Assembly: GCA_005402585.1 (NCBI GenBank)
Contig: BIFP01000051.1
Span: forward strand, 124,001 to 188,000
Direction: 5' to 3'
Source of the DNA: Micromonosporaceae bacterium KJ-029
GTDB taxonomy: Bacteria > Actinomycetota > Actinomycetes > Mycobacteriales > Micromonosporaceae
Length of the DNA stretch: 64,000 nucleotides
Numbering within the stretch: the stretch's first letter is position 1; every line of letters starts with the position of its first letter. A model generated the notes under the pieces. It saw only the letters and a program-made list of their open reading frames with translations. It was not told the DNA's origin and ran no database searches. Of the stretch, positions 1 to 64,000 are shown piece by piece. The position numbers and the translations under genes were made by a program.

Positions 1-2
1 TC

Positions 3-548
3 CTGACCCTGCCGCTGGCGATCTTCATCGCGCTGGGCGCGGCCCTGCTCGTCGCGGCGTTCACCCGCCGTACCGCCCTCGGCATGATCATCGAGTCGGT
101 GGGCGGCAACCGCGAGGCCAGCCGCCTGGCCGGCATCCGGTCGGGCCGGGTCGTCTTCCTCGTCTACGTCGTCAGCGCCGCCTGTGCCGCCATCGCCGGC
201 TTCATGATGACCGCCAACGTCTCCAGCGCCGACGGCAACGCCGCCGGCCTCTGGGTGGAACTCGACGCGATCCTCGCGGTCGTCATCGGTGGCACGTCCC
301 TGGCCGGCGGCCGGTTCTACCTGAGCGGCACCATCCTCGGCGCCCTGATCATCCAGACCCTCACCACGACGGTGTACGCCATGAACATCTCACCGCAGAC
401 GGCGCTGCTGTTCAAAGCGGTCGTCGTCATCGCCGTCTGCCTCGTCCAGGCGCCGGCCTTCCGGGCCAGGTTCAGCCGTCGCAGGCGCGGCACCCCACCC
501 CCGCCGGCCCCGTCGCCGCAGCGGCAGAAGGAGGAGGTGCCGGCATGA
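3..548 (+). CDS. Sugar ABC transporter permease, 5' end outside window
   Basis: This is the C-terminal part of a ribose/galactofuranose-type ABC permease (BPD_transp_2 family). The open frame runs in from the left edge, so the start codon lies outside the window. Hydrophobic segments and the family motif AVVIGGTSLAGGRFYLSGT are visible, and that motif recurs in the next gene. The last ~25 residues are a basic, proline-rich cytoplasmic tail. It would form the membrane channel with the permease at 625 and an ATPase presumably encoded upstream. Its TGA stop sits in an ATGA that also carries a good ribosome-binding site (GGAGGAG), suggesting it once overlapped the next start codon. The substrate is inferred to be arabinose or an arabinose-containing sugar from the adjacent araA. 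Confidence 0.85.
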   Translation: MTLPLAIFIALGAALLVAAFTRRTALGMIIESVGGNREASRLAGIRSGRVVFLVYVVSAACAAIAGFMMTANVSSADGNAAGLWVELDAILAVVIGGTSLAGGRFYLSGTILGALIIQTLTTTVYAMNISPQTALLFKAVVVIAVCLVQAPAFRARFSRRRRGTPPPPAPSPQRQKEEVPA

Positions 549-630
549 GCGAGCGTGGGCGAGCGAATCATCCGCTCAGGGCGGCGGTGCCTCATGGTGG
601 CACGGAGCGAAGCGGAGGGCCGGCATGAGC
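541..630 (+). repeat. REP-like insertion flanked by 10-bp direct repeats at a gene junction
   Basis: The decamer CGGCATGAGC occurs at 541-550 and again at 621-630. Between the copies lie about 70 bp rich in GAGCGAGCG / GGAGCGAAGCGGAGG words with a small inverted repeat (GGTGCC and GGCAC). The first copy holds the ATGA stop of the upstream permease and the second holds the ATG of the downstream one. Removing the element restores an ATGA overlap between the two permease genes. I infer a short mobile or duplicative palindromic element inserted at the start codon. Confidence 0.6.
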
Positions 631-1614
631 ACCACTTCACTGACCACTGGGCCGAGTTGGGCCAAGGTGCCCCGGCGGCACGTGCCGGTCCTGGCCACCC
701 TCGCCCTGCTCCTGGTCATGTACGGCATCGGCGTGTCCCAGTACCGGGCGTTCTCCAACGTCCAGGTCGTCTTCAACGTCTTCATCGACAACGGGTTCCT
801 GCTCGTCGTCGCGGTCGGGATGACCTTCGTGATCCTCACCGGAGGCATCGACCTGTCGGTCGGCTCGGTGGTCGCGATGACGGCGATGGTCTCGGCGTGG
901 CTGCTCCAGTCGGGTCTGCCGGCGTTGCTGGTGCTGGTCGTCGCGCTGCTCATCGGGCCGACGCTCGGGTTTCTGATGGGCTGCGCGATCCACTTCTTCG
1001 ACATCCAACCGTTCATCGTCACCCTCGCCGGGATGTTCTTCGCCCGGGGCATGTGCACCTTCATCAGCAACGCCTCGATCCCCATCACCGACGGCTTCTG
1101 GACCACGATGTCGCAGTACCGGATCGGGGATCCGCGGGGCAACTTCGTCTCGGTCAGCGTGCTCGTCGCGTTCGCCGTGGTCCTCGTCGCCGCCTACGTG
1201 TTGGCGTACACCCGCCTCGGCCGTAACGTCTACGCGATCGGTGGCAACCCGCAGTCGGCACTGCTGATGGGTCTGCCGGTGGGCCGTACCCGGATCGCGG
1301 TGTACACCATCAGCGGGCTGTGCTCGGCGATCGGCGGGATCCTGCTGTCGTTCTACACCCTCTCCGGGGCGCCGCTGATCGGCGTCGGAATGGAACTCGA
1401 CGTGATCGCGGCCGTCGTCATCGGTGGCACCGTCCTCACCGGTGGCTCGGGCTACGTCTTCGGCACCGTGCTCGGGGTGCTGGTGCTCGGCGTGATCCAG
1501 ACCCTGATCACCTTCGACGGAAGCCTCAACTCCTGGTGGACGAAGATCGTGATCGGCGGCCTGCTCTTCGCGTTCATCCTGCTCCAGCGCCTCATCGGCA
1601 TCCGCTACAAGTGA
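625..1614 (+). CDS. Sugar ABC transporter permease (YjfF-like)
   Basis: This 329-residue polytopic membrane protein is the second permease subunit of a pentose-type ABC importer, related to E. coli YtfT/YjfF and RbsC. It shows about nine hydrophobic segments and the family motifs LTGGIDLSVGS near residue 75 and AVVIGGTVLTGGSGYVFGT near residue 265. Its start uses the ATG in the second copy of the CGGCATGAGC repeat, with GGAGGG seven bases upstream. araA follows after 27 bases, so transport and isomerisation look co-transcribed. Imported sugar is inferred to be L-arabinose, or possibly arabinofuranose, because the YtfT/YjfF system of E. coli takes furanose sugars. Confidence 0.88.
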   Translation: MSTTSLTTGPSWAKVPRRHVPVLATLALLLVMYGIGVSQYRAFSNVQVVFNVFIDNGFLLVVAVGMTFVILTGGIDLSVGSVVAMTAMVSAWLLQSGLPALLVLVVALLIGPTLGFLMGCAIHFFDIQPFIVTLAGMFFARGMCTFISNASIPITDGFWTTMSQYRIGDPRGNFVSVSVLVAFAVVLVAAYVLAYTRLGRNVYAIGGNPQSALLMGLPVGRTRIAVYTISGLCSAIGGILLSFYTLSGAPLIGVGMELDVIAAVVIGGTVLTGGSGYVFGTVLGVLVLGVIQTLITFDGSLNSWWTKIVIGGLLFAFILLQRLIGIRYK

Positions 1615-1641
1615 CCGCCCCTCTCGCGGAAGGCAACGCCC

Positions 1642-3144
1642 ATGGCAAGACACCCTGAACCCGAGGTCTGGTTTCTCACCGGAAGCCAGGCCATGTACGG
1701 CGAGGACACGCTCCGGCAGGTGGCCGACCAGTCCCGTCAGATCGCCGCCCTGCTCGACGACTCGCCGCACATCCCCGCCCGGGTGGTCTGGAAGCCGGTC
1801 CTGACCACCAGCGCCGACATCCTGGAGGTCTGCCGGGATGCCGCCGTACACGGGGCGGTCGGGGTCATCGCGTGGATGCACACCTTCTCACCCGCGAAGA
1901 TGTGGATCGCCGGCCTGGACGCGTTGCAGACACCGTTGCTGCACCTGCACACCCAGGCGAACCGCGTGCTGCCGTGGTCCGAGATCGACATGGACTTCAT
2001 GAACCTGAACCAGGCCGCCCACGGCGACCGGGAGTTCGGGTACATCCAGACCCGGCTCGGGGTGGCCCGCAAGACGGTCGCCGGGCACGTCACCGATCCC
2101 CGCGTCGTCTCCCGCGTCGGCGCCTGGACCCGGGCGGCGATCGGCTGGTCGGCGATGCGGTCGCTGCGCCTGGCCCGGTTCGGCGACAACATGCGCGACG
2201 TGGCCGTGACCGAGGGGGACAAGGTCGAGGCGGAGTTGCGCTTCGGGGTCTCGGTGAACACCTACGGGGTCAACGACCTCGTGCGGATGGTCGGCGAGGT
2301 GGCCGACGCGCAGGTGGACGACCTGGTCAAGGAGTACGACGACACCTACCGGGTCGTCGCCGAGCTGCGGCCCGGCGGCGAGCGGCACGAGTCGCTGCGG
2401 TACGCCGCCCGGCTGGAACTCGGTATGCGTACGTTCCTGGACAGTGGCGGCTTCCGCGCCTTCACCACGAACTTCGAGGACCTCGGCGGGCTGCGGCAAC
2501 TGCCCGGGATCGCGGTGCAGCGGCTCATGGCCGACGGGTACGGCTTCGGCGGTGAGGGGGACTGGAAGACCTCCGTGCTGGTCCACACGCTCAAGGCGAT
2601 GTCGGCCGGGACCGCAGGCGGCACCTCGTTCATGGAGGACTACACCTACGACCTCACCCCTGGCGAGGAGCTGATTCTCGGCGCCCACATGCTCGAGGTG
2701 TGCCCCTCGATCGCCGCCGGCGTGCCGAAGGTGGAGATCCACCCGTTGAGTATCGGCGGCCGGGAGGATCCGGTCCGACTCGTGTTCGACGCCGAGCCGG
2801 GCCCGGCGGTGGTGCTCGGCCTGGCGGACATGGGCGAGCGGTTCCGGCTCGTGGCCAACGAGGTCGACGTGGTGGCCCCGCCGCAGCCGCTGCCGCGACT
2901 CCCGGTGGCTCGGGCCGTCTGGCGACCCCGCCCCCACCTGGCCGGCTCGGCCGAGGCGTGGATCACGGCGGGCGCTCCGCACCACACCGTGCTGTCGCAG
3001 GCGGTGGGCGTGGAGGAGTTGCACGACCTCGCCGAGATGAGCCGCACCGAACTCCTCGTCATCGACGCCGACACCACCCCCCGCCGCTTCGCCGACGAGA
3101 TCCGGTGGAACCAGGCGTACTACCGGCTCGCCCGGGGATTCTGA
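1642..3144 (+). CDS. araA: L-arabinose isomerase
   Basis: The 500-residue protein has the length and order of motifs of AraA, which converts L-arabinose to L-ribulose in the cytoplasm with a divalent metal. The N-terminus has [14 protein letters not shown], typical of AraA. The expected metal and catalytic residues are all present: Glu in [10 protein letters not shown], Glu in [10 protein letters not shown], His in [10 protein letters not shown] and His in [15 protein letters not shown] lies about seven bases before the ATG. It is the last gene of the transporter operon, and a strong hairpin follows at 3168. No araB or araD is in the window; they would be needed to feed L-ribulose to the pentose phosphate pathway. 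Confidence 0.96.
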
Positions 3145-3167
3145 CCGCGACACCGCGACACCGCGCC

Positions 3168-3211
3168 GGCGTGCCGGGTGCTCCGCCCTTGCTGGGGCGA
3201 CCCGGCACGCC
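3168..3211 (+). terminator. Intrinsic-type terminator after araA
   Basis: A perfect 12-bp stem (3168-3179 with 3200-3211) encloses a 20-base loop that itself contains a 5-bp CGCCC/GGGCG helix. It lies 23 bases after the araA stop. There is no U-tract, as is usual in high-GC actinomycetes. Confidence 0.7.
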
Positions 3212-3271
3212 GTCCGGCCGTCCGTGCCTGTGCGCCTCCTCGTGACCGGGTCGAGGCCGGAACGGCACGGC

Positions 3272-3300
3272 TTGACTAACGCGTTGTTATCGTTCACAGT
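3272..3300 (+). promoter_or_regulatory. Promoter with LacI-type operator for CBM13-GH43 gene
   Basis: TTGACT (3272-3277) is followed, after 17 bases, by CACAGT (3295-3300). An operator-like TGTTATCGTTCACA (3285-3298) fills the spacer and overlaps the -10, so a bound LacI-family repressor would block RNA polymerase. The same architecture recurs upstream of the GH62 gene (17938-17966) and the GH43 operon (15499-15527). Confidence 0.65.
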
Positions 3301-3398
3301 CAATAGTTAAGACGAGCGATGCATGTTGGCTGGCCGGGCCGCCTCGTGTCTCTTCACCTCGCTCGATCAGGTGACCTCTCACAGGGCAGAGGGGTCGT

Positions 3399-3412
3399 TG
3401 TTAGCGATCACA
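3399..3412 (+). promoter_or_regulatory. Second LacI-type operator in leader
   Basis: TGTTAGCGATCACA lies about 100 bp downstream of the promoter operator and 80 bp before the start codon at 3493. The first eight bases match the half-site of the other local operators. A paired site in the transcribed leader would fit DNA looping or a roadblock; the GH62 gene has the same pair. Confidence 0.55.
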
Positions 3413-3492
3413 CGTCGCGCGAGGTCCATGACGCTTCGCCGCGGTGGCGACCATCCGTGTGATCGTTCGACTCTCATCTCCGAAGGAGAATC

Positions 3493-5574
3493 ATGGCTGC
3501 CCTTGACAAGGTTTCCCGGGTGGTGCCGCGACGTGGATGGCTGGCGCGGGTCGCTGCCGTGGTCGCGGTGGTGGTGGGTGGCGGTGCCCTGGTGGTGCCG
3601 CCGGCGTCGGCGGCGACGGTCGACACCAATGCGTGGTACGTGTTGGTGAATCGCAACAGCGGTAAGGCGTTGGACGTCTACAACCTGGCTACGAACGACG
3701 GTGCGCGGATCGCCCAGTGGGCGCGTAACGACGGGGCGTGGCAGCAGTGGCAGTTCGTGGACTCCGGAGGCGGCTACTACCGGCTCAGGTCCCGGCACTC
3801 GGGCAAGGTGCTCGACGTCTACAACTTCTCCACCGCCGACGGCGCGTCGATCGTGCAGTGGAGCGACGGAAACGGCACGAACCAGCAGTTCCGGCTGGCG
3901 GACTCGGCCGGCGGGTACGTCCGGTTGATCAACCGGAACAGCAACAAGGTGGTGGAGGTGCAGAACGCCTCCACGGCCGACGGGGCGAACGTGGTGCAGT
4001 ACTCGGACTGGGGCGGCAACAACCAGCAGTGGCAGCTGGTCCGGGTCGGCGACGCCGGCAATCCCGGCACCCCCGGTGGCAATTTCACCAACCCGGTGGT
4101 CTGGCAGGACTTCGCCGACGTCGACATCATCCGGGTCGGCGACGTCTACTACCTGTCCGCCTCGACCATGCACTACTCGCCGGGTGCGCCGGTGCTGCGC
4201 TCGTACGACCTGGTGAACTGGGAGTTCGCCGGGCACTCGGTGCCCCGGCTGGACTTCGGCTCGAAGTACGACCTGGCCGGCGGACAGCACGCGTACGTCG
4301 ACGGCATCTGGGCCTCCACACTGAACTACCGGCCCAGCAACCGGACGTTCTACTGGGCCGGCTGCGTCGACTTCGCCCAGACCCACATCTACACCGCCTC
4401 CGCCGTTGACGGCACCTGGAGCCGGCACACCACCATCCCCAACTGCTACTACGACGCTGGCATGCTGATCGACGACAACGACACGATGTACGTCGCGTAC
4501 GGCAACGGCACCATCAGCGTGGCCCAGCTCTCCGCCGACGGGCGTACCCAGGTGCGGGCCCAGCAGGTCTACCAGACACCGTCGAGCATCGGCACCCTGG
4601 AGGGAGCACGCTTCTACAAGCGCAACGGCGCCTACTACATCTGGCTGACCCGCCCTGCCAACGGCCAGTACGTGCTGAAGTCGACCAACGGCCCGTTCGG
4701 CCCGTACGAGCAGCGGCAGGTGCTGCTCAACATGGCAGGGCCGATCTCTGGCGGCGGGGTGCCCCACCAGGGTGGTCTGGTCCAGACCCAGAACGGCGCC
4801 TGGTACTACATGGCGTTCACCGACGCGTACCCGGGTGGCCGGATGCCGACGCTCGCGCCGATCACCTGGACCGCCGACGGCTGGCCGCAGGTGCAGACGG
4901 TCAACGGTGCCTGGGGCGTGAACTACCCCAATCCGCTGCCGCTGCGACCGGTCAAACCGCTCACCGGCGTCGACACCTTCGCCGGCACCCAGCTCGGGGC
5001 GCAGTGGGAGTGGAACCACAACCCGGACAACAGCCGGTGGTCGGTGAACAACGGGCTGCGCCTGCAGACCGCCACGGTCACCAACGACCTCTACCGTGCC
5101 CGCAACACCCTGACCCACCGGATCCAGGGGCCCACCTCGACCGCGACGATCGATCTCGACTACTCGGCGATGCGCGACGGTGACCGCACCGGCCTGGCCA
5201 TGCTGCGGGACGCCTCGGCCTGGATCGGCGTCCGCCGTGACAACGGGGCGACCCGGGTGGTGATGACCAACGGCCTGACCATGGGCACCAACAACTGGAA
5301 CACCATCAGCACCGGCACCGAGATCGACAGTGCGTCGGTCTCCGGCGGCCGGATCTGGCTGCGCGCCAACGCCGATATCAGGCCCGGTTCCGGCCGGCAG
5401 GCGCGCTTCTCGTACAGCACCGACGGCGTCAACTTCCTGCCCCTGGGCAATGCTTTGACGCTCAACAACAACTGGACGTTCTTCATGGGATACCGGTTCG
5501 GCATCTTCAATCACGCCACCTCAGCTCTGGGCGGCGCGGTGACGGTGCGACGCTTCGAGTTGGCCACGCCGTGA
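3493..5574 (+). CDS. Secreted CBM13-GH43 arabinofuranosidase/xylosidase
   Basis: This 693-residue secreted enzyme has a signal peptide to about residue 41 (ends ASAAT). A ricin-type lectin domain (CBM13, three QxW repeats: QQWQF, NQQFR, QQWQL) spans about 42-185. After a Gly/Pro linker comes a GH43 beta-propeller (about 198-490), then a C-terminal beta-sandwich of the GH43 C2 / DUF1349 type (about 495-693). Likely GH43 catalytic acids are Asp209 or Asp211 in FADVDIIR, Asp321 in YYDAGMLID and Glu370 in GTLEGARFY. It probably removes arabinose or xylose from arabinoxylan outside the cell. The start has a strong GAAGGAG site. Promoter, leader, signal and CBM13 are duplicated in the GH62 gene at 16226-17746. 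The exact GH43 specificity cannot be fixed by eye. Confidence 0.9.
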   Translation: MAALDKVSRVVPRRGWLARVAAVVAVVVGGGALVVPPASAATVDTNAWYVLVNRNSGKALDVYNLATNDGARIAQWARNDGAWQQWQFVDSGGGYYRLRSRHSGKVLDVYNFSTADGASIVQWSDGNGTNQQFRLADSAGGYVRLINRNSNKVVEVQNASTADGANVVQYSDWGGNNQQWQLVRVGDAGNPGTPGGNFTNPVVWQDFADVDIIRVGDVYYLSASTMHYSPGAPVLRSYDLVNWEFAGHSVPRLDFGSKYDLAGGQHAYVDGIWASTLNYRPSNRTFYWAGCVDFAQTHIYTASAVDGTWSRHTTIPNCYYDAGMLIDDNDTMYVAYGNGTISVAQLSADGRTQVRAQQVYQTPSSIGTLEGARFYKRNGAYYIWLTRPANGQYVLKSTNGPFGPYEQRQVLLNMAGPISGGGVPHQGGLVQTQNGAWYYMAFTDAYPGGRMPTLAPITWTADGWPQVQTVNGAWGVNYPNPLPLRPVKPLTGVDTFAGTQLGAQWEWNHNPDNSRWSVNNGLRLQTATVTNDLYRARNTLTHRIQGPTSTATIDLDYSAMRDGDRTGLAMLRDASAWIGVRRDNGATRVVMTNGLTMGTNNWNTISTGTEIDSASVSGGRIWLRANADIRPGSGRQARFSYSTDGVNFLPLGNALTLNNNWTFFMGYRFGIFNHATSALGGAVTVRRFELATP

Positions 5575-5666
5575 CCCGATGATCAGGCGGCCCTCGGGGC
5601 GGGTACGGCGCTCACCTCCGGCAGCGCCGCCCGCCGGCGCGTCGGTCACCGGGTCCGGTGACCGAC

Positions 5667-5698
5667 GGGTGGTGCCCGGCCATCGCCGGGCACCACCC
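5667..5698 (+). terminator. Terminator after CBM13-GH43 gene
   Basis: A perfect 14-bp stem (5667-5680 with 5685-5698) has a CATC tetraloop, about 90 bases after the stop codon. A weaker 10-bp hairpin (5641-5650 with 5657-5666) precedes it. Confidence 0.8.
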
Positions 5699-5912
5699 GT
5701 GTGCCTGCGCCAGGGCTCACGTCGGGCTCCGTCACACACCGTTGGCGGGGCGGCGCTCGGGGTCCGGCGCTGGCGTAGACTGTGCGTGATCTAGCGCTCT
5801 CCACCCGGACGGCACGGGCCGGTGTGGGCACCGCGAGAGAGGATCGTTATATCCTGCCGTGCCAGTCAGCGTCGACCGGCCGCGGCGACCGACGGGCATG
5901 CGGGAGGGTGAG

Positions 5913-6923
5913 ATGGCCGTACGCGATCCTGCAATGACGGACGTGGCCCGCCTCGCTGGTGTCTCTCACCAGACGGTGTCGCGAGTACTCAACGGCCACC
6001 CGAACGTCCGCGAACAGACCCGGCTACGCGTCCAGGCGGCCATTGCAGAGCTCGGCTACCGCCCGAACCCGGCGGCCCGCACGCTGGTCACCGGTCGTTC
6101 CCAGGTGATCGGTGTGGTTGCGCAGAACACCACCCTCTACGGCCCGGCATCGCTGCTCGCCGCACTGGAGCAGACGGCGGCCGAGTCCGGCTTCGCGGTC
6201 AGCGTGGGCAGCGTGCGCGACCTCGACCACCGGTCGATCTCCGCGGTGGTCGAGCGGCACCTGGCACACCGGGTCGCCGGCATCGTGGTGATCGCGCCGG
6301 TGGAGTCGGCCGGCGAGGCGCTGGAGCGGCTACCCAAGGACGTCCCGCTGGTCACCGTAGACGGTGACCCGCGTCGGCCGATGCCGCTGGTCACGGTGGA
6401 CCAGGCCGCCGGTGCGCGGGCCGCCACCCAGCATCTGCTCGACGCCGGTCACAGTACGGTGTGGCATGTTTCCGGGCCGTCTGACTGGTTCGACAGCGCG
6501 GGCCGCATAGAGGGCTGGCGGGAGGCCCTGCTCGCGGCAGGCGCCGAGGTTCCGCCGCTGGTGCCGGCGGACTGGTCCGCTGCGGCCGGCTACCGGTGCG
6601 GGCAGATGCTGGCCCGGATGCCCGACGTCACCGCGGTCTTCACCGCCAACGACCACCTCGCGCTCGGGGTGCTGCGGGCACTGCACGAGCACGGCCGCCG
6701 GGTGCCGGACGACATCAGCGTGGTCGGCTTCGACGACGTGCCGGAGGCCGCCTACTTCATCCCGCCACTGACCACCGTGCGCCCTGATTTCGGCGCGGTG
6801 GCCCGGGCGAGCCTGGAGATGCTGCTGGCCCAGATCGAGTCGGCCAGCGGCGGGGCGCTGCGCGAGACCATCGCCCCGGCCCTGGTCGTCCGGCAGAGCG
6901 TGGCCCAACCGCCCCGCCGCTGA
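5913..6923 (+). CDS. LacI-family transcriptional regulator, candidate arabinan regulon repressor
   Basis: A 336-residue LacI/GalR protein. The N-terminal helix-turn-helix is MTDVARLAGVSHQTVSRVLN, followed by the hinge-region helix with NPAARTLV, then a periplasmic-binding-protein-like sugar-sensing domain ending in ISVVGFDDVPEAAY and PPLTTVRPD. I chose the ATG at 5913 because GGGAGG lies five bases upstream; the frame stays open to 5859. It sits among secreted arabinose-releasing enzymes whose promoters carry TGTTAnCG-type palindromes, so it is the best local candidate to bind them and to sense arabinose or an arabino-oligosaccharide. That assignment is inference; the second LacI protein at 18738 is a competing candidate. 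Confidence 0.9.
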   Translation: MAVRDPAMTDVARLAGVSHQTVSRVLNGHPNVREQTRLRVQAAIAELGYRPNPAARTLVTGRSQVIGVVAQNTTLYGPASLLAALEQTAAESGFAVSVGSVRDLDHRSISAVVERHLAHRVAGIVVIAPVESAGEALERLPKDVPLVTVDGDPRRPMPLVTVDQAAGARAATQHLLDAGHSTVWHVSGPSDWFDSAGRIEGWREALLAAGAEVPPLVPADWSAAAGYRCGQMLARMPDVTAVFTANDHLALGVLRALHEHGRRVPDDISVVGFDDVPEAAYFIPPLTTVRPDFGAVARASLEMLLAQIESASGGALRETIAPALVVRQSVAQPPRR

Positions 6924-6970
6924 GCACCCTGTCCGTTCCGACCCACTCTCGCCCCGCCACAGGTATCGGC

Positions 6971-7005
6971 CGGGTTCGGCCCGGGCAGCGCCCGGACCGA
7001 ACCCG
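6971..7005 (+). terminator. Terminator after LacI gene
   Basis: Nine-bp outer stem CGGGTTCGG (6971-6979) with CCGAACCCG (6997-7005) and a nested 5-bp CGGGC/GCCCG helix, 48 bases after the LacI stop. Confidence 0.65.
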
Positions 7006-7102
7006 CCGCGGGGAAGGTCATCGTTGGCGTCGAACAACAGCGTGCGCGGCGTAACCGCCATGGTCGGCCACCGCGACTGACAGAGACACACTCCATGGCG
7101 AT

Positions 7103-7135
7103 GCCGCCCGCCGGGAAACAGTTCCCGGGGGCGGC
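7103..7135 (-). terminator. Terminator after GH27 gene (minus strand)
   Basis: A hairpin of about 14 bp with a single bulge: left arm 7103-7117, loop ACAG, right arm 7122-7135. It lies about 120 bases beyond the stop of the minus-strand GH27 gene and faces the LacI terminator, so the two convergent genes are insulated. The 7136-7253 stretch holds nothing else that I can recognise. Confidence 0.55.
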
Positions 7136-7253
7136 CGCGTCGCGTTCCCCGGGCCTGCGGCCCGGATCGGCCGAGGTCGGGCTTCTTCGGCCTCGGTGCC
7201 GCGCAGGTCGATGAAGCCGGCGTCCTGGCCGGTCTATGGCCGCTGGCTGCTGG

Positions 7254-8900
7254 TCAGGCCCGGCTCCATCGCTGGTTGGCGTTGCCGTGGCAGGACCAGA
7301 CGATCACCGCCGTGCCGTTGGCGGTGGCGCCGGCGTTGACGTCCAGGCAGAGGGACGGGAAGCGGACGTTGCTCACCGTGCCGTTGCCGTTGAACGTCCA
7401 CTGCTGGTTGGTGCCGCCGTTGCAGTCCCAGATCTGCACCCGCGTGCCGTTTGTCGCGTTCGTCGGGAGATCCAAGCACTTGCCGAGGATCCGCAGCGTC
7501 TGGCCGTTCTGGCTGACCTGCTGGTTGGCGCCGCCGTGGCAGTCCCAGATCAGCGTTCCGGTGCCGTTGGTGGTGTTGGAGTTGTCGACGTCGAGGCACC
7601 GCCCGGCCGACTCGCTGCGTAGCCGGAATGTGGTCGGCGGGTTGGTGGTGCCGCCGCCGCTGACCCGGTACACGGCTGTGCCGTGCGCCGGGACGCTCGC
7701 GGAGATGGTCCCGGTGGTGGTGGCGGTGCCGTTGGTCCAGGCGTCCCGGAGGGTGAATGAGGTGCCGGTCTTGCCGATGGCCGCCGCCGTGGTGGAGATC
7801 GTCGTGGTGGAGCTGCCCTGGTTGAACAGGGCGACTGCGACGTCGCCGTTGGCCAGCCGCTTGGCCAGGATCCGCCGGGTGCCGTCGTTGGACACCTGGG
7901 CCGCCTGGAGTCCGAGCGTGTCCTGGTTGATCGCGATCAGGTCCTGGTTTCTCAGGATGGTCAACGTCGCCGCGCTGGCCGAGCGCAGGTCGTTGCCCAT
8001 CATGAGTGGCGCCGCCATCATCGCCCACAGCGCGAAGTGGCTGCGCATCTCGGTGTCGGTCATGCCGCCGTTGCCGACCTCCAGCATGTCGGGGTCGTTG
8101 AAGCCGCCCGGTGCGGCGTATCCGGCAAGCGGCACGTTGACGTTGACGATGTTCTGGATGCCCATCGGATAGCCGTTGGTCTGGCCGGTGTTCCACGCGT
8201 TGGTGATGTCCTCGGTGGTTCGCCAGAGGTTCGCCACGTCGCTCCAGTTGCGCTGCGGCCCGGTCTTCTCGTGGATGCTGTTGGGGTTGATGCTGTAGAC
8301 GATCGGCCGGCCGGTGGCCGCCAACGCGTCGCGCATGACGCCGAACCTCGCCACCTGGTCGTTGATGGTGCCGGTGGGGGAGCACCAGTCGTACTTCAGG
8401 TAGTCCACGCCCCAGGCGGCGAACTGCCGGGCGTCCTGGCTTTCGTGTCCGAGGCTGCCGGTGGAGCCGGGGAAGGCGCCGAAGTACTGGGCACAGGTCC
8501 GGTCCAGGGGCCCCTGGTAGATGCCGAACAGCAGGCCACGGGAGTGCAGGTAGTCGCCGAGGGCCTTCATCCCGCTCGGGAACCGCTGTGGATGGGCCTG
8601 GAGGTTGCCCTGCGCGTCCCGGTTCGGATTGAACCAGCAGTCGTCGACCACGACGTACTTGTACCCGAGGTCCCGCAGGCCGTTGTTGACGATCGCGTCG
8701 GCCATCTGGCGGATGAGCGTCTCGTTGATGTTGCAGCCGAATGTGTTCCAGGTGTTCCAGCCCATCGGCGGGATGCGGGCGGCGCCGTTGTTCAGCGCCT
8801 GGGCGGGACGGGGACCGACGATCCCGTCGGCAACGGTCGCTGCGAGGGTCAGCGTCAGGACGCCCAGGACGGCCGTCAGCCATCTCTTCGGTTTACGCAT
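7254..8900 (-). CDS. Secreted GH27 alpha-galactosidase / beta-L-arabinopyranosidase with CBM13
   Basis: A 548-residue secreted enzyme. The start at 8900 has AAGGAG upstream; a signal peptide ends near ARPAQA. The GH27 barrel begins PPMGWNTWNTF and carries the nucleophile Asp in VDYLKYDWCS and the acid/base Asp in GGFNDPDML. A beta-sandwich follows, then a C-terminal CBM13 ricin-like domain with SAGRCLDV, GKCLDLP and SLCLDV repeats. GH27 contains alpha-galactosidases and, in Streptomyces avermitilis, a beta-L-arabinopyranosidase with similar architecture; given the arabinose context either is possible and I cannot decide by eye. The gene has its own promoter with an operator overlapping the -10 at 9141-9155. 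Confidence 0.92.
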   Translation of the reverse strand: MRKPKRWLTAVLGVLTLTLAATVADGIVGPRPAQALNNGAARIPPMGWNTWNTFGCNINETLIRQMADAIVNNGLRDLGYKYVVVDDCWFNPNRDAQGNLQAHPQRFPSGMKALGDYLHSRGLLFGIYQGPLDRTCAQYFGAFPGSTGSLGHESQDARQFAAWGVDYLKYDWCSPTGTINDQVARFGVMRDALAATGRPIVYSINPNSIHEKTGPQRNWSDVANLWRTTEDITNAWNTGQTNGYPMGIQNIVNVNVPLAGYAAPGGFNDPDMLEVGNGGMTDTEMRSHFALWAMMAAPLMMGNDLRSASAATLTILRNQDLIAINQDTLGLQAAQVSNDGTRRILAKRLANGDVAVALFNQGSSTTTISTTAAAIGKTGTSFTLRDAWTNGTATTTGTISASVPAHGTAVYRVSGGGTTNPPTTFRLRSESAGRCLDVDNSNTTNGTGTLIWDCHGGANQQVSQNGQTLRILGKCLDLPTNATNGTRVQIWDCNGGTNQQWTFNGNGTVSNVRFPSLCLDVNAGATANGTAVIVWSCHGNANQRWSRA

Positions 8901-9140
8901 GGGTTTCTCCTTGTCGGAGAGTTGATCGGCCCGGCGGCTGGTTGCCGGCGCCGCGATGAGTGGCACGGTGGTTGCCTCCGGACCGGCAGGGCGGGATGAC
9001 CATCCTGATGCTGTGCGGGAGGCCGCCGGGCACAGCGCCCCGGAGTGACATGCCGGGTAGCGGTGGCCGGTGCGTCGTCGCGGGCCCGGTCGGGCTCCAG
9101 CCTTGGTTGACTGCCGGGTGACGTCGCGATGATGGCAGAA

Positions 9141-9169
9141 ATGTTAGCGCTGACATCAATGTCTGTAAA
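9141..9169 (-). promoter_or_regulatory. Promoter with LacI-type operator for GH27 gene
   Basis: Read on the minus strand: TTTACA (-35), 17-base spacer, TAACAT (-10). The near-perfect palindrome TGTTAGCGCTGACA (9142-9155, plus-strand reading) covers the -10. The start codon at 8900 lies about 240 bases downstream. The rest of 8901-9140 shows no gene. Confidence 0.7.
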
Positions 9170-9229
9170 TCCCGCTCGGATCGGAACCGTTCGGATGGCG
9201 ACCGGCAGATCGAGTCAGACGCAAAGGGT

Positions 9230-9258
9230 GGTGGGGGCCGCGCGGTGCGGCCCCCACC
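9230..9258 (-). terminator. Terminator of the GH43-GH43-WxL operon
   Basis: A perfect 12-bp stem (9230-9241 with 9247-9258) with a 5-base loop, starting only 7 bases after the last stop codon of the minus-strand operon. Confidence 0.8.
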
Positions 9259-9264
9259 GGTGTG

Positions 9265-9897
9265 TCACTCGAACAGGGACAGGGTCAGCGTCGAGGTGTA
9301 CGAGCCCGCGGCGACGTCCGCCGGGGTCCGCAGGAACAGGTCGGCGTTGACCGAGTACGCGTCACCGGCGACCGCGCCGGAGTCGAAGGTCGACACCAGC
9401 AGTTCCTGGTCGACCAGACCCACGTTGTTGCCCGGCTGGGTCGCCTCGTCCAGCACCGTCACGACCTCCTCACCCTCGGACACCAGACCGGTGTCGCCGC
9501 CGTCGATCAGACGCGGCTTCCAGCCCAGGTGACCGGCACCGATCGGCGCCTGACCGGCACTACCGACGAAGTCGGTGGCGCTGCCCAGTACCGCCCACGC
9601 CGCACCCGCCGGCACCTCGTCCGCGGTGCGGGTGTCGGTGACGGTGACCGTGGGCAGGGTGCCCACGAACTGACGGACCAGCAGCGTCGACCCGTCCTCG
9701 GCCAGAGCGACCGAGTCACCGGCGATCGACATCGCCAGCACACCCGGCTCCCGGATCGGCTCGATGTCCACCGTCACCCGCACGTCGCCGCCATCACCCG
9801 GCTCGGCCGCAGCCGGCGACGGCAGGGCGACCGCCCCGACCAGCAGGGCACCCGCGGCACCCGCGGTGAGCAGCCGCTTACGATTCCATGTCGTCAT
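9265..9897 (-). CDS. Small secreted WxL-like protein, last gene of GH43 operon
   Basis: A 210-residue secreted protein from the ATG at 9897, chosen because GGAG lies seven bases upstream; the ATG at 9921 lacks a ribosome-binding site. The signal peptide ends near SPAAAEP. The mature part is acidic, cysteine-free and rich in Thr/Val beta-strand sequence. It contains LPTVTVTDTR, GHLGWKPRL and a C-terminal TYTSTLTLSLFE-like strand, resembling WxL-domain surface proteins of actinobacteria and firmicutes; I see no LPXTG or transmembrane anchor. It is 41 bases behind a large GH43 gene. WxL proteins bind cell wall in firmicutes, so a role in holding the co-secreted glycosidases at the surface is a speculation. 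Family assignment is tentative. Confidence 0.65.
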   Translation of the reverse strand: MTTWNRKRLLTAGAAGALLVGAVALPSPAAAEPGDGGDVRVTVDIEPIREPGVLAMSIAGDSVALAEDGSTLLVRQFVGTLPTVTVTDTRTADEVPAGAAWAVLGSATDFVGSAGQAPIGAGHLGWKPRLIDGGDTGLVSEGEEVVTVLDEATQPGNNVGLVDQELLVSTFDSGAVAGDAYSVNADLFLRTPADVAAGSYTSTLTLSLFE

Positions 9898-9938
9898 CCG
9901 ATACTCCGTGTCATTCGTCATGAGAAATGTGGGCGTCT

Positions 9939-12347
9939 TCAGCTGCCGCAGGTCGCGGCAGGGTAGTGCGCGGTGCGGACGGTGGTCACGTCCTTGCCGT
10001 CGACCGATGCGGTGACCCGTACGGTCGCCGTACCGGCCGGGACCGCGGCTGCCCGGGTGGCGAACTGCTGGTACGCGTTCGCGCCCGGCGCCACGTTCGT
10101 CACCGACCGCTCGCCGTACGCGGTTTCCAGCACTACGTCGACCGGCGCGTCATGGTCGTTGCGCGCCTGCACCGCCACGTACGCCTTGCCGGCGACGCAC
10201 CGCGCCTGCGCGGTGACCGTGACCGGCACCTCGGCGACCGCGTCGAAGCTCCAGGTGTCGATCTCGAACAGATCGGCGCCCTGGGGGCCGGCGTAGGTGA
10301 AGTACACGTCGTGGACGCCCGCCACGCCGTCGAGCTGGGCGGTCAGCTCCGTCCACTCACCGAGTGGTCCGTCGACCGGGATGGTCGCCACCACCGGCGC
10401 GGTGACCTCGCCGAGCCGGATCTGGATCTGGCCGCCGGCCACGAGCGGACGGACCTTCGCCGTCACGCTACGGGCACCCTGGCCGAAGTTCACCGACGAC
10501 AGCGCCGTCCAGTCGCCATTGTCGATGTCGCGTACCACCAGGTTCGGAGCCGTGGTGCCGAACTGGGCGGAGCCGCCGTCGATCTTCGCGGTCGCGATGC
10601 CCTTGCTCCAGCCGAAGGTCTCCGCCTCGAACACCCGGTACGGGTCGAAGTCCCTGACCTGGTTGACGCCGGCGTAGGTGCCGACGACCTGCTGGACGGT
10701 GCCGTCCGGGTTGAACGCCAGTTCCTGGATGTGCGGGCTGCGGTACCCCTGGGTGGTGTTCCCGTTGATGCGCTTGTTCAGCGTCGGAGCGTGGTACGTG
10801 AAGTAGTGCTTGCCCTCGTACTCGAACACCGACTGGTGGTTGTTGCCACCGGTGCCGGCGCCGAAGAACTGCGACTGGTTCGGGAACAGCACGCCCGCGT
10901 ACGTCTCCTTGGGCCACGACATCGGGTCGTCGGAGATCATGTAGCCGATCTGGCCGCCGCCGGGGTAGCCGGGAAGCGGCGTCTGGGGGCCGCCGAAGTC
11001 GCTTCCGCCGAAGTGCGACGAGTACGACAGGTAGTACTTGCCCTCGCGCTTGAACACCTGGGCGGCCTCGAAGGCCACCGGGGCGTCCACGACCACCGCA
11101 GTGCCCTCGGTCGACACCATGTCGTCGCCGAGCTTGATCGCCCGGAGGTTCTTCGGGTTGTTGAAGCGCTCGGCCGGCGGCATGCTGGTCGACGCGGGAC
11201 CACCACCGAAGTAGAGGTACGCCTCACCGTCCTCGTCCACGAGCGGTGCCGGGTCGAACTTCCACGCGACGGCCTCGGCGCCCGGGGTGCGGCCGTCGAT
11301 CAGCGTGCTGGTGCGCTCGCTGGTCCATGGGCCGAGCGGCGACGCACCCGTGATCACGTTGCTCGATCCGCCGCCGTTGGCGTAGTAGAGGAAGAACTTC
11401 TCCTGACCGTTCACGATCTTCTTGGCCATGCCGGGTGCCCACGAGTTGGCGGTGAACGGTGCCACGCCGTTCGGGCCGGCCACCTGGATCTCGCCGTGGT
11501 CGGTCCAGTTGACGAGGTCCGTCGAGGAGATCAGCGTGATCTGGTTGATCTGGCCGTAGTTGATGGTCGGCGAGATGCCCGTGACCGGGTCAGGTGCGTA
11601 GCCCTGGGTGTCGTTGGTCATGTACATGTACACCCGGCCGTCATGCACGAAGCCGAACCCGTCGGCGCCGAACTTGTGCCCGATCAGTGGGTTGTGCTCC
11701 CCGGGCAGCTTGCCGACGACCTCGATGGTCTTCGACGGTGGGGGAGGCGGCGGGGCGCCGACCACCGATACGTCGTCGAGCTTGAAGTCCATCAGGTGGA
11801 CGTTCGGATCCGAGGACGGGTTGCTCGTCCACGGCGTCTCGAAGAACAGCCGCGCCGTCGACACGTTCTGCCCCGCCGGGATGGTGAACGATCCGTTGAA
11901 CTGCGCCCACTGGCCCCTGGTCGCCGTCACGCTGACGAGGTTGGTGTAGCTGCCACCGCCGTAGTGCATCGTGGCGAAGAACTGCTTCGTCGCGGGAGAG
12001 TTCGGGTTCTCGTACTTGATCCGGGCGGTGAGGGCATAGGTCTGCCCGGCCTGCACCTTGCCGGAGAGGTCCTGCATCGGACCGGATCCGGTGGTCGCCC
12101 GGTCGGTGACGAGCACGGCGCTCGATCCGGAGTAGGCGTCTGTCGTGGGCGAGAGCGTGGCGCGGTCGGTCGCGTTGCCGTTGTTGACGAACCAGTTGGC
12201 AAGGCCGTCCTCGAACCCTCCGTTCACGATGAGATTCGTGTCGGCGGCCTGGACCGGCGCCGCCGCGACGAATCCCGCCAGCATGACGCCGGCCGCCGCG
12301 ATCGCGGCGACCCGTCGCCAGGCCGCCCTTCGTACCCGCTGTGTCAC
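9939..12347 (-). CDS. Secreted CBM-GH43-CBM6 arabinoxylan hydrolase
   Basis: An 802-residue secreted enzyme. I chose GTG at 12347 because AAGGAGGA sits seven bases upstream; the frame is open to 12386. After a signal peptide (to PVQAADT) come a CBM4_9-like module (NLIVNGGFEDGLANWF, about 30-185), a Pro linker, a GH43 propeller (from HNPLIGHKFGADGFGF; DPAPLVDEDGEAYLYFGG; FEAAQVFKREGKYYLSYS), a CBM6-like module starting FEAETFGWSKG, and a C-terminal ~95-residue module with two cysteines. That last module is identical at DNA level to the end of the upstream gene. The GH43 type resembles arabinoxylan arabinofuranohydrolases and xylosidases. It is the middle gene of a three-gene operon. Confidence 0.9.
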   Translation of the reverse strand: MTQRVRRAAWRRVAAIAAAGVMLAGFVAAAPVQAADTNLIVNGGFEDGLANWFVNNGNATDRATLSPTTDAYSGSSAVLVTDRATTGSGPMQDLSGKVQAGQTYALTARIKYENPNSPATKQFFATMHYGGGSYTNLVSVTATRGQWAQFNGSFTIPAGQNVSTARLFFETPWTSNPSSDPNVHLMDFKLDDVSVVGAPPPPPPSKTIEVVGKLPGEHNPLIGHKFGADGFGFVHDGRVYMYMTNDTQGYAPDPVTGISPTINYGQINQITLISSTDLVNWTDHGEIQVAGPNGVAPFTANSWAPGMAKKIVNGQEKFFLYYANGGGSSNVITGASPLGPWTSERTSTLIDGRTPGAEAVAWKFDPAPLVDEDGEAYLYFGGGPASTSMPPAERFNNPKNLRAIKLGDDMVSTEGTAVVVDAPVAFEAAQVFKREGKYYLSYSSHFGGSDFGGPQTPLPGYPGGGQIGYMISDDPMSWPKETYAGVLFPNQSQFFGAGTGGNNHQSVFEYEGKHYFTYHAPTLNKRINGNTTQGYRSPHIQELAFNPDGTVQQVVGTYAGVNQVRDFDPYRVFEAETFGWSKGIATAKIDGGSAQFGTTAPNLVVRDIDNGDWTALSSVNFGQGARSVTAKVRPLVAGGQIQIRLGEVTAPVVATIPVDGPLGEWTELTAQLDGVAGVHDVYFTYAGPQGADLFEIDTWSFDAVAEVPVTVTAQARCVAGKAYVAVQARNDHDAPVDVVLETAYGERSVTNVAPGANAYQQFATRAAAVPAGTATVRVTASVDGKDVTTVRTAHYPAATCGS
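9991..10226 (-). repeat. 236-bp perfect repeat, copy 1 (C-terminal module)
   Basis: These 236 bp are identical to 12491-12726, exactly 2500 bp away and in the same orientation. They encode the C-terminal module of the downstream GH43 protein (VTAQARCVAGKAYVAVQAR onward). Similarity drops abruptly outside the block. Confidence 0.95.
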
Positions 12348-12438
12348 GAGATGTCCTCCTTGATCACTGGTGGCAGTGGGCTTCATCGGGCCCCGCGGCC
12401 GGCGTGGGACCGGCCCCGGGGCGGATCGGGTGGGGCTG

Positions 12439-15400
12439 TCACCCGCCGCAGGTGGCGGCGGCGTGTCCCGTGGTGCGGACGGTCGTCGCGTCCTTGCCGT
12501 CGACCGATGCGGTGACCCGTACGGTCGCCGTACCGGCCGGGACCGCGGCTGCCCGGGTGGCGAACTGCTGGTACGCGTTCGCGCCCGGCGCCACGTTCGT
12601 CACCGACCGCTCGCCGTACGCGGTTTCCAGCACTACGTCGACCGGCGCGTCATGGTCGTTGCGCGCCTGCACCGCCACGTACGCCTTGCCGGCGACGCAC
12701 CGCGCCTGCGCGGTGACCGTGACCGGTAGCTCGGGTGTGTCGGCCTTGAGCACGCCGAGCCGGGCCAGTTGGTAGCTGAGCGCTCGCTCCGGCGCGTCGA
12801 TCTGGTTCTGGGTGCCGAACGCACCGGCTCGTGCCGTCGTGGCGGTGATGAGGGCAGCCCGCATGGCGGCCCAGGCGTCGGCCGGGTAGTCGGATTCGTC
12901 GAGCGTTCCGGCGTGTGTGATGGCCGCGTCGAGGTCGCCGGTGTTCAGCGGCCGGTTCTGTGCGGTGAGTGTGTCGCTGAGCAGGTAGTGGTCGAAGTCG
13001 ACGTGCCCGCCCGTCTGTTGCGTCGCGTAGTTGAAAAGGCCGACCCGGTGTCCCATGAAGTGGGCGAGGCTGCCGTCCAGGGTCTGCGGGCCGACGCGGT
13101 TGCCCAACTGGTGCCAGGTCAGCCCGTCGAGGCTGTAGTAGAACGTGGTCCACAGCTGGCCGGTGGGCGATGCGAAGTCGAGGTCCGCCTTCACGTGGAC
13201 CTCGGTCGCGTCGCCCAGCGACACGGTCGTTCCAGGCAGGAAGTTCTCCAGCGTGGCCTGGTTGAGGTCGACTGCGAAGGGCTGTCCCCGGTTGACCACG
13301 CCGAGGGTGTTCACCCCGCCGGCGCGCTTGACCGCCACGTATGAGAAGCCGCGGTTGTAGGCGGCCAGCCCCGCGACGTCGCCGTCCTTCATCGCGGAGA
13401 TGTCCATCCGGGTTTCGGCCGACTGCCGTGGCCCGAAGGTGCGCTGCGAGAGCGTGTTGCGGGCCTCCTCGAACCAGGCGAGTTCGGCACGGTTGGCGAG
13501 CTTGGTGTAGACGTAGCTGCCGGTGACCACCTTCCCGGTGGTCAGTCGCAGCCAGCCGTTCCGGTCGGCGAGCGACCAGTAGCGGTTGTCCGGGGCGTGG
13601 TTCCACTCCCAGGCCATGTCCAGCCGCGACCCGTTGGGCTTGATCTCGTCTTCGGTCGGGTGTTCGGTGGTGCGCGGCTGCCCGATGATCGAGACGTCGT
13701 CGATCAGGTATTCCACGCTGGACGATGGCGGCTGCGGGTTGGCCCACGGCGTTTCCACGGCGAACTTGAAGTTGTTCAGGTTCGCGGTCGTCGGCACGGT
13801 GTACTGGCCCGTCACCGTTGTCCACTGCCCGACCGGCACGTTGGCGAAAGTCATCACCTGTACTCCTGAGCCCCAGTCGGCGGCGAGGTTGAATCGCACG
13901 CTGCTCGGGCCCGAGGTGTACTTGATCTTCGCCGACACGGTGTAGGTGACGCCCTGCTGCATCTTGCCGTTGAGGAACTGGTTGGGGCCGGAGCCGTTGA
14001 GCGTGCGGTTGCTCACCCTCAGTGCCGCCGACCCGGCAGCCGGGTCGGTCGAGTCCAGCGAGAGAGTCGCGCCGAACTGCGCGGCCCAGGGCGAGGCCGT
14101 CCCGGATTCGAACCCGGGGTTCCCCAGCAGTTCGACGCCGATGAGCGATTCGTCGATGTCAGGCGGTGCCGGGATCGTCCACTGTTCGTCCATGTAGGCC
14201 TTGTGCGGTGCGTCGTTGGCGAAGTCGTCCGAGGCCACGACGCCTTTCTGGCGCTCGAACAGTTCTTCGGCCGGGCTGAGTGCGATCGGTTTGCCGAACG
14301 GGCCGTCCACCGGCACGACGCCGTTGTTGCCGAAGGTCGGCCAGCCGTCGGACCAGGTGGCGGGGATGAGCGCCGGGATCCGTCCGATCGGGAACGTGTC
14401 GCGGAAGAACATTCCGTACCAGTCGGTTCCGCCGCCTTCGCGTGCGATCGGCACGAGGCTGCCCTGTGCGAAGCCGTTGGAGTTGAGCACTCCGCGCGCC
14501 TCGTAGGTGTTGAGGCCACCGGCTGAGGTGTAGCGGCCGAGCAGCTCCCGTGAGCGGAACATGACGACCTGACGCCCCTGCCCGGAGGGCCAGGTGATGA
14601 TGACCGCGTAGTACCAGCCGTCGATGTGGTAGAACTGGGCGCCCTCGAAGAGGCCGCCGATGAACGGCTGACCGGCGTAGTTGCTCGCGGTGAAGATGTT
14701 CGGGTAGTCCTGTGTGATGGCCGTCAGGTCGGAGTTGAGCCGCACGGCGCTGGTGCCGCCGGAGCCGTAGAAGATGTACGGCGTGCCGTCCACGTCGAAG
14801 AAGAGCGACGGGTCGTGCAGGCCGCGACCGAGGGCCGTACGCTGCCACGCGCCGTTCTCGATGTCGTCGGTGCGGTAGATGTACGCGCCGCCGAGGTTGT
14901 TGGTGTTGAAGGCGACGTAGTACATGCCGTCGTGGTAGCGCAGCGACGACGCCCACTGGCCCTGACCGTAGGAGTTCTGGCCGTTGCGCAGGGAGAACGA
15001 GTCGCCGATGCTCGCCCGGTCGAAGACGTAGTTGACGATTTCCCAGTTCACCAGGTCGTACGACTTCATGATCGGCGCACCCGGGCTCAGGTGCATCGTC
15101 GTGCTGATCATGTAGTAGATGTCCCGGCCCTCGGCGTTCTCGGCGGCGGGGACCCGTTCCACGCTGATGTCCGGCACGTCGGAGCGGAGCAGCGGCACGG
15201 TGTACGTGCCGTCACCCCGGTCGGTCGACGTGTACGACGACCGGGGCGACCACCCCTCGGCAGCGTGCGCCGCACCGCCGGTGGCAACCAGGCCGGCGCA
15301 GAGGAGCATGCCGACCATTGCGAGTGAGATCGTGCGACGAGCGCCGGTCGCCCTGGGGCTTGCCGCGGCGCCGAGCCGCCTCAGCAGGGCGAGGATCCTG

Positions 15401-15465
15401 ACAAGGGTGACCCGTCTCAATGCGGGTCGGGGGTTGGAAGCACGAGGACCGACAGACTCCAGCAT
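12439..15465 (-). CDS. Large secreted GH43 enzyme with inserted CBM, FIVAR-like and C-terminal modules
   Basis: A 1008-residue secreted protein, first gene of the minus-strand operon (GGAG eight bases before ATG 15465). A long basic leader and signal peptide end near AAHAAEG (residue 69). The GH43 propeller follows, with DISVERVPAAENAEGRDIYYMIS, GLHDPSLFFDVDG and GLFEGAQFYH holding the likely catalytic acids. A CBM4_9-like module (GNPGFESGTASPWA) interrupts the path to a GH43 C2 beta-sandwich (MAWEWNHAPDNRYW) that matches the one in the GH43 at 3493. Then come a FIVAR-like helical segment (LNTGDLDAAITHAG) and the shared C-terminal module. Probably releases arabinose or xylose from branched arabinoxylan or arabinan outside the cell. 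Confidence 0.9.
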   Translation of the reverse strand: MLESVGPRASNPRPALRRVTLVRILALLRRLGAAASPRATGARRTISLAMVGMLLCAGLVATGGAAHAAEGWSPRSSYTSTDRGDGTYTVPLLRSDVPDISVERVPAAENAEGRDIYYMISTTMHLSPGAPIMKSYDLVNWEIVNYVFDRASIGDSFSLRNGQNSYGQGQWASSLRYHDGMYYVAFNTNNLGGAYIYRTDDIENGAWQRTALGRGLHDPSLFFDVDGTPYIFYGSGGTSAVRLNSDLTAITQDYPNIFTASNYAGQPFIGGLFEGAQFYHIDGWYYAVIITWPSGQGRQVVMFRSRELLGRYTSAGGLNTYEARGVLNSNGFAQGSLVPIAREGGGTDWYGMFFRDTFPIGRIPALIPATWSDGWPTFGNNGVVPVDGPFGKPIALSPAEELFERQKGVVASDDFANDAPHKAYMDEQWTIPAPPDIDESLIGVELLGNPGFESGTASPWAAQFGATLSLDSTDPAAGSAALRVSNRTLNGSGPNQFLNGKMQQGVTYTVSAKIKYTSGPSSVRFNLAADWGSGVQVMTFANVPVGQWTTVTGQYTVPTTANLNNFKFAVETPWANPQPPSSSVEYLIDDVSIIGQPRTTEHPTEDEIKPNGSRLDMAWEWNHAPDNRYWSLADRNGWLRLTTGKVVTGSYVYTKLANRAELAWFEEARNTLSQRTFGPRQSAETRMDISAMKDGDVAGLAAYNRGFSYVAVKRAGGVNTLGVVNRGQPFAVDLNQATLENFLPGTTVSLGDATEVHVKADLDFASPTGQLWTTFYYSLDGLTWHQLGNRVGPQTLDGSLAHFMGHRVGLFNYATQQTGGHVDFDHYLLSDTLTAQNRPLNTGDLDAAITHAGTLDESDYPADAWAAMRAALITATTARAGAFGTQNQIDAPERALSYQLARLGVLKADTPELPVTVTAQARCVAGKAYVAVQARNDHDAPVDVVLETAYGERSVTNVAPGANAYQQFATRAAAVPAGTATVRVTASVDGKDATTVRTTGHAAATCGG
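12491..12726 (-). repeat. 236-bp perfect repeat, copy 2 (C-terminal module)
   Basis: Identical to 9991-10226. It encodes the last ~80 residues of the upstream GH43. Partial similarity continues for about 20 bp at the 3' side of the genes (GTGCGGAC), then stops. Confidence 0.95.
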
Positions 15466-15498
15466 GGCGAGCTCCAGACGCGAGCGTGACGGACCTCA

Positions 15499-15527
15499 AT
15501 ACTGTTAGCGTTAACAGTTTCCGTCAA
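15499..15527 (-). promoter_or_regulatory. Promoter with LacI-type operator for GH43 operon
   Basis: Minus-strand TTGACG, 17-base spacer, CAGTAT. The spacer and -10 hold the palindrome TGTTAGCGTTAACA (15503-15516), the most symmetric of the set after the GH27 site. The first start codon (15465) is about 34 bases from the -10. Confidence 0.7.
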
Positions 15528-16123
15528 GTCTCTGCGGGACACTCGCCCGAAATAACCAGGTAACAGTTGCTCCTGCGTTGTTGTGAACGCGCCGCATCCT
15601 GCCTAGATCGCCAAGGTCCTGACCCGGGCGCGTGGTTCAGGGCCTTGCGTGTCTTCCGGGCTGGCCATCGGTGGCAGGTGCCCTGGTTGATCGGCCGGTG
15701 GCGTGACCTCGACCTGGACCGACGGCAGGGGCGTCCCCCGCCCAACCGGCCATGAGGCGCAGGGGGAGACGGGGGCGCTGCAGAACGACAGGCCGTCGAC
15801 TAGTGGGGTGGTGGCGCCCGCGCGGTCCGTGTCATCCGCTACTACCTGCCCGAGCCGTCGGCACCGGCGTAGCGGGGCGGTCACCGGCGAGGTTCGCGGC
15901 GCGGCGCGCTGAGCCTACGTGACCCGGGCGGGCTCGGCCCTTGCACCGAGCCCGCCCGCTCCAGCGTCACCCGTTCCTGATTGCGAGCCGTGGCAGCGCT
16001 CGTCCGATTCGCCGTACGTCGCTTCCCCGAAGGTCAGTAATACTCGCGAACATCAGGCCATTAGGGAGTGTCTCCCGAATCTTCTCCGGCCTGCGACGGG
16101 TCCAGACGGCGCCCGGCGGCGTT
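15528..16123 (+). other. Non-coding interval with an orphan hairpin
   Basis: No convincing gene in about 600 bp. A perfect 13-bp stem with an 8-base loop lies at 15925-15958 (CGGGCGGGCTCGG and its complement), looking like a terminator with no obvious gene in front of it. Short open frames here lack good start sites and recognisable motifs; a decayed gene is possible. Confidence 0.5.
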
Positions 16124-16166
16124 GGCGGTTCGTCCGGATACAACACCGGTATCCGGACGAACCGCC
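16124..16166 (-). terminator. Terminator after GH62 gene
   Basis: A perfect 18-bp stem (16124-16141 with 16149-16166) with a 7-base loop, 60 bases beyond the minus-strand GH62 stop. It is the longest perfect hairpin in the window. Confidence 0.8.
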
Positions 16167-16225
16167 GCCTTGCCGGATCGCCGCCTGGACCTCGTCTCGG
16201 CTCGACGAAATCCAGGAGACACGCC

Positions 16226-17746
16226 CTAGCGCTGCAGGGTCAGCAGGCCGGGCCGGTAGGGCAGGAGGCCGTAGTCGCCGCCGGAGTTGGGGGAGCGTCC
16301 CTGGTAGAGCAGCTGCAGGTTGCAGGGGTCGATGGTCATGGTCTGGTCGGCGTTGGTGCGAATCAGTTCGCCGTGGCTGATGTCGTTGGTCCAGGTGGCG
16401 CCGCTGTTGGCCTTGCCGGCGAAGGGGTTGCCCTCGGTCGCGGCCTGCGGCGTCCACGAGCCGCCCAGACTGGTGGCGGTGAAGGAGCGGAAGTAGCGAC
16501 CCTGCGAGCCGATCGCCTCGACGATCATGAGGTACTGGTTCTGGCCCTGGAGCTTGTAGACCTGAACTCCTTCGAACAGGTTGTTCGTCGTGTCGCTCAT
16601 GATCACGGTCGAGGTCGAGCCGAAACTGCCGGGGAAGTTTCCGATGGGCATGCTGGCCCGGTAGATCCGGCCGTTGTCTCCGGCAAAGAACAGGTACATG
16701 TTCGTGCTGTCACCGATGAGCGCCTGGTCGATGGGTCCGGTGTTGGAGTTGGAGATGCTTCCGGAGAAGAGCGTCTGAGGCGCCGACCAACTGTTCACGT
16801 TGGTGGGGTCGGTCGACGTGCGGTAGGAGAAGGCGGGCCCTCCCCACTGGTAGGCGAGCACCCAGATGTTCCTCGGGGCGAAGTAGAACAACGTGGGCGC
16901 GACAGCGGAGAAGGGCATCGCGTTCTGGCTGGCCGAGGCCATGTCGGACCAGTTCGTGAACAGGCCGAAGTTCATCGAGCCCCAGCTTGTTCCCGTGTCG
17001 TGCGTGGTGGCGTAGACGAGATGCCTGCCGTTGTAGGGGGCGTGGGTGAAGTCCTTCAGCGAAACCCACCCCGACCTCGGGTTCGCCAGCGACCCGGTCG
17101 ACGTCCAGCGGTACGTCGACGGCAGAGCGCACGTGCCGGGCGGCGGCGTGGTGGGGTTGCCCCCGCCGTCGACCCGGACGAGTTGCCACTGCTGGTTGTT
17201 GCCACCCCAGTCGTCGTACTGCACGATGTTGCCACCGTCGGCGGTCGACGCGCCCTGCACCTCCACCGCCTTGTTGCTGTTCCGGTTGATCAACCGGACG
17301 TAGCCGCCGGCCGAGTCCGCCAGCCGGAACTGCTGGTTGGACCCGTTGAGGTCGGTCCACTGCACGATGCTGGCACCGTTGGCGGTCGACCAGTTGTAGA
17401 CGTCCAGCACCTTGCCGGACAGCCGCGACTTCAACCGGTAGTAGCCGCCGCCGGAGTCGACGAACTGCCACTGCTGCTGGTTGCCGTTGTTCCGGGTCCA
17501 CTGGGTGATCCGCGCCCCGTCGTTCGTGGCCAGGTTGTACACGTCCAACGCCTTGCCACTGTTGCGGTTCAACAACACGTACCACGCGCTCGTGTCGACC
17601 GTCGCCGCGACGGCGGGCATCGACACCACCGCAGCGGCGACACCACTGACCACCACCGCCGTCACGCCGGCGGCGACGACCCGCGGCAGCCACCCACGCC
17701 GCCGCTTCGGCGGCATGATCGATGAAGACCTACCAAAGGCAGACAT
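16226..17746 (-). CDS. Secreted CBM13-GH62 alpha-L-arabinofuranosidase
   Basis: A 506-residue secreted enzyme. The ATG at 17746 has GGAGGAGG five bases upstream; the frame is open further to 17821 without a site. The signal peptide ends near PAVAAT (residue 48). A CBM13 lectin domain (about 49-187) is almost the same as in the GH43 at 3493. A Pro linker leads to GH62 (about 205-506), with [39 protein letters not shown] and [11 protein letters not shown]; the Asp in SLKDF, the Asp in PIDQAL and the Glu in LFEGVQ are the expected catalytic set. GH62 enzymes remove arabinofuranose from singly substituted xylose in arabinoxylan, so it complements the GH43 proteins. Confidence 0.95.
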
Positions 17747-17831
17747 GATCCTCCTCCAATGACCGAGAGCCGACCGGTCCACCCGAAGACGGGCGCACCA
17801 CGACGCACAGGTCGCACACATGCGCCGAGAT

Positions 17832-17845
17832 TGTCAGCGTTAACA
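17832..17845 (-). promoter_or_regulatory. LacI-type operator in GH62 leader
   Basis: TGTCAGCGTTAACA, about 86 bp before the GH62 start codon. It corresponds in position to the leader operator at 3399-3412 of the GH43 gene. Confidence 0.6.
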
Positions 17846-17937
17846 AGACGTCCGCATGCCCTGGCGCACGCCTGATCGAAGGTCGGACGAAGCAGGCTTG
17901 CCCGGTAAGCCACAGGCATCGCCGCCCTTAGCCATCG

Positions 17938-17966
17938 ACTGTGAGCGATAACATGGCGTTCGTCAA
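17938..17966 (-). promoter_or_regulatory. Promoter with LacI-type operator for GH62 gene
   Basis: Minus-strand TTGACG (17961-17966), 17-base spacer, CACAGT (17938-17943). The operator TGTGAGCGATAACA (17940-17953) lies in the spacer and -10. The surrounding leader aligns with that of the GH43 gene at 3272 over the whole distance to the start codon, including CTTGAC, TCACAGTC, GATCAG and AGGGCA blocks. Confidence 0.7.
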
Positions 17967-18024
17967 GTCGTAATGTCGGAGCAGGGTGCATCGATCGTGG
18001 TTGATGGATGGGGTCGGGTCTGCG

Positions 18025-18445
18025 TCATCGCGACATGCGGAGGCCGGGTCGCGACTCCAGGCGGTTCAGGGCGAGGCGTGTCTGTGTCTGGGCTGCGCCG
18101 GCTTCCTTCTTCAAGGTTCTGAGGAACCGGTCGAGTGCTGTGTGGGTGTCGCGGGTATGGACGCGCAGGAGGTAGTCGTAGGGCCCGGTGACGTGCACGG
18201 CGTCGTGTACGGGTGGTGCGGTGTTGGCCCAGGCGAGGAACTCCTCGGAGTCCTTCTCGGGGGTCAGGCGCACGTCGATGAAGGCTTCGAGGCCGCCGGA
18301 TTCTGCGTGTTCGGCGGCGAGGACGGCGCGGTTAGCCGAGGATGATGCCGTCCGCTTCGAGTCGGCGTACCCGGGAGCGTGTCGCGTTGGTGCTGAGCCC
18401 GACCTGCCTGCCGATCTCACTGAAAGATGCGCGCCCATCGCGCTA
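18025..18445 (-). pseudogene. Broken Lrp/AsnC-family regulator
   Basis: Two reading frames together encode most of an Lrp/AsnC protein. The helix-turn-helix part, RDGRASFSEIGRQVGLSTNA then RVRRLEADGIILG, lies at about 18340-18442. It follows a TAG stop at 18443-18445 and ends in another stop. The ligand/oligomerisation part, GLEAFIDVRLTPEKDSEEFL through TLKKEAGAAQTQTRLAL, continues in another frame to 18025. The gene therefore lacks its start and has a frameshift near 18340. It abuts a LysE fragment on the other strand, suggesting a divergent regulator/exporter pair whose shared 5' region was deleted. Confidence 0.75.
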
Positions 18446-18664
18446 CTGCTCGTCGGCGAAGGGATTGCACGCGGATGGCGCGGCGGTGTTCCCGCCGCGG
18501 CCGGGGTCGCGGCCGTGGACGTCGTCTACTGCGCGGTGGCGGTGGCCGCCAGCGCCGTCGCCGCGCCCGTCGTCGTGGCTCTCGCCCCATGGCCGGCCGT
18601 GGCGGGTGGAGCCGCGCTCATCCTGATCGCCGCACTCGGTTTGCGGCGTTCCCTGCTCCACCCG
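18431..18664 (+). pseudogene. Fragment of LysE-family amino acid exporter
   Basis: In one frame the sequence reads PIALLLVGEGIARGWRGG, AAVDVVYCAVAV, then WPAVAGGAALILIAALGLRR. This is the order of the first three membrane segments of LysE/RhtB exporters (usual length about 200 residues). Only about 75 residues remain; the first ~15 residues and the C-terminal half are gone. The fragment overlaps the N-terminal codons of the broken Lrp gene on the opposite strand. Lrp/AsnC regulators commonly sit divergently beside LysE exporters, so the two remnants probably come from one such pair. Confidence 0.6.
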
Positions 18665-18737
18665 CCCACCGACACCACGGTGCGCCCTGACGAGGTGGCG
18701 TTTGGCCCACCTGCACCTAGGCGCTCGCTTGAATCCG

Positions 18738-19763
18738 CTAACCCGCGGACGCCCCGGACGGGTCGAACGGGCGGCAGGAGGCGCGAACGACCAGCTCGGT
18801 GGGGAGCTGGATGTGGATGTCGCGTTCCACACCGGCGATCAGGTCGATGAGCAGGCGGAGCGCCTCGGCGCCCATCCGCTGTATCGGTTGCATGATCGTG
18901 GTCAGCGGCGGGTTGACCAGCGCCGATTCCGGGATGTTGTCGAAGCCGATCACGGACAGGTCGTCGGGCACCGACAGGCCCATGCTCCGCGCGACGTCGA
19001 TGGTCGAGATCGCGGAGAGGTCGTTTCCGGCGAAGACGGCGGTCGGTCGGTCGGGGAGTGCGAGCAGCTCCGCGGCCGTCCCGGCGGCGCTCTCGACACG
19101 GAAGCCGCCGACGCGTACGAGCTGCTCGTCCACGGTCAGGCCGGCGTCGGCCATGGCCTGGCGGAAGCCGGCTTCGCGTAGGCGCGACGACTCCAGGTCG
19201 GCGCGTCCGCTGATGTGCCCGATGCGGCGGTGGCCGAGGGAGAGCAGGTAGTTGGTCGCGAGTACGGCGCCGGCGAAGTTGTCGGAGTCGACGGTGGGCA
19301 GGCCCGACGGGCCGGTGTGCGGGTCGACGGCCACGACGTGGAAGCCCTGCTTGGTCTCCACCACGGTCGGCGTGACGATCACGGCGCCGTCGATGAGCGT
19401 TCCGGACAGGCGCGCGAGTGAGCGCCGCTCCCAGCCGACGGCCGCGCCGGCGCCGTCGCCGCTGGAGTAGGCCAGCAACTGGTAGCCGGTGCCCTTCACC
19501 TCCGTCGACGCGCCCTTGAGCAGCTCGGTGGAGAACGGCTCGAACTCGGCGACCAGGATGCCCAACACGTTGGTGCGGTGACTGCGCAGGCTCTGCGCCC
19601 CCAGGCTGGCCTCGTAGCCGAGCTGGTGGATCACCTGCTGGACGCGCTCCACGGTCGCCTGCGCCACGCCGTACCGACCGTTCACCACCTTGGAGACGGT
19701 TGCCACGGAGACGCCGGCCGCGCGGGCCACGTCCGACATGTTGACACGCTGCGGGAACGCCAC
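18738..19763 (-). CDS. LacI-family regulator, BxlR-like
   Basis: A 341-residue LacI/GalR regulator. The helix-turn-helix is MSDVARAAGVSVATVSKVVN (residues 9-28). The sugar-binding core ends with LSVIGFDNIPESALVNPPLTT. The listed start is GTG 19763; the internal ATG nine codons later, at the helix-turn-helix, is an alternative since neither has a strong ribosome-binding site. It is divergent from a sugar ABC operon with a GH3 enzyme, the arrangement of bxlR and bxlEFGA in Streptomyces. It probably represses that operon in the absence of xylobiose or a related sugar, binding near 19809. Confidence 0.9.
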   Translation of the reverse strand: MAFPQRVNMSDVARAAGVSVATVSKVVNGRYGVAQATVERVQQVIHQLGYEASLGAQSLRSHRTNVLGILVAEFEPFSTELLKGASTEVKGTGYQLLAYSSGDGAGAAVGWERRSLARLSGTLIDGAVIVTPTVVETKQGFHVVAVDPHTGPSGLPTVDSDNFAGAVLATNYLLSLGHRRIGHISGRADLESSRLREAGFRQAMADAGLTVDEQLVRVGGFRVESAAGTAAELLALPDRPTAVFAGNDLSAISTIDVARSMGLSVPDDLSVIGFDNIPESALVNPPLTTIMQPIQRMGAEALRLLIDLIAGVERDIHIQLPTELVVRASCRPFDPSGASAG

Positions 19764-19808
19764 GCCGACGATGATAGAGGGCCGGCGGGGCTCTGCCGAC
19801 AGCGTTTA

Positions 19809-19857
19809 GAAAACGTTATCGACACCGATTGACACTCCCCTGTGGGGCTGTAAAACT
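19809..19857 (+). promoter_or_regulatory. Operator and promoter of the xylo-oligosaccharide operon
   Basis: GAAAACGTTATC (19809-19820) is an imperfect palindrome centred on ACGT, typical of LacI-family sites but different from the TGTTAnCG set to the left. TTGACA (19829-19834) with TAAAAC or AAAACT 16-17 bases on gives a promoter for 19903. CCCC-TGT-GGGG symmetry lies in the spacer and could be a further site. Confidence 0.5.
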
Positions 19858-19902
19858 CGCCGGCAGGCCGAGCACCGCGACTGACTAGTCGAGGAGACAC
19901 CG

Positions 19903-21210
19903 ATGGCTATAAAACACCGCGCAACCACCGCCCTGGCGCTGTCCATCACCACCGCACTGCTTGTCGCCGGATGTGGCGGCGGCGAGTCCGAAGCGCCAGC
20001 TGAGAGCGAGCTGTTCAAAAACCCCGTGACCCTGACCTGGTGGCACAACGCCTCCCAGGACGGGCCTGGCAAGACCTACTGGGAGAAGGTCGCCAAGGAC
20101 TTCAACACTCTCCACCCCACCGTCACGATCGAGATCGAAGCGATCGAGACCAACCAACTCCAGCGCACCCGGCTTCCCGCCGCCCTGCTGAGCAACGACC
20201 CGCCGGACATCTTCCAGGCCTGGGGTGGTGGTGAGATCCGCGAGCAGGTGGAGGCCGACTACCTCAAGGACATCACCGACCAGGTCCAGGCGGAGGTCGC
20301 CAACATCGGCAGCTCCGCCGAGATCTGGCAGGCGAACGGCAAGCAGTACGGCCTGCCGTTCCGGATGGGTATCGAGGGAATCTGGTACAACAAGGACATG
20401 TTCGAGCGGGCGGGCATCACCGCCCCGCCGACCACGTTCGACGAACTCAACCAGGCGGTCACCAAGCTCAAGGCGATCAACGTCGTACCGATCGCCGTCG
20501 GCGCCGGTGACAAGTGGCCGGCCGCGCACTGGTGGTACAACTTCGCGCTGCGCGCCTGCTCGGTCGACACCCTGAAGAAGGCGTCCACCGACCTCGTCTT
20601 CGACGACCCGTGCTTCCTGAAGGCCGGCGAGGACCTCAAGTCCTTCATCGGCACCGAGCCGTTCCAGCCGAACTTCATCGCCACCCCGGGCCAGAACGAC
20701 CCGACCAGCGCGAACGGCATGCTCGCCAACGGCAAGGCCGCGATGGAGCTGATGGGCGACTGGAACAAGGGCACCCTGGAGACCGTGGCCGAGAAGCCCG
20801 AGGCCCTCAGTAAGTTCCTCGGCTGGTTCCCGGTGCCGGCGATCAGCGGTTCGGCGGGTGACCCGAAGGCGGCCCTCGGCGGCGGCGACGGGTTCGCCTG
20901 CGCCAAGAACGCCCCGGCCGAGTGCGTCGAGTTCCTCAAGTACATCGTGAGCCCCGAGGTGCAGAAGGGCTACGCCGAGACCGGCACCGGCCTGCCCGTG
21001 GCCAAGGGTGCGGAGGCCGGGGTCGCCGACCCCGCCCTGAAGTCGATCCTGGAGGCCACCACCGGCGCGACCTACGTGCAGCTCTGGCTGGACACCGCCT
21101 TCGGCAGCACCGTCGGCAACGCGATGAACGACGCGATCGTCGCCATCTTCGCCGGCAACGGTACGCCTCAGCAGGTGGTCGACGCGATGAAGTCGGCCGC
21201 CCGCAAGTGA
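19903..21210 (+). CDS. Sugar ABC transporter substrate-binding lipoprotein (BxlE-like)
   Basis: A 435-residue extracellular solute-binding protein (SBP family 1). A lipobox LLVAGCGG puts the lipidated Cys near residue 25. The mature part has the family pattern NPVTLTWWHNASQDGPGK, PPDIFQAWGGG, GLPFRMGIEGIWYNKDMFE and a Trp-rich binding face (KWPAAHWWYN). GGAG lies seven bases before the ATG. It is the first gene of an operon with two permeases and a GH3 glycosidase. By analogy to Streptomyces BxlE it probably captures xylobiose and longer xylo-oligosaccharides, although cellobiose or arabino-oligosaccharides cannot be excluded. No ATPase is encoded here; actinomycetes often share one MsiK-type ATPase among such importers. 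Confidence 0.9.
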   Translation: MAIKHRATTALALSITTALLVAGCGGGESEAPAESELFKNPVTLTWWHNASQDGPGKTYWEKVAKDFNTLHPTVTIEIEAIETNQLQRTRLPAALLSNDPPDIFQAWGGGEIREQVEADYLKDITDQVQAEVANIGSSAEIWQANGKQYGLPFRMGIEGIWYNKDMFERAGITAPPTTFDELNQAVTKLKAINVVPIAVGAGDKWPAAHWWYNFALRACSVDTLKKASTDLVFDDPCFLKAGEDLKSFIGTEPFQPNFIATPGQNDPTSANGMLANGKAAMELMGDWNKGTLETVAEKPEALSKFLGWFPVPAISGSAGDPKAALGGGDGFACAKNAPAECVEFLKYIVSPEVQKGYAETGTGLPVAKGAEAGVADPALKSILEATTGATYVQLWLDTAFGSTVGNAMNDAIVAIFAGNGTPQQVVDAMKSAARK

Positions 21211-22205
21211 CCTCGACCAACCAGACCCTGAACCCCGCCGGCGGCGTCTCCGCGCCGCCGGCGGGGCTCCGGCCCGCCGGACGCTCGTCCACCCGGGCCG
21301 CCGAGAGCCGACGCAAGTGGTACGAGATCATCGGGCTCACCACCCCGGCGATCGTCGTGTACGTGATGTTCGTGCTGGTGCCGATGGGCTTCGCCGTCTA
21401 CTACAGCCTCTTCCGCTGGCGTGGGGTCGGACCGCCCACCGAGTACGTCGGCTTCGACAACTACGTACTCGCCTTCCAGGACCCGATCTTCCTCGACGCG
21501 CTGCGCAACAACGCGATCATCGTGTTCGGGTCGCTGCTGGTCCAGGGGCCGATCGCCCTGGGCGTGGCCCTGCTGCTCAACCGCAGCTTCCGGGGCCGTA
21601 CGGTGTTCCGCCTGCTGGCCTTCGTGCCCTATGTGCTCGCCGAGGTCACCGTCGGCATCATGTGGAAGCTGATCCTGACCGACGGCGGCACGTTCGACGC
21701 GCTGCTGCGGGCCGTCGGGCTCGGCGGTTTGGTGCAGGCGTGGCTCGCCGACCTCGACCTGGTCATCTGGACGCTGCTGTTCGTACTCACCTGGAAGTAC
21801 GTCGGTTTCGCCATCATCCTGCTGCTCGCCGGCCTGTCGAACGTGCCGCAGGAGCTGAACGAGGCCGCCGCGATCGACGGCGCGAGCTGGTGGCAGATCC
21901 AGCGCCACGTCACGCTGCCGCTGCTGGGCCCGACGATCCGGATCTGGATGTTCCTGTCCATGATCGGTTCGTTGCAGGTCTTCGACGTGATCTGGGTGAC
22001 CTCGGTACCTGCGGTACGGTCGCTCGGTGCCTCGGCCACCATGGCGACGTACATGGTGGACAACGGGTTCTTCGCCCGACTGTGGGGCTACGGCAACGCG
22101 GTGGCCGTGATCCTGTTCGTCATCTCGTTCGTCGCGGCGCTGCTGTTCCAGCGTTTCCTGCTCCGCCGTGACATCCAGGGCGCCATCACCAGAAGGGCAA
22201 ACTGA
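21207..22205 (+). CDS. Sugar ABC transporter permease (BxlF-like)
   Basis: A 332-residue MalF-type permease. The GTG at 21207 overlaps the SBP stop (GTGA), which fixes the start; the frame is open far upstream but that is only a shadow of the SBP gene. A basic N-terminal tail of about 40 residues precedes six membrane segments. The EAA loop reads NEAAAIDGASWWQIQRHVTLP (residues about 222-242), the contact site for the shared ATPase. It forms the import channel with the next gene's product. Confidence 0.92.
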   Translation: MTSTNQTLNPAGGVSAPPAGLRPAGRSSTRAAESRRKWYEIIGLTTPAIVVYVMFVLVPMGFAVYYSLFRWRGVGPPTEYVGFDNYVLAFQDPIFLDALRNNAIIVFGSLLVQGPIALGVALLLNRSFRGRTVFRLLAFVPYVLAEVTVGIMWKLILTDGGTFDALLRAVGLGGLVQAWLADLDLVIWTLLFVLTWKYVGFAIILLLAGLSNVPQELNEAAAIDGASWWQIQRHVTLPLLGPTIRIWMFLSMIGSLQVFDVIWVTSVPAVRSLGASATMATYMVDNGFFARLWGYGNAVAVILFVISFVAALLFQRFLLRRDIQGAITRRAN

Positions 22206-22207
22206 CC

Positions 22208-23068
22208 GTGACCGCGAACGCCGTGTCGTCCCCGTCCGCCAGTCGCCGCCCGATGCGGTGGAGTAACCCCCTCACCTACGGGCTGGCGCTCGCGGTCGCG
22301 GCCGTGTCGATCGCCCCGGTGGTCTACGTGGTCGTCGGCGGATTCCGTACCACTCCGCAGATCGTCGCGAACCCGGCCGGGCTGCCGGACCCCTGGGTCT
22401 GGGACAACTACGCCCGGGTGCTGACGCAGAGCAACTTCTGGAAGCAGGCGTTCAACAGCGCGGTTATCGCCCTGGGTACGACGCTCGGCGTCGTGGTGCT
22501 CGGAGTCTGCGCCGCGTTCGTGCTCGCCCGGTACACCTTCCGCGGGCGTGAGGTGCTCTACACGTTCTTCACGCTCGGCCTGCTCTTCCCGGCCGGTGCG
22601 GCGATCCTGCCGCTCTACCTGATGCTGCGCGACCTCAACCTGATCAATTCCTACTACGCGGTGATGCTCCCGCAGATCGCCTTCTCGCTACCGCTGACCA
22701 TCGTGATCCTGCGGCCCTTCCTCGCGGCCGTCCCCCGCGAGTTGGAGGACGCCGCCGCGATCGACGGCAGTGGCCGGCTCGGCTTCCTCTGGCGCATCCT
22801 GCTTCCGCTGTCGCGGCCCGCGCTGGTCACCGTCGGGATCCTCGCGTTCGTGGCGAGTTGGAACGCGTTCCTGCTGCCGCTGCTCGTCCTCGGCGACGCC
22901 AACCTGCACACCCTGCCGCTGGGTGTGCAGAACTTCTCCAGCCAGTACACCTCCGACACCGCGGGCATCCTCGCCTTCACCTCGCTGGCGATGCTGCCGG
23001 CGCTACTTTTCTTCACGTTCGCCGAGAAGCAGATCGTCGGTGGCCTGCAGGGCGCGGTCAAGGGCTGA
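22208..23068 (+). CDS. Sugar ABC transporter permease (BxlG-like)
   Basis: A 286-residue MalG-type permease with GTG start two bases after the upstream stop. Six membrane segments are visible, and the EAA loop reads LEDAAAIDGSGRLGFLWRI near residue 180. The C-terminus KQIVGGLQGAVKG is the typical MalG ending. It pairs with the upstream permease. Confidence 0.93.
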   Translation: MTANAVSSPSASRRPMRWSNPLTYGLALAVAAVSIAPVVYVVVGGFRTTPQIVANPAGLPDPWVWDNYARVLTQSNFWKQAFNSAVIALGTTLGVVVLGVCAAFVLARYTFRGREVLYTFFTLGLLFPAGAAILPLYLMLRDLNLINSYYAVMLPQIAFSLPLTIVILRPFLAAVPRELEDAAAIDGSGRLGFLWRILLPLSRPALVTVGILAFVASWNAFLLPLLVLGDANLHTLPLGVQNFSSQYTSDTAGILAFTSLAMLPALLFFTFAEKQIVGGLQGAVKG

Positions 23069-23128
23069 GCGGCGCGGCACGAGCGAAGCTGCGGCGGCAC
23101 CAGCACAACACAAAGGGGAAAGCACAGC

Positions 23129-25462
23129 ATGACTGAGGTCCACGGGGTGGTCGGCACGCCGGTCCCGGCACAACCGGGTCCGGGCCACGACCGGCACGAC
23201 CGGTCCGACCGGCCGGACGGCGAGACGCGCGTACGCGAGCTGCTCGGGCAGATGACGATCGAGGAGAAGGTCGCGCAGCTCGTCGGCTTCTGGGAGAAGG
23301 AGGACGGCGAAGCCGTCGCACCGCTGCAGGGCGAGTTCGGCGATGTCGGCGAGCTGGAGACCTTCTCCCGGCACGGCCTCGGCCACCTGACCCGGGCGTA
23401 CGGCACCCGCCCCGTCGACGCCGCGGCACGCGCGTCATGGCTCTGGAAGTTCCAGTCCGATCTGGTGACCGGCACCCGACTGGGCATACCGGCGATCGTC
23501 CACGAGGAGTGTCTCACCGGTCTCTCGGCCTGGAAGGCGGCCACCTTCCCCACCCCGCTGGCCTGGGGTGCCGCGTTCGATCCCGACCTCGTCACCGAGA
23601 TGGCCGCCGCGATCGGGGCGTCGATGCGGGCGCTGGGCATCCACCAGGGTCTCGCCCCGGTGCTCGACGTGATCCGGGATCCGCGCTGGGGGCGGGTCGA
23701 CGAGTGCGTCTCCGAAGACCCGTACCTGGTCGGAACCGTCGGCACGTCGTACGTGCGGGGGTTGCAGTCGCAGCGGGTGCACGCCACGCTCAAGCACTTC
23801 GCCGGCTACTCCGCCTCGCGCGCCGGGCGCAACTTCGCCCCGGTGCACGCCGGTCCCCGGGAACTCGCCGATGTCCTGCTCGTCCCGTTCGAGATGGCGA
23901 TCCTCGACGGCGACGCGCGCTCCGTCATGCACTCGTACGCCGAGATCGACGGCGTGCCGGTCGCCGCCGACCCGACCATGCTGACCGGTGTGCTGCGGGA
24001 CCGGTGGGGCTTCGACGGCACGGTGGTGGCCGACTACTACGGCGTGGCCTTCCTGAACCTGCTGCACCACGTCGCCGCCGACCACGCGGAGGCGGCCGTT
24101 CAGGCGCTGACCGCCGGTGTCGACATCGAGCTTCCGACGGGCGACGCCTATCTGACCCTGACCGAGACGGTGAAGTCCGGCAGGCTCGACGAGGCGCTCG
24201 TCGACCGGGCGGTGCTGCGGGTGCTGCGCCAGAAGCTGGAGCTCGGTCTGCTCGACGCCACGTTCGATGTCGAACCGACCCAGTCGGTCGACCTCGACTC
24301 ACCCGAGCACCGCGCGATCGCCCGCCGCCTCGCCGAGAAGTCGATCGTCCTGGTCGCCAACCAGGACGTACTCCCGCTACCCGCTGGGCGACGGGTGGCC
24401 GTGGTCGGCCCGAATGCGAACCGGCAGGGGGCGCTCTTCGGGTGCTACTCCTTCCTCAACCACGTGCTCGTCCAGTACCCCGACGTGGAGGCGGGTATCG
24501 AGGTGCCGACCCTCCTCGACGCGCTGCGGGCCGAGTTGGGCGCCGATCAGGTGACCTGGGCTCGTGGCTGCGACGTGGACAGCGACGACCGGTCCGGTTT
24601 CGCGGAGGCGGTGGCCGCCGCGTCCGCCGCGGAGGTCGCCGTACTGGTCGTCGGCGACCATGCCGGCCTCTTTGGACGCGGCACCGTGGGCGAGGGCTGT
24701 GACCGGGACGACCTGGAACTGCCCGGGGTCCAGCGGGAACTCGTCGAGGCGGTCCTGGCGACGGGCACGCCGGTCGTCCTGGTGCTGCTCACCGGCCGGC
24801 CGTACGCGGTCGGCTGGGCACTGGCGCGCTGCGCGGCGGTGGTGCAGGCGTTCTTCCCCGGCGAGGAGGGCGCCGGCGCGATCGCGGGCGTGCTCTCGGG
24901 ACGGGTCAACCCGTCGGGCAAGCTGCCGGTCAGCCTGCCTGCCTCGGCCGGAGCGCAGCCGTACTCGTACCTCCATCCCACCCTGGGCGAGGGCAGCGAG
25001 GTGACCAACCTGCCGGCGACCCCGGTGGCACCTTTCGGCCACGGACTTTCCTACACCACGTTCGAGCACGCGGGCCTGACGGTCCCCGCCACGGTGCCGA
25101 CCGACGGGGCACTGCATGTGACCGTACGCGTCACGAACACCGGTACGGTCGCCGGCGACGACGTGGTGCAGCTCTACGGCCGCGACCTCGTGGCCTCGGT
25201 GACCAGGCCGGTGGCGCAGCTGCTCGGCTACCGGCGGGTCCACCTGGAGCCGGGCCAGTCGGTCACGGTCGAGCTCACGGTGCCCACCACCCGCCTGGCG
25301 TTCTCAGACCGCACCCTCACCCGGGTCGTGGAGCCCGGTGACGTCGAACTCTGGGTCGGCACGAGCGCGCGGCGGGACACATCGGCGCTGACCACGTTGG
25401 TCGGTGACACCGCACCGGTCACCAACGCCTCGCCGCGCTGGACGACGTCCCAGATCATCTGA
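23129..25462 (+). CDS. bxlA: Cytoplasmic GH3 beta-xylosidase/beta-glucosidase
   Basis: A 777-residue GH3 enzyme without signal peptide, so it acts on imported oligosaccharides. The GH3 N-terminal barrel holds LLGQMTIEEKVAQL, APVLDVIRDPRWGRVDE and KHFAGYSASRAGRN; the nucleophile is Asp302 in GTVVADYYG. The second domain has GLFGRGTVGEGCDRDDLELPG with the acid/base Glu, and a fibronectin-III-like C-terminal domain (LHVTVRVTNTGTVAGDDVVQLY) follows. The operon matches bxlEFGA, so xylobiose is the favoured substrate; GH3 also contains beta-glucosidases and arabinofuranosidases of this architecture. The product xylose or arabinose would enter isomerase pathways. Confidence 0.9.
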   Translation: MTEVHGVVGTPVPAQPGPGHDRHDRSDRPDGETRVRELLGQMTIEEKVAQLVGFWEKEDGEAVAPLQGEFGDVGELETFSRHGLGHLTRAYGTRPVDAAARASWLWKFQSDLVTGTRLGIPAIVHEECLTGLSAWKAATFPTPLAWGAAFDPDLVTEMAAAIGASMRALGIHQGLAPVLDVIRDPRWGRVDECVSEDPYLVGTVGTSYVRGLQSQRVHATLKHFAGYSASRAGRNFAPVHAGPRELADVLLVPFEMAILDGDARSVMHSYAEIDGVPVAADPTMLTGVLRDRWGFDGTVVADYYGVAFLNLLHHVAADHAEAAVQALTAGVDIELPTGDAYLTLTETVKSGRLDEALVDRAVLRVLRQKLELGLLDATFDVEPTQSVDLDSPEHRAIARRLAEKSIVLVANQDVLPLPAGRRVAVVGPNANRQGALFGCYSFLNHVLVQYPDVEAGIEVPTLLDALRAELGADQVTWARGCDVDSDDRSGFAEAVAAASAAEVAVLVVGDHAGLFGRGTVGEGCDRDDLELPGVQRELVEAVLATGTPVVLVLLTGRPYAVGWALARCAAVVQAFFPGEEGAGAIAGVLSGRVNPSGKLPVSLPASAGAQPYSYLHPTLGEGSEVTNLPATPVAPFGHGLSYTTFEHAGLTVPATVPTDGALHVTVRVTNTGTVAGDDVVQLYGRDLVASVTRPVAQLLGYRRVHLEPGQSVTVELTVPTTRLAFSDRTLTRVVEPGDVELWVGTSARRDTSALTTLVGDTAPVTNASPRWTTSQII

Positions 25463-25644
25463 CGGCTACGCCCGCAGGGAGTAGGCGCCGCATCGTACCG
25501 GTGACCTTCGCCGGTCGCCTCGGCTACTTGTCGTCTTTCGGCATCAGATACCGGTTTGGTGGTTTTTGAGACATAACGCCTTCGTGGTGAAACTTGCTCA
25601 ATACGCTCCTGGGCGACGGAACCCACGAAGATGCGTGAGACACG

Positions 25645-27165
25645 ATGACGGACGCCGACACCATGGTCCTGCCCCGGCTCGGGACGCCGGAGACCAGCGA
25701 CGAGGACCCCTGGGGGGAGGGCCACGCCACCGTCCCCGACCGCCCGGTGACCGACACCCACCGGTGGCGGGTGGCCGCCTGGCTGGTGCCGGCGCTGCTG
25801 ATGGGCGCGCTCGGCACCACCCGGGCCGGCGCGGCGGGGCTGCGGGTGGAAGAACTCGCGACCTGGGGCGGCGCCGCCTCATCCTGGGGCGACACCTGGT
25901 CGACGCTCCACGTGGGCGACGCCGCCGGCACGCCGTACCACCTGGTGGTCCGTTCTTGGGCGGCGGTCTTCGGCACCTCGGACCTCGCGCTGCGCGGACC
26001 CTCGATCGTGGCCATGACCGTGGCGGCGGCGCTCGTCGGAGCGCTGGCGGCTCGGATGTTCACGCCGGGCACCGGCGTGCTGGCGGGCGTGGTCTTCGCC
26101 CTGCTGCCGACCACGGCGTGGTACGCCCAGGAGGCCCAGCCGTACGCGCTGACCGTGCTCGCCGCGGTGCTCGCCTCCTGGCTGCTCCAGGCGGCCGTCG
26201 ACCGGCCGAGGTTCCGGTGCTTCGTGCTCTACGCCGGCTCGGTGGTGGTGCTGGGCCTGTGCGACGTGACCGCACTCCTGTTGCTGGTCGGCCACGGCTG
26301 GACGGTGTTCGCCTTCCGGCGTGCCGTGGCCGGGCGATGGCTGGTCGCCGCCGGCGTGGGCGTGCTGCCGGCGGCCGGGCTGCTCTGGCACATCCTCCGG
26401 CAGGGCGGCTGGCTCCCGCAGTTGTCGAGTCCGAGCCTGGACGTGCTGGCTGCGACGCCCAGGGAACTGTTCGGCGTCACCGCGCTGGGGGCCGTGCTGC
26501 TCGCGCTGGCGCTGTTCAGCCTCCCGCTGCGCTATCCCGCCGCCCTGTACACGGCCTGGGCGGTGGTGCCGCCGCTCGTGCTCCTGCTCGTCGCGCAGGT
26601 GACGCCGATCTGGCTGCCCCAACTCATGCTCTTCACGCTCCCGGCGTGGGCGACGCTCGGCGCCGCCGCCCTCGGCCGGGTACGCGTTCGCTGGTCCGCG
26701 GGTGTGCTGGCGGCGATCGCCGTGATCGGTGCGCCGGTGCACGTCGCCGTCCGGGAACCGGACCGGCGTCAGCTCGCCACCCGGCAACTCGCGGAGATCA
26801 TCGAACACCGGCTGCAACCCGGCGACGGTGTGGTCTACGGTCCGGCCGACCCGGCGGGCGGATGGGTCGGCCGCAGCGTGCTGGCGCACTACCTGCCCGC
26901 CGACCGTCGCCCCGCCGACGTGCTCGCCACGGCCCCGCACCGCGTCGACCGCCGACTTCCGGTCGCCGAGTGCGTCGACGTGGCCGGGTGTCTGGGGGGC
27001 ACCCGGCGACTGTGGGTCGTCCGGCTCGGTGAGCAGGCGGACCCGGTGCAGGACCTCGGTGGCGCAAAGGAGCGGCTGCTCCGCACGAGGTATCAGGTGG
27101 CGCAGGTCTGGCGGCCGGCGGGGCTCACGCTGGCCCTGCTGGTGGACGAACGGACCGATCTCTGA
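25645..27165 (+). CDS. Membrane glycosyltransferase, GT39/PMT-like
   Basis: A 506-residue membrane protein with a ~50-residue cytoplasmic N-terminus and roughly ten hydrophobic segments. The first extracytoplasmic loop has ELATWGGA and later TPYHLVVRSWAAVFG, and a later loop has YAQEAQPYALTVLAA, the acidic and aromatic pattern of PMT_2/GT39 lipid-sugar-dependent transferases (mannosyl-type). The C-terminal ~150 residues form a soluble extracytoplasmic domain. It is followed by a cellulose-synthase-like GT2 and a GH26 gene on the same strand, implying a shared role in a surface glycan. The 182 bp upstream hold no other gene and only a weak ribosome-binding site. Confidence 0.75.
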   Translation: MTDADTMVLPRLGTPETSDEDPWGEGHATVPDRPVTDTHRWRVAAWLVPALLMGALGTTRAGAAGLRVEELATWGGAASSWGDTWSTLHVGDAAGTPYHLVVRSWAAVFGTSDLALRGPSIVAMTVAAALVGALAARMFTPGTGVLAGVVFALLPTTAWYAQEAQPYALTVLAAVLASWLLQAAVDRPRFRCFVLYAGSVVVLGLCDVTALLLLVGHGWTVFAFRRAVAGRWLVAAGVGVLPAAGLLWHILRQGGWLPQLSSPSLDVLAATPRELFGVTALGAVLLALALFSLPLRYPAALYTAWAVVPPLVLLLVAQVTPIWLPQLMLFTLPAWATLGAAALGRVRVRWSAGVLAAIAVIGAPVHVAVREPDRRQLATRQLAEIIEHRLQPGDGVVYGPADPAGGWVGRSVLAHYLPADRRPADVLATAPHRVDRRLPVAECVDVAGCLGGTRRLWVVRLGEQADPVQDLGGAKERLLRTRYQVAQVWRPAGLTLALLVDERTDL

Positions 27166-27252
27166 CCACGGCCGGTGGCCCGAACCCTTTGAGGTGCCTT
27201 CGACCCTTTTCACATCGTCTGGGCGATTACCTCCCTAGGGTCGGCCGTAGCG

Positions 27253-29187
27253 GTGTTCGTGGCGGGCAGGACTCAGACCCTTGGGGGCAACGTGGGCGTC
27301 GCGGCCGATACACGTCCGTCTCGGGCCACTCCGGAGGGGACCTCCGGGGGCGGAACGCCGGTGGCCACACCGGAACGACCGGCATCCGCCCGTCGCCCCG
27401 ACCGTCGTCAGTTGAACATCAGGGCCCGCCTCGCCTACGCCAGGTGCGGAGCCATCGCCGGACCCCTCACAGCGCCCCGGCAGCCGCGTGCGGCGGTCGA
27501 GTTCCGCCACGTGCTCTCACCTGCCGCACGGCTGATTCTGACGCTGCTCGTCCTGGTCAACAGCGCGGCCGGGCTGCTGCTCGTCGGCTGGCTGCTGCTC
27601 CCCGGGCACGTACCGGGATCAGGGGTGACCGGGCTCGGCAGCTGGCAGATCACGGCGGCCCGGCTCGGCTTCTGCGTGATCGTCGGCGTCGAGCTGATCC
27701 GACTCGCGCAGAACATGGTCGTCTGGGTGTTCGCGTACCATGCCCGGGATCCGGTGCCGGTCGATCCTCCGGTCGGCCTGCGGGTGGCCCTGCTCACCAC
27801 GATCGTGCCGAGCAAGGAGCCGATCGACGTCGTCGAGCGGACGTTGCGCAGGCTGCGGCAGATCGTGTACTGCGGTCAGGTCGACGTCTGGATCCTCGAC
27901 GAGGGTGACGACCCCGCGGTCAAGGCGATGGCCGCGCGTCTCGGCGTACGCCACTTCAGCCGGCGGGGTCGACCGGAGTACAACCAGCCCAGCGGTGAGT
28001 TCCGGGCCAGGACGAAGTCGGGGAACCACAACGCCTGGCGGGCCGAACACGAGCACCGGTACGACGTGGTCGCCAACGTCGACCCGGATCACGTACCGCT
28101 GGCCAACTTCCTGGAACGCACACTCGGCTACTTCCGTGACCCCGACGTCGCCTTCGTGGTGACCCCGCAGGTCTACGGCAACACGCACCAGAACCTGGTC
28201 GCGCACGGCGCCTCGGTCCAGCAGTACCTCTACAACGGACTCATCGCACGCGGTGGCAACGGTCTGGACGCCCCACTGCTCACCGGCACCGGCCACCTCT
28301 ACCGGCCGTCGGCATGGCGGAGCGTCGGCGGCTACCAGGATTCGATCATCGAGGACCACCTGACCAGCATCCGGATCCACGCTGCCGTGAACCCGCGGTC
28401 GGGCAACCAGTGGAAGGGCGTCTACACCCCGGACGTGGTCGCCATCGGGGAAGGCCCGACGTCGTGGGCCGACTACTTCAACCAGCAGAAGCGCTGGGCG
28501 GCCGGCATCTGCGAGATCCTCGTCCGCCCCGAGCTGCGCGCGCCGCGCGAACTGCGGTCCCGACGGCGCTGGCAGTACCGCCTGCTCCAGTTCTACTACC
28601 CGAGCGTGGCGGTCAGCCTGTTGCTGGGCAACTTCGCCACGGCCATGTACCTGCTCACCGGCGTCAGCGCGGCCCAGCTCGACGTCGCCGTGTGGTCGGT
28701 GCTGTGGGGCTCGACCATCGCCACCTGGTTCGCGCTGTGGCTCTGGCTCCGCCGGTTCAACATCGCCCCGCACGAGCGGGAGGAGATCGGCCTGGTCGGC
28801 ATGGCGCTGGCGTTGTTCGCCGGCCCCGTCTACGTGGCCGCCGGCGTCGGCGCGCTGCTGCGGCGACGGCTCGGGTTCGTGGTGACGGCCAAGGGCAAAT
28901 TGCGTACCAGCGAGTCGCTCGCCACCTTCCGCCTGCACCTGTGCTGGGCGGCCTTCGCCGCCGGCCTGCTCGCCGCGAGTTTCGTGCTGGACCACGGCCT
29001 CGCTCTGCTCCGGGTGTGGCCGGTGCTGACCCTGCTGACCGGGCTCGGTCCACCGCTGATCGCGTTCGGGTCGAGCATCATGACCCGTCGCGGGCAGCAC
29101 ACCGAGGCCGCCAGAGCCGCCGCCCGCGACGACGGGGGAGGCGGTCGGGTGACGGCACGGGTGGCGGTCGAGCAGGTCGCGCCATGA
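27253..29187 (+). CDS. Cellulose-synthase-like processive GT2
   Basis: A 644-residue (or slightly shorter) membrane glycosyltransferase. All four hallmarks of processive GT2 synthases are present: Asp216 in WILDEGDD, the DxD motif DPDH at 277-280, Glu367-Asp368 in IIEDHLTS, and Q411-x2-R414-W415 in QQKRW. Two membrane segments precede the catalytic domain and at least four follow. It should polymerise a beta-glycan from nucleotide sugar and extrude it. The start is uncertain: GTG 27253 has no clear site, and GTG near 27292 follows GGGGG. The stop overlaps the start of a GH26 gene (ATGA), so synthase and hydrolase are tightly coupled, like BcsA and BcsZ in cellulose systems. Confidence 0.88.
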   Translation: MFVAGRTQTLGGNVGVAADTRPSRATPEGTSGGGTPVATPERPASARRPDRRQLNIRARLAYARCGAIAGPLTAPRQPRAAVEFRHVLSPAARLILTLLVLVNSAAGLLLVGWLLLPGHVPGSGVTGLGSWQITAARLGFCVIVGVELIRLAQNMVVWVFAYHARDPVPVDPPVGLRVALLTTIVPSKEPIDVVERTLRRLRQIVYCGQVDVWILDEGDDPAVKAMAARLGVRHFSRRGRPEYNQPSGEFRARTKSGNHNAWRAEHEHRYDVVANVDPDHVPLANFLERTLGYFRDPDVAFVVTPQVYGNTHQNLVAHGASVQQYLYNGLIARGGNGLDAPLLTGTGHLYRPSAWRSVGGYQDSIIEDHLTSIRIHAAVNPRSGNQWKGVYTPDVVAIGEGPTSWADYFNQQKRWAAGICEILVRPELRAPRELRSRRRWQYRLLQFYYPSVAVSLLLGNFATAMYLLTGVSAAQLDVAVWSVLWGSTIATWFALWLWLRRFNIAPHEREEIGLVGMALALFAGPVYVAAGVGALLRRRLGFVVTAKGKLRTSESLATFRLHLCWAAFAAGLLAASFVLDHGLALLRVWPVLTLLTGLGPPLIAFGSSIMTRRGQHTEAARAAARDDGGGGRVTARVAVEQVAP

Positions 29188-30317
29188 CGAGGCTGACCCT
29201 GCCCCGGGCGGCGATGGCACTGCTCGGCGTACTGCTGCTGACCTACGCCTTCGCCATAGCACCGGAGACCGCGCCCGACAGCCGGCAGAACGTCACCACC
29301 GACCGGGCCGCAGCGGTCGAACCGACCACGTCGCCGCCCGCACCGCCGGAGGTCTTCCCGCCGGCCCAGAAGGTCTTCATCGGAGTCGCCACCAAGGAGG
29401 GTCCGTACGACTTCACCCCCGTCGACGACTTCACCGCGGCGGCGAGACACCAGCCGCAGGTCATGCTCTTCAGTTCGGGATGGGCGACCGACACCTTCGA
29501 CCGGACGCTCTTCGAGGCGATCAGCGGCCGGGGCATGCTGCCGATGCTGGCCTGGGAACCATGGGACCACCGGTTGGACGAGGCGGCCCGCAAGAAGGGG
29601 GCCACCCGCGGCAAGATCGACCGAATTCGTTCAAACCAGCCCGACTACCGGTTGTCCCGCATCACCCGCGGCGACTTCGACGAGTATCTGCGGTCCTGGG
29701 CCGAAGGGATCAAGGCACTCGAACATCCGGTGGCGATCCGGTTCGCGCACGAGATGAACGGTGACTGGTACCCGTGGTGCGAGACGGCCAACGGCAACCG
29801 GCCGGGCGACTACGTCAAGGCGTGGCGCCACGTACACGATCTGTTCGAGGCCGCCGGAGCGACCAACGTCATCTGGGTGTGGAGCCCGAACACCAGATGG
29901 GACGGCTCGACTCCGAAGCTTGCCCGGCTCCACCCCGGCGACGAGTACGTCGACTGGGTGGGGCTCTCCGGCTACTACGGCATGGGGGCCTTCTCGAAGT
30001 ACCGGTCCTTCGACGCGATCTTCAAGGACACCATCAAGGAGATCCGTACCTTCAGCGGTAAGCCCTTGGTCATCACCGAGACCGGTGCCGCCGACACCCG
30101 TGGCCGCAAGGCCGAGTGGATCACCGAAACCTTCCGGTCGCTGCCACAGCACGAGGAGATCATCGGCCTCATCTGGTTCGAGGTGACCAAGGAACAGGAC
30201 TGGCGGATCGTCAGCTCACCGGCCGTGGCGACGGCCTTCGCCCAGGCGGTGGCCGCTCCTCGCTACCGCTTCAGCTGGTCACCCGACATGCTCCCGCGTA
30301 CCGAACTGGCGGACTAG
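29184..30317 (+). CDS. GH26 endo-beta-mannanase-like enzyme, membrane-anchored or secreted
   Basis: A 377-residue protein starting in the ATGA overlap with the GT2 gene. A signal peptide or signal anchor (about residues 8-26) is followed by a Pro/Thr linker to about 60, then a GH26 barrel. The acid/base is Glu190 in IRFAHEMNGDWYPW and the nucleophile Glu299 in PLVITETGA; VWSPN and YVDWVGLSGYYG are further GH26 signatures. GH26 enzymes cleave beta-1,4-mannan or mixed-linkage glucan. Translational coupling to a glycan synthase argues for trimming or releasing the newly made polymer rather than for feeding. Confidence 0.9.
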   Translation: MTRLTLPRAAMALLGVLLLTYAFAIAPETAPDSRQNVTTDRAAAVEPTTSPPAPPEVFPPAQKVFIGVATKEGPYDFTPVDDFTAAARHQPQVMLFSSGWATDTFDRTLFEAISGRGMLPMLAWEPWDHRLDEAARKKGATRGKIDRIRSNQPDYRLSRITRGDFDEYLRSWAEGIKALEHPVAIRFAHEMNGDWYPWCETANGNRPGDYVKAWRHVHDLFEAAGATNVIWVWSPNTRWDGSTPKLARLHPGDEYVDWVGLSGYYGMGAFSKYRSFDAIFKDTIKEIRTFSGKPLVITETGAADTRGRKAEWITETFRSLPQHEEIIGLIWFEVTKEQDWRIVSSPAVATAFAQAVAAPRYRFSWSPDMLPRTELAD

Positions 30318-30349
30318 GTGCACCTGCCGCGCTCTGCCAGGATGGCTTC

Positions 30350-30706
30350 ATGGCGAACGTCTGGTCCGCTGTGACGATCGACTGCCTTGACCCGGAGCGG
30401 GTAGCCCGATTCTGGAGTGCGCTGCTCGGTCGCGAGCCCGGCCCGTCGCAGGACGGCTGGGTCTACCTCGGCGAGCGGGGTGACCCGCAGCCGCGGCTGG
30501 TGTTCCAGCCGGTGCCTGAGCCCCAGGCCGGCAAGGTGCGGCTTCACCTCGACATCTGCGTCGACGACATCGACGAGGCCATGACCGAGGTGATCGATCT
30601 CGGTGGCCGGTTCACCGGTGAGCGGCACGACTACGACGCGGGCGTGGTCGTCGTCATGGCCGACCCGGAGGACCACCTGTTCTGCCTGGTCCAGTACTAC
30701 GGCTAG
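30350..30706 (+). CDS. VOC (glyoxalase-like) superfamily protein
   Basis: A 118-residue single-domain VOC protein with two beta-alpha-beta-beta-beta units: ANVWSAVTIDCLDPERVARFWS and KVRLHLDICVDDIDEAMTEV, ending VVVMADPEDHLFCLVQYYG. This matches the Glyoxalase_6-type subgroup found widely in actinomycetes. Metal ligands of true glyoxalase I are not all evident, so a binding or resistance-type role is as likely as catalysis. It starts 33 bases after the GH26 stop; the start ATG was chosen because it begins the first VOC strand. Confidence 0.8.
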   Translation: MANVWSAVTIDCLDPERVARFWSALLGREPGPSQDGWVYLGERGDPQPRLVFQPVPEPQAGKVRLHLDICVDDIDEAMTEVIDLGGRFTGERHDYDAGVVVVMADPEDHLFCLVQYYG

Positions 30707-30908
30707 GCCGGCGTGCTGTCGGGAGACCTGGCCTCGGCTCCGATCCGGAAGCGCCGTTGGTGGCCGTTTCTCATCGGCCTGAAAGCCGAGCGGACCACCC
30801 CGGCTTGACCCTCGACCGGGTCGAGGCCGGACAGTGCCGACGCGAGAGACCGACCGGAGCCGTCCCACCGGCACCGGTCGGCGCGGTCGGCGGTGGGCGG
30901 GAGCATTC

Positions 30909-32189
30909 GTGGTGGCAACAGCAACCGGCAGCAGGACGGCGGTGCCGGGCGCGTACTGGGCGTGGCTGGGGGGCACGGCGCTGTCCCTGGTCGGCGTGCA
31001 GGCGATGGCGTTCGCGATGGCCTGGGTGGCGGCCGGGCAGGGTGGACGCTTCGCCGCCCTGGTGCTCACCGCGATCAACCTGCCCCGCGCCCTGCTGTTG
31101 CTGATCGGCGGTGCGGTGGCCGACCGGGTCGGCGCCTGGCCGGTAATGATCATTTCGGACGCGGCGATGGTCGTGGTCACCGGGTCGCTGGCCGTTGCCG
31201 CGTGGTCGGCCGCGGACCCGCGGCTGCCGTTGCTGCTCACCGCCCTGGCCATCGGGATCGTGGACGCCTTCTACCTGCCGAGCGCGGGCTCGATGCCCCG
31301 GCGCCTGGTGCCGCCCGCCGCGCTGGCCCGGGCGATGTCGGCCCGTCAGATGGCCGGTCAACTGGCCTTGTTCGCCGGACCGCCCCTGGGCAGCCTGATT
31401 CTGGCCGCAGCCGGGCTGGCCGGGGTGGCCCTGGCCAATGCCGCGAGCTTCCTGATGGTGCTGTCGGTCCTGCTGCTTCTGCGGCCCCGCGTCGACGGGC
31501 CGAGCCCGCACGACACCGGCCCGCGCGAGGTGAGCCCGCGCGAGGTGGACCCGCGCGAGGTCGGGTCGTCGGGCCGGGTGCCGGATCCGGTGTGGCGGGC
31601 CTCGCTGGACGGGCTGCGGATCGCCGCGTCGCATCCCGCGTTGCGGCCCGCGCTGCTGGTGACCAGCGTCGCCGCCGGGTTCCTGCTGCCGGTCTCCGGC
31701 CTGCTCGTACCGCTGCTGGCCCGGGAGCGGGCATGGTCACCGCAGGCTACCGGGGCGGTGGTGGCGGCGGTGGCGTTGGGCACGGCAATCGTCGCGGTGA
31801 CGGTTCTGGTGCGCGGCGCGTTGTCCCGCCCGGGCATGGCGGCTGCCGCCGGTCTGCTGGTGTCCGCCACCGGCGTGGCCGTACTGGCGGTCGGCCGACC
31901 GCAGTTGTGGGCGGTCGTGGCCGGGGCGGCGATCGGCGTCGGCTCCGGAGTATTCGCCACCCACATCGGCCCGCTGATCCTGGCCGCCACGCCGGTCACG
32001 CACCTGGCCCGGGTGCAGTCCGTGGTCGTACTCGTGCAGAGCCTGCCGCTGCTGCTGACCACCAACGTGCTCGGCTCGCTCGCCGACGCCGTCAGCGTCC
32101 CAGCGGTCCTGTACGCCTGCGCGGGCGTGCTGGCCACCACCGCACTGGCGGCCCTGACCTCACCCGCCCTCCGCCAACGATCCACCTGA
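30909..32189 (+). CDS. MFS transporter, EntS-like exporter family
   Basis: A 426-residue MFS protein of the MFS_3 (enterobactin-exporter-like) family with twelve predicted membrane segments. GTG at 30909 has GGGAG five bases upstream and begins just before the first membrane segment; the frame is open to 30834. Motif A-like GGAVADRVGAWPVMIISD lies after the second segment. The central loop has an odd repeat in residues and DNA (PREVSPREVDPREVGS). Substrate unknown; these proteins usually export drugs or siderophores. Confidence 0.82.
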   Translation: MVATATGSRTAVPGAYWAWLGGTALSLVGVQAMAFAMAWVAAGQGGRFAALVLTAINLPRALLLLIGGAVADRVGAWPVMIISDAAMVVVTGSLAVAAWSAADPRLPLLLTALAIGIVDAFYLPSAGSMPRRLVPPAALARAMSARQMAGQLALFAGPPLGSLILAAAGLAGVALANAASFLMVLSVLLLLRPRVDGPSPHDTGPREVSPREVDPREVGSSGRVPDPVWRASLDGLRIAASHPALRPALLVTSVAAGFLLPVSGLLVPLLARERAWSPQATGAVVAAVALGTAIVAVTVLVRGALSRPGMAAAAGLLVSATGVAVLAVGRPQLWAVVAGAAIGVGSGVFATHIGPLILAATPVTHLARVQSVVVLVQSLPLLLTTNVLGSLADAVSVPAVLYACAGVLATTALAALTSPALRQRST

Positions 32190-32239
32190 CCACATCGCCC
32201 TCGCCGCCAATTGCAAGATCGGCGGGGGCGTGGGTGGTG

Positions 32240-32791
32240 TTACCGGGGCGTGGGGGTGTACGTGGCGATGATGACGCCGCTCTTCATGGCCCGCGTGTTG
32301 GCCAGGGTCAGCGTGGTGCGTGGGTCGGCCAGTGGCGCGGAGAGCGACGGCCCGCCGACGATGACCGGGTGGATCCAGAACCGGATCTCGTCCACCAGGC
32401 CGGCGGTGACGAGCGCCTGGGTGACCACCCCGTACCCGTACATCAGGATGTCCCCGCCGGGCTGGGCCTTGAGCGCCGTGACCGCCTCGATCAGGTCGCC
32501 CTGCAGTACCTCGCTGTTCTTCCACTCCGGATCGGTCAGGGTGGTGGAGGCGACGTACTTCTTGACGTTGTTGAAGTAGGCCGCGCCGGTGCTCGGGTCG
32601 CTCTCGTCGCGGGTGGGCCAGGCGGCGGCGAAGCCGTCGTAGGTGCGCCGGCCCATCAGCAGCGCGTCCGCCACCGCGGTCTGCTCGCCGGCGAAGGTCG
32701 CGGCCTCGTCGTCGAAGTACGGCATCGTCCACACCGGATCGTCGATGACACCGTCGAGGCTGATGTACGTGGAGTTGATGATCCTGCGCAT
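32240..32791 (-). CDS. Dihydrofolate reductase family protein (RibD C-terminal type)
   Basis: A 183-residue RibD_C/DHFR-fold protein: RRIINSTYISLDGVIDDP at the N-terminus, ADALLMGRRTYDGFAAAWP, and GDILMYGYGVVTQALVTAGLVDEIRFWIHPVIVGG. The start at 32791 has GGGGGAG upstream. Such stand-alone proteins probably reduce an unknown substrate with NADPH; true folate or riboflavin roles are not shown. It is divergent from a MarR-GNAT regulator and may be under its control. Confidence 0.88.
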   Translation of the reverse strand: MRRIINSTYISLDGVIDDPVWTMPYFDDEAATFAGEQTAVADALLMGRRTYDGFAAAWPTRDESDPSTGAAYFNNVKKYVASTTLTDPEWKNSEVLQGDLIEAVTALKAQPGGDILMYGYGVVTQALVTAGLVDEIRFWIHPVIVGGPSLSAPLADPRTTLTLANTRAMKSGVIIATYTPTPR

Positions 32792-32895
32792 GGGCTCCCC
32801 CGTGGCTGTCGTGGCTTGGCGGACTTCATCCTGCCCGGGGTGGCCGAATTTTTCTGCCCGGCATGCCGTGGCCTCGTCACGGCGGTGCCGGAATA

Positions 32896-32911
32896 CCTGA
32901 CTATAGTCAGG
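32896..32911 (+). promoter_or_regulatory. Perfect palindromic operator at MarR-GNAT promoter
   Basis: CCTGACTATAGTCAGG is a perfect 16-bp palindrome four bases before the GTG start at 32916. It contains TATAGT (32903-32908), a good -10 whose distance to the GTG implies a leaderless transcript. It also lies in the 125-bp divergent spacer with the reductase gene. Confidence 0.75.
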
Positions 32912-32915
32912 AATC

Positions 32916-33797
32916 GTGGACCAAGGACTGATCGACGTGGTGCGGCGCTTCAACCGCACGGTGACCCAGCGCGTCGGCGCGCTGGACGACAGCTACCTCG
33001 CCCGGGACCGGCCGCTGGCGCAGGCCCGGCTGCTGTGGGAGATCGGCCCGGCGGGCGCCGAGGTCGCGGCGCTGCGGACCCGGCTGGACCTCGACGCCGG
33101 CTACCTGAGCCGGCTGCTCAGGACACTGGAGGGCGAGGGACTCGTGGTGGTGGGGCCCGGCGAGAGCGACGGACGGGTGCGCACCGCCCGCCTCACCGAC
33201 GCCGGCCGGGCCGAGTGGGACCTGCTCGACGGCAAGTCCGACGAGCTGGCCTGGTCGATGCTCGAACCGCTCACCGCCGGCCAGCGCGCCCGGCTCACCA
33301 CCGCGATGACCGAGGTGGAGCGGCTGCTCATGGCGTCACTGATCACCATCGGCCCGTGCCATCCGGGTGATCCCCGCGCCCGGGCCTGCCTGCGGGCGTA
33401 CACGCGGGAACTCGCCGACCGGTTCGACGCCGGCTTCGACCTGACCCGCAGCAGCGTCGAGGACAACGAACTCGTCCCCCCGGCGGGTCTGTTCCTGGTC
33501 GCCAGCATCTCGACCGAAACAGTGGGTTGCGGCGCGCTGCGGCTGCACCCCGGCGAACCCGCCGAGATCAAACGTCTCTGGGTGTCCGGGTCGGTGCGCG
33601 GACTCGGCGTCGGCCGGCGGCTGCTGGACGAGCTGGAGCGGCATGCCGCAGCCGCGGGCGCCGGCAGCGTACGCCTCGACACCAACCGCAGCCTCACCGA
33701 GGCGATGCGGCTCTACCGCAGCGCGGGCTACCGGGAGATCCCGCGCTACAACACCAACCCGTACGCCCACCACTGGTTCGCCAAAACCCTCAGCTGA
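32916..33797 (+). CDS. MarR-type regulator fused to GNAT acetyltransferase
   Basis: A 293-residue two-domain protein. Residues about 1-140 form a MarR winged helix (RLDLDAGYLSRLLRTLEGEGLV, wing GPGESDGRVRTARLTDAGR). Residues about 150-293 form a GNAT fold with the acetyl-CoA loop SGSVRGLGVGRRLLDELERHA and the terminal YRSAGYREIPRYN. MarR-GNAT fusions are known in actinomycetes but their substrates mostly are not. GTG start without Shine-Dalgarno, consistent with leaderless translation. It probably autoregulates through the palindrome at 32896. Confidence 0.92.
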   Translation: MDQGLIDVVRRFNRTVTQRVGALDDSYLARDRPLAQARLLWEIGPAGAEVAALRTRLDLDAGYLSRLLRTLEGEGLVVVGPGESDGRVRTARLTDAGRAEWDLLDGKSDELAWSMLEPLTAGQRARLTTAMTEVERLLMASLITIGPCHPGDPRARACLRAYTRELADRFDAGFDLTRSSVEDNELVPPAGLFLVASISTETVGCGALRLHPGEPAEIKRLWVSGSVRGLGVGRRLLDELERHAAAAGAGSVRLDTNRSLTEAMRLYRSAGYREIPRYNTNPYAHHWFAKTLS

Positions 33798-33820
33798 GGC
33801 CACCACGGTCGCCCGACCGT

Positions 33821-33856
33821 CTTGTCGACAAGAAATGAATCGTGGTTCAATTCTTG
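33821..33856 (+). promoter_or_regulatory. Overlapping palindromes at TetR start
   Basis: CTTGTCGACAAG (33821-33832) is a perfect palindrome. It overlaps a 28-bp hyphenated palindrome, CAAGAAATGAAT (33829-33840) with GTTCAATTCTTG (33845-33856), arms matching at 10 of 12 positions around CGTG. The TetR start GTG follows two bases later, so an autoregulatory operator over a leaderless promoter is likely. Confidence 0.65.
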
Positions 33857-33857
33857 T

Positions 33858-34457
33858 GTGGCGTACCGGAGTACGGAGCGGGTGCAGGCGAGGTTGACCG
33901 CCTCGCGGGTGCGGATCGTCGCCGCCGCGCTGGCGATCCTGGCCGAGCACGGGTACGCCGGCTGCTCGGTCGCCGCTGTCGCCGAGCGGGCCGGTGTGGC
34001 CACCGGCAGCGTCTACCGGCACTTTCCCGCCAAGGCCGACCTCTTCGCCGAGGTCTTCCGTGCCGCCAGCCAGCGGGAGGTCGACGCCGTGGCCCGGGCC
34101 GCGGCCCGCGAGGCGACCGCCGCCGCCAAGATCCGCGCCGTCGTCGAGACCTTCTCCGGGCGGGCCCTGCAGTCCCCGCGACTCGCGTACGCCCTGCTCG
34201 CCGAGCCGGTCGACCCGGCGGTCGAGGCGCAGCGCCTGATCTTCCGGCGCGCCCACGCCACGCTGATCGCCGGCTACGTGTCCGCTGGCGTGTCCGCCGG
34301 AGAGCTGCTGCCGCAGGATCCCGAGCTGACGTCCACCGCCGTGGTCGGCGCCCTGGCCGAGGCGCTGGTGGGCCCGCTGGCCGCCGGGGTCGCCGGCCCG
34401 GACACCATCCCCAACCTGACCGTCCTCATCCACCGCGCGTTGGGAGTGACGCCGTGA
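33858..34457 (+). CDS. TetR-family regulator upstream of AidB-like gene
   Basis: A 199-residue TetR protein with helix-turn-helix AAVAERAGVATGSVYRHFPAKADLF near residue 35-60 and a ligand domain typical of fatty-acid-related TetRs (ALLAEPVDPAVEAQRLIFR). I place the start at GTG 33858, just beyond the palindrome; the frame is open to 33822 but that would put the operator inside the gene. It overlaps the next gene (GTGA), so it probably controls its own two-gene operon in response to an acyl-CoA or similar ligand. Confidence 0.88.
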   Translation: MAYRSTERVQARLTASRVRIVAAALAILAEHGYAGCSVAAVAERAGVATGSVYRHFPAKADLFAEVFRAASQREVDAVARAAAREATAAAKIRAVVETFSGRALQSPRLAYALLAEPVDPAVEAQRLIFRRAHATLIAGYVSAGVSAGELLPQDPELTSTAVVGALAEALVGPLAAGVAGPDTIPNLTVLIHRALGVTP

Positions 34458-36082
34458 CCACACACGAGGTGTTCAACCAGGTTCCCCCGCTGGTCGACCA
34501 CGACGCCGCGGACGACCCGGCCCTGCTCGACGCGCTGACCCGTGAGGGCGCCGGCTGGGCCGCGACAGAACTGCACGAACTCGGCCGGCTCGCCGGCACC
34601 GAGCAGGCCGTCGAGCACGGCCGGCTGGCCAACGAACACCCGCCGGTGCTGCGTACCCACGACCGTTACGGCCACCGCATCGACGAGGTGGAGTTCCACC
34701 CGTCCTGGCACGAGCTGATGCGTACGGCCGTCGGCCACGGCCTGCACGCCGCGCCCTGGGCGGACGACCGGATCGGCGCGCACGTGGCCCGGGCCGCCAA
34801 GTTCTACACCTGGCGTCCCGACGCCGGTCACGGCTGCCCGATCTCGATGACCTACGCGGCGGTGCCGGCCCTGCGGCACGCCCCGGAGCTGGCCGCACGG
34901 TACGAGCCGCTGCTCACCGCCAGCGTGTACGACTTCGGGCTGCGGGTACCGCTGGCCAAGCAGGGGCTGCTGGCGGGCATGTCGATGACGGAGAAGCAGG
35001 GCGGCTCCGACGTGCGGGCCAACACCACCGTCGCGCACCCTCGGCCCGACGGCAGTTACCGGCTCGTCGGGCACAAGTGGTTCACCTCCGCGCCGATGTG
35101 CGACCTCTTCCTCACCCTCGCCCAGGCGCCGGGCGGGCTCACCTGCTTCCTGGTGCCGCGCGTGCTCCCCGACGGCAGCCGCAACCCGATGCGCCTGGTG
35201 CGCCTGAAGGACAAGCTCGGCAACCGCTCCAACGCGTCGAGTGAGGTCGAGTACGACGACGCGGTCGCCTGGCGGGTCGGTGACGAGGGCCGGGGCGTCC
35301 GCACGATCATCGACATGGTCAACCTGACCCGCCTCGACTGCGTCATCGGCGCGGCGGCCGGGATGCGCCAGGGCGTGATCACCGCCGCGCACCACGCCGC
35401 CCACCGGAGCGCCTTCGGCCGGTACCTCGCCGACCAGCCGCTGATGCGCAACGTGCTGGCCGACCTGGCCGTGGAGTCCGAGGCCGCGACCGTACTCATG
35501 ATGCGCCTGGCCGGGGCGACCGACCGGTCCGCCCGGGGTGACGTGGGGGAGACCGCTTTCAAGCGGATCGCTCTCGCCGTCGGCAAGTACTGGGTGTGCA
35601 AGCGCTGGCCGGGCCACGCCGCCGAGGCGCTGGAATGCCTGGGCGGTAACGGCTACGTCGAGGAGTCCGGCATGCCTCGGTTGTTCCGCGAGTCGCCGCT
35701 GAACTCCATCTGGGAGGGCTCGGGAAACGTGGCCGCGCTGGACGTGCTGCGCGCGCTCGCCGGCCAGCCCGAGGTGATGGCGGCGTTCCGCGCCGAGATG
35801 GACGCCGCCGCCGGCGCCGATCCGCGGCTCGACGCGGCGGTACGCCAGGTGGAGTCGGCCCTCGCCGAGCCGGGCGACCTGGAGCTGCGGGCTCGGCGCG
35901 TGGTCGAGCAGCTGGCCCTGGTGTTGCAGGGCGCGCTGCTGGTGCGCCACGGGCACCCGGCCGTCGCCGACGCCTTCTGCGCGTCCCGGCTCGGCGGCGA
36001 CCGGGGCCAGGCGTACGGCACCCTGCCCGCCGGGGTGGACTTCGCCGCGATCATCGACCGGGCCACCCCGAAGCTGGGCTGA
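34454..36082 (+). CDS. aidB: AidB-like acyl-CoA dehydrogenase
   Basis: A 542-residue flavoprotein of the AidB branch of acyl-CoA dehydrogenases, whose E. coli member is induced by alkylating agents. It shows the long N-terminal AidB region (EVFNQVPPLVDHDAADDPAL; RIDEVEFHPSWHELM), the FAD-site MSMTEKQGGSDVRANTT, and the C-terminal ALECLGGNGYVEESGMPRLFRE and NSIWEGSGNVAALDVLRA. GTG 34454 overlaps the TetR stop. Coupling to a TetR rather than to an Ada-type regulator suggests a metabolic inducer here. Isovaleryl-CoA dehydrogenase activity has been reported for AidB, but the physiological substrate is unclear. Confidence 0.9.
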   Translation: MTTHEVFNQVPPLVDHDAADDPALLDALTREGAGWAATELHELGRLAGTEQAVEHGRLANEHPPVLRTHDRYGHRIDEVEFHPSWHELMRTAVGHGLHAAPWADDRIGAHVARAAKFYTWRPDAGHGCPISMTYAAVPALRHAPELAARYEPLLTASVYDFGLRVPLAKQGLLAGMSMTEKQGGSDVRANTTVAHPRPDGSYRLVGHKWFTSAPMCDLFLTLAQAPGGLTCFLVPRVLPDGSRNPMRLVRLKDKLGNRSNASSEVEYDDAVAWRVGDEGRGVRTIIDMVNLTRLDCVIGAAAGMRQGVITAAHHAAHRSAFGRYLADQPLMRNVLADLAVESEAATVLMMRLAGATDRSARGDVGETAFKRIALAVGKYWVCKRWPGHAAEALECLGGNGYVEESGMPRLFRESPLNSIWEGSGNVAALDVLRALAGQPEVMAAFRAEMDAAAGADPRLDAAVRQVESALAEPGDLELRARRVVEQLALVLQGALLVRHGHPAVADAFCASRLGGDRGQAYGTLPAGVDFAAIIDRATPKLG

Positions 36083-36086
36083 CCGT

Positions 36087-36118
36087 CGCGCCGCCACCCG
36101 TGGTCGGGTGGCGGCGCG
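36087..36118. terminator. Bidirectional terminator between aidB and chitinase
   Basis: A perfect 14-bp stem (36087-36100 with 36105-36118) with TGGT loop lies between the convergent stops at 36082 and 36127 and can serve both strands. Confidence 0.85.
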
Positions 36119-36126
36119 GGCCGGTG

Positions 36127-37203
36127 TCAGCAGTAGAGGTTCGCTCCGGCGGGTACCCCCAGGATGCCCACGAACTGCTGGTACCGGGTGACCCGGCTCT
36201 GCACCTGGGCGGGGTTGCCGCCGTTGCACTCGATCGAGCCGTTGATGCTGCGGATGGTCTGGCCGAACCCGGCGCCGGTGACCATCGCGTTGTGCGCGGT
36301 CATCGTGCCGGGGCCGTTCTGCGTCATCCAGTACCAGATGGCGGTCTTCCAGGCCACGGCGGCGTCGTTCTGCACCAGCCAGGGGTTGGTCAGCAGCGGT
36401 AGCCCGAGAGCGTTGCCCGCCGCGTTGTAGTTGAAGTTCCAGCTCAGCTGGATCGGCCCGCGCCCGTAGTAGGCGGCCTGGCCGGCCGGGCAGCCGTACG
36501 GCTGGCTGCTGTCGCAGTAGTGCGGGTAGTTCGCCTGGTTCTGCTCCACGATGTGCACCAGCCCACCGGTCTCGTGGTACACGTTCGCGAGGAAGGCGGC
36601 GGCCTCCTGGCGCTGCACGGTGGCGCTGCCGCTACGGGCGAACGCCGGGTAGGCGCCGAGCGCGGCGACCAGGCCGGAGTACGTGTAGAAGGAGTTCCGG
36701 CCGGGGAACATCTGGTTGAACTGGGCCTCGCTGACCACGAAGCCGCCGGGGTTGGGCGGCGGGTTGGTGGTGGGCGGAGTGCCCGAGCAGTTGTAGGGAT
36801 CCCAGTACCAGGTGCTGATGGTCGGGTCGTAGCCCGGATTGTCGTGCTCGGCGATGTAGTACTGGCCGTTGGTGTACCGCACGATGCTGCCGGCGGTGTA
36901 CCAGGTACCGGCAACCCAGTTCGGGTAGTTGCAGTTGCCACCCGGCGGTGGGTTGCTGCCGCCACAGGCGCCGAGGTCCTGCCAGACTCCGGTGGTGCCG
37001 GGCGGGGCCTCGTTCTGGGTCCACCACTTCGCCTGGTAGTTGCGGCCGTTGTGGGAGACCTGCATGCCTCCGGTGTAGACCGCCGAGGACTGCCACGGCG
37101 TCGCGCAGGCGGCGGCGGAGGCGGCGGTCGACGGGATGACCGCCAGCAGCGCGCCGGCGAGGGTCAGCGCCGCGAGCGCGGCCAGGGCGCGCAATCTCGA
37201 CAT
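36127..37203 (-). CDS. Secreted GH19 chitinase with two chitin-binding modules
   Basis: A 358-residue secreted protein; ATG 37203 has AAGGAG six bases upstream. The signal peptide ends near ASAAACA (about 31). Two small aromatic CBM5/12-type modules follow: WQSSAVYTGGMQVSHNGRNY with KWWTQNEAPP, and WVAGTWYTAGSIVRYTNGQYY. A Pro linker leads to the GH19 lysozyme-like domain (about 145-358) with the catalytic Glu in ANVYHETGGL and the family motif YYGRGPIQLSWNFNY. It hydrolyses chitin, useful against fungi or for feeding. No DasR-like site was recognised upstream. Confidence 0.95.
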   Translation of the reverse strand: MSRLRALAALAALTLAGALLAVIPSTAASAAACATPWQSSAVYTGGMQVSHNGRNYQAKWWTQNEAPPGTTGVWQDLGACGGSNPPPGGNCNYPNWVAGTWYTAGSIVRYTNGQYYIAEHDNPGYDPTISTWYWDPYNCSGTPPTTNPPPNPGGFVVSEAQFNQMFPGRNSFYTYSGLVAALGAYPAFARSGSATVQRQEAAAFLANVYHETGGLVHIVEQNQANYPHYCDSSQPYGCPAGQAAYYGRGPIQLSWNFNYNAAGNALGLPLLTNPWLVQNDAAVAWKTAIWYWMTQNGPGTMTAHNAMVTGAGFGQTIRSINGSIECNGGNPAQVQSRVTRYQQFVGILGVPAGANLYC

Positions 37204-37580
37204 GTGATCACTCCTTCTCGATGGGGGAGCGGGACGTCGACGGCCGGGCGCATCGACAGGCATCATCGTAACATCTACTGTTCGCAAACTTTACTATTGG
37301 TGTGGACGGCGGGACGTTCCGTCCGGATGGCCGGGTCCGCCCCTCAGCCGAGCCCGGCCCGCGTAGCCCGTTGAGTCGTCCCGGGCGCTGTGGGATTCTT
37401 GTGCCTCGATGCGTTGTCGCGCGCGCGAGTGACCGTCGCCCGATGGGCAACCGGGACCGGCACGGTCCCCGGGGGACGACGGCAGGTGGCCTGAGCCGTC
37501 CGGGTGTCCCTTCCGCCGCCGAGGCCCGCCACCGGGGCCCGGCCGGGCAGAACTCCGCCGTGATCACGAAGGAAGCAACC
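37204..37580. other. Divergent regulatory interval between chitinase and GH-A hydrolase
   Basis: No gene. An AT-rich patch at 37262-37305 contrasts with the high-GC surroundings and contains the short inverted repeat AACA-N5-TGTT (37270-37282), a likely promoter region for one or both secreted hydrolases. I cannot assign a regulator. Confidence 0.4.
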
Positions 37581-39692
37581 ATGAGAGAACCGAGCACATC
37601 CGGTCGTCGACGCCTCGTACCGCCGAGATGGCTGTCCCGACGCGGCCGCGCGACGGTCGTGGCGAGCCTGCTGGTCGCCACCGGCGCCCTGTTCGGCATT
37701 CACCAGCCGAGCGTCAGCGCGGCGGCCGCGCCGGTGACCGTGACCGTGAACGCGCGGGCGGGACTGGCCACCGTGCCCGACACCGCGCTCGGCGTCAACC
37801 ACGCCATCTGGGATTCGCAGTTGGGCACCGTCGAGACCTCGGACCTGCTGCGTGCCGCCGGTGTCCAGATGATGCGCTACCCGGGCGGCTCGTACGCCGA
37901 CATCTACCACTGGCGGGACCACACCGCGCCCGGCGGCTACGTCGCCCCCGGCACCGACTTCGACACCTTCATGGCCGGGGTGCGGCGGGCCGGCGCCCAG
38001 CCGATGATCATCGCGAACTACGGCACCGGCACGCCGGCCGAGGCCGCCGACTGGGTGCGGTACGCGAACGTGACCAAGAAGTACGGCGCCCGGTACTGGA
38101 CGGTCGGCAACGAGAACTACGGCAACGGGCACTACGGGTCGGCCTGGGAGGCCGACCACCACCCCGACAAGAGCGCCACCTACTACGCGAACCTGGTGGT
38201 CGAGTACGCCGACGCGATGAAGGCCGTCGACCCCACCATCAAGGTCGGCGCGGTGCTGACCATGCCGGCGAACTGGCCGGACGGCCTGACCGCCGGCAAC
38301 GACCCGGGCCCGTGGAACCAGACCGTGCTCACCATCGCCGGGCCGAAGATCGACTTCGTTGACGTGCACTGGTACCCGGGCGGCAGCGCCGCCGACTCGC
38401 TGCCCCGGACCAGCCACATCACCGACGCGGTCCACCTGCTCCGGCAGCAGATCGCCCGGTACGCCGGGCCGAACGCCGCGCGTATCGGCATCAGCCTCAC
38501 CGAGGTGAACGTCACCTCCGGGGGCATGACCAGCCAGCCGGCCGCGCTGTTCCTGGCCGACGCGTACAGCGGGCTGCTGGCCAGCGGGGTCTTCACCGTC
38601 CACTGGTGGAACGTGCGCAACGGTATCGGTACCGTGTCCACCGTTGCTGGCCAGACCGACTACGGCGACTACGGCATGTTCTCCAGCGGCACCTGTACCT
38701 CGGACGGATCCGTCTGTGAGCCACCGCCGAACACGCCGTTCGCGTCGTACCACGGGCTGTCCATGATGAGCCTCTTCGCCCGGACGGGCGACCAGTTCAT
38801 CCGGGCCGGCTCGGATCAGTCCCTGGTCACCGCGCACGCGGTCCGGCGGGGCAACGGGGAGGTCGCGGTGCTTTTGGTGAACAAGGATCCCGACAACTCG
38901 TATCCGGTCACCATCGACTACGCCGGCTTCACGCCGTCCGCCGCCGCGCCGACCGTGTACAGCCACACCAACGGCGCCACCGCCATCGCCACCAGCCAGA
39001 GCGGCAGCGCGACCAGCCGGACGCTGCCGCCGTACTCGCTGACCACGCTCGTGCTACGCCCGGCCGCCGTGGTGGCCGGCCAGCCCGGTGCGCCCGGCCA
39101 GCCGGCCGCCAGCGGCGTCACCGACCGGAGCGCGACGATCTCCTGGCCGGCGGCCACCCGGGGCGGCAGCCCGATCGCCAAGTACGAGGTGTACCGGCAG
39201 AACGGCGCGGTCAGCGAGCAACTCGGGGAGACCTCGGGCACTACGTTCACGGTCGGCAACCTCAACCCCGGCAGCCGTTACACCGTCAACGTGCTGACCC
39301 GGGACACCGCGGGTCGGGTGTCCTGGGCCTCGCCGCCGCTCACCTTCACCACCGGCAGCCCGGCCAGCAGCACCTGCGGTGTCCGCTTCACCAACACCAC
39401 GGACTGGGGCAACGGCTACGTGGGCACCGTCGACATCGTCAACAACGGCGCGAGCCCGATCAACGGCTGGACGCTGACCTGGACCTGGCCGACGACGTGG
39501 CAGCAGGTGAGCAGCGGCTGGAGCGCGAACTGGGAACAGGTCGGCACCGCCGTCAGGGTCACCAGCACCGACGACAACCGCCAGATCGCCGGTGGGGGCA
39601 GCACGAGCGCGGGCTTCGTCGGCGCGTACAGCGGCCCGAACGTGCTGCCGACCGCGTTCCGGCTCAACGGCACACTCTGCACCAGCCTCTGA
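37581..39692 (+). CDS. Secreted clan GH-A hydrolase with FN3 and CBM2
   Basis: A 703-residue secreted enzyme; ATG 37581 is preceded by GAAGGAAG. A long basic n-region and signal peptide end near SVSAAAAP (about 50). The catalytic domain (about 50-495) has ALGVNHAIWDSQLGTVET, QMMRYPGGSYADIYHWRD, WTVGNENYGNG with acid/base Glu178 and ISLTEVNVTSGG with candidate nucleophile Glu308, a clan GH-A layout nearest to GH51/GH79-type enzymes. An FN3 domain (about 500-590) and a C-terminal CBM2 (about 598-703, with paired Cys and exposed Trp) follow. CBM2 targets cellulose or xylan. The family and substrate are not fixed by eye; an arabinofuranosidase role would fit the rest of the window. Confidence 0.8.
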   Translation: MREPSTSGRRRLVPPRWLSRRGRATVVASLLVATGALFGIHQPSVSAAAAPVTVTVNARAGLATVPDTALGVNHAIWDSQLGTVETSDLLRAAGVQMMRYPGGSYADIYHWRDHTAPGGYVAPGTDFDTFMAGVRRAGAQPMIIANYGTGTPAEAADWVRYANVTKKYGARYWTVGNENYGNGHYGSAWEADHHPDKSATYYANLVVEYADAMKAVDPTIKVGAVLTMPANWPDGLTAGNDPGPWNQTVLTIAGPKIDFVDVHWYPGGSAADSLPRTSHITDAVHLLRQQIARYAGPNAARIGISLTEVNVTSGGMTSQPAALFLADAYSGLLASGVFTVHWWNVRNGIGTVSTVAGQTDYGDYGMFSSGTCTSDGSVCEPPPNTPFASYHGLSMMSLFARTGDQFIRAGSDQSLVTAHAVRRGNGEVAVLLVNKDPDNSYPVTIDYAGFTPSAAAPTVYSHTNGATAIATSQSGSATSRTLPPYSLTTLVLRPAAVVAGQPGAPGQPAASGVTDRSATISWPAATRGGSPIAKYEVYRQNGAVSEQLGETSGTTFTVGNLNPGSRYTVNVLTRDTAGRVSWASPPLTFTTGSPASSTCGVRFTNTTDWGNGYVGTVDIVNNGASPINGWTLTWTWPTTWQQVSSGWSANWEQVGTAVRVTSTDDNRQIAGGGSTSAGFVGAYSGPNVLPTAFRLNGTLCTSL

Positions 39693-39737
39693 CGTTTCCC
39701 GATCGGCGTTCGGGCGCGGGTCGACCGGTGGGCGTCC

Positions 39738-39777
39738 GGTGCCGCCGGCGGAGTCTCTCGATTCCGCTGGCGGTGCC
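39738..39777 (+). terminator. Terminator after GH-A/CBM2 gene
   Basis: A 15-bp stem with a few G-U pairs (39738-39752 with 39763-39777) and a 10-base loop, between convergent genes ending at 39692 and 39831. Confidence 0.65.
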
Positions 39778-39830
39778 ACCGCGGGTGCTCCGCCGCCGGC
39801 AACCCCTCATGGCGTCCGGACGGACCTCGA

Positions 39831-40238
39831 TCAGGCCGGCGTGACCCGGTGCCACAGGTCGTCGAAGGCGATGCTGTCGAAGAAGGCGACCACATCGACG
39901 ATCTCTTGATCCGGCATCGTCAGATACCAGGTGTACGTGTTGCGGTACGGCAGCCCGTCGCGGGCCGTGGACGCGGAGTCGAAGTACGCGATGACGACGT
40001 CGCCATCGGCGTAGATGCCGTGCACGGTGGGCACGGCCGGAGTGGACAGCCGTGCGTTGTACGGCTGGAGGGCCCGGCGGAAGAAGTCGTCCCGCCCCTG
40101 GTAGGCGCCGGCGACCACACTGTTGCCGACGACGGTCCAGGTCGCGTCGGCGGCCAGCAGGTCGAACGGGCTCCCGGTCCCGGCTGCCCACTGGTCGAAC
40201 GCCTCCCGGATGCGCTGCCTGCGCCGGTCTTCGTCCAC
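39831..40238 (-). CDS. SnoaL-like / NTF2-fold protein
   Basis: A 135-residue NTF2-superfamily protein of the SnoaL-like type: IREAFDQWAAGTGSPFDLLAADATWTV, GAYQGRDDFFRRAL, and VVAFFDSIAFDDLWHRV. GTG 40238 has GAGGAGGAT upstream, which is why the long open frame to 40664 is not used. Members include ketosteroid-isomerase-like enzymes, polyketide cyclases and many of unknown role. It stands alone, divergent from the cutinase gene. Confidence 0.85.
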   Translation of the reverse strand: MDEDRRRQRIREAFDQWAAGTGSPFDLLAADATWTVVGNSVVAGAYQGRDDFFRRALQPYNARLSTPAVPTVHGIYADGDVVIAYFDSASTARDGLPYRNTYTWYLTMPDQEIVDVVAFFDSIAFDDLWHRVTPA

Positions 40239-40428
40239 TAGATCCTCCTCAGGCGGGCGGGAAGCTGGCCCTAAGCCTGGCAGCCGCCGAGGCGGCCCGT
40301 CGGGCATTCGCGGTACTTGCCCGCGCGCCTCGATCCGGGTGACTGGTGATTTTGCCGATGCGGCGCTGGTGAGGCAGCGCAAACACTGATCGCAGTCGAT
40401 GCCGCTCCGACCCAAGGGAGTATCCGAC

Positions 40429-41316
40429 GTGCGATCATCCACCACCACCCGTCCCCGTTCCCTCGCCCTCGTGGCCCGGTTGGCGATGGCTGCCGTCCTG
40501 GCCGCCGGTGGCGTCGTTGCCACCTCGTCCGCCGCCCAGGCCGCCAACCCGTACGAGCGCGGTCCCGCGCCGACCCACGCGATCCTGGAAGCCAGTCGCG
40601 GTCCCTTCGCCACCTCCTCGCTGAACGTCTCCTCTCTGGTCACCGGCTTCGGTGGCGGCGTCATCTACTACCCGACCACCACCACCCAGGGCACCTTCGG
40701 CGCGGTGGCCATCTCGCCCGGCTACACCGCCTCGTGGTCGAGCATCGACTGGCTGGGACCGCGGATCGCCTCGCACGGCTTCGTGGTCATCGGCATCGAG
40801 ACCAACAGCCGCCTGGACCAGCCCGCCAGCCGGGGCCGGCAGCTGCTGGCCGCGCTGGACTATCTGACCCAGCGCAGCTCGGTGCGGAGCCGGGTCGACG
40901 CCAGCAGGCTCGCCGTGGCCGGCCACTCGATGGGCGGCGGTGGCAGCCTGGAGGCCGCCGCCAGCCGACCGTCGTTGCAGGCGGCCGTGCCGCTCGCGCC
41001 ATGGAACCTGACGAAGAACTGGTCGAACCTACGGGTGCCGACGCTGATCGTCGGCGGCGAGAACGACAGTGTCGCCCCGGTCGCGACGCACTCCGAGCCG
41101 TTCTACAACAGCATCCCGGCCTCGGCGGAGAAGGCGTACCTGGAGCTCAACAACGCGAGCCACTACTTCCCGCAGACGGTCAACACGCCCACCGCCAAGC
41201 AGATGGTGTCCTGGTTGAAGCGGTTCGTCGACGACGACACCCGCTACGAGCAGTTCCTCTGCCCCGGCCCGAGCGGCCTGGCCATCGAGGAGTATCGAAA
41301 CACCTGCCCGCACTGA
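40429..41316 (+). CDS. Secreted cutinase / polyester hydrolase (TfCut2-like)
   Basis: A 295-residue secreted alpha/beta hydrolase. GTG 40429 follows GGGAG. The signal peptide ends at AQA (about residue 38) and the mature protein begins ANPYERGP, as in Thermobifida cutinases. The nucleophile is Ser167 in GHSMGGGG, with Asp213 in [12 protein letters not shown] and His245 in NNASHYF at the same spacing as the Ser130-Asp176-His208 triad of T. fusca Cut2. PGYT (oxyanion/aromatic clamp) and the C-terminal Cys pair (LCPGP and NTCPH) are also kept. Such enzymes hydrolyse plant cutin and short polyesters; several cleave PET. Natural role here is probably plant-surface polyester use. Confidence 0.95.
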
Positions 41317-41324
41317 CGTGCCTC

Positions 41325-41350
41325 GGGGCGGTCGCCGATGCGACCGCCCC
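41325..41350 (+). terminator. Terminator after cutinase gene
   Basis: Perfect 10-bp stem GGGGCGGTCG (41325-41334) with CGACCGCCCC (41341-41350), loop CCGATG, eight bases after the stop. Confidence 0.75.
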
Positions 41351-41398
41351 CAATCGTCCGGCCGCCGGTCTTCCGTCCCACCGACCGGCGGCTCTATA

Positions 41399-41415
41399 TT
41401 GCATTGGCAGTGCAA
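41399..41415 (+). promoter_or_regulatory. Palindromic operator before acyl-CoA dehydrogenase pair
   Basis: TTGCATTGGCAGTGCAA is a 17-bp hyphenated palindrome (TTGCA and TGCAA arms) 18 bp before the GTG at 41434, in an AT-rich patch with TATATT just upstream. It is a likely TetR-type binding site; the TetR at 51334 is the nearest candidate. Confidence 0.5.
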
Positions 41416-41433
41416 ATAAATCGGAGGTGGCGA

Positions 41434-42591
41434 GTGTCCGACCACACCGCCGACCGGCTACGGGGGCTGGTCGCCGCGTTCCTGCGTACACGCGATCCGG
41501 GCGGCGACCGGACCGGTTTCCTGCGCGCCCGGTTCGACGCCGGGCTGGCCTGGGTGCACTATCCGGCCGGGCTCGGCGGCCTGGCCGCGCCACCGCACCT
41601 GCAACCGGTGGTCGACGCGGCCTTCGCCGAGGTTGACGCGCCGGACAACCGCCCCCGGCGTAACAGCATCGGCCTCGGCATGGCCGCGCCTACCCTGCTC
41701 CGGCACGGCACCGACGCGCAGTGCCGGCGCTGGCTGCGACCGTTGTGGACCGGCGAGGAGGTCTGGTGCCAGCTGTTCAGCGAGCCCGACGCCGGCTCCG
41801 ACCTGGCCGGCCTGCGGACCAGCGCCGTGCGCGACGGCGACGACTGGGTGGTCGACGGGCAGAAGGTGTGGACGTCGATGGCCCACGAGGCGCGGTGGGC
41901 GGTCCTGCTGGCGCGCACCGACCCGGCCGTACCCAAGCACCGCGGCATCACCTACTTCGTCTGCGACATGACCGCACCGGGAGTGCAGGTACGGCCGCTG
42001 CGTCAGCTCACCGGCGAGGCGGAGTTCAACGAGGTCTTCCTGACCGGCGTGCGGGTGCCCGACAGCCAGCGGGTAGGTGCGGTGGGGGAGGGCTGGCAGG
42101 TCGCCCGTACCACGCTGATGAACGAGCGCGTCGCGATCGGTGGCCGGCCGCTGCCCCGCGAGGGTGGCATGGTCGGGCTGGTGGCACGGCTGTGGCGGGA
42201 GCGGCCGGAGCTGCGCACCGCCGGCCTGCACCAGGAGGTCGTCCACTCGTGGGTACGCGCCGAAGCCGCCCGGCTGGCCGCGCTGCGACTGCGCCAGCTC
42301 GTCGCCGCCGGCCAGCCCGGCCCCGAGGGCTCGGCGGTGAAGCTCTCCTTCGCCGAGCTGAGCCAGCGGATCAGCGGGCTGGAGGTGGAGCTGCTCGGCG
42401 CCGAGGGGCTGCGGCACGACGACTGGGCGATGCGCCGTCCGGAGGAACCGGACCTGCTCGGTCGCACCGCCACCTACCGCTACCTGCGCGCCCGGGGCAA
42501 CTCGATCGAGGGCGGGACGTCGGAGATCCTGCGCACCGTCATCGCCGAGCGGGTGCTCGGCCTGCCCACCGAATCCCGGGTGGACCGATGA
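41434..42591 (+). CDS. Acyl-CoA dehydrogenase, FadE subunit 1
   Basis: A 385-residue acyl-CoA dehydrogenase-family flavoprotein. GTG 41434 has GGAGG six bases upstream. Motifs: CQLFSEPDAGSDLAGLRT (FAD contact), VVDGQKVWTSMAHEA, and C-terminal ARGNSIEGGTSEILRTVIAERVLGLP. At the usual catalytic Glu position of the C-terminal YEGTS motif there is Gly, with Glu one residue earlier, as in FadE26/FadE34-type enzymes of steroid and branched-acyl catabolism. It overlaps the next dehydrogenase gene by four bases (ATGA). In mycobacteria such adjacent unequal pairs form alpha2beta2 heterotetramers; I infer the same here. Confidence 0.9.
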   Translation: MSDHTADRLRGLVAAFLRTRDPGGDRTGFLRARFDAGLAWVHYPAGLGGLAAPPHLQPVVDAAFAEVDAPDNRPRRNSIGLGMAAPTLLRHGTDAQCRRWLRPLWTGEEVWCQLFSEPDAGSDLAGLRTSAVRDGDDWVVDGQKVWTSMAHEARWAVLLARTDPAVPKHRGITYFVCDMTAPGVQVRPLRQLTGEAEFNEVFLTGVRVPDSQRVGAVGEGWQVARTTLMNERVAIGGRPLPREGGMVGLVARLWRERPELRTAGLHQEVVHSWVRAEAARLAALRLRQLVAAGQPGPEGSAVKLSFAELSQRISGLEVELLGAEGLRHDDWAMRRPEEPDLLGRTATYRYLRARGNSIEGGTSEILRTVIAERVLGLPTESRVDR

Positions 42592-43715
42592 CCGACCTGC
42601 TCTACGGCGCCGACGAGGAGGCGCTGCGCGACAGCGTACGGGCCTTGTTGACGGCGCATGCGCCGTGGCGGCGGACGCTGGCCCGGCTGGACGGCGACGA
42701 ACCGTACGACAGCGCACTGTGGACCCGACTGGTCGACCAGCTCGGCGTGACCGGTCTGGCGGTGCCCGCCGAACTCGGCGGCGCCGGTGCCGGCTTCCGC
42801 GAGGTCGCCGTGGTGCTGGAGGAGCTGGGCCGGGCCGTCGCGCCAGTGCCGTTCCTGGGCGCCGCCGTGGCCACCCGGGCGCTGCTGGCCTGCGGTGATA
42901 CCGAGCTGCTCGGCCAACTGGCCACCGGCGAGTGCGACGCGGCTCTGGCGGTCTGCCTCGCCACCGCGCCCGACGCGCCACCCCGGCCGGTCACGGTGGA
43001 TCCCGGCCCGGCGCTGTCCGGCACGGTGCCCGGCGTGGCCGACGCCCTGCCCGGCGCCCTGCTGCTGGTCCCGGCCGGTGACGGGTTGTACGCCGTCGAG
43101 GCCACCCACCCCGGGGTGCGGATGACGCCCGTGGTGTCGCTCGACGCCACCCGCCCGCTGGCCGACATCGTGCTCACCGGCGCTCCGGCCCGGATGGTCG
43201 CCACCGGAGCGATGGCGGGCCGGGCGGTGTCGGCGGCGTTGACCGCCGGCGCGGCGCTGCTCGCCTCCGAGCAGGTCGGCCTGGCCCAGTGGTGCCTGGA
43301 CACGACCGTCGCCTACGTGCGGGACCGTCACCAGTTCGGCCGCTCGGTCGGCTCGTTCCAGGCGGTCAAGCACCGGCTGGCCGACCTGTGGGTGGAGGTC
43401 ACCGAGGCCCGGGCGGTGGCCCGGCACGCCGCCGACCGCCTCGCCGCCGGGGATCCGGAGGCGCCGCTGGCGGCCGCGCTGGCGCAGGCGTACTGCGGTC
43501 CGGTCGCGGTGCGGGCCGCGGAGGTCTGCGTCCAACTGCACGGCGGGCTCGGCTTCACCTGGGAACACCCGGCGCATCTGTACCTCAAGCGGGCCAAGAG
43601 CAACGCCATCGCCTTCGGCACCGCCGACCGGCACCGGGCGGCCCTGGCCCGGCTGGTCGACCTGCCACCGCCCGTCGCGATGGCGCGGGTAACGACCGGG
43701 TATCGAAGGTCTTGA
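42588..43715 (+). CDS. Acyl-CoA dehydrogenase, FadE subunit 2
   Basis: A 375-residue acyl-CoA dehydrogenase-fold protein, shorter in motif content than its partner. The N-terminal half has LVDQLGVTGLAVPAELGGAGAG and the C-terminal half VAYVRDRHQFGRSVGSFQAVKH and VQLHGGLGFTWEHPAHLYLKR. The middle FAD-binding TEPxxGSD motif is missing, and no Glu is seen at the canonical catalytic site. This is what is expected of the non-catalytic or half-site subunit of a FadE heteromer. ATG overlaps the upstream stop. Its likely role is to complete the active enzyme with the 41434 product. Confidence 0.88.
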   Translation: MTDLLYGADEEALRDSVRALLTAHAPWRRTLARLDGDEPYDSALWTRLVDQLGVTGLAVPAELGGAGAGFREVAVVLEELGRAVAPVPFLGAAVATRALLACGDTELLGQLATGECDAALAVCLATAPDAPPRPVTVDPGPALSGTVPGVADALPGALLLVPAGDGLYAVEATHPGVRMTPVVSLDATRPLADIVLTGAPARMVATGAMAGRAVSAALTAGAALLASEQVGLAQWCLDTTVAYVRDRHQFGRSVGSFQAVKHRLADLWVEVTEARAVARHAADRLAAGDPEAPLAAALAQAYCGPVAVRAAEVCVQLHGGLGFTWEHPAHLYLKRAKSNAIAFGTADRHRAALARLVDLPPPVAMARVTTGYRRS

Positions 43716-43748
43716 CGGGGTCGCCGTGAAACGTACACTCCCAGTGTA
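43712..43748 (+). promoter_or_regulatory. Promoter with perfect palindrome over -10, before ABC transporter
   Basis: TTGACG (43712-43717) and TACACT (43734-43739) are 16 bases apart. The perfect palindrome TACACT-CCC-AGTGTA (43734-43748) begins at the -10. The -35 overlaps the stop of the upstream gene. It gives the transporter operon its own regulated promoter. Confidence 0.65.
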
Positions 43749-43773
43749 ATAACTTTGGCCGAGGGGAGGGGTG

Positions 43774-44559
43774 ATGGAGGACGGTCTCGCCCTGCACCAC
43801 ATCGGCGTCCGCTTCGGCGGCCTCACCGCCCTCGACGACGTCTCGCTGCGGGTGGCGCCGGGCGAGGTGGTGGGGGTGATCGGCCCCAACGGGGCCGGTA
43901 AGACCACCCTGTTCAACGTCGTCTGCGGTTTCGTCACCCCGCACACCGGCACGCTGACCCTCGACGGCCGACCGCTGCGGCCGCGTCCGCACCGGCTGAC
44001 CCGGCTGGGCATCGCCAGGACGCTTCAGGGCACCGGGCTGTTCGCCGGGCTCACCGTGCTGGAGAACGTGATGGCCGGCGCCTCGCACACCGCTCGCACC
44101 GGCCTCCTTCCCGCCCTGCTCGGCCTGCCCCGCAGCGACCGCGACGAGCGTCGACTGCGCCGGCACGCCCACGCCGTCCTCGACGAGCTGGGCATCGCGG
44201 CACACGCCGGGGCCGCGCCGGGGACCCTGCCGTTCGCCGTACGCCAGCGGGTCGCCCTGGCCCGCGCGCTGGCCGCCCGTCCCCGGCTGCTGCTGCTCGA
44301 CGAGCCGGCCGGCGGCCTGGGCGCCGAGGATGTGGACGGGCTGGCGGAGCTGATCCGGGGCCTGCCGCACCGGGCCACCGACCCGTGCGCGGTGCTGCTG
44401 GTGGAGCACCACATGGACCTGGTCATGGCGGTCTGCGACCGGATCGTGGTCCTCGACTTCGGTCGGGTCGTCGCCGCCGGGCCACCGGAGGCGGTCCGCG
44501 AGGAACCTGCGGTGGTGGACGCCTACCTCGGCGCCGCCGTCGACGAGGCAGCAGCATGA
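43774..44559 (+). CDS. Branched-chain-type ABC transporter ATPase (LivG-like)
   Basis: A 261-residue ABC ATPase with Walker A GPNGAGKTT, Walker B LLLLDEPAGGL and the H-loop VEHHMD of LivG. The ABC signature, normally LSYGQQR in LivG, reads LPFAVRQRVALARAL, an unusual degeneration of the LSGGQ C-loop. A GTG immediately before the ATG is an alternative start; GAGGGGAGGG supplies the ribosome-binding site. It overlaps the LivF-like gene by four bases. The transporter probably imports the hydrophobic or branched compound that the surrounding dehydrogenases consume, rather than amino acids. Confidence 0.92.
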   Translation: MEDGLALHHIGVRFGGLTALDDVSLRVAPGEVVGVIGPNGAGKTTLFNVVCGFVTPHTGTLTLDGRPLRPRPHRLTRLGIARTLQGTGLFAGLTVLENVMAGASHTARTGLLPALLGLPRSDRDERRLRRHAHAVLDELGIAAHAGAAPGTLPFAVRQRVALARALAARPRLLLLDEPAGGLGAEDVDGLAELIRGLPHRATDPCAVLLVEHHMDLVMAVCDRIVVLDFGRVVAAGPPEAVREEPAVVDAYLGAAVDEAAA

Positions 44560-45272
44560 CCGACCTGCTCACCGCTGACGCCCTGGCGGCCGGATACGGG
44601 CCGGTGCCGGTGCTGCACGGCGTGGACCTGAGCGTGGCCCCCGGCACCATCGCCGCCGTCATCGGCGCCAACGGGGCCGGCAAGACCACCCTGCTGCGCA
44701 CCCTGTCCGGCATGCTGCGGCCCACCGCCGGCCGGATCCTCCTCGACGGGGAGGACCTGCGCGGCACCCCGGTGGAACAACTCGTCCGGCGCGGCGTGGC
44801 ACACGTCCCGGAGGGACGCGGCGTGATCGGCGAATTCACCGTCGAGGAGAACCTGCGGCTGGGCGCGCTGTGGCGGCGGGACCGGGCGGACGCGGCCCGC
44901 GCCCTTGACGAGGTCTACCAGCTCTTCGAGCCACTGGCCCGGCGTCGGCGGCACCTCGGTCACCAGCTCTCCGGTGGCGAACGGCAGATGCTGGCCCTCG
45001 GCCGGGCCCTGGTCAGCCGGCCCCGGCTGCTCCTGCTCGACGAACCGTCGCTCGGCCTGGCGCCGCGCGTGGTGGCCCAGACCATGGCCCTGCTGCGGCA
45101 GTTGCGCGACGACACCGGACTGACCGTGCTGCTGGTCGAGCAGAACGTCCGCAGCGCGCTCGCCGTCGCCGACCAGGGCGTCGTGATGTCCCTCGGCCGG
45201 GTCGCCCTCGCCGCACCGGCCGACCGGCTGCGCGACGACGCCGAACTGCGCCACGCCTACCTCGGATTCTGA
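44556..45272 (+). CDS. Branched-chain-type ABC transporter ATPase (LivF-like)
   Basis: A 238-residue LivF-type ABC ATPase: Walker A GANGAGKTT, signature LSGGERQMLALGRAL, Walker B LLLLDEPSLGLAP and the H-region VEQNVRSAL. PEGRGVIGEFTVEENL is the LivF-specific segment. It starts in an ATGA overlap with LivG. Unlike its partner it has a normal signature loop, so ATP hydrolysis may rely on one composite site. Confidence 0.94.
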   Translation: MTDLLTADALAAGYGPVPVLHGVDLSVAPGTIAAVIGANGAGKTTLLRTLSGMLRPTAGRILLDGEDLRGTPVEQLVRRGVAHVPEGRGVIGEFTVEENLRLGALWRRDRADAARALDEVYQLFEPLARRRRHLGHQLSGGERQMLALGRALVSRPRLLLLDEPSLGLAPRVVAQTMALLRQLRDDTGLTVLLVEQNVRSALAVADQGVVMSLGRVALAAPADRLRDDAELRHAYLGF

Positions 45273-45287
45273 TGGGAAGGAGGATCG

Positions 45288-46166
45288 TTGGACCGCTTCC
45301 TCTTCCTCACCCTCGACGGACTGTCGAGAGGCGCGGTCTACGCCGCGTTCGCGCTGGCCCTGGTGCTCATCTGGCGGGCCGGCCGGATCGTCAACTTCGC
45401 CCAGGGGGCGATGGCGGTCGCCGCCGCGTACGTGGCGTACAGCGTCACCGCCGCGACCGGGTCGTACTGGCTGGGGTTCGTCGCCGCCCTGATCGCCGGG
45501 CTGCTGCTCGGCGCGGTGGTCGACGTCGCGGTGATGCGGTTGGTGGACCACCGGTCGCCGCTCAACCCGGTGATCGTCGCGCTCGGGCTGGTGCTGCTGA
45601 TCCACGCCGTCCTCGGCATGGTGTACGGCAACGAGTACCTTCCCGCGCAGGCCCCGTTCAGCCGTACCGCGCTGACCGTGGGCGGCCTGGCCGTGCTGTC
45701 GCCGTACGACCTGTTCGTCTTCGCCGCGGTCGGTGTGGTCGGCGCGGCGCTGGTCTGGATCTTCACCCGGACCGCGATCGGGCTGCGGATGCGCGCGGCG
45801 GCGTTCGCCCCCGAGGTCTCCCGCCTGCTCGGGGTGAACGTCAGCGGCATGCTCACCCTCGGCTGGGCGCTGGCCTCCGGTGTCGGCGCCCTGGCCGGGA
45901 TGCTGGTCATCCCCACCGAACTGGGCCTGCACCCGCACGCGATGGACCTGGTCTTCGTCTCCGCGTTCACCGCCGCGGTGGTCGGCGGGCTGGACAGCCC
46001 GCCCGGCGCCGTCGTCGGCGGCCTCGGCGTCGGTCTGTTGCTGTCGTACGTCAGCGGCTACGCCGGCGGTGACCTCATCCCCCTCGCGGTGCTGGTGCTG
46101 CTGCTGGCGGTGCTGCTGCTACGCCCCGGCGGGCTGTTCGCCCCGGTCGCGGCGAGGCGGGTGTGA
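45288..46166 (+). CDS. Branched-chain-type ABC permease (LivH-like), TTG start
   Basis: A 292-residue permease with about eight hydrophobic segments; LDGLSRGAVYAAFALALVLI and GRIVNFAQGAMAVAAAYVAY are LivH hallmarks, and VVGGLDSPPGAVVGGLGVGL is the C-terminal family motif. The start is TTG at 45288 with a strong GAAGGAGG five bases upstream; no ATG or GTG fits the N-terminus. Confidence 0.92.
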   Translation: MDRFLFLTLDGLSRGAVYAAFALALVLIWRAGRIVNFAQGAMAVAAAYVAYSVTAATGSYWLGFVAALIAGLLLGAVVDVAVMRLVDHRSPLNPVIVALGLVLLIHAVLGMVYGNEYLPAQAPFSRTALTVGGLAVLSPYDLFVFAAVGVVGAALVWIFTRTAIGLRMRAAAFAPEVSRLLGVNVSGMLTLGWALASGVGALAGMLVIPTELGLHPHAMDLVFVSAFTAAVVGGLDSPPGAVVGGLGVGLLLSYVSGYAGGDLIPLAVLVLLLAVLLLRPGGLFAPVAARRV

Positions 46167-47269
46167 GCGCCACCCGGGCGCCGGCGCCGCCCACCCGCAG
46201 CGCCGCCGCCAACCGTCTCCGTGCCGGCCGGCCGGTGCCGACACTGCTGCGTCACCTCGCCGTCGCGGCCGGCGCCGGGCTGCTGGTGCTGGCGATCAGC
46301 TACCAGCTCGACTCGTTCCGCAACTTCCAGCTGGCCACCGTGGCCGCCTACCTCTGTGCGACCGCAGGACTGACCATCCTCACCGGGCTGTGCGGGCAGC
46401 TCTCCCTCGGGCACGGCGCGTTGATGGCCACCGGCGCCTACACCCTCGCGCTCTGCCAGAACGCCTTCGCCGACCGGGGTGTCACCGCCGGCGGAGTGCT
46501 GGTTCTGTCGCTGGGCGCGGCGGTACTGGCGACCGTCGCCGTCGGCGCGCTCGTCGGGGTGGCCGCCGCCCGGCTACGCGGGCCGTACCTGGCCGGGCTC
46601 ACCCTTGCCGTGGCGGTGGTGGTGCCGGCGCTGACCGTCACCTTCGACGGTGTCTTCAACGGCGAGCAGGGACTAGCGGTGCCGATGGCCCCCGCACCCG
46701 CGTCCCTGGGCGTCTACTTCCCGTATGAGCGGTGGCAGCTGTGGGTGGTCACCGTCGCGACGCTGCTCTGCCTCGTGGTGCTCGCCAACCTGGTTCGCAG
46801 CCGGTACGGCCGCGCCTTCCGGGCCGTACGCGACGACGAGGTCGCCGCCCGCCTGGCCGGGATCCACGTCGCCCGTACCCAGGTCATCGCGTTCGTGGTC
46901 AGCGCGGCCAGCGCCGGCCTCGGCGGTGCCCTGCTCGCGGTGCTCGCGCAGAGCGTGTCGCCGGGCGCGTTCGGCCTGACGTTGTCGCTGTTCCTGCTGA
47001 TGGCCGTGGTCATCGGTGGTCTCGGCCGGCTCGCCGGCGCGGTGTGGGGGGCCGTGCTGCTGGTCGCCCTGCCCGACCTGACGCACACCGTGACCGACCT
47101 GTTCACCCTCTCGCCAGCAGCGGCGCAGCGGCTGGAGGGCAACCTGCCGTTGGCGATCTTCGGATGCACGCTGATCGTCGTCATGATCGCCGCGCCCGGC
47201 GGCGTGCAGGGCCTGGTGTCCCGCCTCGCCGGGGCGCTGCCGGCGCGGTGGCGTCGCCACCGGCCGTAG
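46163..47269 (+). CDS. Branched-chain-type ABC permease (LivM-like)
   Basis: A 368-residue permease; GTG overlaps the LivH stop (GTGA). GLTILTGLCGQLSLGHGALMATGAY and YGRAFRAVRDDEVAARLAGI are LivM signatures; GGLGRLAGAVWGAVLLVALPD lies near the C-terminus. With LivH it forms the channel. Confidence 0.93.
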   Translation: MSATRAPAPPTRSAAANRLRAGRPVPTLLRHLAVAAGAGLLVLAISYQLDSFRNFQLATVAAYLCATAGLTILTGLCGQLSLGHGALMATGAYTLALCQNAFADRGVTAGGVLVLSLGAAVLATVAVGALVGVAAARLRGPYLAGLTLAVAVVVPALTVTFDGVFNGEQGLAVPMAPAPASLGVYFPYERWQLWVVTVATLLCLVVLANLVRSRYGRAFRAVRDDEVAARLAGIHVARTQVIAFVVSAASAGLGGALLAVLAQSVSPGAFGLTLSLFLLMAVVIGGLGRLAGAVWGAVLLVALPDLTHTVTDLFTLSPAAAQRLEGNLPLAIFGCTLIVVMIAAPGGVQGLVSRLAGALPARWRRHRP

Positions 47270-47310
47270 ACCGCCCCAGGCCGCCGTGGCCCGGCTGACC
47301 CACCCACCGT

Positions 47311-47332
47311 CCCGGCCGTCGCGGCGGCCGGG
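47311..47332 (+). terminator. Short hairpin between LivM and binding-protein genes
   Basis: Eight-bp stem CCCGGCCG (47311-47318) with CGGCCGGG (47325-47332), in the 109-bp gap. It may protect or attenuate transcripts so that the binding protein is made at a different level from the membrane parts. Confidence 0.4.
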
Positions 47333-47378
47333 AGACCCACCACCACCTGGCACATACCGATGAAAGGTCGGTGTCCCC

Positions 47379-48659
47379 ATGCGACCCATGGCACGACGCG
47401 GTCTCGCGATCGCCACCACCCTCACCCTGCTGGCCAGCTCCGTCGCCTGCGGCTCCGACGACGGTCCCGGCTCGGGTCAACCGGTCCCCGGTGTCACCGA
47501 CACGGAGATCGTCGTCGGCACCCACATGCCGCTGACCGGGCCGGCGTCGGCCGGCTACTCGAAGATCGCGCCGGCCACGAAGGCGTACTTCGACTACGTC
47601 AACGCCAACGGCGGCGTGCACGGCCGGAAGATCACCTACAAGATCATGGACGACGGGTACAACCCGGCGAACACCCAGCAGGTGGTCCGCCAACTGGTCC
47701 TGCAGGACAAGGTGTTCGCCATCCTCAACGGGCTCGGTACGCCCACCCACACCGGCGTGCTGGACTTCCTGCACAGCAACCGGGTGCCGGACCTCTTCGT
47801 CGCCTCCGGCAGCCGCAGCTGGGACCAGCCCGAGCGCTACCCGAACACCTTCGGCTTCAACCCCGACTACACGGTCGAGGGCAAGATCCTGGCCCACCAC
47901 GTGCAGACCGACCTGCCCGGCAGAAAGGTCTGCTTCCTGGGCCAGGACGACGACTTCGGCCGGGACAGCCTGGTCGGCGTGGAGAAGGTGCTCGGCGCCG
48001 ACGCCGTGGTGGACCGGCAGACGTACGTCACCAGCAACACCAACGTGGCACCCCAGATCGGCGCCTTCAAGGCGGCCGGCTGCGAGGTCGTCATCCTGGC
48101 CACCGTGCCGGGCTTCACCGCCCTGGCCGTCGGCACCGCCGCCCGGCTGGGCTTCAAGCCGCAGTGGCTGGTCTCGAACGTCGGCGCCGACCACCCGACC
48201 CTGTCCCGGCAGCTCGGCGACGCCGCCGGCCTGCTGGAAGGGATGATCGGCGTCAACTACCTGCCCATGCAGAACGACACCGCCGACCCGTGGATCCAGC
48301 TGTTCACCAAGGTGAACAAGGAGCACAACGGCGACGCGCCGTTCGATGGCAACACCGTCTACGGCATGGCGGTCGGCTATCTCTTCGTGCAGGTGCTGCT
48401 GGCCGCCGGGCAGGACCTCACCCGGGAGTCGTTGGTGGAGGCGGTCCGCAAGGGCGGCTACCAGGGCCCGTCGGTGGCCCCGCTGCGCTTCTCCGCCACC
48501 GACCACTCCGGCTACGGCGGGGGACGGCTGAGCCGGGTCAGCGGGGGAGTGCAGGGCTACTTCGGCCCGACGTACGAGACCGACGAGGAGGACGGGCCGG
48601 TCAACGAGTACTCCGCACCGCCGGTGGCACCGCCGGCCAACGGCGTGCCGTCCGCCTGA
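47379..48659 (+). CDS. Branched-chain-type substrate-binding lipoprotein (LivJ/K-like)
   Basis: A 426-residue periplasmic-binding-fold type I lipoprotein. The lipobox LLASSVACGS places the lipidated Cys near residue 25. The mature part begins VTDTEIVVGTHMPLTGPASAGY, the classic Peripla_BP_6 start, and VNANGGVHGRKITYKIMDDGYNP and VRQLVLQDKVFAILNGLGTPTH follow. It supplies substrate to the LivHMGF-like complex. Members next to acyl-CoA dehydrogenases often bind aromatic or branched acids; the ligand here is unknown. Confidence 0.92.
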   Translation: MRPMARRGLAIATTLTLLASSVACGSDDGPGSGQPVPGVTDTEIVVGTHMPLTGPASAGYSKIAPATKAYFDYVNANGGVHGRKITYKIMDDGYNPANTQQVVRQLVLQDKVFAILNGLGTPTHTGVLDFLHSNRVPDLFVASGSRSWDQPERYPNTFGFNPDYTVEGKILAHHVQTDLPGRKVCFLGQDDDFGRDSLVGVEKVLGADAVVDRQTYVTSNTNVAPQIGAFKAAGCEVVILATVPGFTALAVGTAARLGFKPQWLVSNVGADHPTLSRQLGDAAGLLEGMIGVNYLPMQNDTADPWIQLFTKVNKEHNGDAPFDGNTVYGMAVGYLFVQVLLAAGQDLTRESLVEAVRKGGYQGPSVAPLRFSATDHSGYGGGRLSRVSGGVQGYFGPTYETDEEDGPVNEYSAPPVAPPANGVPSA

Positions 48660-48685
48660 GCTGTCGTCCGCCTGAGCTGTCGTCC

Positions 48686-48719
48686 GCGTGGTCCGCGCCG
48701 GAGGCGGTGCGGACCACGC
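48686..48719 (+). terminator. Terminator after binding-protein gene, with adjacent 16-bp tandem repeat
   Basis: Perfect 11-bp stem GCGTGGTCCGC (48686-48696) with GCGGACCACGC (48709-48719). Just before it the 16-mer CCTGAGCTGTCGTCCG occurs twice in tandem, the first copy containing the stop codon. Confidence 0.7.
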
Positions 48720-48741
48720 CCGGCCCGTTGATCGGAGACCG

Positions 48742-48804
48742 ATGTCGACTCATAATGTGGTCGTCGACGGCGGCCGTACCCTCGCAGGCCGGGGCGCCGG
48801 ATGA
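48742..48804 (+). CDS. 20-codon upstream ORF coupled to SDR start
   Basis: ATG 48742, preceded by GGAG at a good distance, opens a 20-codon frame (MSTHNVVVDGGRTLAGRGAG) whose TGA overlaps the ATG of the SDR gene. It may be a leader peptide for translational coupling or the remnant of a larger gene. The SDR itself has no other Shine-Dalgarno, which makes coupling plausible. Confidence 0.4.
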   Translation: MSTHNVVVDGGRTLAGRGAG

Positions 48805-49592
48805 CCGGGAGCGGGCTGACCCTGCCCGGCGCCGCCGTCGTGGTCACCGGCGCGGGCCCCGGCATCGGGGCGGCACTCGCCGCCCGGTTCGCCGCGGCCG
48901 GAGCCCGGGTGGTGGTCAACGACCTCGACGCCACGGCGGTGCGGGCCGTCGCCGCGCGGATCGACGGCCACGCCTGCCCCGGCGACGCGGCCGACCCGGC
49001 CGGCGTGACGGCCCTGGTCGACGTCGCCCGCCGACAGCTTGGCACCATCGACCTGTACTGCGCGAACGCCGGAGTGCCCGCTGGTGGCGGCGCCGACGCA
49101 CCCGCCGCGACGTGGGAGGCAGCCTGGCGGGTCAACGTGATGTCCCATGTGTACGCCGCCCGCGAACTGCTGCCGCACTGGCTCGCGGCCGGACGCGGCC
49201 GGCAGCTGGTCACCGCCTCCGCGGCCGGCCTGCTCACCCTGCTCGGCAAGGCGCCGTACGCGGTGACCAAGCACGCCGCGCTCGGCTTCGCCGAATGGCT
49301 GCGTGCCACGTACGCCCACCGCGGCGTCACCGTCCAGGCACTGTGCCCGCAGGGTGTGCGTACCCCGATGCTGGCCGGCGCCGACTCCCTGAGCAGCGCC
49401 CTGCTCGACGGCACGGCGCTCAGCCCCGAGCAGGTGGCCGACTGCGTGGTCGAGGCACTGGCCGACGACCGGTTCCTGGTGCTGCCCCATGCCGAGGTCG
49501 CCACCTGGTACGCCAACCGCGCCGCCGACCCGGACCGCTGGCTGCGCGCGATGAACCGGATCCAGCAGGACGCGGAGGACCGCGATGCCTGA
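48801..49592 (+). CDS. Short-chain dehydrogenase/reductase
   Basis: A 263-residue classical SDR. The NAD(P) loop is TGAGPGIG (residues 16-23), NDLDA follows the second strand (NAD-type acidic residue), CANAGVP is the NNAG-equivalent, and the catalytic Ser/Tyr/Lys lie in VTASAAGLL and YAVTKHAALGF. It probably oxidises a hydroxyacyl or alcohol intermediate of the pathway served by the acyl-CoA dehydrogenases. Its stop overlaps the first codons of the decayed kinase gene that follows. Confidence 0.9.
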   Translation: MTGSGLTLPGAAVVVTGAGPGIGAALAARFAAAGARVVVNDLDATAVRAVAARIDGHACPGDAADPAGVTALVDVARRQLGTIDLYCANAGVPAGGGADAPAATWEAAWRVNVMSHVYAARELLPHWLAAGRGRQLVTASAAGLLTLLGKAPYAVTKHAALGFAEWLRATYAHRGVTVQALCPQGVRTPMLAGADSLSSALLDGTALSPEQVADCVVEALADDRFLVLPHAEVATWYANRAADPDRWLRAMNRIQQDAEDRDA

Positions 49593-50070
49593 CCGGACCC
49601 GCCCCGGCGTGCCGCCGGACCAGGCCCGCCACGGCTGGGCCACGTCCTGGCCACCGCCCACGACATGGGCCGCCGGGTGATGGCGGCGCTCGCCCCGACC
49701 GCCGTCCCGGTGCCGCCGATGGTCCACCACTGCGCCCCGCACGGTACGGGCGGTGCTGGACTGGGAGATGTCCACCCTCGGCGACCCGATCGCCGACCTG
49801 GACCTGTCGCTGCTCTACGCAAGCCGGATCGAGGCGCCGGGGCAACCGGACACCGCCGAACTGGCGGCCCGGTACGCGCGGCGCACCGGGTGGCCGGTCG
49901 ACCGCCTGGACTGGTACCTCGCCTTCGCCGCCTTCAAGCTCGCGGTGATCCTCGAGGGCGTGCACTACCGGTACGTGCGGGGCCAGACCGTCGGCGACGG
50001 CTTCGACACCGTCGGGGCGCGGGTGCCACCGCTGATCGCCGAGGGCCTGGCCACGATCCGGAGGGGATGA
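49585..50070 (+). pseudogene. Decayed APH/ACAD10-type phosphotransferase
   Basis: Three collinear pieces of an aminoglycoside-phosphotransferase-like (ACAD10/11-associated kinase) protein survive in two frames. MPDRTRPGVPPDQ forms the N-terminus; RLGHVLATAHDMG-type and VMAALAPTAVPVPPMV sequence, in another frame, comes from about residues 60-100 of the usual ~340. AVLDWEMSTLGDPIADLDL to the C-terminus returns in the first frame. The catalytic HGDxxxxN region is missing, so no kinase can be made. Junctions fall near 49630 and 49740. The C-terminal ORF (ATG 49753) might still be translated. The intact family usually phosphorylates hydroxyacyl-CoAs ahead of an ACAD10/11 dehydrogenase, exactly the neighbour at 50071. 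Confidence 0.75.
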
Positions 50071-51306
50071 ATGGACTTCCGTCACGACGAGACCACCGAA
50101 CGGCTGCGCGAACGCCTGCTCGGCTTCATGGCCGAGTGCGTGTACCCGGCCGAACCGGTCTTCGAGCAGCAGGCCCGCGAGACCGGCGACGCGTGGAAGG
50201 TGCCGCCGGTCGTCGCCGACCTCCAGGCCGAGGCCCGCCGCCGCGAGCTGTGGAACCTCTTCCTGCCCGGCGAGCACGGCGCCGGCCTGACCAACCTCCA
50301 GTACGCGCCGCTGGCCGAGATCACCGGACACTGTCCGTGGCTCGCCCCGGTGGCGCTCAACTGCGCCGCGCCGGACACCGGCAACATGGAACTGCTCGCC
50401 CAGTTCGGCACCGCGTGGCAACGGGAGCGGTGGCTGGCACCGCTGCTCGACGCCCGCATCCGCTCGGCATTCGCCATGACGGAGCCGGCGGTCGCCTCGT
50501 CCGACGCCACCAACATCGCGACCCGGATCGAGCGGGTCGGCGACGAGTACGTCGTCAACGGTCGCAAGTGGTTCGTCACCGGCGCGATGGACCCGCGCTG
50601 CGCGATCTTCATCGTGATGGGCCGGACCGATCCGTCGGCGCCCCGGCACCAGCAGCACAGCCAGATCCTCGTACCGCGCGACACCCCCGGCGTGACCGTG
50701 CGGCGGGGCATGACGGCTTTCGGGTACGACGACAGCGATCACGGCGGGCACGCCGAGATCGACTTCGTCGACGTACGGGTGCCGGCGGAGAACCTGATCG
50801 GGGCGGAAGGCTCCGGCTTCGCCATCTCCCAGGCTCGGCTCGGGCCGGGGCGGGTGCACCACTGCATGCGACTGCTCGGCATGGCCGAACGGGCCGTCGA
50901 GCTGATGTGCCGCCGGGTCAGCCAGCGGCACGCCTTCGGTGGCCCGCTGGCCGAGCAGGGCGTGGTGCGCGACTGGATCGCGCAGGCCCGGGTACGGCTG
51001 GAGCAGGCCCGGTTGCTGGTGCTCAAGACGGCCTGGCTGATGGACACCGTCGGCAACCGGCAGTCCCGCACCGAGATCCAGGCCATCAAGATCGCAGTGC
51101 CGGAGACGGTCGAATGGATCATCGACCGGGCTGTCCAGGCGCACGGCGCGGCCGGGGTCAGCCAGGACACCCCGCTCGCCCGGCTCTGGGCCCGGGCCCG
51201 GGCCGTGCGGATCGCCGACGGCCCCGACGAGGTGCACCGGCAGTCGCTGGCGCGCCGGGAACTGCGCCGGCATCGGGCGGAAACCCCCGTGCCGGCGCGC
51301 GTCTAG
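50071..51306 (+). CDS. Acyl-CoA dehydrogenase, ACAD10/11-like
   Basis: A 411-residue acyl-CoA dehydrogenase; ATG follows GGAGGGGATGA closely. FAMTEPAVASSDATNIAT is the ACAD10/11-type FAD motif, VNGRKWFVTGAMDPRC follows, and the C-terminus has ADGPDEVHRQSLARREL, which lacks the usual catalytic Glu-Gly-Thr-Ser. In vertebrate ACAD10/11 a kinase domain phosphorylates 4-hydroxyacyl-CoA and the dehydrogenase domain eliminates phosphate. Here the upstream kinase gene is broken, so the enzyme must use another kinase or another substrate. It closes the 41-51 kb catabolic cluster. Confidence 0.9.
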   Translation: MDFRHDETTERLRERLLGFMAECVYPAEPVFEQQARETGDAWKVPPVVADLQAEARRRELWNLFLPGEHGAGLTNLQYAPLAEITGHCPWLAPVALNCAAPDTGNMELLAQFGTAWQRERWLAPLLDARIRSAFAMTEPAVASSDATNIATRIERVGDEYVVNGRKWFVTGAMDPRCAIFIVMGRTDPSAPRHQQHSQILVPRDTPGVTVRRGMTAFGYDDSDHGGHAEIDFVDVRVPAENLIGAEGSGFAISQARLGPGRVHHCMRLLGMAERAVELMCRRVSQRHAFGGPLAEQGVVRDWIAQARVRLEQARLLVLKTAWLMDTVGNRQSRTEIQAIKIAVPETVEWIIDRAVQAHGAAGVSQDTPLARLWARARAVRIADGPDEVHRQSLARRELRRHRAETPVPARV

Positions 51307-51333
51307 ACTCGGCTGGCACGTACGGAGCTTGCG

Positions 51334-52086
51334 ATGGCGAGGGGGCGGACGCGGATGGGCAGGGCCGAGGCACCGGGTCAGGCCGAAGCGCCGGGTCGGG
51401 CCGGCTCCGTGGGCCGGGGCACGTCCGCGAACCGGGCCGAGGCGGCGGGCCGGGGCACTGCGAACCGGGCCGAGGCGGCGGGCCGTGAGCCGGCCGGCCG
51501 GATCGACGGGCGGACCGCCCGGGCGGAGCGCACCCGGGCGGCGATCGTCGAGGCGCACCTCGCCCTCATCTCCGAGGGCGACCTACGGCCGACCGGTGAA
51601 CGCATCGCCGAGCGGGCTGGCATCTCCCTGCGTACGCTCTGGACCAACTTCAAGGACATGGAGACCCTGTTCGAGGCGAGCGGTGCGGAACTGCTCCGGC
51701 AGCAGGACGCCGCCTGGCGGCCGATCTCGCCCACCCTGCCGCTGGCCAAGCGGATCGACGCGTACTGCCGGCAGCGGGCGAAGCTGCTGCAACTCATCGC
51801 GCCGTCGGCCCGGGCCGCCCAGATGCGTGAGCCGGTCTCCGCGCAGCTGCGCCGCAACCGTCTCAAGCACATCGACCGGGTCCGCGACGAGGTCGAGCAG
51901 CTGTTCGCCGTCGAACTGGATCGGGCCGGGACGGGCCGGGAACAGCTGCTCAACGCGGTGGTGGCGGTGAGCATGTGGCCGGCCTGGTCGATGCTGCGCG
52001 ACGGACTCGGGTTGGGCGTGGACCCAGCCCGCGCGGTGATGGCCCGTACCGTCGCCGCCCTGTTCGCGGAACCGGCCGGCCGCTGA
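51334..52086 (+). CDS. TetR-family regulator with repetitive N-terminal extension
   Basis: A 250-residue TetR regulator; GGAG lies six bases before ATG 51334. The first ~65 residues are low-complexity, with the 11-residue unit ANRAEAAGRGT repeated and earlier AEAPG repeats; the corresponding DNA has a ~33-bp tandem repeat at 51431-51486. The helix-turn-helix is IAERAGISLRTLWTNFKDMETLF (near 90-112). The ligand domain is all-helical. It follows the third dehydrogenase by 27 bases and probably regulates the catabolic cluster. The internal ATG at 51355 would shorten the extension only slightly. Confidence 0.85.
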   Translation: MARGRTRMGRAEAPGQAEAPGRAGSVGRGTSANRAEAAGRGTANRAEAAGREPAGRIDGRTARAERTRAAIVEAHLALISEGDLRPTGERIAERAGISLRTLWTNFKDMETLFEASGAELLRQQDAAWRPISPTLPLAKRIDAYCRQRAKLLQLIAPSARAAQMREPVSAQLRRNRLKHIDRVRDEVEQLFAVELDRAGTGREQLLNAVVAVSMWPAWSMLRDGLGLGVDPARAVMARTVAALFAEPAGR

Positions 52087-52145
52087 CCGCCCGCCGGCCG
52101 GCTGCCGCGCCCACCGTCCACCGGGACCATGTGTCCCTGTCAGCC

Positions 52146-52183
52146 TGATGTCACTGAGACATGAATATGTCTGAGTGACATCA
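52146..52183. promoter_or_regulatory. 38-bp double palindrome
   Basis: Left arm TGATGTCACTGAGACAT (52146-52162) and right arm ATGTCTGAGTGACATCA (52167-52183) are inverted copies with one mismatch around GAAT. Each arm also contains its own TGTC-N5-GACA inverted repeat, so four half-sites are present. It is markedly AT-richer than its surroundings. It may be a terminator for the TetR gene or an operator bound by two regulator dimers. Confidence 0.6.
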
Positions 52184-52253
52184 AGCTCCGGGGGTATGTC
52201 CTGCTCGCTCGCCGCCGCCTCGTTCCCGTCCACCTCTTCTCAAGCAGTCTCTT

Positions 52254-55223
52254 ATGGGTGAGACTCGATACATGGTTAATGCATCTAGAGTGCAAATAAC
52301 CGTGTTGCGGGGCCGGGAACCCGAGTGCCGGGAAATCCGCAACCTGCTCGTCGCGCCGACCGGGGGAGCGCTGCTGCTGCACGGCGAGCCCGGCGCTGGC
52401 CGCACGGCCCTGCTGGCGTACGCCCACCGCCACGCCGGGGACCGCACCCTCCTCGCCGGGACCGGCCTGCCCGACGAGGCCGCCCTGCCCTACGCGGGGC
52501 TGCAACGGCTGCTCGATCCCGTCCTCGACCGGGCCGCAGCGCTGCCCGAGCGGCAACGGCAGGCGCTGCGGCGTGCCCTGGCCGGCGAGGGCTGCCCCGA
52601 GGCCGACCGGCTCGCGCTGTCGATGGGCGTGCTCGGGCTGCTGGCCGCCACCGCGCGGGACGATCCACTGCTGTGCACCATGGACGACGTCGACGCCGGT
52701 GACGCACCGACCGCGCGGACCTTGGCCTTCGTCGCCCGGCGGCTGCACCACCTGCGGGTCACCGTCCTGCTCACGGCCGGCAGCGACACCGGCGCGGCCG
52801 GGATACCCACCCGTAGGCTGTTGCCGCTCGACAGCCGCGACAGCCACGCCGTGCTCGCCGACCGGCGTCCCGGACCGCAGCCGCCGGCACCGGTGCTCGG
52901 GGCGCTGACCGCCCTCGCCACAGGAAACCCGCAGGCCCTGGTCGACCTCGCCGACACGCTCACCCCTGGCCAGTGGCACGGACACGAGCCGCTGCCCACC
53001 GCGCCACCGGCCGACGGCGCGCTCGGTCGGGCGTACCGGTCGCTGCTGGACCGCCTGCCGAGCGACACCCGGCGCGTGCTGCTGCTGGCCGCGCTCGCCA
53101 CCGACACCAGTCCCGGCCTCCCCGACCGGGCCGGGCAGGTGGTCGACGTCCAGCCCGGCGACACGGACCGGGCCACCGATGTCTCCGGCAGCGATCCCGC
53201 CAACCAGGGCCGAGCCACCCGCCCGGCCGGCGTCGATCCCGGCACCCTGGCGCGGGCCGCCCGGGCCGCCGGCAGCACCGTCGAGGCGCTCGCCCCAGCC
53301 GAGGCCGCCGGCCTGGTCTGGATCGACCCGCAGGGCGGCGTCGACTTCTCCCGACCGCTCGCCCGCGGCATGGTCCAGGCCACCGCGTCCGTCGCCGATC
53401 GCCGCGTCGCCCACCTGCTGCTCGCCGGCGCCCTCGACGCCACCGGCAACCGGCTGCGCCGGGCCCTGCACCGGGCCGCCGCCGACGACGGGCCGGACCC
53501 GGCCCTGGCGGCGGAACTGGAGCAGGCCGCCGCCGGCGGCGGGGCCGACTGGGCCACCGCCGCGACCGCACTGAGCCGGGCCGCCGACCTCACCGACGAC
53601 CCGACCCGGGCCGCCGCCCGGCGCGTCACCGCCGCCCGTTACGCCTGGGCGGCCGGCCAGCCCGACCGGGCCCGAGCGCTGCTGCGGGGCCTGCCCGCCG
53701 CCGAGGGTGCCTCGGCCGACCTCCCGGCCGCACCAGTCGACCTTCCGGCCGCCCCGGCCTACCGTTCCCCATGGTCGGCCGATTCGAGCCTCACCGGCGG
53801 CGCCGACCTGCTGCGCGGCGAGATGCAGCTGCGTTGCGGCTCACCGTCCGTCGCGCTACCGACCCTGTTGGCCGCCGCCACCGCACTGGCCGGCACCGAC
53901 CGCACCACGGCACTGGTCGCCCTGTTCCGGGCCGGCGAGGCCATCTGCTTCTCCGGCGACCAGTACCGCTACGCCGAGGTGGCGCGCCGGGTCACCGCGC
54001 TGCGCCGGGACGGGGATCCGCCGCCCGTGGAACTGCTGGCCACCCTCGTCGCCGGAATCGCCGCGACGCTTCGCGGCGAGCACGGACAGGGCGGGCCGCT
54101 ACTGCGCCGGGCGGTCGTACTCGGTGGACGGTTGACCGGCGCCGCGCTCACCCCGACCGCGCTGACCGGCGCGGCCGTGGCCGGCCTGCTGGTGGCCGTG
54201 GACGCCGCGGCGCACCGGCTCGCCGACCGCGCCGTCGACCTGGCCCGTACCCGTGGGGAGCTGTCCCTGTTGCCGAGGGCCCTCGAACTGCGCGCGATGA
54301 CGGAGTACTGGCTGGGCCGGCACGACGCGGCAGCGGAGAGCTGCCGGGAGGGGCTGCGGGTGGCGCGGGTCAGCGGACAGCCCGCCTGTGCCGGCGTACA
54401 CCTGGGTCTGCTGGCCGTGCTCGCGGCGGTGCGCGGCGACCGGGCCGCCAGCCTGCGGCAGGTGGCCGAGATCGGCGACACCGCCGCACCGGACAGCCGG
54501 CCCTACGCCCTCGCACAGTGGGCTCTCGCGGTGCTCGACCTGGTCGACGGCCGGTACGCCGACGCCGCCGACCGCCTGACCTCGCTGGCCCGCCCCGGCA
54601 CCGGCCGGGGCCAGGTACTCGTCCAGGTGATGGCCACGCCCCACCTGGTGGAAGCCGCCGCCCACGTCGGCCGCCACGCGCAGGCCCGCGCCGCGCTCGC
54701 CGTCTTCGACCGCTGGGCCGGCAGTACGGCCAGCCCGTCCCGCCGGGCACTCTCCGCCCGGTGCCACGCGCTGCTGACCCCATGCGGCAGCGCCGAGGCC
54801 GAGACGCACTTCCGGGCGGCGCTGCGGCTGCACCCGGCCGACGCCGCCACCTTCGAACGGGCCCGCACCGAACTGCTCTTCGGCCGGGAACTGCGCCGCA
54901 GCCGACGACCCCGCGACGCCCGCGACCACCTGCACCGCGCCCGGCAGACGTTCACCCTGCTCGGGGCGGAAATGTGGGCCGAGCAGGCGACGGTGGAGCT
55001 GCGGGCGGCGGGGGAGTCCGTCGGGGGGTCGGACCGCCCGGCCGCGCAGCTGCTCACCGGTCAGCAGCTGCGCATCGCGCACCTGGTCGCCTCCGGTGCC
55101 ACCAACCGGGAGGTCGCCACCCAGATGTTCCTGTCCACCCGGACCGTCGACCACCACCTGCGCAACATCTTCCACCGACTCGGCATCCGCTCCCGCACCG
55201 AACTGGCCCGCGTACTCGGCTAA
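52254..55223 (+). CDS. Large LuxR-type ATP-binding transcriptional regulator (LAL family)
   Basis: A 989-residue LAL/MalT-like regulator. The N-terminal AAA-type ATPase has Walker A GEPGAGRT (44-51) and a Walker-B-like LLCTMDDVDAGD. A long helical TPR-like middle part spans about 350-900. The C-terminal LuxR helix-turn-helix is LTGQQLRIAHLVASGATN to TVDHHLRNIFHRLGIRS (about 930-985). The start is uncertain: ATG 52254, ATG 52272 and GTG codons to about 52302 are all possible before the conserved LRGREPE. Such proteins activate pathways in response to ATP and a small ligand or partner. It stands alone, downstream of the double palindrome, so its target is unknown. Confidence 0.88.
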   Translation: MGETRYMVNASRVQITVLRGREPECREIRNLLVAPTGGALLLHGEPGAGRTALLAYAHRHAGDRTLLAGTGLPDEAALPYAGLQRLLDPVLDRAAALPERQRQALRRALAGEGCPEADRLALSMGVLGLLAATARDDPLLCTMDDVDAGDAPTARTLAFVARRLHHLRVTVLLTAGSDTGAAGIPTRRLLPLDSRDSHAVLADRRPGPQPPAPVLGALTALATGNPQALVDLADTLTPGQWHGHEPLPTAPPADGALGRAYRSLLDRLPSDTRRVLLLAALATDTSPGLPDRAGQVVDVQPGDTDRATDVSGSDPANQGRATRPAGVDPGTLARAARAAGSTVEALAPAEAAGLVWIDPQGGVDFSRPLARGMVQATASVADRRVAHLLLAGALDATGNRLRRALHRAAADDGPDPALAAELEQAAAGGGADWATAATALSRAADLTDDPTRAAARRVTAARYAWAAGQPDRARALLRGLPAAEGASADLPAAPVDLPAAPAYRSPWSADSSLTGGADLLRGEMQLRCGSPSVALPTLLAAATALAGTDRTTALVALFRAGEAICFSGDQYRYAEVARRVTALRRDGDPPPVELLATLVAGIAATLRGEHGQGGPLLRRAVVLGGRLTGAALTPTALTGAAVAGLLVAVDAAAHRLADRAVDLARTRGELSLLPRALELRAMTEYWLGRHDAAAESCREGLRVARVSGQPACAGVHLGLLAVLAAVRGDRAASLRQVAEIGDTAAPDSRPYALAQWALAVLDLVDGRYADAADRLTSLARPGTGRGQVLVQVMATPHLVEAAAHVGRHAQARAALAVFDRWAGSTASPSRRALSARCHALLTPCGSAEAETHFRAALRLHPADAATFERARTELLFGRELRRSRRPRDARDHLHRARQTFTLLGAEMWAEQATVELRAAGESVGGSDRPAAQLLTGQQLRIAHLVASGATNREVATQMFLSTRTVDHHLRNIFHRLGIRSRTELARVLG

Positions 55224-55248
55224 CGGCTGGGACAGATCCGCAGCTCGC

Positions 55249-55827
55249 CTACTTCGTGTAGTAGGTGAGACGGCCAGTGTCGCTGAGTTCCTGCAAGGCA
55301 CCGCTGTTCGAAGGGCTGAAGACGCGGCAGGCGCAATCCTCAACCGGCTGCTCCGCCGATGCCTCGGCGTAGTGCCAGACCTGGCCTACATACGCCGTGA
55401 ACGACCGACTGCTATTAGCTGGCACGGCGACCGCCTCATACGACTTGCAATCAGCGTCAAAGAGCCATAGCACGTGTGGCTCGCTGTACGTCGAGAGAAG
55501 GCCGTTGACCGGGTCTCCCCACCGGTCCACAGGAATGTCGTTCACATAGAACGCGGCCACCTCCGGGCCCTTGACCTGCTTGACGCAAGCCTTGAGGAGT
55601 TGTGGCGCAGGGGCCCCCAGGTCGGATGCCGGTTCCGAGGTCGGCCCTGGCTCAGGCGTGGCTGAAGACGACGACCGCAGGCTGTTGAGGACGTCCCAGC
55701 CGCCACCGGCCGCGCCAGGGAACACAGCCAGGAGAACTACTATTGCGGCGAGGCCTCCGCACAGGGCGATTGCGATAGCCAGGCGGCGACGGCCCGCCGG
55801 GTGTGTGGGTGTCCTCTGAGATGCCAC
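55249..55827 (-). CDS. Hypothetical membrane-anchored protein
   Basis: A 192-residue protein I do not recognise. GTG 55827 has GGAG nine bases upstream. One N-terminal membrane segment (about 16-38) is followed by a Ser/Pro/Glu-rich linker and an extracytoplasmic domain with four Cys: ACVKQVKGPEVAAFYV, LWLFDADCKSYEAV and VEDCACRVFS. Base composition here is less GC-rich and codon use less biased than in neighbours, suggesting acquired DNA. It is convergent with the LuxR gene with only 25 bases between them. Confidence 0.65.
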   Translation of the reverse strand: MASQRTPTHPAGRRRLAIAIALCGGLAAIVVLLAVFPGAAGGGWDVLNSLRSSSSATPEPGPTSEPASDLGAPAPQLLKACVKQVKGPEVAAFYVNDIPVDRWGDPVNGLLSTYSEPHVLWLFDADCKSYEAVAVPANSSRSFTAYVGQVWHYAEASAEQPVEDCACRVFSPSNSGALQELSDTGRLTYYTK

Positions 55828-56245
55828 GTCGCGTCACTCCATCAGCCGCAAGCCCTGAACGCGCGGGAAAGTCAGGGCTACCAAGGTCGAATCTCGGCAG
55901 AAAACAAGGCTTCAACGGATGTTCCCGCAGGTTGAGTGCCTCGCCGTCGCCTGGTGGCGGCTAGCGGTTCCGACCTTTCTAATCCTCCACCCGGCCGCCG
56001 GCTGCACAGTGTACGACGGTTCCCGTCCCGCTGTTGTCCCGCGAAACGTGCCGACGTCGAGACGTACACCGAGTCCGTGAGGGCCAGCGCCGAACGAGCG
56101 GTCGGCGGTGTAACGAACGGCCGATTGAAGGCCGGCGATACCGTCACCCAGAGTGCAGATGGGGTACAAGACTGATCAGATCCGCTCGCCCCGCTGGTGT
56201 CTTCTCATGCAACCTTGCACGGATAATCCGGGCTACACCCGGTCC
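55828..56245. other. Non-coding, lower-GC interval
   Basis: No gene recognised in about 420 bp. Short open frames on both strands lack starts, ribosome-binding sites and family motifs. Composition is noticeably less GC-rich, like the adjacent hypothetical gene. Confidence 0.5.
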
Positions 56246-56294
56246 AGATCTTGGACAGTTTTCGTTAGAGAGGAACGGGAACTGTCCAAGATCT
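56246..56294. repeat. Long hairpin, possible dispersed palindromic element
   Basis: Perfect 15-bp arms AGATCTTGGACAGTT (56246-56260) and AACTGTCCAAGATCT (56280-56294) surround a 19-base loop that holds an extra CGTT/AACG pairing. It is not next to any gene end, so it is unlikely to be a simple terminator. The form is that of the short palindromic elements scattered in actinomycete genomes. Confidence 0.7.
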
Positions 56295-56453
56295 AGCGCC
56301 CGCATCTCACTGCATTCGAGCGACGTCGTGCGGGGCGGGAGCTGACAGCGGTGAGCCCCATGCCGACAACCGGTAGCCGGGACGCCACACCAAGCAGTTC
56401 CGCACGTTCTGGCCTCACAAGCTGGCGGATCTCATGGCGACCAGTCCCTGCCG

Positions 56454-56771
56454 GTGGCTTCGGTGACCAGTGTCGGCCATGCCGGCGTCGACAGCGTCGC
56501 CGCCGCCATGCAGCGTGCTTCCGCGCCGGCCGGCGCCGCGACGCCGGTCGAGGTGGTGCGTGGGCTGGTTGACCAGGCATGGGCGTTGTGGCATCGGTCG
56601 TCCACCGAGCGTACGGCGGTCGCGGCGGTGCTTCCCGGGTTGCTGGCGGACGTGCAAAGTAGCGCCAGGCGGCTGGATGGTGTGGCTCGTCGTCACGCGC
56701 TGGTCGAGCTGGCGCGTGTCTATCACCTGAGAACCGGGCCGGATAACCCAGCGCGGCTGAACTCGCCCTGA
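56454..56771 (+). pseudogene. Fragment of an XRE-family regulator
   Basis: The frame encodes PVEVVRGLVDQAWALWHRSS, TAVAAVLPGLLADVQSSARR, then ARRHALVELARVYHLRTG. This is the middle (TPR-like) segment of the actinomycete XRE regulators that have a helix-turn-helix at the N-terminus and a long helical C-terminus. The helix-turn-helix is absent and the frame stops after 105 residues, so this is a remnant. It sits between the hairpin element and an MFS gene, in the low-GC island. Confidence 0.6.
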
Positions 56772-56868
56772 TTGCAGAGACGGGCTCCGGTGCCCGCAGC
56801 CCAGCGGGTTGACCTTGACGTGCCGCTGGCCTTTGGGCTGCTTGGCGGCTTCTGCGATGATCGGCCAC

Positions 56869-58167
56869 ATGACGGGGGTCGAGGAACCACTGCGTACGGA
56901 TCCGGTGGCGGAGTCCCTCTCCGGCCGGGATCGGTTGGGCGGCAGATACTGGCGGCTCTGGTCGGCGTCGGCGGTGTCGAACCTCGCCGACGGGATCGTC
57001 AAGATCGCCCTGCCGCTGGTGGCGGTCAGCTACACCGACTCGCCGGTGTTGGTCGCCGGGGTGGCGGCGGCGTTCAGCCTGCCGTGGCTGCTGTTCGCGC
57101 TGCCGGCGGGCGCGCTCGTTGACCGGCTCGACCGGCGTCGGGTGATGCTGGCCGCCAACACCGTGCGCGCGAGCCTGTTCGGGGCGATGGCGCTGGCGGT
57201 GGCGTTCGACATCGGCTCGATCTGGCTGCTCTACCTGGTGGCGTTCGGCGCCGGAGTCGCCGAGACCCTGTACGACACCTCGGCCCAGTCGATTCTGCCG
57301 CAGCTCGTCCCGCGCGAGGTGCTGCCCCGGGCCAACGGGCGGCTGCACGCCGTCGAGTTGGCGGCCAACCAGTTCGTCGGCCCGCCGCTGGCCGGCTTCC
57401 TGGTGGCCGGTGGGGTGGCCCTCGCCCTGGCCGGGCCGGCGGGGATGTGGGCGGTCGCGGTGGCGGCGCTGCTCCTGGTCGGCGGCCGGTTCCGGGTCGA
57501 GCGGGACGGCCACAGCACGCTGCGCGCCGACATCGCCGAGGGACTGCGTTTCCTCTTGCGGCACCGGCTGCTGCGCACCCTGGCGACGATGGTGGGCGTC
57601 AGCAACTTCATCACGAACGCCATTTTCGCGGTGCTGGTGCTCTACGCGGTCGGCCCGGACTCGGCGATCGGGCTCACCGAGCCCGGGTACGGCATCTTGC
57701 TGACCACCATCGCCGGCGGTATCGTGCTCGGGTCGCTGGTCGCCGGGTGGATCGAGCGCCGGCTCGGCCGGGCCCGCGCGCTCGGCGTCTCCATGGTGGC
57801 CATGGCGGCGGTCGTCGGTGCGCCGGCGTTGACCACCAACCCGTACGTGCTCGGCGCGGTCTTCTTCGGCGGCGGGATCCTGCTCGCCGCCTGGAACGTC
57901 ATCACGGTCTCGCTGCGCCAGCGGATCACCCCGGACCGGCTGCTCGGCCGGGTCAACAGCAGCTACCGGCTACTCGCCTGGGGCAGTATGCCCGTCGGCG
58001 CCGTCGCTGGCGGTCTGCTGGCCGAGTTGTTCGGCCTCCGCGCGGTCTTCGCGATCATGGGTGTGCTGGCGCTCAGCCTGCTGCTCGGCATGCTCCGGGT
58101 CACCGACGCCGCCATCGAGGCCGCCGAGCGCGACGCCGCCGAGCGCGACCGGGTCGGGCCCGCCTGA
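56869..58167 (+). CDS. MFS transporter, EntS-like
   Basis: A 432-residue MFS_3 family exporter with twelve membrane segments; LPAGALVDRLDRRRVML is motif A and GFGAGVAETLYDTSAQSILPQLV is the family-specific loop. ATG 56869 is chosen because it precedes the conserved start; the frame is open to 56809 and no Shine-Dalgarno is evident for either. Probably exports a drug, siderophore or secondary metabolite. The C-terminal tail has AERDAAERD repeats. Confidence 0.88.
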   Translation: MTGVEEPLRTDPVAESLSGRDRLGGRYWRLWSASAVSNLADGIVKIALPLVAVSYTDSPVLVAGVAAAFSLPWLLFALPAGALVDRLDRRRVMLAANTVRASLFGAMALAVAFDIGSIWLLYLVAFGAGVAETLYDTSAQSILPQLVPREVLPRANGRLHAVELAANQFVGPPLAGFLVAGGVALALAGPAGMWAVAVAALLLVGGRFRVERDGHSTLRADIAEGLRFLLRHRLLRTLATMVGVSNFITNAIFAVLVLYAVGPDSAIGLTEPGYGILLTTIAGGIVLGSLVAGWIERRLGRARALGVSMVAMAAVVGAPALTTNPYVLGAVFFGGGILLAAWNVITVSLRQRITPDRLLGRVNSSYRLLAWGSMPVGAVAGGLLAELFGLRAVFAIMGVLALSLLLGMLRVTDAAIEAAERDAAERDRVGPA

Positions 58168-58263
58168 CAGGGTGACCGCGCGGCCTTGGTGCGGCCGTCG
58201 GTATCCAGGATCATGACTTCCATCGCGGGCGTGGATATCGCCCGGCACGGACAGGAGAACTGT

Positions 58264-58977
58264 GTGAACAGACGTACGCGATGGATTCTCAGCGCACTCG
58301 CCGTGCCGCTCGTGTTGCTGACCGGATACGGCGTTTCCTGGGTGGGGCAGGCGCCGGCGCAGCAAGCGGCCGCGGTGGTGGGCACCGTCGGGGAGTACCC
58401 GTCGATGACCGCGCTGCGCAAGGTCGAGGAGGAGGGCGTCGCCTACGATCTCACCTGGACGATCACCAGTTCCCCGCTGATCGTCGTCGCTCCGCACGGC
58501 GGTGCGATCGAGCTGCGGACCAGCGAGATCGTGAGCGCGATCGCCGGCACCGAGCACACGCAGTGCCAGTTCAAGGGCAAGCTGCCCGCGGGCCAGAACT
58601 TCCCGCGCCTGCACGTCACGAGCGAGCGCTGGGACGTCGAGGAGTGCCTGATCCTGATCGGCCAGCGTACCCACGCGCTGTCGATCCACGGTACGTCCAA
58701 GGCATCCAAGATCGCCTACGTGGGTGGCCGGGACACCGCGACCGGTGTCGAGTTGGCGACCGCCCTACGGGCTGCCGGCTTCACCGTCGTCCAGCCCGCA
58801 CCCGCCGACATCGCGGGTACGTCGGTCAACAACTTCGTCAACAAGGACGCCGACGGTGCCGGAGTCCAGCTCGAACTGACGACGGACCTGCGTATGGAGC
58901 TGTTCCCGACGAAGGACGGTCCGCCCTCGGCGCGTGGGCAGGCGTTCGTCGACGCCGTGCGAAGCGTCTACTTCTGA
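58264..58977 (+). CDS. Secreted poly-gamma-glutamate hydrolase family protein
   Basis: A 237-residue secreted protein; GTG 58264 follows GGAG by six bases. A signal peptide ends around QAPAQQA (about 35). The mature domain has the hallmarks of the zinc-dependent gamma-PGA hydrolase family of phages and bacilli: PLIVVAPHGGAIELRTSEI (metal His and Glu), RTHALSIHG (second His), YVGGRD, and GVQLELTTDLR. It should cut gamma-glutamyl polymers outside the cell, perhaps the capsules of competing Bacillus. It stands alone, 96 bases after the MFS gene. Confidence 0.85.
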   Translation: MNRRTRWILSALAVPLVLLTGYGVSWVGQAPAQQAAAVVGTVGEYPSMTALRKVEEEGVAYDLTWTITSSPLIVVAPHGGAIELRTSEIVSAIAGTEHTQCQFKGKLPAGQNFPRLHVTSERWDVEECLILIGQRTHALSIHGTSKASKIAYVGGRDTATGVELATALRAAGFTVVQPAPADIAGTSVNNFVNKDADGAGVQLELTTDLRMELFPTKDGPPSARGQAFVDAVRSVYF

Positions 58978-58981
58978 CCGA

Positions 58982-60058
58982 CTAGTCGAACTGCACGACC
59001 GTGCGGGCGCCCTCGCCCCGGGCCATCCGGGCGAGGGCTTCCGGTGCCTCGTCGAGGGTGGCCTGATCGGTGACCAGGAAGGCGAGGTCGAGGCTGCCGT
59101 CCAGCACCGCCCGGGCCAGTTCGGGCACGTCCCGGTCCGGGTCGGACGAGCCGTAGACCGAGGAGCGCAGCGTCCGGGCCGAGTGGAAGATGTCCAGGGC
59201 GCTCAGGCCGAGGATGTCGTCCCGGCCGCCCATACCCACCACGATGACCTGGCCGCCCCGGCGGGCGGCCCGCCAGGCGGTGCGGATGGTCCTGGCCTGC
59301 CCGACGCACTCCACCGCGTGGTCGACGCCGCGCTTGTCGGTCAGCGCCCGGACCGACCGGCTGAGGGTGGCGTCGGCGAGCAGGAAGTCGGTGGCGCCCG
59401 CGGCGGCGGCCAGGTCGGCCTTGGCCGGCGAGACGTCGACGGCGATGACCGTGGCGGCACCGGCGGCGCGGGCGGCGGCCACCGCGGACAGGCCGACGCC
59501 GCCGAGACCGATCACGGCGACCGAGTCGCCGGGGGCGACCCCGGCGGTACGGCGGATCGCGCCGACGCCGGTGAGCACCGCGCAGCCCAGCAGCGCGGCG
59601 GCGGTGAAGGGCAACTCGGCCGGCACGGCGACCGCGGCCTCCTGCGGCACCAGCACCTGCTCGGCGAGGGCGCCGAGGCCGAGCGTGACGTGCAGTGGCT
59701 GGCCGTCGATGGTGTGGCCGCGGACGGCGCCGGGCGCCCCGCCGCGTTCGCACAGCCAGGGTTCACCGTGTAGGCAGTACCAGCAGGCCCGGCACGGTGG
59801 TGCCCAGTTCAGCACCACGTGGTCGCCGACCGCGACCCGGTCGACGCCGTCGCCGACCTCGGCCACCACGCCGGCCGCCTCGTGGCCGAGCAGCAGCGGG
59901 TACGGCGCGGCCAGGGTGCCGTCCACCATGGACAGATCCGAGTGGCACACGCCCGCGGCACGGATCCGTACCCGCACCTGACCGGGACCGGTGGCGGGCA
60001 GGTCGACCTGTTCGACCCGGGGTGGCGTACCGGCGGCCCGGGCGACCAGGCCCCTCAC
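58982..60058 (-). CDS. Zinc-dependent alcohol dehydrogenase
   Basis: A 358-residue medium-chain alcohol dehydrogenase. Catalytic zinc ligands lie in AAGVCHSDL and GHEAAGVV, the structural zinc is held by the four Cys of CRACWYCLHGEPWLC, and the NAD loop is VIGLGGVGLSAV. GTG 60058 overlaps the stop of the aldehyde dehydrogenase (GTGA), so the two are translated together. It is of the MDR class III / aryl-alcohol type. It should oxidise an alcohol to the aldehyde used by its partner. Confidence 0.93.
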   Translation of the reverse strand: MRGLVARAAGTPPRVEQVDLPATGPGQVRVRIRAAGVCHSDLSMVDGTLAAPYPLLLGHEAAGVVAEVGDGVDRVAVGDHVVLNWAPPCRACWYCLHGEPWLCERGGAPGAVRGHTIDGQPLHVTLGLGALAEQVLVPQEAAVAVPAELPFTAAALLGCAVLTGVGAIRRTAGVAPGDSVAVIGLGGVGLSAVAAARAAGAATVIAVDVSPAKADLAAAAGATDFLLADATLSRSVRALTDKRGVDHAVECVGQARTIRTAWRAARRGGQVIVVGMGGRDDILGLSALDIFHSARTLRSSVYGSSDPDRDVPELARAVLDGSLDLAFLVTDQATLDEAPEALARMARGEGARTVVQFD

Positions 60059-61473
60059 CGCTGGATCGCCTTCACTTCGCAGAACTCCTCCAGCCCGTGG
60101 TGGCCCAACTCCCGCCCGAGACCGGACTGCTTGTAGCCGCCGAACGGCGCCATCGGGTTGAACGGGGCGCCGTTGATGTCGACGGCGCCTGTGCGCAGCC
60201 GCCGGGCCACCCGCAACGCCCGTTCCTCGTCGCCGGACCAGACCGCGCCGGCCAGCCCGTACCGGGAGTTGTTGGCCACCGCCACGGCGTGGTCGTCGTC
60301 GTCCACCGGGATGACCGCGAGGACCGGCCCGAAGACCTCCTCCTGGGCGAGCGCGCTGTCCGGGTCGACGTCGGCGATCACGGTCGGGGCGACGAACCAG
60401 CCCTGCTGGGGGAGCGGGGCGTCCGGCCCACCGGCGACCAGCCGCCCGCCGTCGGCCAGGCCCCGGGCGATGTGCTCCCGGACCCGGTCCCGCTGCTGCA
60501 CGGAGACCAGTGGACCGAGGCGGGTGCCCGGCTCGAGGGGATCGCCGAGCTGGTAGCCCTCGGCCGCCTTGGCGGCCAGGTCGAGCGCCTCGTCGTAGCG
60601 GGCGCGGTGAACCAGCATCCGGGTCCACGCGGTGCAGGTCTGCCCCGAGTTGAGGAAGGCGTTGCCCACACCCACCTTGACCGCGGTGGCCAGGTCGGCG
60701 TCGTCGAGGATCACGTTGGCCGACTTGCCGCCCAGTTCCAGCGCCACCCGGGCGATCCGGTCGGCGGCCAGGTGCGCGATCCGCCGGCCGGTGGCGGTGG
60801 ACCCGGTGAAGGAGACCAGGTCCACGTCCTGGTGGCCGGCGATGGCCTCGCCGACCACCGGTCCGGTGCCGGTGACCAGGTTGACCACGCCCGGCGGGAG
60901 GCCGGCGGCATGGATGGCGTCGAAAAGCAGGTACGCGGTCAGCGGGGTCAACTCGCTCGGCTTCAGCACGACGGTGCATCCGGCGGCGAGCGCGGGCGCG
61001 AGCTTGGCCACGATCTGGTGCAGCGGGTAGTTCCACGGGGTGATCGCCCCGACCACGCCGACCGGTTCGCGTACCACCAGGGAGTTGCCCACGGTCTGCG
61101 GTGCCGGCGGCCGCGCGGCCAGGTCGACGTAGCCGCGCAGCACGGTCAGCGGCAGGCCGGTCTGGACCCGGGTGGCCACCTTGAGCGGGGTGCCGAGTTC
61201 CAACACGACGGTGCGGGCGACGTCGTACGCGCGGGCGGTCAGCTCGGCGTGCAGCCGGTCGAGGTGGGCGGCCCGCTCGGCCGGGTCGGTCGCCGCCCAG
61301 CCGTCGAACGCCGCCCGGGCCGCGGCCACCGCCCGGTCGACGTCGTCGGCCGTGCCGGCCGGCACCGTCGCGACGACCTCCTCGGTCGTCGGGTTGTGCA
61401 CCTCCAGTGACTGGCCACCGCCGGCCGGGACCCAGTCTCCGTCGAGGTAGAAGTCGGTCCGTACGCGATCCAT
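60055..61473 (-). CDS. NAD-dependent aldehyde dehydrogenase
   Basis: A 472-residue aldehyde dehydrogenase: ITPWNYPLHQIVAK, VSFTGSTATGRRI, the general base Glu in LELGGKSANVILDD, the nucleophile Cys in NSGQTCTAWTRM, and EEVFGPVLAVI. ATG 61473 has GAGGGG upstream. It oxidises an aldehyde to the acid, upstream of CoA activation and the acyl-CoA dehydrogenase encoded divergently. Its promoter region carries the TetR-type palindrome at 61493. Confidence 0.95.
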   Translation of the reverse strand: MDRVRTDFYLDGDWVPAGGGQSLEVHNPTTEEVVATVPAGTADDVDRAVAAARAAFDGWAATDPAERAAHLDRLHAELTARAYDVARTVVLELGTPLKVATRVQTGLPLTVLRGYVDLAARPPAPQTVGNSLVVREPVGVVGAITPWNYPLHQIVAKLAPALAAGCTVVLKPSELTPLTAYLLFDAIHAAGLPPGVVNLVTGTGPVVGEAIAGHQDVDLVSFTGSTATGRRIAHLAADRIARVALELGGKSANVILDDADLATAVKVGVGNAFLNSGQTCTAWTRMLVHRARYDEALDLAAKAAEGYQLGDPLEPGTRLGPLVSVQQRDRVREHIARGLADGGRLVAGGPDAPLPQQGWFVAPTVIADVDPDSALAQEEVFGPVLAVIPVDDDDHAVAVANNSRYGLAGAVWSGDEERALRVARRLRTGAVDINGAPFNPMAPFGGYKQSGLGRELGHHGLEEFCEVKAIQR

Positions 61474-61492
61474 GCGCCCCTCACCTCGCCGA

Positions 61493-61511
61493 AAACTAGC
61501 GATGCAAGTTT
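61493..61511 (-). promoter_or_regulatory. TetR-type operator, site 1
   Basis: AAACTAGC-GAT-GCAAGTTT, a 19-bp palindrome (one mismatch) located between the TetR stop and the aldehyde dehydrogenase start. It matches site 2 at 62246 in outer AAACT/AGTTT, spacing and GC core. Confidence 0.75.
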
Positions 61512-61516
61512 GGACT

Positions 61517-62182
61517 TTAGTACGCCTCGCCCGTCGGCGGGAGGGGCGGCAGCGGGCCGACCGTGCGTTCGTAGGTGCGCGACAGCCCATCGATCAGCGT
61601 GTCCAGGCCCAGGGTGAACGCGCCCTCGTCGACCCGTTGCTGGTGCTCGGCGAGGCGGTGCGCCTGGCTCAGGTGCGGGTACTGGTCGGCGTACAGGCCC
61701 GCGTCCTCGACGAAGCCGCGGGCGAACGAACCCAGCGCCGAGCCGGCCACGAAGTACCGCATCAGCGCGCCGATGTGGGTCGCCCGGGCCGGCGGCCAGC
61801 CCGCCTCGACCAGTCCGCCGTAGACGGCGTCGGCCATGGCCAGCGCCGCCGGTCGTCGCCCCGGGCCCTGCGCGAGGTACGGCACGATGTTCGGGTGCGC
61901 GGCCAGCGCCGCCCGGTAGGAGTGCCCCCACCGGCGTAGCGCCTCCCGCCAGTCGACCTCGCCGAAGAACGACACGTCCACCTGGCCGGTGATGCTGTCG
62001 GCCACCGCGTCGAGGATCTCGTCCTTGGTGGCGAAGTGGTTGTACAGCGACGGCCCGCGTACGCCGAGGTCGGCGGCGAGCCGGCGGGTGGAGAACCCCT
62101 CCAGTCCGTCGGCGTCGATGAGCGCGGCGGCGGCCTCGACGATCCGCTGCCGGCTGAGCAGCGCCTCTCGTGGCCGGGGCAT
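61517..62182 (-). CDS. TetR-family regulator of the alcohol/acyl-CoA unit
   Basis: A 221-residue TetR regulator with GAGGAGGA before ATG 62182. Helix-turn-helix: LAADLGVRGPSLYNHFATKDEIL (about 32-54). The C-terminal part resembles TetR_C fatty-acid or organic-acid sensors. It lies between the aldehyde dehydrogenase gene and a divergent acyl-CoA dehydrogenase, and matching operators precede both, so it probably controls the whole unit including itself. Confidence 0.92.
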   Translation of the reverse strand: MPRPREALLSRQRIVEAAAALIDADGLEGFSTRRLAADLGVRGPSLYNHFATKDEILDAVADSITGQVDVSFFGEVDWREALRRWGHSYRAALAAHPNIVPYLAQGPGRRPAALAMADAVYGGLVEAGWPPARATHIGALMRYFVAGSALGSFARGFVEDAGLYADQYPHLSQAHRLAEHQQRVDEGAFTLGLDTLIDGLSRTYERTVGPLPPLPPTGEAY

Positions 62183-62245
62183 GGGTGTCCTCCTCAGGTC
62201 GATGCTCCGCCCGGAACTTTGCCACACCGGTGTCTGGACAACGTA

Positions 62246-62264
62246 AAACTTCCAGCGCTAGTTT
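62246..62264. promoter_or_regulatory. TetR-type operator, site 2, over divergent promoter
   Basis: AAACTTCC-AGC-GCTAGTTT lies in the 89-bp divergent spacer. TAGTTT (62259-62264) is a candidate -10 for the acyl-CoA dehydrogenase gene, whose ATG is seven bases on, implying a leaderless transcript; TGGACA (62235-62240) is the possible -35. Confidence 0.75.
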
Positions 62265-62271
62265 AGCGCCC

Positions 62272-63420
62272 ATGGACCTCCACCTCTCCGCCGAACAGGC
62301 TGCGGTCCGCCAGCTCGCCGCCGACTTCGTCGACCGCGAGGTGGCGCCGCACGCGGCGGCCTGGGACCGGCGCGAGGCGGTCGACCCTGGCGTCGTGGGC
62401 CGGCTCGGCGAGGTCGGCTTCCTGGGCCTGACCATTCCCGAGGAGTACGGCGGATCCGGCGGCGACCACCTGTCGTACTGCCTGGTACTGGAGGAACTCG
62501 GCCGGGGCGACTCGGCCGTGCGCGGCATCGTCTCGGTCTCGCTGGGGCTGGTTGCCAAGAGCATCGCCGGGTACGGCAGCCCGCAGCAGCGGGAACGGTG
62601 GCTGCCCCGGCTCTGCCGCGGCGACGCGCTCGGCTGCTTCGCGCTGACCGAACCGGACAGTGGCTCCGACGCCGCCGCCCTGACCACCCGGGCGGTACGC
62701 GACGGCGGCGACTGGGTGATCACCGGCGGGAAGACGTTCATCACCAACGGCACCACGGCCGACGTGGCGCTGCTGTTCGCCCGTACCGGCGGCACCGGCC
62801 ACCGCGGCATCACCGCCTTCCTGATCCCCACCGACACCCCCGGCCTGATCCGCTCGGAGATCCACGGCAAGCTCGGCCTGCGCGGGCAGGCCACCGCCGA
62901 GCTGACCCTCGACTCCGTCCGGGTGCCCGACGCCGCCCGCCTCGGCGACGAGGGCGGCGGCTTCCGGCTGGCGCTGGCCACCCTGGCCAAGGGACGGATG
63001 TCGGTCGCCGCCGGCTGCGTCGGCATCGCCCAGGGCTGCCTGGACGCCGCCGTCGGCTACGCCGGCCAGCGGACGCAGTTCGGCAAGCCCATCGCCGGAC
63101 ACCAGCTCGTACAGCAGCTGCTCGCCACCATCGCGGTCGACACCGCCGCCGCACGGCTGCTGGTCTGGCGGGTGGCCGACCTGATCGACCGGGGCCAGCC
63201 GTTCGCCACCGAGGCGTCGATGGCCAAGCTGTTCGCCAGCGAGGCCGCCGTCCGCGCGGCCAACGACGCCATCCAGGTCTTCGGCGGGTACGGCTACATC
63301 GACGAGTACCCGGTCGGCAAGTACCTGCGCGACGCCCGGGTCGCCACCCTCTACGAGGGCACCAGCCAGATCCAGCAGCTACTCATCGGGCGGGCGCTCA
63401 CCGGCGTCAACGCCTTCTGA
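62272..63420 (+). CDS. Acyl-CoA dehydrogenase, canonical
   Basis: A 382-residue acyl-CoA dehydrogenase with all usual signatures: GCFALTEPDSGSDAAAL (FAD), QTQFGKPIAGHQLVQQLLA-type helix, QVFGGYGYIDEYPV, and the catalytic Glu in LYEGTSQIQQLL. ATG 62272 begins directly at the first conserved helix (MDLHLSAEQ), with no Shine-Dalgarno, consistent with a leaderless message. It desaturates an acyl-CoA made by the divergent alcohol/aldehyde oxidising pair. Chain length or branching is not evident. Confidence 0.95.
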   Translation: MDLHLSAEQAAVRQLAADFVDREVAPHAAAWDRREAVDPGVVGRLGEVGFLGLTIPEEYGGSGGDHLSYCLVLEELGRGDSAVRGIVSVSLGLVAKSIAGYGSPQQRERWLPRLCRGDALGCFALTEPDSGSDAAALTTRAVRDGGDWVITGGKTFITNGTTADVALLFARTGGTGHRGITAFLIPTDTPGLIRSEIHGKLGLRGQATAELTLDSVRVPDAARLGDEGGGFRLALATLAKGRMSVAAGCVGIAQGCLDAAVGYAGQRTQFGKPIAGHQLVQQLLATIAVDTAAARLLVWRVADLIDRGQPFATEASMAKLFASEAAVRAANDAIQVFGGYGYIDEYPVGKYLRDARVATLYEGTSQIQQLLIGRALTGVNAF

Positions 63421-63437
63421 ACCCCAGGGGGGACACC

Positions 63438-64000
63438 GTGACCAGATTCGCCGACCGGGTCGCCGTCGTCACCGGCGCGGCACAGGGCATCGGAGCCGCC
63501 ACCGCCCACCGGCTCGCCGCCGAGGGCGCCGCCGTCGCCGTGGTCGACCTCGACGCCGGCCGCAGCAAGGCCGTCGCCGACGACATCGTGGCCGCCGGTG
63601 GCCACGCCGTCGGCATCGGCTGCGACGTCACCGACGCCGAGGCCGTCGCGGCAATGGGGGAGCAGGTCGTACGGGACCTCGGCGGGTGGCACGTACTGGT
63701 CAACAACGCCGGGATCACCCGCGACAACCTGCTGTTCAAGATGCCGCTGCCGGAGTGGGAGGCGGTGCTCACCACCAACCTCACCAGCATGTTCCTCTGC
63801 TGCCAGGTGGCTCAGCAGCACATGGTGGCCGCCCGCTACGGCCGGATCGTCAACCTCAGCAGCCGGTCCGCGCTCGGCAACCGGGGCCAGGTCAACTACG
63901 CCGCGGCCAAGGCCGGCGTGCAGGGACTCACCGCCACCCTGGCCGTCGAGCTGGGCCCGTACGGCGTCACCGTCAACGCCGTCGCCCCCGGTTACGTGGC
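63438..64000 (+). CDS. FabG-like short-chain dehydrogenase, 3' end outside window
   Basis: The first 187 residues of a classical SDR are present; the frame remains open at the window edge. GTG 63438 has GGGGGGA upstream. The NADP loop is TGAAQGIG, followed by NNAGITRDNLLFKM (typical of FabG/PhaB acetoacetyl-CoA reductases), Ser in NLSSRSALG and YAAAKAG with catalytic Tyr and Lys. It is 17 bases behind the acyl-CoA dehydrogenase and likely acts on the 3-hydroxy/3-oxoacyl step of the same pathway. Confidence 0.92.
   Translation, partial: MTRFADRVAVVTGAAQGIGAATAHRLAAEGAAVAVVDLDAGRSKAVADDIVAAGGHAVGIGCDVTDAEAVAAMGEQVVRDLGGWHVLVNNAGITRDNLLFKMPLPEWEAVLTTNLTSMFLCCQVAQQHMVAARYGRIVNLSSRSALGNRGQVNYAAAKAGVQGLTATLAVELGPYGVTVNAVAPGYV

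Follow-up and report, generated by a model that had tools for sequence, protein, structure and literature searches.

Synthase-dependent exopolysaccharide loci often carry a dedicated hydrolase, the specificity of which hints at the polymer. Among the closest described systems, a (1,3;1,4)-β-glucan product has been shown for two synthases, RiGT2 (Cgs) of Romboutsia ilealis and rhizobial BgsA, as far as the available parts of the published accounts describe them. The nearest described operon is the rhizobial APS operon, which joins a related processive GT2 to a GH26 and whose product contains arabinose. The locus analysed here lies in a 64 kb stretch (the window) of Micromonosporaceae bacterium KJ-029, contig BIFP01000051.1, positions 124,001-188,000; the host group is Micromonospora, a soil actinomycete. 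It comprises a GT2 and a GH26 gene, preceded by a third gene that proves to be an optional member:

25645-27165, + strand: GT-C type membrane glycosyltransferase (PMT_2), optional member, 506 aa (Pfam, NCBIfam)
27253-29187, + strand: processive cellulose-synthase-like GT2, 644 aa (Pfam, motifs, AlphaFold model)
29184-30317, + strand: lichenase-type GH26 with an N-terminal membrane helix or signal, 377 aa (PF02156, profile, fold)
29184-29187, + strand: ATGA start/stop overlap joining GT2 and GH26 (sequence)

The GT2-GH26 gene pair and its conservation

The three genes that the sequence-only reading had placed at 25645-30317 are all there, on the + strand. Its description of a GT2 gene overlapping a signal-bearing GH26 gene is also borne out: the ATG of the GH26 gene shares 4 nt (ATGA) with the TGA of the GT2 gene, and the encoded protein has a hydrophobic helix near its N-terminus, at about residues 9-27. 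Such an arrangement suggests that the two genes are translationally coupled. It is uncertain that the GT2 gene starts at GTG 27253, as no ribosome site stands out and the start varies among relatives. Scans for sigma-70 promoters and terminators across 25300-30500 yielded none and so did not exceed shuffled sequences, a result that carries little weight in an actinomycete.

Co-occurrence was counted across 121 Micromonospora genomes, and close relatives of the GT2 and of the GH26 occupy an identical set of 33; in two genomes of the genus the GT2 is more distant (45-46%) and this GH26 is absent. Homology searches, which also supplied the GT-C counts, placed a GH26 downstream of the GT2 in 55 of 61 named loci, so the association is more than chance. 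Among these 55, two GH26 domains lie within fused ORFs and one gene stands behind a second GT2, while two of the six loci without GH26 reach a contig edge and the other four have sequence on that side. In 47 of these 55 loci, the distance between the GT2 stop and the start of the GH26 alignment is -12 to 0 nt, and the correlation of GT2 and GH26 distances drew on 53 of these pairs. GT2 and GH26 are fused into a single ORF in a Chloroflexota MAG and a Levyibacteriota MAG, both of which show an additional hydrophobic segment at or before the GH26 part. The pair spans five actinobacterial families (Micromonosporaceae, Streptomycetaceae, Frankiaceae, Streptosporangiaceae and Pseudonocardiaceae), and the earlier proposal of a cellulose-synthase-like, processive GT2 that is coupled to a GH26 in place of a GH8 is supported, the partner being a PF02156 protein conserved across loci. 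GH26 genes on two Arthrobacter-type plasmids stand alone, with no annotated GT2 beside them, and were set aside.

The conserved unit is this pair and not the trio. The GT-C gene lies upstream in 26 of the 61 loci, in one of them divergently; it was not found in the other 35 (one of which has hardly any sequence on that side), and 15 of the 33 Micromonospora genomes have it in a partial or interrupted form. On these grounds, the three-gene system that had been put forward as a unit was rejected. The label "GT39-like" holds for its product only loosely: the protein is a GT-C type membrane protein, its sole Pfam match is PMT_2 (PF13231) with 28.0 bits (cut-off 26.1), and its score against the NCBIfam mannosyltransferase MT1671 is far below (91.8 bits against 900). 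Its E70 is present in all 25 rows that have a letter there (28 rows in total).

Predicted activities of the hydrolase and the synthase

The GH26 protein matches PF02156 with 65.9 bits (cut-off 20.2), and its catalytic pair is E190 and E299, each kept in 76 of 77 rows; the remaining row at E299 is a gap. In profile comparison, the lichenase CtLic26A scores 3.1e-67 and the best mannanase 9.4e-17. The predicted model (pLDDT 91.2) superimposes on CtLic26A with Z 33.4 (rmsd 2.1, 276 aligned), while mannanases reach at most Z 24.2, and all mannanases or xylanases of known structure stay at or below 25.9. By affinity of sequence and modelled fold, the enzyme would therefore be of the lichenase type, its nearest GH26 of known structure being CtLic26A. 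One of the GH26 alignments used 32 of 76 domains plus the window sequence, and five loci of the low-scoring GH26 group were examined.

The synthase matches Pfam Glyco_trans_2_3 with 55.7 bits (cut-off 27). All four motifs claimed for it from the letters alone are in place (D216, D277-P-D279, E367-D368 and Q411-Q-K-R-W415), together with a gating-loop motif of the FxVTxK type, FVVTAK at residues 542-547. In an alignment of 63 rows (the window sequence and 62 relatives), 13 of 14 motif positions are kept in 62 or 63 rows, and position 542 alternates between F (27 rows) and Y (36 rows). The family tree was built from 27 of the 63 rows plus 7 references. Against the bacterial cellulose synthase model TIGR03030 (BcsA/CelA) the protein scores 77 bits, below the equivalog cut-off of 699.1. 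A PilZ domain gave no match at E 0.01, and in the AlphaFold model (pLDDT 86.2) the last helix runs to residue 627 and gives way to disorder, with no barrel. The best matches by sequence and fold are glucose polymerases (BcsA, CesA, CslF6), with Z 31.6 for E. coli BcsA, 29.1 for CsBcsA and 24.2 for CslF6; most BcsA rows fall at Z 28-32, with 4hg6 at 24.9, and PcManGT and hyaluronan synthases rank lower.

One residue of the synthase bears on linkage. Tyr527 is kept in 60 of 63 rows and, in a register taken from sequence alignments only, appears to correspond to the linkage-switch residue Tyr787 of barley CslF6 (S-A-Y787-L-A-A-V versus P-V-Y527-V-A-A-G). The same alignments would place it on Leu487 of CsBcsA, a position that the available part of one study equates with CslF6 Tyr787 (PMC10374906). 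In the part of its description available, the proven mixed-linkage synthase RiGT2 carries Leu at this position, so bacterial enzymes can do without the Tyr. The register has an uncertainty of one residue, since opposite Tyr527 E. coli BcsA has Ala in two alignments and Ile in a hand alignment. A GT2 of Sinorhizobium meliloti pSymB, presumed from its position in an unannotated record to be BgsA, is only 27% identical to the window GT2 over 242 residues (79 bits) and has Met there.

Candidate products of the pair

We give about an even chance to the reading that GT2 and GH26 form a synthase-hydrolase pair for an extracellular β-glucan, most likely (1,3;1,4)-β-D-glucan. For this system we infer a donor sugar, a linkage, a direction of export and a role for each enzyme. 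The GT2 would take UDP-glucose at the inner face of the membrane, extend the growing chain and thread it outward through its own helices, working without the PilZ/c-di-GMP switch of the Gram-negative cellulose synthase. The GH26 would be made from the same message through coupled translation and either held at the outer face by its N-terminal helix or released from it. There it may cut the emerging chain at β-1,4 bonds adjoining β-1,3 bonds and so set chain length, release the chain or clear stalled chains, by analogy with the roles that BcsZ (GH8) and CcsZ (GH5) are thought to have in cellulose loci. Where present, in Micromonospora and some relatives, the GT-C enzyme may add a lipid-carrier sugar to the exported material, a step that would be dispensable.

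The main competing reading, which we consider rather unlikely, takes the product as plain β-1,4-glucan (non-crystalline cellulose) and the GH26 as a cellulase-like trimmer standing in for BcsZ or CcsZ. In favour of such a product, the GT2 is closest to BcsA/CesA by sequence and fold and lies nearer in fold to BcsA than to CslF6. There is also a clostridial precedent for a non-GH8 hydrolase: CcsZ, a GH5 enzyme encoded beside CcsA, is an endo-β-1,4-glucanase that, in the available part of the report, was 5-fold more active on a mixed-linkage β-glucan, its activity on lichenin not being significant (PMC7710045). As this preference occurs in a cellulose locus, the preference of a hydrolase does not settle the polymer. 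The affinity of the GH26 to a lichenase and the conservation of Tyr527 nevertheless argue against plain cellulose, and GH16 β-glucanase genes in the available flanks of five of the 61 loci better fit a β-1,3-containing glucan. Single GH16 neighbours can be chance, since 7-12 GH16 matches were counted in three of the four GH16-bearing genomes checked, which measure 7-11 Mb; at locus L104, which lacks GH26, the nearby GH16 is the only one found in that 2.6 Mb MAG.

A polymer holding another sugar, such as xylose or arabinose, is suggested by the APS operon, the nearest of similar make-up. The APS-type GT2, among the best GT2 relatives in the plasmid collection, is 31% identical to that of the window over 357 residues (142 bits, versus 79 for the presumed BgsA), and APS-type operons also contain a GH26. 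We hold this reading to be improbable. No relatives of the UDP-glucuronate decarboxylase, epimerase or DUF995 genes were found in the 64 kb window; across the 61 loci, DUF995 gave no match and epimerase-type matches occur only in L104 (GalE-like, 43%), L055 (28-32%) and L097 (weak). The APS GH26 is 25% identical to that of the window over about 190 residues, and it weakly matches a β-1,3-xylanase (2.7e-5) and no lichenase.

The sequence-only reading had offered a mannan-like or a mixed-linkage product; the second option is supported and the first is not. A mannan or glucomannan cut by a β-mannanase is now very improbable, even though GH26 enzymes are mostly endo-β-1,4-mannanases in the available part of one account (PMC13390465), several PDB mannanases give E values of 1e-11 to 1e-8 against the window GH26, and the upstream GT-C gene is mannosyltransferase-like. 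CtLic26A is a better match than any mannanase, with a lead of about 50 orders of magnitude in E and of 9 units in Z, which disfavours mannan; in the part of a GH26 tree available, lichenases (two sequences) are separate from the mannanase branches A and B (PMC6556568), and the GT-C gene was not found in most loci. That the GH26 is a scavenging enzyme merely sharing an operon with an envelope GT2 is hardly credible: the trio adjoins a GH3/ABC-transporter catabolic operon (18738-25462, ending 182 nt upstream), but the genus-wide co-occurrence, the conserved overlap, the gene fusions and the presence of GH3 upstream in just 4 of 20 fetched relatives' loci besides the window speak against it. The GH3 scores as a β-xylosidase/α-L-arabinosidase (1307.9 bits versus 1050), and this operon was likewise rejected as part of the system.

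With mixed-linkage glucan as the preferred product, the recurring and sometimes fused pair points to an undescribed route to cereal-type mixed-linkage β-glucan. More tentatively, the pair may represent a separate lineage of bacterial (1,3;1,4)-β-glucan synthases with a grass-type switch tyrosine, no PilZ and a near-obligate lichenase of its own, even fused to it. If so, many soil actinobacteria (Micromonospora, Streptomyces, Kitasatospora, Frankia, Dactylosporangium) and some Chloroflexota would carry mixed-linkage glucan as a polymer on their surface. The tie between a GT2 and a lichenase-type GH26 leads one to expect a surface glucan, as yet unstudied, in bacteria that are of use for antibiotics and plant growth, and a system of two genes, or one, offers a compact setting for asking how one active site forms both β-1,3 and β-1,4 bonds.

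Comparison with described systems

The initial view that no described system matches holds in part, because the rhizobial APS operon also joins a related GT2 and a GH26. On two plasmids the gene order UXS-GalE-GT2-DUF995-GH26-DUF995 is the same as the published APS order, so apsE is probably the GH26; in an APS-type operon of Rhizobium leguminosarum the GH26 directly follows the GT2, and one APS region also encodes an AraC-type regulator. Unlike the window pair, the APS operon includes UDP-xylose/arabinose and DUF995 genes, and its GH26 is distant and not lichenase-like. The closest GH26 of known structure, CtLic26A of Clostridium thermocellum, is a polymer-degrading enzyme that is not known to be tied to any synthase.

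Among synthases, RiGT2 and BgsA share with the window protein a BcsA-like GT2 and the FxVTxK gating loop. The available parts of their descriptions give RiGT2 a C-terminal PilZ domain needed for activity and BgsA a c-di-GMP-binding tail, unlike the PilZ-free window GT2, and mention no GH26 partner for either. In the actinobacterial exopolysaccharide cluster wps-1 of Actinoplanes missouriensis a GH26 (WpsE) is likewise present, but the accessible portion of that report predicts a Wzx/Wzy pathway, groups its GT2 with galactofuranosyltransferases and names no cellulose-synthase-like polymerase. The Gram-negative Bcs operon (BcsA-BcsB-BcsZ) shares the GT2 fold, the motifs and a paired hydrolase, whereas in the window pair PilZ is lacking and a GH26 replaces the GH8; the genes scanned around the window pair belong to families other than BcsB. 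Clostridial CcsA-CcsZ likewise pairs a processive GT2 from Gram-positive bacteria with an endoglucanase of its own that is not a GH8, differing in its GH5 hydrolase, where the window has a GH26, and in its other accessory genes.

The synthase–hydrolase gene pair and its inheritance

The GT2 and GH26 genes of the window form a real, widely inherited synthase–hydrolase pair. In this 7.2-Mb genome, whose GT2 has its nearest named relatives in Micromonospora, three plus-strand genes fill positions 25645–30317:

25645–27165, plus strand, GT-C membrane protein, 506 aa
27253–29187, plus strand, GT2, 644 aa, start codon uncertain
29184–30317, plus strand, GH26, 377 aa

Read in the sequence, the GH26 ATG and the GT2 stop have 4 nt in common, and the GT2 carries the processive motifs and the gating loop FVVTAK. 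Among 150 Micromonosporaceae genomes, 113 hold a GH26 match at 1e-10, and the best match per genome falls into two groups, at 362 bits and up versus 228 bits and less. All 25 genomes of the high group (loci L002–L026) have a same-strand GT2 upstream of the GH26, four of them (L004, L005, L008, L009) with a further GH26 copy in between; no GT2 was found within flanks of about 1.5 kb at the five low-group loci examined (L027–L031). A GT2 match at 1e-60 occurs in 35 of 121 Micromonospora genomes. Two of these (G150, G155) carry a GT2 of 45–46% identity without the GH26, and the remaining 33 are exactly those with a GH26 match at 1e-60.

A scan of named genomes yielded 61 GT2 loci, 22 of them in Micromonospora and others in Dactylosporangium, Winogradskya, Virgisporangium, Planosporangium, Hamadaea, Streptomyces, Kitasatospora, Frankia, Pseudofrankia, Pseudonocardia, Bailinhaonella, Geodermatophilus and Paeniglutamicibacter, as well as in MAGs of Actinomycetota, Chloroflexota and Levyibacteriota. 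GH26 lies downstream in 55 of the 61, a count that includes two single-ORF fusions as well as L107, in which another GT2 intervenes. Two of the other six (L060, L082) reach the contig end after GT2; in L102, L104, L105 and L110 no GH26 was found downstream of GT2. In 47 of these 55 loci the GH26 alignment, as distinct from a proven start codon, begins −12 to 0 nt relative to the GT2 stop codon. Pairwise distances of the two proteins are correlated (Pearson 0.87, Spearman 0.60; 53 pairs), which would also be expected from shared descent alone.

The fused forms are single ORFs of 924 aa in L103, a Chloroflexota MAG (GT2 15–564, GH26 706–916), and 897 aa in L111, a Levyibacteriota MAG (GT2 23–521, GH26 548–888). 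Both families exceed their Pfam cut-offs in each, the L103 GH26 barely (24.4 versus 20.2 bits). Because a hydrophobic segment precedes the GH26 part in L103 (574–592) and stands at its start in L111 (549–567), the fused GH26 would, by the predicted topology, be extracellular, provided that the GT2 ends in the cytoplasm. The AlphaFold model of the window GT2, with six membrane helices, agrees with an inside end, whereas a plain hydropathy scan gives only four. Two GT2 and three GH26 genes stand in a row in L107, a Dehalococcoidia MAG, where one GH26 lacks the acid/base glutamate. Tandem GH26 copies behind one GT2 also occur in several Micromonospora (L055–L059, L064, and genomes such as G141, G127 and G116), and nine of the 33 pair-bearing genomes hold three close copies. 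In L098 (Planosporangium mesophilum, 4893–7184), six motif residues of the GT2 are replaced (D279G, H280Q, D368G, Q411G, W415R, K547R), while the adjoining GH26 has its two glutamates intact; the synthase appears to be inactive, retained beside a hydrolase that looks functional.

The GT-C gene and other neighbours

The GT-C gene lies upstream of the pair in 26 of 61 loci: in 21 of the 22 from Micromonospora (the remaining one, L065, has little upstream sequence), in two from Winogradskya, and in Virgisporangium, a Hamadaea MAG and Bailinhaonella, the last in divergent orientation. Fourteen of the 21 Micromonospora copies are full length; the contig start truncates the one in L100, and the remaining six (L060, L062, L063, L069, L071, L106) are short or interrupted. 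Among the 33 pair-bearing Micromonospora genomes, 18 have an uninterrupted GT-C reaching residue 503 or beyond, G188 being counted by the copy adjoining its second, diverged pair, and in the other 15 the gene is incomplete, interrupted or divided at contig ends. The GT-C gene is therefore accessory to the pair. Its E70 is conserved without exception wherever the alignment has a letter at that position (25 of 28 rows). The second trio of G188 (contig 1, 118493–123340) shares 66% (GT2), 54% (GH26) and 47% (GT-C) identity with the window. At 7870–11875 in L109 (Micromonospora sp. ATA32), a second GT-C and further GH26 copies stand downstream of a complete trio, separated by a very short GT2-like match (20 bits).

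Four loci with the pair (L070, L072, L079, L083) have a GH16 gene nearby, as does L104 with its GH26-less GT2; searching the ORFs of the 61 loci with a profile revealed no further case. Genome-wide, one genome from each of four lineages has 12, 11, 7 and 1 GH16 matches, so adjacency by chance is possible in the first three. The L104 gene is the sole GH16 found in that Micrococcales MAG, where GT2 is accompanied at 2298–6056 by a GalE-like epimerase and the GH16; judged from gene content, the partner hydrolase may have been swapped here. Other recurrent neighbours are:

about 2.3–4.9 kb, L084, L086, L087, L089–L091, L097, L099 and L112: kinase-type protein directly upstream of GT2
8017–10431, L093: Hsp70-Kelch-like protein after the pair, with relatives in other Dactylosporangium loci

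The first is common to nine Streptomyces/Frankia-type loci; the single copy scanned combines a protein kinase with beta-propeller repeats and may take the regulatory role that c-di-GMP has elsewhere. The second is common to seven Dactylosporangium loci (one scanned), and a DUF2510 protein is common to eight Kitasatospora-type loci (one scanned).

Upstream of the trio, the window holds a catabolic operon (18738–25462) with a LacI regulator, sugar transporter genes, ABC-type by reading of the sequence, and a GH3 beta-xylosidase/arabinosidase above the curated cut-off. At 36127–39692 the minus strand encodes a GH19 chitinase that carries a CBM5/12 module, and the plus strand a protein combining fn3 and CBM2 modules.

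Enzyme identity and the likely product

The GH26 profile (33 sequences) matches the Clostridium thermocellum lichenase CtLic26A at 3.1e-67, versus 9.4e-17 for the best mannanase. The AlphaFold model of the window GH26 (pLDDT 91.2) ranks likewise, with Z 33.4 for CtLic26A (rmsd 2.1, 276 residues), 25.9 for AlXyn26A and 24.2 or less for mannanases; in the GH26 tree of PMC6556568, the two lichenases included branch separately from both groups of mannanases. E190 and E299 are each kept in 76 of 77 rows, the exception at E299 being a gap.

The GT2 groups with BcsA, CesA and CslF6 by sequence and by fold, and a domain scan and the model found no PilZ in it. According to PMC10374906, the formation of beta-1,3 bonds depends critically on Tyr787 of barley CslF6, whose positional counterparts are Leu487 of CsBcsA and Leu424 of RiGT2, the Romboutsia ilealis synthase. 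Tyr527 of the window GT2 lies opposite CsBcsA Leu487 in single-sequence and profile alignments, as read by eye from the rows with numbering from the FAVTAK motif. Sixty of 63 rows have Tyr here; the exceptions are the two Dehalococcoidia copies, with Phe, and L098, with His. In the same alignment, GT2s of the APS type (the rhizobial operon for an arabinose-containing polymer) have Ala or Ser at this position, the presumed BgsA of S. meliloti pSymB has Met, and E. coli BcsA has Ala. As a counterpart of the CslF6 linkage switch Tyr527 is suggestive only, since RiGT2 makes mixed-linkage glucan without Tyr and the register is sequence-based. The product of the pair is likely a beta-glucan; a mixed-linkage beta-glucan is the best single guess, at about an even chance.

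Relation to known exopolysaccharide systems

The pair is a variant of known synthase-dependent exopolysaccharide systems; among the matches listed in open-access literature, with subscription journals mostly outside this scope, no description of the actinobacterial GT2–GH26 pair was found. In a plasmid collection, 471 records match the GT2, the best 40 of which come from rhizobia and their kin. Three annotated regions examined contain genes for UDP-glucuronate decarboxylase, GalE, GT2, DUF995 and GH26 together, the GH26 being confirmed by Pfam in two. The APS-type GH26 is only weakly related to that of the window (about 25% identity, 48–61 bits), and the PDB matches of the one tested are limited to a beta-1,3-xylanase and one mannanase. 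The APS sugar and DUF995 genes have no relatives within the 64-kb window, and epimerase-type matches to the sugar genes occur only in L104, L055 and L097 among the 61 loci searched. In a tree, BcsA sequences, the presumed BgsA and the APS-type GT2s all fall outside the window GT2 family; branches are long, and the node dividing the family from APS is weakly supported (80/47). The Actinoplanes GH26 described in PMC13390465 lies inside a predicted Wzx/Wzy cluster, a different kind of system from the GT2–GH26 pair. A precedent for a hydrolase partner other than GH8 is CcsA–CcsZ (PMC7710045).
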